From IMG/VR virus record IMGVR_UViG_3300027970_000175, positions 1 through 20,082 of that record: a DNA stretch of 20,082 nt; one strand, given 5' to 3'. The translations under genes and the position numbers were made by a program. The notes beneath the pieces were generated by a model. It saw nothing but the letters and a program-made list of their open reading frames with translations, made no database searches and was not told where the DNA came from. Within the stretch, counting starts at the first letter, position 1. Every line of letters begins with the position of its first letter. This DNA comes from a virus. Shown piece by piece: positions 1 through 20,082 of this stretch.

Positions 1-18
1 CGATTTGGGGGCGTGTTG

Positions 19-49
19 CCCTAACGCTGACGCGGACCTAACGTTAGGG
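19..49. promoter_or_regulatory. Cluster of CCTAACG motifs, possible operator
   Basis: CCCTAACG lies at 19-26. CCTAACGTTAGG, a perfect 12-base palindrome, lies at 37-48 and extends to CGTTAGGG. A further partial copy, CGTTAG, is at 130-135. Such a half-site plus palindrome arrangement is typical of a protein binding site, but no regulator or start site is identified. The call as an operator is inference. Confidence 0.35.
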
Positions 50-68
50 TGGAGGAGGGCGGCAAATG

Positions 69-120
69 GCCTGACCCTCATCCTTGCCGCTAAAATCACT
101 TGATGTCGCTGCCTGACCCT
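69..120 (+). repeat. Direct repeat GCCTGACCCT, two copies 42 bases apart
   Basis: Identical ten-base copies lie at 69-78 and 111-120. The 42-base distance is close to four helical turns, so two proteins bound there would face the same side of the DNA. The repeat lies in the non-coding stretch 1-279, where I see no gene. Its function is unknown. Confidence 0.45.
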
Positions 121-156
121 AAAATGGGGCGTTAGTCCTGTTTAGGAGAACGCCCC
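117..156 (-). terminator. Hairpin with T-run on the minus strand
   Basis: GGGGCGTT (126-133) pairs with AACGCCCC (149-156), and inside it TCCT (136-139) pairs with AGGA (144-147) around a GTTT loop. Read on the minus strand the stem is followed by ATTTTAGGG, a short T-run. There is no T-run on the plus side. It could end transcription of the minus-strand gene at 742-518, although it lies some 360 bases beyond that gene. Confidence 0.45.
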
Positions 157-279
157 GCGCTAGCGGCGCGCATTTCGCATTGCGACCCATACAACTTACC
201 CTCTCACGGCGGACATGCCCCCGTGCCGGGTGGCGTCCTGACCTGCCATCGTCCCCCGAACACAAGCAGGGGTTCGGGA

Positions 280-606
280 ATGACACATCAATGGCCGGAC
301 GATCACGTCAAGGCGTTCGAGATTGCGCGGGCGGGGGCGCCCGAAGATCACGAAGCCGAAGTGCAGAAGCGTGTCGACGACGCTGTCGCTGCCTTCAAGT
401 TGTCGCTTGCCGAAGCAAGGGGGTGTGGGCGTTGTCCGTGGATAGATTGGGCTACGGGCAAGCCTGCCGACCCGCAGCCGATTGCGATGCCGCCTGCCGA
501 TGATGTCCTGGATATCCTTAGAGGCCTGAAGACAGTCGTAGGCGGTCAAGTCGTTCCCGTGTCTCCGCAGCAAGCCGATCCCCGCGCAACTCAATCTGAT
601 AGTTGA
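280..606 (+). CDS. Small hypothetical protein, 108 aa
   Basis: I do not recognise this family. The reading frame is open further upstream (to 223), but ATG 280 is preferred because AGGGG at about 268-272 gives a ribosome site at normal spacing and the protein then begins MTHQWPDDHVKAF. The N-terminal half is a charged helix-forming segment. It is followed by a compact motif, GCGRCPWIDWATGKP, with a Cys-x-x-Cys pair (residues about 48-51) and two tryptophans. The C-terminal 25 residues look disordered and overlap the convergent minus-strand gene by 89 bases, so the true end or even the gene is less certain there. The Cys pair could bind metal, but two cysteines alone are not enough to say so. 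It is the first plus-strand gene in the window and is separated from the head operon by a terminator, so it may be cargo and not a virion protein. Confidence 0.5.
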   Translation: MTHQWPDDHVKAFEIARAGAPEDHEAEVQKRVDDAVAAFKLSLAEARGCGRCPWIDWATGKPADPQPIAMPPADDVLDILRGLKTVVGGQVVPVSPQQADPRATQSDS

Positions 607-742
607 GTTCTCGTCTGATGCTGCCGGCTAGGGCGGCGTCATGGCTGATGATGCCTCTCAGTACGCTAGCCGCTAGGATCATGAACGCTTCGGTGGCGGG
701 GTCGTCGTTCGGTTCGTTGTTCTGCTTGGTTTCTTTGCTCAT
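518..742 (-). CDS. Small minus-strand hypothetical protein, 74 aa (moron-like)
   Basis: This is the only well-supported minus-strand gene in the window. Reading on the minus strand, GGAGAAG lies just ahead of the ATG at 742 with good spacing. The protein starts MSKETKQNNEPNDD, a disordered acidic-polar head, followed by a likely helical segment with a hydrophobic stretch (AFMILAASVLRGII) and a charged amphipathic end rich in Arg, Glu and Leu. No catalytic motif is visible and the family is unknown to me. Its 3' end overlaps the end of the convergent plus-strand gene. It is bracketed by a bidirectional terminator on its upstream side (794-831) and a minus-type terminator hairpin beyond its end (117-156). 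A single gene with opposite orientation and its own terminators inside a late region resembles the phage cargo genes called morons. No good promoter could be recognised. Confidence 0.55.
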   Translation of the reverse strand: MSKETKQNNEPNDDPATEAFMILAASVLRGIISHDAALAGSIRRELNYQIELRGDRLAAETRERLDRLRLSSGL

Positions 743-793
743 CGTCTTCTCCGGTCGCGCTATTGATTCGCACTCCGCACTCTACCGGAAAGC

Positions 794-831
794 AAAAGGC
801 CCGGACGCTCCCGCAGCGTGCCGGGCCTTTT
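794..831. terminator. Strong bidirectional intrinsic terminator
   Basis: AAAAGGCCCGG (794-804) is perfectly complementary to CCGGGCCTTTT (821-831). An inner stem ACGCT/AGCGT (805-809 with 815-819) extends it, with loop CCCGC and one unpaired G at 820. The A-run and T-run flanks make it work in both directions. It isolates the small genes on the left from the head operon on the right. Confidence 0.85.
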
Positions 832-860
832 CGCGTCTGCGTCCCATAAATCATCCCCCA

Positions 861-882
861 GGGGGCAGGTGCCCCCGCTCCG
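861..882. promoter_or_regulatory. GGGGGCA/TGCCCCC palindrome upstream of the head operon
   Basis: GGGGGCA (861-867) and TGCCCCC (870-876) are perfect inverted repeats, followed by GCTCCG (877-882). The same palindrome plus GCTCCG recurs at 5746-5767, and a degenerate copy lies at 12780-12795. All three stand 37 to 80 bases ahead of the first gene of a block. It may be a binding site for a late regulator or an RNA hairpin. Which one cannot be decided from sequence. Confidence 0.45.
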
Positions 883-912
883 CGATCTGCGCTGCTCGTG
901 CAGTGTCGCGTC

Positions 913-1911
913 ATGAGCAAAAAACGCGAATACATGACCATCAGGACGGCCCTCAATGCCAGCGGCGACGCGGCACCGGAGTGGATCGAGCTATTGCCTG
1001 CTGGGCCTCAGATCATCGGGCGTGATGGCCGGTCGTGGCGCATGACCGATCCTGACGTTGTGATCGCGGCCAGCCGCGCCAACGGCGCGATCCACATCGA
1101 CTATGAGCACGCTAGCGAGACCAAGGCGTCCAAGGGCGACGAGGCCCCGGCTGCCGGTTGGGTGTCAGAACTGGAAGCGCGCAACGGCGCGATCTGGGGT
1201 CGTGTCGAGTGGACGCCGCGCGCGGCCAATATGATTTCGTCGCGTGAGTACCGGTTCCTCTCGCCCGTGTTCGTGTTCGACACCGGCAACCTGCAAATCC
1301 TCAGCCTCGTTTCGGCGGGTCTCACCAACCGGCCCAATCTCGACATGACCGCGCTCAATCGCGCCGAAGACAACCCCGACCCCGCAACAGGAAAGCCCCT
1401 CATGAACATCGAACAGATCAAGGCGCTCAATCGCTCGCTCGGCCTTGCCGAAGAAGCCAGCCCAGCCGCCACGCAGGCAGCCGTCGACGCACTCAAGGCC
1501 AGTACGGCCACCGCGCTGAACGCCGCGCAGTCTCCCTCGCTCGACCGGTTCGTGCCGCGCGCCGACTTTGATGCGCTCAAGGTGCGCGCCGAGACGAGCG
1601 AGACCGCGCTGAACAAAATCAAGACCGATGGTCTGACCGCTGAAATCAACGCCGCTGTCGACGCAGCGGTTGCTGCCGGCAAGATCACGCCCGCCACGAA
1701 GGACTATCACATCGCGAGCTGCAAGGCCGCTGGCGGGGTCACTGCCTTCAAGGCCTACGTCGACGCCACGCCATCGCTGACCGGCGCGTCTGTGCTCGAC
1801 AAGAAAGACCCGCCCAACACCGGCACCGGCGCGCTGACCGCCGACGAGATCGCGGTCTGCCGCAATCTCGGCATGTCGGAAGCTGATTTCCAAAAGGCGA
1901 AAGCCGCCTAA
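913..1911 (+). CDS. I: Mu gpI-like prohead protease/scaffold precursor
   Basis: This is the Mu I family: a prohead protease that matures the capsid and whose C-terminal part serves as scaffold. It is 332 aa from the ATG at 913, close to the Mu protein's size. The N-terminal half (to about residue 160) carries the family signature: AIHIDYEHAS near residue 65, then PAAGWVSELEARNG, WGRVEWTPRA and YRFLSPVFVFD. The C-terminal half is Ala- and Lys-rich and helical, as expected of a scaffold. The start is uncertain: GTG 898, ATG 913 and ATG 934 are in frame and none has a clear ribosome site. An internal in-frame ATG at 1402 has a strong one. The gene opens the head operon after the terminator at 794-831, and the portal and terminase normally next to it are not in the window. 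Confidence 0.9.
   Translation: MSKKREYMTIRTALNASGDAAPEWIELLPAGPQIIGRDGRSWRMTDPDVVIAASRANGAIHIDYEHASETKASKGDEAPAAGWVSELEARNGAIWGRVEWTPRAANMISSREYRFLSPVFVFDTGNLQILSLVSAGLTNRPNLDMTALNRAEDNPDPATGKPLMNIEQIKALNRSLGLAEEASPAATQAAVDALKASTATALNAAQSPSLDRFVPRADFDALKVRAETSETALNKIKTDGLTAEINAAVDAAVAAGKITPATKDYHIASCKAAGGVTAFKAYVDATPSLTGASVLDKKDPPNTGTGALTADEIAVCRNLGMSEADFQKAKAA
1389..1395 (+). promoter_or_regulatory. Internal ribosome binding site of the nested scaffold
   Basis: AGGAAAG sits six bases ahead of an in-frame ATG at 1402 inside the protease gene. This is better than any signal at the gene's own start. It marks an independent translation start, as in Mu where gene Z begins inside gene I. Confidence 0.65.
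1402..1911 (+). CDS. Nested scaffold protein (Mu gpZ equivalent)
   Basis: This is an in-frame internal start within the gpI-like gene, giving a 169-aa product that starts MNIEQIKALNRSLGL and shares the protease's C-terminus. In Mu the scaffold Z is made in this way from the 3' half of I, so that the capsid assembles on many scaffolds and few proteases. Here the start follows AGGAAAG at ideal spacing and sits just after the linker (EDNPDPATGKP) that separates the protease domain from the helical Ala/Lys-rich region. The product has the expected scaffold character: coiled-coil-like helices (residues about 15-110) and a small C-terminal globular end (ADEIAVCRNLGMSEADF). The assignment rests on position, frame and ribosome site. 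Confidence 0.65.
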   Translation: MNIEQIKALNRSLGLAEEASPAATQAAVDALKASTATALNAAQSPSLDRFVPRADFDALKVRAETSETALNKIKTDGLTAEINAAVDAAVAAGKITPATKDYHIASCKAAGGVTAFKAYVDATPSLTGASVLDKKDPPNTGTGALTADEIAVCRNLGMSEADFQKAKAA

Positions 1912-1944
1912 CCCGAATACCCCCCCAGCGAGACGTACCGCGTA

Positions 1945-1990
1945 GAGGGGCTGCACAGGTAACCAGCGTCGCAGCCCCTCATCCCCTTTT
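1945..1990 (+). terminator. Hairpin after the protease gene
   Basis: GAGGGGCTGC (1945-1954) pairs perfectly with GCAGCCCCTC (1971-1980) around a 16-base loop, followed by ATCCCCTTTT. The T-run is short and delayed, so it may be a partial terminator or an RNA processing and stability hairpin between the protease/scaffold and the highly expressed capsid genes. Confidence 0.6.
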
Positions 1991-2016
1991 CAAACCCGCC
2001 TCATAGGATGCTTCCC

Positions 2017-2421
2017 ATGGCAGCACTGACCAAAGACCGATCCACCCCCGCCCGCGACGGCACCTACCGCGAGTTCCCCGTCAAGGCCGGCGTCAAGATT
2101 TTCGCTGGCGCGCAGATGGTCCACACCGGCGGCTTTGCCAAGCCCGGCGTGACCGGCGTTGGCCTGACCGCCATCGGTCGCGCCGACCACTTCGTCGACA
2201 ACACCAACGGTGCCGATGGCGACGTGGCCGTTCGCGTCCAGCGCGGCAAGGCGTTCCGCTACGACAACCTCGCGACTGACCTCGTGCCGCGCAGTGCCAT
2301 CGGCGGCACTTGCTACATCGTCGACGACAACACCGTTGCCGCCACCCACGGCGTCAATACCCGCTCCGCCGCTGGCACCGTCGTCGATGTCGATGACGAC
2401 GGCGTGTGGGTTCAGGTCTGA
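2017..2421 (+). CDS. Capsid cement/decoration-like protein, 134 aa
   Basis: It occupies the slot between protease and major head protein where Mu-like and other phages carry a small capsid-stabilising protein. ATG 2017 is chosen (MAALTKDRSTPARDG) because AGGA at about 2004-2007 fits it, whereas the ATG at 2008 overlaps that site. The protein is beta-rich with many glycines and valines. It has the usual features of cement proteins: an early Thr/Arg polar head, a KAGVKIFAGAQM strand (residues about 24-35), a central GRADHFVDNTNGADGD loop and a final VDVDDDGVWVQV strand. This resembles the DUF2190 or head-decoration style of fold, but I rely on pattern and position, not on an alignment. Cement proteins bind the outer capsid surface after expansion. 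Confidence 0.65.
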   Translation: MAALTKDRSTPARDGTYREFPVKAGVKIFAGAQMVHTGGFAKPGVTGVGLTAIGRADHFVDNTNGADGDVAVRVQRGKAFRYDNLATDLVPRSAIGGTCYIVDDNTVAATHGVNTRSAAGTVVDVDDDGVWVQV

Positions 2422-2501
2422 TCTGACCCTCTGACGTTCCACTAGCCCGGCGCGGATTGCGCAGGGACTACCGTTTTCAATCTTGCAAAAGGCATAAGCC
2501 G

Positions 2502-3398
2502 ATGATCATCAATCAAGGCAATCTCGCGAACCTGTTCATCGGCTACAAAGCCGCATTCAACAACGGGTTTGATGGCGTCAAGCCGAGCTATACGCGGATA
2601 GCGACCGTGGTCCCGTCGACCACTAAGTCGGAAAAATATGCTTGGCTCGGGCAAGCCCCGCGCATCCGCGAATGGCTCGGCGACCGCGTCGTCACCAACA
2701 TCTCGGCACACGACTACTCCATTGCCAACAAGAGCTTCGAGAGCACGATTGCGGTCGACCGCGACGATATCGAAGACGACAGCTTCGGCGTCTATGCGCC
2801 GCTGATGACAGAACTTGGCCGCTCCATCGCCGTATTCCCTGACGAGTTGGTGTTCGGCATCTTGAGCCGGGGCTTTACGGAAACCTGCTACGACAAGCAG
2901 CCGATGTTCTCGGCGAACCACCCTGTCACGAACGAAAAGGGCAAGGAAGTCGCCGTCTCGAACATGCAGGCTGGCGCGTCTGCGCCGTGGTTCCTGCTCG
3001 ATACCAGTCGCGCCCTGAAGCCGGTCATCTTCCAGAACCGCCGGAAGTTCGACTTTATCGCGAAAACGGACCCCAAGACCTCCGATGAAGTGTTCAACAC
3101 CAAGCAGTTCATTTACGGCACCGATGGCCGCTGCAACGTTGGTTTCGGCTTCTGGCAGATGGCGTTCGGGAGCAAGGCAGCGCTCACGAAAGAGAACTTC
3201 CGCGCGGCCCGCACCGCCATGATGAACATGACCGGCGACAATGGCCGTCCGCTTGGCCTCACGCCCAACCTGCTCGTCGTCGGTACGTCGAACTCTGATG
3301 CCGCCCGCGACATCATCCTCGCCGAACGGCTGCCGAACGGCGCGACCAACACCGACCGCAACTTGGTCGAGATTTTCCAGACCCCTTGGCTGGCCTGA
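2502..3398 (+). CDS. T: Mu gpT-like major head protein
   Basis: The 298-aa protein matches the Mu major head subunit family (Mu gpT is about 305 aa). Family features include the N-terminal MIINQGNLANLFIGYKAAF, the segment KYAWLGQAPRIREWLGDR (residues about 45-62), SFESTIAVDRDDIEDDSFGVY (about 77-97), and MFSANHP followed by NLLVVGTSNSDAARDII near the C-terminus. The ATG at 2502 is preferred over the upstream ATG 2457 because homologues begin at MIINQ and AAAAGG lies at about 2487-2492. It forms the capsid shell using the scaffold and protease encoded just upstream. The 191-base gap after it holds two hairpins. Confidence 0.93.
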   Translation: MIINQGNLANLFIGYKAAFNNGFDGVKPSYTRIATVVPSTTKSEKYAWLGQAPRIREWLGDRVVTNISAHDYSIANKSFESTIAVDRDDIEDDSFGVYAPLMTELGRSIAVFPDELVFGILSRGFTETCYDKQPMFSANHPVTNEKGKEVAVSNMQAGASAPWFLLDTSRALKPVIFQNRRKFDFIAKTDPKTSDEVFNTKQFIYGTDGRCNVGFGFWQMAFGSKAALTKENFRAARTAMMNMTGDNGRPLGLTPNLLVVGTSNSDAARDIILAERLPNGATNTDRNLVEIFQTPWLA

Positions 3399-3417
3399 TC
3401 TAGGCCCGCCCACGACC

Positions 3418-3433
3418 TGCCCTTGCGGGCAGT
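3418..3433 (+). other. Short perfect hairpin after the major head gene
   Basis: CTGCCC (3418-3423) pairs with GGGCAG (3428-3433) around TTGC, about 20 bases after the head gene's stop codon. No T-run follows. This would fit an mRNA 3' stability hairpin rather than a terminator. Confidence 0.45.
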
Positions 3434-3532
3434 AACCGGGACGCCCCGTATGAGGCGTGACTAGGGGGAGAGACCCCACCTGTTTTGTAGCGTCCGTTGC
3501 GTTCCGCGTCCCCGTCCCCCGCACGGGCTGAC

Positions 3533-3570
3533 GGCCCGGCGGTCTGACCCCGCCGCCGGGTCCGTTTCTT
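3533..3570 (+). terminator. Terminator-like hairpin before the gp36 gene
   Basis: GGCCCGGCGG (3533-3542) pairs with CCGCCGGGTC (3553-3562, with one G-T pair), followed by CGTTTCTT. It could act as a partial terminator that lowers expression of the connector and tail genes relative to the major head protein. The rest of the gap 3399-3589 contains no convincing gene. Confidence 0.5.
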
Positions 3571-3589
3571 GTCCTGAAAGAGCCCCGCC

Positions 3590-4048
3590 ATGCCCTATGC
3601 CAGCGAACAGGACATCATCGACATTTACGGCGCACCCCGGCTCGACATGCTGGCCGATCTGTCCGCCGATGGCGTGCGCGACGCAGCCAAGATCGAGCGG
3701 GCGCTGAACACTGCCTCCGACGTGATCGACGGCTATATCTCCAACCGCTATGCGCTGCCGTTGCCGCGCGCCTCAGGCGTGCTGCGCGATTGCTGCGTTT
3801 CCATCGCCGTCTACCGCATGGCGAGCGACCCCACCCTGATGGGCGAGGATGTGCGCCAGCGCTACGAAGACGCGATTGCGTTTTTGAAAGACGTGGCCAA
3901 GGGCGTCGCCGGTTTGGGCAGCATTCCAACCAGCGCGCAATCGGCTGCTGCGGCTGCCGCTGGCAACCCGCCTATGTCGTCGCCGCAAACCGTCCTCGTC
4001 GAAAGCACGCCGCGCCTGTTTGGCCGCGACCTGCTGCGGAGGTTGTGA
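3590..4048 (+). CDS. gp36-like head-tail connector (DUF1320 family)
   Basis: The 152-aa protein has the hallmark start of the Mu gp36 (gene J) family: MPYASEQDIIDIYG, then AAKIERALNTASDVIDGYISNRYALPL (residues about 36-62) and CVSIAVYRMASD. These form a helical bundle typical of head completion or adaptor proteins that sit under the portal. The C-terminal end (from about 105) is an Ala/Ser-rich linker followed by PRLFGRDLLRRL, the usual family ending. GAAAGAG upstream of the ATG acts as ribosome site. The stop codon shares a base with the start of the next small gene (TGATG), so translation is probably coupled. Confidence 0.88.
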   Translation: MPYASEQDIIDIYGAPRLDMLADLSADGVRDAAKIERALNTASDVIDGYISNRYALPLPRASGVLRDCCVSIAVYRMASDPTLMGEDVRQRYEDAIAFLKDVAKGVAGLGSIPTSAQSAAAAAAGNPPMSSPQTVLVESTPRLFGRDLLRRL

Positions 4049-4158
4049 TGGGCTGCCCCGTCCATATCGTCTGGCGTGACGGTGTTGCCGGGTCCATCGC
4101 GCGCATCTGCGTCATGGTGGTTGGCATCGCGCTGCTTGTCGCGGGGCACCGCCCATGA
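4048..4158 (+). CDS. 36-aa single-span membrane peptide
   Basis: This very small gene fits exactly between its neighbours: its ATG overlaps the previous stop (TGATG) and its stop overlaps the next start (ATGA). A strong GGAGG ribosome site (4038-4042) precedes it. The peptide begins MGCPVHIVWRDG, and residues 20-33 (ICVMVVGIALLVAG) form a short hydrophobic span, ending in HRP. The double coupling and strong ribosome site argue that it is translated, although it may also help reinitiate translation of the next gene. In P2 the lysis genes lie between head completion and tail completion genes, which is where this one sits. A holin-like or lysis-regulating role is thus possible but is inference. 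No endolysin is seen beside it. Confidence 0.6.
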   Translation: MGCPVHIVWRDGVAGSIARICVMVVGIALLVAGHRP

Positions 4159-4646
4159 CCGGCGTCGTGATCGATGTCACGATGGGCGGCGGCACGTTTG
4201 ACCGCCTCGCGCGTCAGGTCGGCAATCTCGCGCCCCTTAATCGCACGCTTGTGCTCGATGGTCTTGGCCAGATCGGCGAGATGCAGACCAAGCGCCGGAT
4301 CGCGTCTGAGAAGGCCGCGCCGAACGGCACGCCGTGGCGTCCTAACCGCCGTGGCACGTCGATCCTCGTCCAACAGGGTTTCCTGCGCGACAGCATCCAT
4401 CACGCCGTCCAGGGCAGCGCCGCCGTCCGCTGGGGATCAAACCTCGTCTATGCCGCGATCCATCAGACCGGCGGGACGATCCTGCCGACGAGTGGCCGCT
4501 TCCTCGTCTTTCGTGCGGGCGATCGCATGGTGTTTGCAACCAGCGTCACCATCCCGGCGCGTCCCTATCTCGGCATCAGTGCGGCCAACCGCGCGCAAAT
4601 GGAACGCCACCTCGTGACCCTGATCGGGAGACAGCTCAATGGTTGA
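4155..4646 (+). CDS. Virion morphogenesis protein (Mu gpG / P2 gpS family)
   Basis: The 163-aa protein belongs to the phage virion morphogenesis family that includes Mu gpG and P2 tail completion protein S. Supporting features are LDGLGQIGEMQTKRRIASE near residues 36-54, PNGTPWRPNRRG (about 57-68), the ILVQQGFLRDSIHH segment (about 70-83), WGSNLVYAAIHQTGG (about 93-107) and the terminal IPARPYLGIS. In Mu the gene precedes I. Here it lies between the gp36 and gp37 genes, a position more like P2's R-S pair, so a tail completion or head-tail joining role is likelier. It overlaps its upstream neighbour by ATGA and its downstream neighbour by 8 bases. Confidence 0.88.
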   Translation: MTGVVIDVTMGGGTFDRLARQVGNLAPLNRTLVLDGLGQIGEMQTKRRIASEKAAPNGTPWRPNRRGTSILVQQGFLRDSIHHAVQGSAAVRWGSNLVYAAIHQTGGTILPTSGRFLVFRAGDRMVFATSVTIPARPYLGISAANRAQMERHLVTLIGRQLNG

Positions 4647-5187
4647 CCAAATCGCGCCGCCGACCACCGGCAACTTCAACCGCTTTCATGAGGCCGTTAC
4701 GGCTGATTTGAAGGCGGCTTTAACCGGCGTTGCCGTGGACGAGCATTTCGGCCCGTTCGAGCTGGACGAATTGAAATCCTACGCCGTCAAAGCGCCAGCC
4801 GTCCGCGTGTCGATTGCCGGGCCGTCGCACACCGAAGCACTGCCGACCGGCACCCGCGAGGCGCATCTGGTCGTTGCCGCGTTCGTGGTGACCAAGGCCG
4901 CGCCGAACTGGCCAGCGCACAAATCTGCAATGGACCTCGCCGAGCGGATCGCGGCGCGCATCCATCGCCGCACGTTCGGCCTCACGTTCGTCGAGCCGCC
5001 CCGCGATGTGATCATCGAAAACCTCTACAGCGGCAAGCTGCGCGAGTTCTCGGGCGGCGTCGCGCTGTTTTCGGTGTCGTGGACGCAGCGGGTGCAGTTC
5101 GGCCTTGAGACCGCGCCACTGCCAGTCGCTGCCCCACCCCTGCCCGACGACTTCGTGTTCGAACCGGAGGTTGACCTCAATGTCTGA
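4639..5187 (+). CDS. gp37-like tail terminator (DUF1834 family)
   Basis: The 182-aa protein resembles the Mu gp37 (gene K) family, thought to cap the tail tube and join it to the head. It opens with a helix that is typical of the family (NRFHEAVTADLKAALT), then KAPAVRVSIAGPS, a central LVVAAFVVTKAA strand (about 74-87), a helix with SAMDLAERIAARIHRRTFG (about 96-114) and VSWTQRVQFG near residues 148-157. The last 30 residues are Pro-rich and probably disordered. GGGAG at about 4625-4629 precedes the ATG. The gene overlaps both neighbours by 8 bases, which suggests coupled translation. Confidence 0.8.
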   Translation: MVDQIAPPTTGNFNRFHEAVTADLKAALTGVAVDEHFGPFELDELKSYAVKAPAVRVSIAGPSHTEALPTGTREAHLVVAAFVVTKAAPNWPAHKSAMDLAERIAARIHRRTFGLTFVEPPRDVIIENLYSGKLREFSGGVALFSVSWTQRVQFGLETAPLPVAAPPLPDDFVFEPEVDLNV

Positions 5188-5737
5188 GTTGGACGAAATC
5201 TACTACCGGCTGGCCGAGCTGGAACGCGGTCAACGCAACATCATCCGGTTCGTCGAGGTTGACGAGGTCGACGCGGCGAAGGGCACGGCTCAAGCCACGG
5301 ATCGCGGCGGCGGTGAGGGTAAAGACCTTCCGCTGCCGATGCTGCCGTGGGCCGAAGTTGGCGCGCCTCAAGCGGGCGGCAACGGCACGACGTGGCGTCC
5401 GCCAGCCAAAGGTCAGCGGATGATGTTGATCAGCCCCTCCGGGCGGCTCGCCGAGGGCATGCTGTTTCCGGCCTCGTTTTCAAACGCCGCCGGTCAGCCG
5501 TCGCAGAAAGGCGACGAGCATGTCGAGACGCGCGGCAAGACCCGCGTCACGTGGAGCGACAACAGCGCCACGATAGACCATGGCGGCATGACGTTTGTGA
5601 TGGCAGACGGCAAGGTGACGATCACCGCACCCAACATCGAACTGATAGGCCGGATGAAGTTCGTCGGCTTCATCGACCACGACGGCGCGATGGTGTCGAC
5701 CAAGGTCCACATCGACGCCAACGGCTTGCACCGCTAG
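5180..5737 (+). CDS. V: Baseplate spike/assembly protein V
   Basis: The 185-aa protein is a P2 gpV-like baseplate spike. Residues 1-100 form the OB-fold part: MSELDEIYYRLAELERGQRNI, then VDEVDAAKGTAQA and WRPPAKGQRMMLISPSGRLAEGM, the last being typical of the family. From about residue 120 short alternating strands (TRVTWSDNSATIDHGGMTFVMADGKVTITAPNIELIG in overlapping pieces) build the beta-helical spike that pierces the membrane. The C-terminus ends IDANGLHR. I do not see the His-x-His iron-binding motif described at the P2 spike tip, so the tip may be formed differently. Start ATG 5180 overlaps the previous gene by 8 bases, with GGAGG upstream (5166-5170). Confidence 0.85.
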   Translation: MSELDEIYYRLAELERGQRNIIRFVEVDEVDAAKGTAQATDRGGGEGKDLPLPMLPWAEVGAPQAGGNGTTWRPPAKGQRMMLISPSGRLAEGMLFPASFSNAAGQPSQKGDEHVETRGKTRVTWSDNSATIDHGGMTFVMADGKVTITAPNIELIGRMKFVGFIDHDGAMVSTKVHIDANGLHR

Positions 5738-5745
5738 CAGCCCTC

Positions 5746-5767
5746 GGGGGCATCTGCCCCCGCTCCG
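5746..5767. promoter_or_regulatory. Second GGGGGCA/TGCCCCC palindrome
   Basis: GGGGGCATCTGCCCCC occupies 5746-5761 and is followed by GCTCCG, as at 861-882. It lies just after the spike gene and about 80 bases ahead of the next start codon. It may be a regulator site or an RNA hairpin. Confidence 0.45.
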
Positions 5768-5790
5768 TTTCCCGAAAATCGCTGCCAAGG

Positions 5791-5818
5791 TTGCGTCGAA
5801 CACCGCCGTTCGACGCAA
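5791..5818 (+). other. Perfect 10-bp stem hairpin between V and the next gene
   Basis: TTGCGTCGAA (5791-5800) pairs with TTCGACGCAA (5809-5818) around an eight-base loop. There is no T-run after it, so an intrinsic terminator is unlikely. RNA processing or a protein binding site are possibilities. With the palindrome at 5746 it fills most of the 104-base gap. Confidence 0.55.
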
Positions 5819-5841
5819 TTCCAATCTGCAGCGAGACACCC

Positions 5842-6135
5842 ATGGTCAAGCCCACAGCATCAGTACCCGCAAAAGAGCTTTATGAAATCGTCCAGGGCTT
5901 CTGGCACCGGGGCGTCTTTGCCGCGACCGGCTTCAAGATCGCGCTCACCGAAGCGGAAGCCAAAAACCTGCTGACCGGCGGCAATGTCCGTCGGATCGCG
6001 GCCAACGATGCAACGCCCGTCGACCCCACCGATCCAGCACCTGCTGCAATCGCTCCCGCCCTCGTCACGGCCCCCGCCCCCGCCCCCGTCGCCGAAGCCG
6101 TCGCCGCCGCAGTCCCGTCCAAGAAGCGGGCCTGA
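5842..6135 (+). CDS. Small hypothetical protein between V and W, 97 aa
   Basis: I do not recognise a named family. The N-terminal 60 residues look folded: ELYEIVQGFWHRGVFAATG, then KIALTEAEAKNLLTGGNVRRI. This pattern (a strand, a turn with a small ligand-like GVF, and a helix TEAEAKNLL) occurs in several small phage proteins encoded near head or tail completion genes. The C-terminal 35 residues are almost all Ala, Pro and Val and end in KKRA, so they are probably a flexible, positively ended tail. ATG 5842 is chosen since it is the first in frame after the intergenic hairpins and has GAGA ahead of it. It is absent from the P2 gene order, in which V and W are adjacent. It may be a baseplate or tail accessory part. 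Confidence 0.7.
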   Translation: MVKPTASVPAKELYEIVQGFWHRGVFAATGFKIALTEAEAKNLLTGGNVRRIAANDATPVDPTDPAPAAIAPALVTAPAPAPVAEAVAAAVPSKKRA

Positions 6136-6137
6136 TC

Positions 6138-6497
6138 ATGGCGGGGATGGATCGCAACACCGGGCGTTGGGTCGCGGGGTGGCCTCACGCCTCGCAATCG
6201 CTCGCCGATGTGTTGTCGACCCCGCTTGAAACGCGCGTTCTGCGCCGCATGTACGGCGCGGACGATGACACGTTGCAGGACAAGCCGATCAACGCCGACA
6301 TCATCACGACGGCGATCATGGCGGCAGCCGTTCCCATTGCGCGGTGGGAGCCGCGCGTCGAGTTGGTTCATGTCTCCATCACACGCGCCAACGTGCGCGG
6401 CCTGCTGGCACTCGCGATGCGGGTGACGTGGCTGCCGCGCGCGCTGTTTGGCGACCGCACCCCCGCCGTCGATCAGCGCACAGCGAGGACATCATGA
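6138..6497 (+). CDS. W: Baseplate wedge protein W (gp25-like)
   Basis: The 119-aa protein matches the P2 gpW / T4 gp25 family of baseplate wedge components, which help anchor and trigger the sheath. Support comes from RWVAGWPHASQSLADVLSTPL at the start, ETRVLRRMYG (residues about 31-40), DKPINADIITTAI and above all the conserved WEPRVEL (E71-P72-R73). This Glu-Pro-Arg core is the diagnostic motif of the family. An in-frame ATG at 6147 (MDRNTGRW) is an alternative start. The gene overlaps the J gene by ATGA and follows the same W-J-I-H order as in P2. Confidence 0.9.
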   Translation: MAGMDRNTGRWVAGWPHASQSLADVLSTPLETRVLRRMYGADDDTLQDKPINADIITTAIMAAAVPIARWEPRVELVHVSITRANVRGLLALAMRVTWLPRALFGDRTPAVDQRTARTS

Positions 6498-7477
6498 GCC
6501 GATTTGTCGCCATCGACCTCGCGCAATTGCCACCGATCGACGCCGTGGTGCCGCCGGACGCCGAACTCATCGTCGCGCAGCGAAAGCTGACGCTGCTGGC
6601 GCTGATTGCCGACCCGGCCTTGCGTGCCGAGGTCCAAGCCGTGCTGCGGCTGGAAAGCGAGCCGCTGGTCAAGCAGAACGAGGTCGGCGCGATCCGCGAA
6701 TTGATCCACTTCCAGCGGGTCAACGAAGCGGTTCGCGCAGAGATGCTGGCGACAACGTCGGGTAACAATCTCGACAACATGGTTGCGCGCTTGAACGTCC
6801 AGCGGATGCCGGGCGAGAGCGATGCTGAACTGAAGTACCGATACCAACTGAAACCGGAAGCCTTCAGCGTCGCAGGACCCGCCGGTGCGTATGAATTCCA
6901 CGCCCGCAGCGCGCACCCCGACGTGCTGGACGCTGCCTGCTATGGCCCCGAAAGCGGGCTCGTGACGCCGGGCCAGACGCTGACCGTGATCCTGTCCCGG
7001 CTGGGCGACGGTACGCCCTCGCGCGAGATCACCGATGCCGTCTATGCCAGACTTTCCCACGAAGACACGGTGCCCGATACCGACCAGGTGCTCGTGCGCG
7101 GCGCAGTCATCACGCCCTATGCCATCCGCTACCGCCTGCAAGTGCGGCCCGGTGCCGACGTGTCGCTGATCGTCAAGCAGGCCCGTGCCCGGCTGACCGC
7201 GTACGCTGCCACGGATGACGCCTATGTCGCCGCCGTCGATGCCGGATACGTCGGCACGGAGGCGCAGTTTCGCAACCTGCCTCCCGAGGATGGAGGCATC
7301 AATCCGCGCCGGGTCGGCGGTATCATCGCACTGAGCGCGATCGACGGTGCGGCCCATCAGGATCGTATCAACGTGGTGCGCGCGCCTCGCATATCGCCTG
7401 CCGCCGAGGTTAATCCAGGCCTCGACGGGGCCGTGTGGTGCACGAGCGTCGCCGTCGAGTACGAGGTGGTCGCATGA
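6494..7477 (+). CDS. J: Baseplate protein J
   Basis: The 327-aa protein is a P2 gpJ-like baseplate J protein, a wedge subunit linking hub and periphery. It begins MSRFVAIDLAQLPPIDAV. A helical N-terminal part with QRKLTLLALIADPALRAEV follows, then the family segment NNLDNMVARLNVQR, the KYRYQLKPEAFSVAGPAGAYEFHA core (residues about 116-139), then ARSAHPDVLDA and VTPGQTLTVILS. The C-terminal part includes the strand segment AVEYEVVA. The length is similar to the P2 protein of about 300 aa. It overlaps both neighbours by ATGA, consistent with a single coupled transcript. Confidence 0.92.
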   Translation: MSRFVAIDLAQLPPIDAVVPPDAELIVAQRKLTLLALIADPALRAEVQAVLRLESEPLVKQNEVGAIRELIHFQRVNEAVRAEMLATTSGNNLDNMVARLNVQRMPGESDAELKYRYQLKPEAFSVAGPAGAYEFHARSAHPDVLDAACYGPESGLVTPGQTLTVILSRLGDGTPSREITDAVYARLSHEDTVPDTDQVLVRGAVITPYAIRYRLQVRPGADVSLIVKQARARLTAYAATDDAYVAAVDAGYVGTEAQFRNLPPEDGGINPRRVGGIIALSAIDGAAHQDRINVVRAPRISPAAEVNPGLDGAVWCTSVAVEYEVVA

Positions 7478-8127
7478 CCACGATCCCCAAGGTCGAACAT
7501 CTGCTGCCCGACAATGCCACGCCGCTGGAGCGCGCATTGTCGGCGTCAGATCACCGGATGCTGTCGGTGCCGGTGCGCGTCATCCGCGACGTGTGGAGCC
7601 CAGACGATTGCCCGGTCCATCTGCTGCCCTATCTGGCGCAGGCGTGGAGCGTGGACGAGTGGGACCCGAACTGGACCGAGGCGCAGAAACGCCAGGTCAT
7701 TCGCGACAGCGTGTGGATCCATCAACACAAGGGCACGATCGGCGCATTGAAGCGGGCGGTCGCCCAGCTGGGCCTGCCCGCGCGGGTGTCACGCTGGTTC
7801 GAACACGGCGGCGCACCCTACACGTTCCGGCTCTACGTGGCCGTTGCGCCGCTCGCCGAATGGAGCGGTGCCAACTTCACTCGGCTCGTTCGGGTGGCCG
7901 TCAATAACAAGGCTCTGCGATCATTCTTGTCTCGCATCGTTGTGACGCGCCGTTTACCGCCGACGCCGGTCTATGTCGGTGCCGCCGTCGTGACACGTGT
8001 CTGTTCCCGCCTAATTCTCACGCCCGTTACCGCCATTCGTGCCCCCCGTAGCAGTGTCTACGTTGGAGCCGCCATTGTTACGCGGGTTCGCTCGCGCATC
8101 GTTTTGCCATCTGTGGGGACCGCATGA
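7474..8127 (+). CDS. I: Baseplate/tail protein I with C-terminal repeat extension
   Basis: This is a P2 gpI-like tail protein, which joins the baseplate to the tail fibre. Residues 1-150 carry the family: HLLPDNATPLERALSASDH, then WSPDDCPVHLLPYLAQAWSVDEWDP, RQVIRDSVWIHQHKGTIGALK and PYTFRLYV. At 217 aa it is about 40 residues longer than P2's. The extra C-terminus holds two copies of VYVGAA(V/I)VTRV(C/R)SR followed by short linkers, about 29 residues apart, after an earlier partial copy (SRIVVTRRLPPTP). These strand-forming repeats may bind the fibre encoded immediately downstream, whose start overlaps this gene by ATGA. The symbol follows P2 and is distinct from the Mu-type protease I at 913. 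Confidence 0.87.
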   Translation: MTTIPKVEHLLPDNATPLERALSASDHRMLSVPVRVIRDVWSPDDCPVHLLPYLAQAWSVDEWDPNWTEAQKRQVIRDSVWIHQHKGTIGALKRAVAQLGLPARVSRWFEHGGAPYTFRLYVAVAPLAEWSGANFTRLVRVAVNNKALRSFLSRIVVTRRLPPTPVYVGAAVVTRVCSRLILTPVTAIRAPRSSVYVGAAIVTRVRSRIVLPSVGTA

Positions 8128-9917
8128 CATTCCAATACTCGGCACCGCTGACGATCGCCGGTCAAGCCAAGGTCGCAGCCGACATAGCTAACACGGGCAC
8201 AATCAACATTACTGCCGTCGCGGTGGGCGATGGGAACGGCGCGCCGATCACGCCAATTGTGACGCAGTCCGGTTGCGTCCGGGAGGTCTGGCGGGGTGCT
8301 CCAACGTCCGTCTCGCGCGACCCTAATTATCCCAGCCAGGTGCTGATCCAGGTGTCGGTGCCGTCGAGCGCCGGGCCGTGCACGGTGCGAGAGTTTGCGG
8401 TCTACACCGACGATGGCCAGTGCATCATCGTTGGTAATCATCCCAGCAATGACATCGCTGCGCCGAGCCAGGGAGCAATCACCTATCTCGACCTCACCAT
8501 ACCTGTCGTCGTAGATACGGCAGCGACTGTCACGATCCAGATCAACCCGGCCTCGTTGATCCCGCTGTCGCAGCTGCTGCGCGCGCCGTTCATCGGCGTG
8601 GACGCCATCGTCAGCGCGCCACCGGCCAACCCCGCACTGGGTGCGACCGTCGTCATCAACGGTGCCCCCACCGGCGCGTTCGTGGGGCTCGAAAATCACC
8701 TCGCGCAATGGAACGGATCGGTCTGGCTGTCGTGCATGCCGCCGTTCCGCACCGTCGTCGGCTGCGAGGCTGACGGGCTGTACTATCATCTGACACATGC
8801 AGGGTGGGTGGTTTGGGCGGCGAGCGACGCCAACTACGGCCTCGTGCGCTGGTCTGACGTGTGGATCACCGCGCCGGTCACCAAGACCATTCACGGCCCC
8901 GGCGCGGATTTCGGCGGGTTGCCCGACGCGTTTGCGTGGCTCGCCCGCCGCCGCATCGCCCCTGGCGGGTTCGTGACATTCCAGATCGCGGCTGGCCGGT
9001 GGGCCTACAACGCGACGCAACTGGCGTTCGACCACCAAGACGGCCACCTTGTCCAGATCATCGGCGCGCCGCTGCTGGCCCCGTTCCCGGCAGCGCTTGA
9101 CGCCTACCAGATCGCCGGATCAAGCGCTGCCCAGCGGGCAGCTGGCGCGATCGCGATCCTGTCTATGATCCGCACGGTGTGGGCGACCGAAATCGTGCTC
9201 GCCAACGGCTCTCAGTTCACGGGCCGCTCCAAACTGTCGGCGTTCGGCCAGATCGCGGTCACCTCGGATGGCGTCAACGCCGACAACATCGTGCTGACAT
9301 CGACCAGCGACGTATCGCTTGTCGATGTTGTCTCGCACGGCGCAGCCTACCGCTGCATCGCGCTCGCCTCGTGCCGCGCCTCGCTCAATTCGGTCGCGGC
9401 CACGTGTGGCGGGTCGTTTGGCATCACCGCCGAGCAGGGTGCCGCCATCGAGTATGCCGGGCCGCTGATCGCGGTCGGCCACGCCAGCCACGGCATCCAA
9501 GCGTCCGTCAACGCCGTCATCCATCAGGTCGGCACGCTGGCGGTGCTGCGGTCGCGCTGCAACGGTGGCGACGGCGCGATTGCCTATCGCGGCGGCGTCA
9601 TCGAGGCAGCCCAATTGGCCGCGAACGGCGCGTCTCAATGCCACCAAAACGGCGGCAACGGGTTTTCGGCGCAGTCGGGCGGTCACCTCGTTGCGAGTTC
9701 GGCAGCAGCCTCGTCCAATGGCGCATCGGGTTTCCTGGCGTCGGACGGTGGGATCATCGCGGCTTACGGCACGACGGGCGATACGAACGCCACCTACGGC
9801 TATCAGGCGAGCGGCGCAGCCCTCATTCAGCGTGGCGGCGGCACCTGCACCGGGGCACTGGCCGCGTCGACGCCGGCTGTTGGCACCACGGGCAACAACA
9901 ACGCGCTGGTCGCGTAA
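8124..9917 (+). CDS. H: Tail fibre protein, collar domain plus beta-helix (gpH-like)
   Basis: The 597-aa protein starts with a tail-collar fibre domain (residues about 1-145) of the P2 gpH N-terminal type: MTFQYSAPLTIAGQAKVA, then NITAVAVGDGNG and CTVREFAVYTDDG. Residues about 153-230 resemble the DUF2793 module (PANPALGATVVINGAPTGAF, LAQWNGSVW, the GLYYHLTHAGWVVW end), found in several phage fibres. From about 250 onward the sequence is a run of short glycine-turn strands such as GGIIAAYGTTG and GGVIEAAQLAANG, typical of a right-handed beta-helix. It ends with a Gly/Ser/Thr/Asn-rich tip. Only the N-terminal domain attaches to the baseplate. The distal part probably contacts the host surface, possibly with glycan binding or cleavage, for which I see no catalytic motif. 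Confidence 0.85.
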   Translation: MTFQYSAPLTIAGQAKVAADIANTGTINITAVAVGDGNGAPITPIVTQSGCVREVWRGAPTSVSRDPNYPSQVLIQVSVPSSAGPCTVREFAVYTDDGQCIIVGNHPSNDIAAPSQGAITYLDLTIPVVVDTAATVTIQINPASLIPLSQLLRAPFIGVDAIVSAPPANPALGATVVINGAPTGAFVGLENHLAQWNGSVWLSCMPPFRTVVGCEADGLYYHLTHAGWVVWAASDANYGLVRWSDVWITAPVTKTIHGPGADFGGLPDAFAWLARRRIAPGGFVTFQIAAGRWAYNATQLAFDHQDGHLVQIIGAPLLAPFPAALDAYQIAGSSAAQRAAGAIAILSMIRTVWATEIVLANGSQFTGRSKLSAFGQIAVTSDGVNADNIVLTSTSDVSLVDVVSHGAAYRCIALASCRASLNSVAATCGGSFGITAEQGAAIEYAGPLIAVGHASHGIQASVNAVIHQVGTLAVLRSRCNGGDGAIAYRGGVIEAAQLAANGASQCHQNGGNGFSAQSGGHLVASSAAASSNGASGFLASDGGIIAAYGTTGDTNATYGYQASGAALIQRGGGTCTGALAASTPAVGTTGNNNALVA

Positions 9918-9926
9918 GGGGCATCC

Positions 9927-10322
9927 ATGAAACTCTACTGCAACCAAACCACCATCGTGGCGACGCACCGCGATGACCAGGCCGTCCCGGCGTCGGCCTA
10001 CGGCGCGGGCATTGACGTTCTGACGGTCGCCGACGACTACCCGCTGGCACACGTTGGTGCAGTGCGCCCGCCCGCAGACGCGGTGCTGGTCCCGGCGATG
10101 GATTTCCTCGCGTTCCTGGCGCTGTTCACGCCCGCCGAGCAGGCAGCCATCGTCGGCTCGCCCGACATTCAGGTCCGGCTGTTCCTGCTGATGGCGTCGG
10201 GGTCGTACTACGGCGTGTCGCTGGCCGATCCGCGCGTCATCGGCGCACTCGGGTATCTCGTCACGCTCGGGCTGCTGAGCGCTGCCCGCCGCGACGCCGT
10301 GCTCGCCAATCAGGCCCCGTAA
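9927..10322 (+). CDS. Small fibre-associated protein, 131 aa
   Basis: The gene follows the fibre after a nine-base gap with AAGGGG at 9916-9921. It has no family name that I can give with confidence. The N-terminal half is beta-rich (MKLYCNQTTIVATHRDDQ, then VLTVADDYPLAHVGAV). The C-terminal half is a helical module: MDFLAFLALFTPAEQAAIVGS, IQVRLFLLMASGS, then LADPRVIGALGYLVTLGLLSAARRDAVLA. This last pattern is widespread as a short C-terminal helix module in small phage proteins near fibre and coat genes. It could be a fibre assembly factor or a minor virion part. Confidence 0.7.
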   Translation: MKLYCNQTTIVATHRDDQAVPASAYGAGIDVLTVADDYPLAHVGAVRPPADAVLVPAMDFLAFLALFTPAEQAAIVGSPDIQVRLFLLMASGSYYGVSLADPRVIGALGYLVTLGLLSAARRDAVLANQAP

Positions 10323-10334
10323 CCGGAGAGACCC

Positions 10335-10670
10335 ATGGCGCTGCAAAAAGATTTTCTCGCCCGCACCAACGCCGACTGGGCGTGGGACATCCAATTCCAG
10401 AGCGGCGGCGCGCCGGTCGATCTGACCGGGGCCGACGTGCGCATGAGCATCGTCGACGGCGCGGGCGCGATCCAGCTTCTGTTGACGCTGGGGCAAGGGC
10501 TGGCGCTCGATGGCATCACCGGCACGCTGTCGGGCCGTGTGTCTGCCGCGCAGATGCAGGGGCTGCCCGCCGGGTCGTACCGCCACGACATTCAAATCCG
10601 TCGTGCGGGCACCATCATCGTGCCGGTCGAAGGGTCGGTCGGCGTCAGTCAGGGGGTGACGCGTGTCTGA
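10335..10670 (+). CDS. Small beta-sandwich-like protein, 111 aa
   Basis: GGAGAG at 10325-10330 precedes the ATG. The chain is of beta type: DFLARTNADWAWDIQFQSGG, then APVDLTGADVRMSIVDGAG, TGTLSGRVSAAQMQGLPAG and SYRHDIQIRRAGTIIVPVEG. This order (a leading drive toward an intrinsic linear strand, then a PVDLTGA turn, then a final TIIVPVEGSVGV strand) matches small Ig-like baseplate or fibre N-terminal domains such as the BppU N-terminal type that join receptor-binding parts to the baseplate. The link is by pattern only. It is coupled to the next fibre gene, which starts with GTG eight bases before this gene's stop, so the two products are likely partners. Confidence 0.68.
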   Translation: MALQKDFLARTNADWAWDIQFQSGGAPVDLTGADVRMSIVDGAGAIQLLLTLGQGLALDGITGTLSGRVSAAQMQGLPAGSYRHDIQIRRAGTIIVPVEGSVGVSQGVTRV

Positions 10671-12162
10671 GATCATCATCGTCGATCTGACCCCGCCGCC
10701 CGCCGTGACCGTCGTGCCGGGCGATCCCACGTGGGCCGAACGGGCAGCGGCATCAGTGTCGGCTGCCGCTGCTCACGCCGACGCGCTGGCGACAGCAGCA
10801 GACCGCACGGCAACGGCGATTGCCGCCGACGCGGTGACGGGTCAGGTCGCGGCCCATGTGGCAGCCGCCGACCCGCACGTCCAGTACCTCACACCGGCGC
10901 GCGGCGATGCCCGCTACGACGCGGCGGGAGCCGCAGCAGCGGTGCAAGCTCACGCCGTCAACCGCGCCCATCACGAGGGCACGCAACCTGCCAACACAAT
11001 CGACGGTCTCGCAGCGGTCGCGACCAGCGGCAGCAAGGCGGATGTCGGGCTCGCCAACGCCGACAATACCAGCGACGCCAACAAGCCGGTCTCGACTGCG
11101 CAGGCAGCAGCACTTGCGCTGAAAGCCGATCTCGTCGCCGGAAAGGTCTCCGCCGCGCAATTGCCGTCCTACGTCGACGACGTCGTCGAGGCTGCCAATC
11201 TGGCCGCGATCCAGGCGCTGACAGGCGAAAGCGGCAAATTGTACACCGCGCTCGACACGGGCAAAATCTACCGCTGGTCGGGCAGCGTCTACGTCGAGAT
11301 ATCACCGTCGCCGGGATCGACCGATGCGGTGCCGGAAGGGGCGGTCAATCTCTACCATACGTCTGCGCGCGTCACCGACCTGATCGCTGCCGCGCGGGGC
11401 GTCTCCGTCCAGGCCTACAGTGCCGCGCTTGCAGGTTGGGCTGGGATCGTCCAGATCGACGGATCAAACAACGTCGCGATTGGGATGGCTCCCACGGGCA
11501 ACAACCGGCTGGACGTGTTGGGTAACATCCGGTCCACGACCTCTGTGGCTGCTGGCTCATGGGCGATGAACGCGACGGTCGGCGTTTACGTGTCATCGGC
11601 GTCGCGTGGGAAGATGCACGCCGGAGTGCTCGCGGCTGGCGGGGCGTACCCGTACGGATTTAGCTCCGGCGACGGCGTGACCATGACCGGCGGGCATGTC
11701 TTTTTCAACGTGGACGGCTCCGAGCGGGCGCGCATCACGCCGACCGGGCTTGGCATCGGCGTCGCAGCCCCATCGGCGCTGCTCCACGTTGCTGGAAGCG
11801 CGAAGATCGGACGGCAGTTGACGCTCAACAAAAACGATAACGTCACGCCCGATTTTTCGGTGGGGCGCGATTTCGCGAACGCCGACGGCCACAATTTCTA
11901 CATCTACGACAACGTCGCTGGAACTGCGCGGGTCTACGTCGACGGCTCTGGCAATATCGGGGTCGGCACGACCGCCCCGGCCTGCACCCTCGACGTGAAT
12001 GGACCGGTCGGCGTTGCGGCTTACACGGTCGCCACCAAGCCAAGCGCGGCGCTGCGCGATGCGATGATGATCTACATCACCAACCCGTCGTCAGGCTCGC
12101 CCCGCCCCTACTGGTCGCGGGCCTCGAATTGGTATGACGCCGCTGGAAACCTTTTGGCCTAA
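10663..12162 (+). CDS. Second tail fibre protein, GTG start
   Basis: The 499-aa product starts at GTG 10663, overlapping the previous gene by GTGTCTGA, with AGGGGG just upstream as ribosome site. Residues about 24-70 form an Ala-rich coiled coil, AADPHVQYLTPARGDARY then resembles the HxQYL-type tail fibre motif, and VGLANADNTSDANKPVSTAQ (about 127-147) is a common fibre repeat. A module ending SGSVYVEISPSP follows. The C-terminal half has trimeric shaft motifs such as RITPTGLGIGVAAPSALLHV and GNIGVGTTAPACTLDVNG. These often lead to a chaperone (S74) domain, but the protein ends soon after YWSRASNWYDAAGN, so that domain is absent. It may be a side or receptor-binding fibre separate from H. Confidence 0.82.
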   Translation: MSEIIIVDLTPPPAVTVVPGDPTWAERAAASVSAAAAHADALATAADRTATAIAADAVTGQVAAHVAAADPHVQYLTPARGDARYDAAGAAAAVQAHAVNRAHHEGTQPANTIDGLAAVATSGSKADVGLANADNTSDANKPVSTAQAAALALKADLVAGKVSAAQLPSYVDDVVEAANLAAIQALTGESGKLYTALDTGKIYRWSGSVYVEISPSPGSTDAVPEGAVNLYHTSARVTDLIAAARGVSVQAYSAALAGWAGIVQIDGSNNVAIGMAPTGNNRLDVLGNIRSTTSVAAGSWAMNATVGVYVSSASRGKMHAGVLAAGGAYPYGFSSGDGVTMTGGHVFFNVDGSERARITPTGLGIGVAAPSALLHVAGSAKIGRQLTLNKNDNVTPDFSVGRDFANADGHNFYIYDNVAGTARVYVDGSGNIGVGTTAPACTLDVNGPVGVAAYTVATKPSAALRDAMMIYITNPSSGSPRPYWSRASNWYDAAGNLLA

Positions 12163-12174
12163 ACCGGGTATCAT

Positions 12175-12771
12175 ATGACCATCACCGAACGCCTGATCGA
12201 CCACCGCATCTTAATCGTGCTCGACCCCGCCACGGGCACGCTGATCGGCGCGCACGAGGACCGGCTGACCGAAATCCTCAACGGCGATCAACGCATTGGC
12301 GTATCGCCATCGAACGGCGTGCCGCTCAATCCGATATCGCTGGCAGCTGCCCTCCCAACGCAGGCCACTCTGATGGCGCAGGTCCAGGCGCTGACGGCGC
12401 AGTTTGTGGCCGCACAGACCGCGACCATGGAGGCCGTCGCCGCACGCGATGCGGCGCTGGAACGTGTCGCCGCGCTGGAGATTGCTGCCGAGGCTGCCAC
12501 GGCGGCGCGGGTTGGCGAGGTCACGAACTACCAGATACGCGCCGCACTGATCGGGGACGGCCTGTTCGACGCCGTCAACACCTACATGCTGTCGCTGCCC
12601 CCCGCCGACCTCGCCCGCCAGGGCTGGGAGTACGGCAACACGTTCCTGCGCTCATCTGATTTTGTCGTCAGCCTCACGCCACTGCTCGCCCAGCTGCTCG
12701 CCATCACCATCGAACAGGCATCAGCCAAGCTCGACGCGCTGTTTGCGTCGGCGAGTGCGGTCACTGGGTGA
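12175..12771 (+). CDS. Coiled-coil protein after the fibre, 198 aa
   Basis: I cannot name the family. The N-terminal 60 residues (LIDHRILIVLDPATGTLIGAHEDRL and so on) look like a beta attachment domain. Residues about 62-112 are an Ala/Gln/Glu heptad-like coil (VQALTAQFVAAQTATMEAV, RDAALERVAALEIAAEAA). The C-terminal 85 residues are a helical module: VTNYQIRAALIGDGLFDAV, LPPADLARQGWEY, then SSDFVVSLTPLLAQLLAIT. That last module recurs at the end of small proteins near phage tail fibre genes, often described as fibre assembly or adaptor proteins. The ribosome site is weak (a GGGTA before ATG 12175). Confidence 0.7.
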   Translation: MTITERLIDHRILIVLDPATGTLIGAHEDRLTEILNGDQRIGVSPSNGVPLNPISLAAALPTQATLMAQVQALTAQFVAAQTATMEAVAARDAALERVAALEIAAEAATAARVGEVTNYQIRAALIGDGLFDAVNTYMLSLPPADLARQGWEYGNTFLRSSDFVVSLTPLLAQLLAITIEQASAKLDALFASASAVTG

Positions 12772-12779
12772 TCGCTTGC

Positions 12780-12795
12780 GGGGGCATCTGCACCC
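12780..12795. promoter_or_regulatory. Third, degenerate copy of the GGGGGCA palindrome
   Basis: GGGGGCATCTGCACCC keeps the left arm and centre of the copies at 861 and 5746 but has one mismatch in the right arm. It lies about 70 bases before the sheath gene, at the start of the third gene block. Confidence 0.35.
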
Positions 12796-12809
12796 GTAAA
12801 CGCAAATCA

Positions 12810-12855
12810 GCCCTCGGGATACACCGGATCAAACGCCGGTCCACATCCTGAGGGC
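12810..12855 (+). promoter_or_regulatory. Hairpin covering the tail sheath ribosome site
   Basis: GCCCTCGGGAT (12810-12820) pairs with ATCCTGAGGGC (12845-12855) with one G-T pair, and inside it ACCGG (12823-12827) pairs with CCGGT (12836-12840). The 3' arm contains GAGGG, the only ribosome site candidate for the ATG at 12862. ATTTT follows, so it could also act as a weak terminator. Either way it may control how much sheath is made. Confidence 0.5.
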
Positions 12856-12861
12856 ATTTTC

Positions 12862-14286
12862 ATGAGCGAAGTTTTCCACCATGGCGCGCGCGTCCTAGAG
12901 CGCGATATCGCCTACCGCCCGATCCAGACCACGGACACGTCCACCATCGGCCTGCTCTACACCGCGCCCGATGCTGACCCCGACCTGTTCCCGCTCAATC
13001 GCCCGCAGCTGTTTCTCGGCGACCGCGATGTGACGGCGCAGCTCGGCTCGGCTGGCACCGGCAAGGACGCCTTCGACGGCATCTACGATCAGGGCGTCGC
13101 GCCTGCTATCGTTGGCATTCGCGTTGTGCAGGCTCTGACCATTGAAGAGCAGCTCACCAACTTCATGGGCGACTATTCGTTGCGGTCTGGCGTTCATGCG
13201 CTGATGGCAGCCCGCAACACCGTCTTCAAAATTCCTAAAATTCTGATCGCGCCCGGTTGGACGCAACAGCGCGTCGTCGGTGGCATCACCCAGATCGTCG
13301 TTGGCGTGGGCGGCGCTGGTTACACGCTCGCCAACACCCGCATCGTGATCGACGGCAACGGCTATGGCGGCGGCGCAAAGGCTATTCCCGTCATTCGTTC
13401 CGGCGTCATCGTCGGCATTCAGATGCTCAATTCGGGCATCGGCTACTCCGAGCAGCATCTTGAAATCAGCATCGTCGGCGATGGCGTCAACGCGACCATC
13501 AGCGGTCGCCAGATCGGCAACGCGGCCAACCCCGTCGTCGCCGAACTCGGCGGCATTGCCAACCGGCTGCGCTCCACCATCATCGCCGATTGCCCCAACG
13601 CCACGGCAGAGCAGTCCGTTGCCTACCGCAACGACTGGAACTCGCGCCGCATCTATTGCGTCGACAACCACCCGCTGGTCGGTGCCGAGGCCGTGTCGCA
13701 GCCAGCGTCCGCCCGCGTCGCCGGTCTGCTTGCTAAGGTCGATAACACCGACGGCTTCTGGTTCAGCCCTTCCAACCGCGTCATTGAGGGGATCGTCGGC
13801 ACGTCCCGCCCCATCGACGACAGCGGCGTTGGTGGCGAGAGCGACTATCTCAACGAGCGCGACGTGGCGACCATCGTGCATCGCGGTTCGGGCTACAAGC
13901 TGTGGGGCAACCACGCGGCAACGAGCGACCCGCTGTGGAAGATGTTCACGTCGGGCCGGATCGTGGATACGATCTACGACAGTCTCGAAAAGACGATTGA
14001 CGACATCTACCCAGGTCGCCCCCTGAACCTGCAGTTTTATGAAGGCGTGGCCGATAGCGTCAACGAGAAGCTGCGCTACTACAAGGCAATCGGTGCGATC
14101 CTCGGCGGCAAAATCTGGGTCGATCCGGCCAAGAACCCGCCCGGTCAACTCGTTCTCGGTAAGCCGAAGTTCAACATGGACATCGAGCCGGTGGGTGTCG
14201 CCGAAGACATCCAGATCGAGGCACAGCGCGAGCCCGGTTACTACAAAGACCTCATCGATCAGGTCGTGCTCAACCTGACCGCTTAA
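12862..14286 (+). CDS. FI: Tail sheath protein FI with insertion domain
   Basis: The 474-aa protein is a P2 FI-like contractile sheath subunit, longer than the P2 protein of about 396 aa. The N-terminus has FHHGARVLERDIAYRPIQ, VIGIRVV-type sheath strand PAIVGIRVVQ (residues about 81-90) and FKIPKILIAPGW (about 122-133). The C-terminal sheath domain includes NRVIEGIVGTSRPIDD, YLNERDVATIVHR, GYKLWGNHAA and DPLWKMFTSGRIVDTI, ending KDLIDQVVLNLTA. Residues about 137-221 are an extra beta-rich insert with GGAGYTLANTRIVIDGNGYG and LNSGIGYSEQHLEISIVGDG, a tandem of the Gly-x-Gly-Tyr kind. It sits between conserved sheath parts, where a surface loop is expected. The ribosome site lies in a hairpin. 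Confidence 0.92.
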   Translation: MSEVFHHGARVLERDIAYRPIQTTDTSTIGLLYTAPDADPDLFPLNRPQLFLGDRDVTAQLGSAGTGKDAFDGIYDQGVAPAIVGIRVVQALTIEEQLTNFMGDYSLRSGVHALMAARNTVFKIPKILIAPGWTQQRVVGGITQIVVGVGGAGYTLANTRIVIDGNGYGGGAKAIPVIRSGVIVGIQMLNSGIGYSEQHLEISIVGDGVNATISGRQIGNAANPVVAELGGIANRLRSTIIADCPNATAEQSVAYRNDWNSRRIYCVDNHPLVGAEAVSQPASARVAGLLAKVDNTDGFWFSPSNRVIEGIVGTSRPIDDSGVGGESDYLNERDVATIVHRGSGYKLWGNHAATSDPLWKMFTSGRIVDTIYDSLEKTIDDIYPGRPLNLQFYEGVADSVNEKLRYYKAIGAILGGKIWVDPAKNPPGQLVLGKPKFNMDIEPVGVAEDIQIEAQREPGYYKDLIDQVVLNLTA

Positions 14287-14314
14287 GCGGTCAGGCCTGA
14301 CCGGCGCGCCGGTC
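14274..14314. repeat. Chain of three overlapping perfect palindromes at the sheath stop
   Basis: A 22-base palindrome (14274-14295, half-site CCTGACCGCTT) spans the stop codon. A 14-base one follows (GGTCAGGCCTGACC, 14289-14302), and a 16-base one ends the chain (GACCGGCGCGCCGGTC, 14299-14314). CTTTCTTTT follows soon after. Only one can pair at a time, so the RNA has mutually exclusive hairpins. A terminator or 3' end protection role is likely. Confidence 0.6.
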
Positions 14315-14353
14315 GCAATCCTTTCTTTTCGGCTTTGATAGGTGGAGGCGCAG

Positions 14354-14860
14354 ATGCGCAACATTCTCGGCGACTACCAGTTGTTCCAAGAGGGCTTCGG
14401 CCTCGTAGCCCTCGTCGAAGAAGTGACGCTGCCCGAACTCAAGTGGAAGGCTGAAGACTACACGGGCGGCGGGCTGATGGGCACGCGGCAGATCAAGTCG
14501 GTCCTCGAAAAGCTCGAACTCAAAGCCAAGACGGCGGGGTTCGATCCGCGCACGTTGTCGGCGTGGGGCACCATGCCCGGCGTATCGACCAACTTCAAAT
14601 TGATGGCCTCGTTCATCGTGCCGGGCGAAGCCGAAATCCCGCAGAAGGTGCTCGTCACCGGCGCACTGACCGAAGTGAAGCGCGACGCCTACAAGGCGGG
14701 CGGCAAGGTCACGTCGGAACTGATCGTCAACGACATCACCTACTACGAGGAATGGTTCGACGGGAAGCTGAAGCTCCAGATCGACCTGCTCAACCAGGTG
14801 CTGATCGTCGACGGCGTCGACATCATGGCAACGCGCCGCCGCAACACCGGGCGCGGCTAA
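14354..14860 (+). CDS. FII: Tail tube protein FII
   Basis: The 168-aa protein is a P2 FII-like major tail tube subunit, the same size as in P2. GGAGG at 14344-14348 precedes ATG 14354, which is preferred to the in-frame GTG 14342. It begins MRNILGDYQLFQEGFGLVA, then EVTLPELKWKAEDYTGGGL (residues about 23-41), MGTRQIKSVLEKLELKAKT and VSTNFKLMASFIVPGEAE. The C-terminal part (KVTSELIVNDITYYEEWFD and IDLLNQVLIVDGVD) matches the family's final strands. Tube rings stack inside the sheath encoded directly upstream. Confidence 0.93.
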   Translation: MRNILGDYQLFQEGFGLVALVEEVTLPELKWKAEDYTGGGLMGTRQIKSVLEKLELKAKTAGFDPRTLSAWGTMPGVSTNFKLMASFIVPGEAEIPQKVLVTGALTEVKRDAYKAGGKVTSELIVNDITYYEEWFDGKLKLQIDLLNQVLIVDGVDIMATRRRNTGRG

Positions 14861-14921
14861 GCCCGCCCATTTACCTTCGTTGTGTGCGTTCTAAAAACCC
14901 CCTTCAAAGGACGTTTACGAC

Positions 14922-15251
14922 ATGGCTACCGACGCCTCCGAAATCGCCGTTGCCGCCGCGACCGGCACGCCCGCTACCAAAGGCGGCAAGATCGTGTTCC
15001 TGCTCTCCGAGCCCGTCCAGCTCAACGGCGAGGTCCACGTCGACATCACCTACCGCCGCCCCAACGGCGCGGACTGCCGCAAGTGGTTGAACGCGACCAA
15101 GGGCACCGGCGACGACATCCAGGCGCTGATGATCAACCTGACGGAACTGCCCTCCAAGTTTTTCGACATGATGGACGGCGCGGACTTCATGGCGTTCTCC
15201 AACGAGTTGCAGCCTTTTTTGCGCGGTGTCCGAAAAACCTCGACGACGTAA
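14922..15251 (+). CDS. E: Tail assembly chaperone E (zero-frame product)
   Basis: The 109-aa protein is the P2 gpE-like tail assembly chaperone that helps tube subunits polymerise on the tape measure. It lies between tube and tape measure, as in P2. The N-terminal half has GGKIVFLLSEPVQLNGEVHVD and ITYRRPNGADCRKWLNATKG, followed by a helical part with DIQALMINLTELPSKFFDMM and MAFSNELQPFL. Its last codons hold the slippery site TTTTTTG (15215-15221). Without slippage it ends ten codons later, at TAA 15249-15251. AAAGGA lies just before the start region. Confidence 0.87.
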   Translation: MATDASEIAVAAATGTPATKGGKIVFLLSEPVQLNGEVHVDITYRRPNGADCRKWLNATKGTGDDIQALMINLTELPSKFFDMMDGADFMAFSNELQPFLRGVRKTSTT

Positions 15252-15421
15252 TCGCCGACATCTTGTGGGTGTTCCCCAACAAGAGCGAGGACCGCGTTGA
15301 GGCCTACGAGATCGGCGAGCTGATGGGCTGGCACCAGCGAGCCATCGCCCGCAAGCAAGCCGACTGGACCGCGACGCAGACGGCCATGATGGGCGCACTG
15401 GCTATGCTGGTCAGACGATAG
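14922..15421 (+). CDS. E-E' fusion by -1 programmed frameshift
   Basis: In P2 the E' part is made by a -1 frameshift from E. The same design is visible here. TTTTTTG at 15215-15221 is read in frame as TTT TTG with a T before it (T TTT TTG). A -1 slip continues in the frame beginning with GCG at 15221 and adds 66 residues, starting ARCPKNLDDVIADIL and ending AMLVRR at TAG 15419-15421. Total length is about 166 aa. The added part has the E' character: IADILWVFPNKSEDRVEAY, then IGELMGWHQRAI, close to the conserved Trp-His/Arg helix of the family. The fusion has no start codon or ribosome site of its own near the joint, which supports frameshifting. Confidence 0.83.
15215..15221 (+). promoter_or_regulatory. 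Slippery heptamer TTTTTTG for -1 frameshift
   Basis: The heptamer has the X-XXY-YYZ form in the E frame (T TTT TTG) and is the sequence I recall for the P2 E/E' shift. The zero-frame stop follows 28 bases later. I could not see a strong stimulatory hairpin downstream. Confidence 0.82.
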
Positions 15422-15433
15422 AAGGAGGCCCGC

Positions 15434-17794
15434 ATGTCCGCTGAAATGAAGGCCTCTGTGCTGCTCACCCTTGGCGTCAAGGGCGAGAAGGATGTCAAGG
15501 CGGCGTCCAACGCACTCAAAGACCTCGCGACATCGGCCAAGGGCGTTCACGGTGCGGGCGGGCTGGGCACTGCGGCCAAGGACGCCGACCTGTTGTCGAA
15601 GTCGGCGTCAAAGGCTGCCATCGCGACGGCAGAAGCCGCGGGTGCGGCCAAGGGCATCGGCACGGGCTTTGCTGCGGCCGCCAAGGATGCGGACGCGCTG
15701 GCCTCTGCCGCCAACCGCGCAGCGAGCGCGTCGGCCAAGGCAGCATCTGCTGCCAAATCTGCCGGGGCGTCCGGTGGCGGGCTGGGCAAAGACACGATCC
15801 TCTACGGCAGCGGCGCGGCTCACGAGAAAGCCGCCAAGTCCAGCACGCCGATGATGGTTGTGAAGGGTGCCGACCATCAAAAGGCGGCAGCGATCGCGGG
15901 CAACCTCGACCGCGCCAACCCGACGATGTATGCGGGCCGCAAAGGCTCGGAGCTGTTGGAGCAGCACACCAAGGACGAGATGGACCGCCGCAAGCAGGCC
16001 GGCGAGGGGCGCACCCTCGGCGGCAAGGCGATGGACGCGTATTTCGCCGCAGCCGTTGGTAGCGCCGTTGTCGGTGGCGTCGACCACATCATCGGCAAGT
16101 CCGCCGACGTGTCGGCGATGCGCGAGAAGATCAAGTGGGCGCTTGGCGGCGACAAGGCGGGCTCGGATGCGGCCTACGCCAAGGCCGTCGAAATGTCGGG
16201 CAAGTACAAGAACACGTCGGTCGTTGAAAACCTGCACATCATCGACGATCTGCGCGCGAACCTCCCCGAAAGCATGGACCAAATCCTGGCCCACAGCGCC
16301 GAACCGTTCGTCAAGATGCACGGCTTCTTCAAGGCATGGGCTGGCGGCAAACACGCGGGAACAGCCGAAAAATCGTTGCAGGCCATCGGTGCCGCAATCC
16401 GGTCGGGCGAGCTGACCGGCGCGATGTCGGGCGAAGCGCTGGCCAAGCACGCCGAAGCGCTGTCGGATGCGCAGGTCGTGTTCGGCGAGAAGTTTTCCGC
16501 GCAGAAGTATCTCCAGGGCACGCAGAAGGCGGCGACTGCGCTGGCGTCCAGCGATGACAACTTCAAGTACACCGACTTTCCCGTGCTGCTCCAGCGGCTG
16601 AACGATGGCGGCGCGGTCGCGCTGCGCGGACTGTTCGACAAGGCGGGCGCTGGCAACAAGGTCGCGGCGCAGTCAGCAGAAGCATGGCGTGCGCTCGACC
16701 TCGTTGACATGAGCCAAGTCGAGACGACGAAGGCAGGAACGATCAAGGGCTCGTCGCTGCTCGGCAAGGATTGGCTGAAGGGTGCGGGCGACTATCGCCT
16801 GAACATGACCGACGCCATCATGACGAAGGTGGTGCCAGCGCTCGCCAAACACGGCGGTCTGAAAGACCTCGCAGGTCTCGACGAGGCGTGGAAGGCAGGC
16901 GACGTGAAAAAGCTCGCCTCGATCATGGAGCACTTCCGTCACGACAAGGCCAACATGGGCAATCTCGCGAAGTGGGCAGCAGCCCTCGCCAAAGACCCCA
17001 AGGCCGGGCAAGCGGTCGAAGAACTCATTCTCGGCGCGGCGTCGATCCAGCAGGACCGGCAGCGCATGCACAATGTCCAGAAGGACAAGGAAAACTTCAC
17101 CACCTACGACAAGTCGAAACAAGAGGTCGGCGCACAGGCCGACCGGCTGCTGCAAGCCATCAGCGGCGAGGATTTGTCGGGCAACATCGGCGCGGCGCTG
17201 AGCGGTCTGGCTGGCTGGCTCGGCACGGCGGCTGACGACATCACCAAGTTCAAGGCGCAGCTCCAAAAGCTGGACATCTTGGGCGCTGGCAAAACCCTCG
17301 TCCAAGGCGTCGCTCATACCATCGCGCCACCCGTCAAGCCGGGCGAAAAGCAGGACTGGGGTCTGGTCGGTGCGGCCTACGATTGGATGACGGGCAAGTC
17401 CACCGGCAAGCCTGCGACGGACAAGACGGGCGCTGCCGCTGGCCCGTCCGCCGACGACGGCCCGATGGGTCCAGCGGTTCCCAATCACATCAAGTACGGT
17501 GGGCGCTACCAGCCCGACGACGGCCCGGCCAAGACCCTGGCGGCTGGCCCCGAGGTGCCCACGCTGGTCGGCGGCAGCATGGCAGAGGGTGCGGCGGGTG
17601 CGGCCCCGGCTGGCATCACCATTCAGGCCAACGGCCCTCAGGTGTCTTTCAACCAGGCCCCGCCCAACGTCGTCACCAACGTGACGGTCAACGTCACGAC
17701 CAACGCCTCGCCCGGCGAGATCGGCGCGGCTGTCGGCTCTGCCGTCAGCGGTGCCGCCAGCCGCAGCGGTGCCCTTCATGATGGAGCCCATTGA
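15434..17794 (+). CDS. T: Tail tape measure protein T
   Basis: The 786-aa protein, the longest in the window, lies after the E/E' chaperone as tape measures do. A perfect AAGGAGG (15422-15428) precedes it. The N-terminal 120 residues are Ala/Lys/Ser-rich amphipathic helices with repeating KDAD, KAAS and AAKS patterns. The middle has a weakly hydrophobic stretch (DAYFAAAVGSAVVGGVDHIIG, residues about 200-220) and long helices. The C-terminus is Gly/Pro-rich and ends in beta-type NVVTNVTVNVTTNASPGE. By the ruler rule of about 0.15 nm per residue the tail would be near 118 nm. P2's protein is about 815 aa. The gene ends TGATG with the next one. The symbol follows P2. Confidence 0.9.
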   Translation: MSAEMKASVLLTLGVKGEKDVKAASNALKDLATSAKGVHGAGGLGTAAKDADLLSKSASKAAIATAEAAGAAKGIGTGFAAAAKDADALASAANRAASASAKAASAAKSAGASGGGLGKDTILYGSGAAHEKAAKSSTPMMVVKGADHQKAAAIAGNLDRANPTMYAGRKGSELLEQHTKDEMDRRKQAGEGRTLGGKAMDAYFAAAVGSAVVGGVDHIIGKSADVSAMREKIKWALGGDKAGSDAAYAKAVEMSGKYKNTSVVENLHIIDDLRANLPESMDQILAHSAEPFVKMHGFFKAWAGGKHAGTAEKSLQAIGAAIRSGELTGAMSGEALAKHAEALSDAQVVFGEKFSAQKYLQGTQKAATALASSDDNFKYTDFPVLLQRLNDGGAVALRGLFDKAGAGNKVAAQSAEAWRALDLVDMSQVETTKAGTIKGSSLLGKDWLKGAGDYRLNMTDAIMTKVVPALAKHGGLKDLAGLDEAWKAGDVKKLASIMEHFRHDKANMGNLAKWAAALAKDPKAGQAVEELILGAASIQQDRQRMHNVQKDKENFTTYDKSKQEVGAQADRLLQAISGEDLSGNIGAALSGLAGWLGTAADDITKFKAQLQKLDILGAGKTLVQGVAHTIAPPVKPGEKQDWGLVGAAYDWMTGKSTGKPATDKTGAAAGPSADDGPMGPAVPNHIKYGGRYQPDDGPAKTLAAGPEVPTLVGGSMAEGAAGAAPAGITIQANGPQVSFNQAPPNVVTNVTVNVTTNASPGEIGAAVGSAVSGAASRSGALHDGAH

Positions 17795-18099
17795 TGCTTT
17801 ACACGCTATTGCTGATCGCCGGGTTCATCGGCACCGTTCTCTACATCCTGTTCACCGCCCTATTGATCGTGATCGTGTTCGCGATCCTGAAGAACATCTT
17901 GACCGACGCGTTCGACGGCAATCTTGACAAAACGGCCAAGCCCACGAAGCCCGACGTTGCGAAGTGGCCGCGCCGCATCCCGACCATGGAAGGCGATGTG
18001 CTCGTCTACCGCTCCGGTAAGGTCCGCCTGATCGACGAACGCGGCAACGTCTGGAAAGCCAAGCTCCACGACGATCTGCTCGGGCCGGGGGAAGTTTGA
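17794..18099 (+). CDS. Small membrane-anchored protein between T and U, 101 aa
   Basis: The start ATG 17794 overlaps the tape measure stop (TGATG), with GGAG at 17783-17786. Residues 2-32 (YTLLLIAGFIGTVLYILFTA onward to ILK) are strongly hydrophobic and can form one long or two short membrane spans. The rest is polar: KPTKPDVAKWPRRIPTMEGD, then VLVYRSGKVRLIDERGNVWK, a small beta-type domain. Its position between T and U is unusual, because P2 has no gene there. A role in anchoring DNA ejection at the inner membrane or in lysis timing is possible, but this is inference. I recognise no family. Confidence 0.75.
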   Translation: MLYTLLLIAGFIGTVLYILFTALLIVIVFAILKNILTDAFDGNLDKTAKPTKPDVAKWPRRIPTMEGDVLVYRSGKVRLIDERGNVWKAKLHDDLLGPGEV

Positions 18100-18100
18100 C

Positions 18101-18844
18101 ATGCCCATGCTGCAAATCGGCTCCGTGGCGTTCAAGACCACCGGGCCGCACTACGACAAAATGAAAAGCTCCTTCACCGCGCAATGGGCGCGTCAGAAGC
18201 GGTTCGGGCGCTCCGACGCCATGCAGTGGACCGGCGAAGGCGAGGACGACGTGTCGATCTCGGGCACCATCTACACCGACTATTACGGCGGCTTCGGTGC
18301 GCTTTCGAGCCTGCGTTCCATGAGCCGCAGCCCGCAGATGGTGGTGTCGGGCGCGGGCGATGTGTTTGGCCGTTGGTGCATCCTCAACGTCAGCAACGAG
18401 CAGACCCTGCAAGACGCCTCCGGGAAGCCCCGCAAGGTCACGTTCGACATCAAGCTGACGCGCTATGGCGAGGACGGGTTCGACGGTCTGGGCAGCCTCG
18501 GCGGCATCGGCAGCGCGCTCGGTGGGTTGGGCGGCATTGGCGGTGCGCTCGGCGGTCTCGGCGGTGCACTGGGTGGCCTCGGCGGGCTCGGTGGTCTGGG
18601 CGATCTGGCAGGCCTCGGCGGTCTCGCCGGGTTCTCAGGTCTTGGCGACATCGCAGGCATCGCCGAAAGCCTCACCGGAGGCCTTGGAAGCCTCGGCAAC
18701 ATCGTCGGCTTGGTTGACCAGTTTGCGGGCGATCTGAGTGCCGGCGTCAGCATCGGCGTCGACATTGGCGGGGTGTCGCTCAGCGCGGGCGTCAGCGCTG
18801 GCATCGGCGGCGTCCAAGCCGGTGCCGGTGTGCGGCTGATTTGA
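18101..18844 (+). CDS. U: Tail protein U with Gly/Leu-rich extension
   Basis: Residues 1-125 match the P2 gpU tail protein family: MLQIGSVAFKTTGPHYDKM, QWARQKRFGRSDAMQWTGEG, GTIYTDYYGGFGALSSLRSM, then VFGRWCILNVSNEQT and RKVTFDIKLTRYGEDG. P2 gpU is about 159 aa, but this protein is 247 aa. The extra part from residue 129 is nearly all Gly, Leu, Ala, Ile and Ser in units such as GLGGIGSALGG and GLGGLGDLAG, then a softer glycine-rich beta stretch (VSIGVDIGGVSLSAGVSAGIG). GGGGGAAG precedes the ATG. Some phages have short Gly/Leu ends on this protein. The extension may coat or fasten parts of the baseplate or act as a hydrophobic end domain. Confidence 0.85.
   Translation: MPMLQIGSVAFKTTGPHYDKMKSSFTAQWARQKRFGRSDAMQWTGEGEDDVSISGTIYTDYYGGFGALSSLRSMSRSPQMVVSGAGDVFGRWCILNVSNEQTLQDASGKPRKVTFDIKLTRYGEDGFDGLGSLGGIGSALGGLGGIGGALGGLGGALGGLGGLGGLGDLAGLGGLAGFSGLGDIAGIAESLTGGLGSLGNIVGLVDQFAGDLSAGVSIGVDIGGVSLSAGVSAGIGGVQAGAGVRLI
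18485..18700 (+). repeat. GGNCTCGGC-type low-complexity repeat in the U gene
   Basis: The gene segment encoding residues about 129-200 is built of short units such as GGTCTCGGC and GGCATCGGC with third-base changes. These tandem in-frame units could lose or gain copies by slippage without breaking the frame. Because synonymous positions differ between units, recent duplication is not obvious. Confidence 0.7.
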
Positions 18845-18854
18845 GGGGGACGAC

Positions 18855-19067
18855 ATGGCCAGAACCTACACCACCAAAGAGGGCGACATGGTCGACCTGA
18901 TCGCCTACCGCGCCTACCGCTATCGTCCCGGCTCTGTGGAGGCCGTTTTCGAAGCCAATCCGGGGCTGTGCGAACACCCGCCGATCCTGCCTGCTGGCAT
19001 CGTGATCACGCTGCCCGATCTGCCCGCGCGCGCGGCAGCCTATTCGCCGATCCGGCTGTGGGATTGA
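18855..19067 (+). CDS. X: Tail protein X
   Basis: The 70-aa protein is a P2 gpX-like tail protein, about the same size as in P2 (67 aa). It has the LysM-like family core: MARTYTTKEGDMVDLIAYRA, then SVEAVFEANPGLCEHPPILPAGIVITLP. The Glu-Ala-Asn-Pro-Gly-Leu and Pro-Ile-Leu-Pro-Ala-Gly motifs are diagnostic. GAGGGGGA upstream of the ATG is a good ribosome site. It lies between U and D, as in P2. The family is needed for tail assembly and may bind peptidoglycan-like or hub partners. Confidence 0.93.
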   Translation: MARTYTTKEGDMVDLIAYRAYRYRPGSVEAVFEANPGLCEHPPILPAGIVITLPDLPARAAAYSPIRLWD

Positions 19068-19070
19068 GCC

Positions 19071-20081
19071 ATGGCGCAGCTCTACAAGATCATGGCGGAC
19101 GGCGTCGATGTGACGGCTGGTTTTTCCGACCGCATGACCGACATGACGATCACCGATCACGACGGCATGCAGGCCGACGAATTGAAGGTCAAATTCGACG
19201 ACAGGGATTTCCGGTTAACACCGCCGCGCAAGGGCGCAATTCTGAAGGTCTGGATGGACGACCAGCGCGGGGGTGGACTGGCGTTCATGGGAGCGTTCGA
19301 GGTCAAGGGCCGGTCGCGCGAATTCGACAAGCAGACGGGCCGCGTGATGGAGGTTCAGGCCAAGTCGGCCGACCTGCGCAAAAGCATTAAAAAACCGCGA
19401 ACGGGCAGCTTCAAAAAGACGACCTACGAAGGCCTCGCCCAGCAGCTGGCGTCGCGCAACGGATTGACAGCCAAAGTCTCGGCGTCGATCGCCAGTCTCA
19501 AGATCGAGTTCGAGGGCCAAAGTGAGGAAAGCGATCTGCACATGGCCTCGCGCCTGGCGCGCGATGTCGATGCCATCTGCAAGGTCGCGAACGGCCAACT
19601 GATCATCCAGTCGCGCGATGATCTGGACATGCCGCCGATCGTGCTGCGCCAGAGCGATTTCATTAAGCTCAAGGTGAGCGACGATGACCGCGCGCAGCAC
19701 TCGAAGGCGACGGCCCATTATCACAACCAGGGCGAGGCCAATCGCAAGCCTGAAACATTCGAAAGCGACAACGACAGCGACAGCGACGCACCCGACGCCC
19801 CCGAGTTCATGCTGCGCCACACGTTCGAAACCAAGGAGCGCGCGCAGGCAGCCGCCAAGGGCAAAATGAACGCTTTGCAGCGTCAGGAAAAGAGCCTCAA
19901 CGGCACCATGAGCGGCAACACCGCGATCATGGCCGGACTGCCCGCGATCATCGCGTGGGGCATCGAACTCTACGACGGCGAGTACGTGTTCAAGACCGTC
20001 ACCCACCACATGACCAAGGCGGGCGGGATGACGACGATGGTGAGCAGCGACAAGGGGAAGAAAAAGAAGGGGGGGAAGTGA
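19071..20081 (+). CDS. D: Tail hub protein D (late control D family)
   Basis: The 336-aa protein matches P2 gpD, a baseplate hub protein. The family core is visible in DVTAGFSDRMTDMTITDHDG (residues about 14-33), QADELKVKFDDRDF (about 35-48), then FMGAFEVKGRSREFDKQTG, KSIKKPRTGSFKKTTYEG and SDLHMASRLARDVDAICKVANG. The C-terminus is Lys/Gly-rich (KGKKKKGGK). The protein is complete, since its TGA ends at 20081. The two last bases of the window (AT at 20081-20082) could be the start of a next ATG overlapping that stop, the TGATG arrangement seen elsewhere here. The gene follows X after four bases. Confidence 0.92.
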   Translation: MAQLYKIMADGVDVTAGFSDRMTDMTITDHDGMQADELKVKFDDRDFRLTPPRKGAILKVWMDDQRGGGLAFMGAFEVKGRSREFDKQTGRVMEVQAKSADLRKSIKKPRTGSFKKTTYEGLAQQLASRNGLTAKVSASIASLKIEFEGQSEESDLHMASRLARDVDAICKVANGQLIIQSRDDLDMPPIVLRQSDFIKLKVSDDDRAQHSKATAHYHNQGEANRKPETFESDNDSDSDAPDAPEFMLRHTFETKERAQAAAKGKMNALQRQEKSLNGTMSGNTAIMAGLPAIIAWGIELYDGEYVFKTVTHHMTKAGGMTTMVSSDKGKKKKGGK

Positions 20082-20082
20082 T

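Follow-up and report, generated by a model that had tools for sequence, protein, structure and literature searches.

Introduction

In phage Mu the activator C binds a dyad in each of the C-dependent promoters Plys, PI, PP and Pmom, as described in the available sections of PMC4287176 and PMC4461284, and the former places the Mor site at -51 to -36. At the Mu promoter Pm the available text of PMC4390567 gives the 16-bp element of Mor a centre of -43.5, where it stands in place of a -35 box. The stretch of DNA analysed here (the window, 20,082 bases of a virus record) is, as judged from Pfam and PHROG matches, the late region of a Mu-like phage, for which DNA similarity to annotated phages extends to 122 records, the best at ~64-65% over the gpT region. 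A palindrome recurs within it, and comparison of related sequences makes it very probable that each copy marks a late promoter of this transposable, Mu-like phage and is bound there by a Mor/C-type activator that the phage itself encodes.

The likeness to Mu, as far as the available parts of PMC4287176, PMC4461284 and PMC4390567 describe it, lies in a 16-bp dyad near -43.5 in the position of the -35 box (known for Pm), a -10 hexamer without a -35 and a phage activator with a C-terminal HTH, with the predicted promoters placed before lysis, I and a tail-region block, here of tail/baseplate genes. Mu has two activators, Mor and C, whereas one Mor/C-like gene was noted in the window phage. The arms of the dyad meet around 2 bp here, in contrast to the 5-bp arms and 6-bp spacer of Mu Pm, and, unlike Mu, the window phage has four sites, one of them before the sheath gene, and a rearranged gene order.

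In the accessible portions of the open-licence literature, including PMC5488378, PMC2628397, PMC12486242, PMC9239132 and PMC9936078, no paper was found to describe recurring palindromes at the late genes of such phages, a gene I message that lacks a leader or a clamp motif in Mor/C proteins. Sites of the Mor/C type are known from Mu; a leaderless I and a clamp-like tail on the regulator are the parts that specialists would not expect. The Mu Mor/C switch would extend to a wide range of phages, most of them alphaproteobacterial, whose activators and sites have diverged in step; such pairs provide matched sequences for recognition rules and make late promoters predictable from sequence. If the clamp-like tail holds true, it would supply a mechanistic link between replication and late gene expression of the Mu type.

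Palindromes at the borders of the late gene blocks

The palindrome GGGGGCA-NN-TGCCCCC, picked out by the first-pass annotation at 861 and 5746 and, in degenerate form, at 12780, was recovered at all three places. The first copy, GGGGGCAGGTGCCCCC at 861-876, has GG at its centre and the second, GGGGGCATCTGCCCCC at 5746-5761, has TC; the third, GGGGGCATCTGCACCC at 12780-12795, reads GGGGGCA-TC-TGCACCC, with one mismatch. The copies and the genes that follow them are:

861..876 (+), dyad A, exact 16-bp palindrome, predicted activator site of the head (I) late promoter, centred at -44.5
913..1911 (+), protease/scaffold gene I (PF10123, E 1.9e-63 on 931-1911)
5746..5761 (+), dyad B, exact palindrome, predicted activator site of the baseplate/fibre late promoter
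5842..6135 (+), first gene after dyad B, a 97-aa ORF with no Pfam or PHROG match and a predicted 44-nt leader
12780..12795 (+), dyad C, one mismatch, predicted activator site of the sheath/tube late promoter
12862..14286 (+), tail sheath gene (PF04984), predicted 30-nt leader, Shine-Dalgarno -6.1 kcal/mol
L008:11673-12437, regulator gene, beyond the window, adjoining the lysis copy

Allowing up to one mismatch, the window holds three copies and 200 windows simulated with a first-order Markov model hold none; with up to three mismatches there are seven matches against 2.64 expected. The next start codon follows after 36 bases (ATG 913), 80 bases (ATG 5842) and 66 bases (ATG 12862), close to the 37 to 80 bases first claimed. 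The trailing GCTCCG noted with the palindrome is present after the copies at 861 and 5746 only, the copy at 12780 being followed by GTAAAC. The gene content of the blocks is as originally described: the head block (protease I, gpT, gp36 and Phage_tail_S) lies before the second copy, with a gpV-like gene immediately ahead of that copy; gp25/gpW, gpJ, gpI and the fibre gene follow the second copy; and sheath, tube and chaperone genes, then a long ORF without a family in the position of the tape measure, follow the third.

Contig L008, identical to the window over 2527 bp (100%), reaches ~11 kb further upstream. It carries in series an S24-type repressor (L008:2487-3545), an HTH_35 protein that we take to be of the Ner type, a Mu-type transposase, an AAA ATPase in the position of MuB, GemA, a regulator with an HTH and weak similarity to Mor, a palindrome and a lysozyme gene. 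This fourth copy (L008:12446-12461) starts 8 bp beyond the stop codon of the regulator, so that the four copies stand at four late-block borders, before lysis, head, baseplate/fibre and sheath.

P2 Ogr and P4 Delta likewise activate late tail genes through an upstream dyad. Their TGT-N12-ACA site, whose absence beside the palindromes had been remarked on, occurs six times as an exact match in the window (2.35 expected), but none of these overlaps a palindrome, and the reading of the palindromes as Ogr sites was dropped; one match, inside the gpV-like gene, ends 34 bases before the second copy. A generic intergenic repeat had also been considered, to be recognised by many copies at unrelated places of the host genome. 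As far as the viral collection goes this was set aside: the 22-base pattern GGGGGCANNTGCCCCCGCTCCG, which includes GCTCCG, was found in seven contigs, all flanked as in this phage or a close relative and none outside them.

Recurrence of the palindromes in related phages

The survey of related sequences covered 151 sequences (the window, related loci and related contigs), with a protease I match in 135. Related phages have their own versions of the palindrome at the same kinds of junction, in support of a late promoter element, and where one stands before I, further copies often lie ~7-13 kb upstream and 10-16 kb downstream within the contig. The sequence differs from phage to phage and includes CTGACA-NN-TGTCAG, GCGACG-NN-CGTCGC, GGGCGCAA-NNN-TTGCGCCC and CCCGGAAAGCTTTCCGGG, among others. 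At least one further copy is present in 20 of 23 contigs, compared with an average of 0.016 copies in contigs that have another half-site; 20 of 23 is not an unbiased rate, because the contigs were hand-picked partly for recurrence of the palindrome. No further copy was found in G032 and G015, and the pattern of G025 did not match its own contig. When contigs were chosen solely by the position of a dyad 43-45 nt before I, a further copy was present in 24 of 39, under looser palindrome matching than in the previous count, compared with 71 of 227 for dyads at control offsets. The 39 dyads include chance cases, since control windows of five offsets average 10.4 and reach at most 18 of 106 contigs.

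Not every relative carries the arrangement in the same form. For the nearest gpT relative in a cellular genome (L088/G044, 72%), 22.5 kb were examined; the one dyad there, at ~-47.5, has another sequence and is not repeated. In Rhodovulum RS1 and Rhodobacter RC1 a weaker dyad (6/8 pairs) lies at -45 with CAGTGT at -13 to -8, and the distance from dyad to hexamer equals that of the window phage. For phage Mu and Pseudomonas phage Fc02, none of the five best dyads before I is near -44. No copy within two mismatches was found in the 34,415 bp of L011/G001.

Three further observations were made in these relatives. L011/G001 appears to be a recombinant relative, matching the window at 96% over 2416-4050 and at 89% over 4128-5155 and then mostly diverging. 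In L112, L124, L127, L146 and L152 the start codon of I comes 8.5 nt after the centre of another palindrome, mostly CCGCCA-NNN-TGGCGG, which is perhaps a translational element. An identical 19-bp palindrome, GGGCGGGGTCACCCCGCCC, lies upstream of and directly after gpT (L042:8145 and 10906, also L048 and L046); among the repeated palindromes listed, these copies are not in the -44 arrangement.

A -10-like hexamer at a fixed distance from the dyad

The flanking sequence was aligned by d, the distance from the dyad centre, for 66 sites from 33 contigs, chosen by hand in part because their palindrome recurs; left out were the I copy of G002, a duplicate of that of the window, and any site with two or more mismatches. 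An A is found at d34 in 49 of these 66 chosen sites and in 14 of the mirror controls, a T at d38 in 41 against 15 mirrored, and TA at d33-34 in 19 against 2, which together describe a -10-like [TC]AnnnT at a fixed distance, d33-38, on one side of the dyad only. The same holds for the contigs selected by position, with A at d34 in 26/39 against 68/227 control-offset dyads and T at d38 in 23/39 against 71/227. If the T at d38 is taken as -7, the dyad centre falls at -44.5, and the predicted +1 lies 37 nt beyond the 3′ end of each copy, 52 nt beyond its first base, roughly at the distance (40-70 bases downstream) where the first-pass annotation would have counted starts as support. The predicted hexamers in the window are:

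901..906 (+), CAGTGT, predicted -10 hexamer of the I promoter, d33-38 from the centre of dyad A
5786..5791 (+), CAAGGT, predicted -10 hexamer after dyad B, d33-38, predicted +1 at 5798
12820..12825 (+), TACACC, predicted -10 hexamer after dyad C, d33-38, predicted +1 at 12832

The hexamer of the lysis copy is TACCTC. Those at A and B are CAnnnT, not TAnnnT, which was counted against the promoter reading. The promoter scan listed no two-box sigma-70 promoter around sites A and B. Both the position of dyad A relative to I and its -10 geometry recur in related phages.

A Mor/C-like regulator that co-varies with the site

A Mor-like ORF (109-254 aa, judged by eye) was seen beside the lysis-side dyad in 22 of 25 phages, its end at most 154 bp upstream or reaching up to 5 bp into the dyad; in L073 and L106 it is ~0.6 kb upstream and in G023/L047 downstream. 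Co-variation between regulator and site was measured, with half-sites entered by hand, in 22 of these 25 phages, L073, L106 and G023 being left out because the script saw no Mor-like ORF before the dyad. Distance between sites follows distance between the HTH regions of the regulators (Mantel r 0.57, p 2e-4, n=22), also when the distance of protease I is given (r 0.43, p 0.002), and protease I adds nothing once the HTH is given (r 0.04, p 0.35). With 17 phages the correlation is r 0.34, p 0.004. The site also correlates with the N-terminal domain of the regulator (r 0.55), the HTH retaining 0.28 (p 0.02) when that domain is given, and co-descent contributes to the correlation.

A profile of 21 regulator sequences found Mu Mor (1rr7, E 4e-4) and Mu C (9l0x, E 0.2) in the PDB, amid many HTH proteins, and aligned to Mu Mor and C in hhalign over 106 columns with E 4e-6 and a probability of 87%. 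The Pfam Mor model (PF08765) matches eight of nine non-Mu regulator proteins at E up to 0.1, three of the nine exceeding the cut-off, and across 47 records it matches 16, 12 of them above cut-off. The regulator of the window phage scores 19.3 bits, under the cut-off of 24.9. Fold searches did not single out Mor/C for this protein: its predicted structure (mean pLDDT 74) gave no Foldseek match under 0.001, Mor was not among the best 50 matches, and Mu C (9l0x; Z 5.0, rmsd 3.6, 53 aligned) ranked level with common HTH proteins.

It is highly improbable that the same dyad plays the same role but is bound by a host or other phage regulator instead of the Mor/C-like protein, as might be argued from the weak Pfam Mor support in the window phage, when the sites vary between phages, repeat within a phage and co-vary with the HTH of a regulator whose gene adjoins the first site. 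Computation shows where the palindromes lie, that they recur within phages, how the -10 is spaced from them and that site and regulator co-vary. From sequence we infer binding and activation by the regulator, the start points and leaderless translation, and would propose the following for the Mor/C-type promoter. The regulator would bind as a dimer to the 16-bp dyad at about -44.5, with GGGGGCANNTGCCCCC as the predicted target in the window phage, replacing the -35 element. Once bound it would turn on the host sigma-70 polymerase at a -10 box, [TC]AnnnT, starting 25 bases past the dyad. The lysis, head (I), baseplate/fibre and sheath/tail blocks would each have one such activated promoter. For the head block the first transcribed base would be the A of the I ATG (913), and most other copies would have a leader between the predicted +1 and the gene.

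The first-pass annotation had left open whether the palindrome was a different late promoter element or a processing signal. The conserved junctions, the -10-like hexamer at fixed spacing and the co-varying regulator all favour the former, and the latter gained no support.

RNA hairpins and operators

It is highly improbable that the palindromes act as hairpins ending the upstream gene block, whether by intrinsic termination or by RNA processing, in spite of G+C-rich stems located between blocks. The fold of copy C does beat its shuffles (z -2.9), but those of A and B are barely better than theirs (z 0.14 and -1.2), and neither A nor B has a T tail or appears in the terminator scans, which covered both; with the combination of a G+C-rich stem and a T run lacking at these two sites, the intrinsic-terminator reading was set aside. 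Shortly before A the sequence can form another, stronger hairpin that ends in four T:

792..834 (+), G+C-rich hairpin ending CCTTTT, terminator-like, RNA fold -30 kcal/mol, z -4.3

It is missing from the consensus terminator scan, which requires five T. Termination or processing would also leave unexplained the one-sided -10 signal at fixed spacing and the tracking of the regulator. In some relatives (G021, G027, G042) a T run does follow the dyad or an extended stem, so there the dyad may double as terminator of the upstream block. A search of Rfam gave two matches at E below 1, both below gathering scores.

Least probable is that the palindromes are operators at which a lysogeny repressor silences the late genes in the prophage: a dyad is also typical of repressor sites and L008 encodes the S24-type repressor, but its copies with at most two mismatches lie only before lysis and I, with none at the repressor/early junction, on which ground the reading was set aside, and the sites track the Mor-like regulator, for which the distances were computed.

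The start codon of gene I

Under the Mor/C-type promoter geometry the I start codon of the window phage sits on the predicted +1, with 44.0 nt between the centre of dyad A and ATG 913. In an offset scan of 106 non-redundant contigs, unselected for recurrence, 20 have an in-frame I start exactly 44.0 nt past the centre of a dyad; the mean over offsets is 2.24 (sd 1.85) and the next best offset has eight contigs. Of 32 hand-picked phages with a chosen dyad, 25 have an in-frame start of I on the predicted +1, 43-45.5 nt past the dyad centre, and seven do not (G021, G014, G010, G022, L106, L074 and G023). At the other copies of this hand-picked set the next ORF starts at least 22 nt past the predicted +1 in 24 of 31, and an ORF start falls within 15 nt of it in the remaining 7/31.

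Anti-Shine-Dalgarno pairing at the I start of the window phage is just -1.8 kcal/mol. For the 26 I starts of those dyad-positive contigs, out of 39, that have A at d34, the mean is -2.6 kcal/mol, compared with -3.1 at random positions and -6.0 at 219 other ORF starts (p 5e-8). A start codon on the predicted +1 and the lack of a Shine-Dalgarno sequence therefore suggest a leaderless mRNA, and the message of gene I probably begins at the A of ATG 913. In Mu, unlike the window phage, no dyad stands at -44 before gene I, and AGGA lies a short distance ahead of the ATG of the gene. A codon-position test of the I N-terminus had one usable pair, L119/L123, with 12 of 16 differences at position 3.

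A clamp-like tail on the regulator

The motif Q-x-[DSE]-[LM]-F follows the HTH in 14 of 22 regulators, where shuffled tails would give 0.04, and in relaxed form it is found in 18, being missing in G021, G010, G022 and G035. In the regulator of the window phage the tail reads QLDMF and is followed by a second HTH. The six reading frames of these contigs hold 1828 ORFs of at least 100 aa; the motif falls within the last 25 residues of 11, every one of them one of these regulators. The corresponding tails are QPDLF in Mu C and QPSLL in Mor. The tail resembles the beta-clamp binding motif, given as QL(S/D)LF or QxxL(x)F in the available text of PMC5371812, which suggests a possible coupling to replication; contact with the polymerase or a structural role are alternatives.

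In T4 the sliding clamp gp45 activates late transcription, as set out in the available parts of PMC2988020 and PMC7892883. A comparable arrangement here is a speculative and rather doubtful proposal in two parts: that Mu-like phages tie late transcription to replication, the host clamp loading or licensing the Mor/C activator through its conserved tail at diverging, phage-specific dyads, and that in a mainly alphaproteobacterial branch this would drive a leaderless I message. The likeness to T4, which concerns this speculative part only, is a late activator with a motif like those that bind the clamp. T4 uses its own clamp with gp33 and gp55, whereas here a sequence-specific activator would act with what is presumably the host clamp.

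Layout of the phage genome around the late region

Within L008:1-13801, which overlaps window 1-2527, the I-gpT-tail block and the repressor are oriented opposite to the early genes, the regulator and the lysozyme gene, an unusual order in which late genes flank the early region on both sides. The join in L008 is supported by L007 up to L008:3600. In G044, a contig of a Hyphomicrobiaceae genome, the Mor-like gene is likewise reversed relative to I. Between the repressor and I, window 223-742 holds two ORFs (127 aa on the + strand and 74 aa on the - strand) with no PHROG match. The fibre protein at 8124-9917 has a Phage_tail_fib N-terminus and a DUF2793-like stretch just below cut-off.
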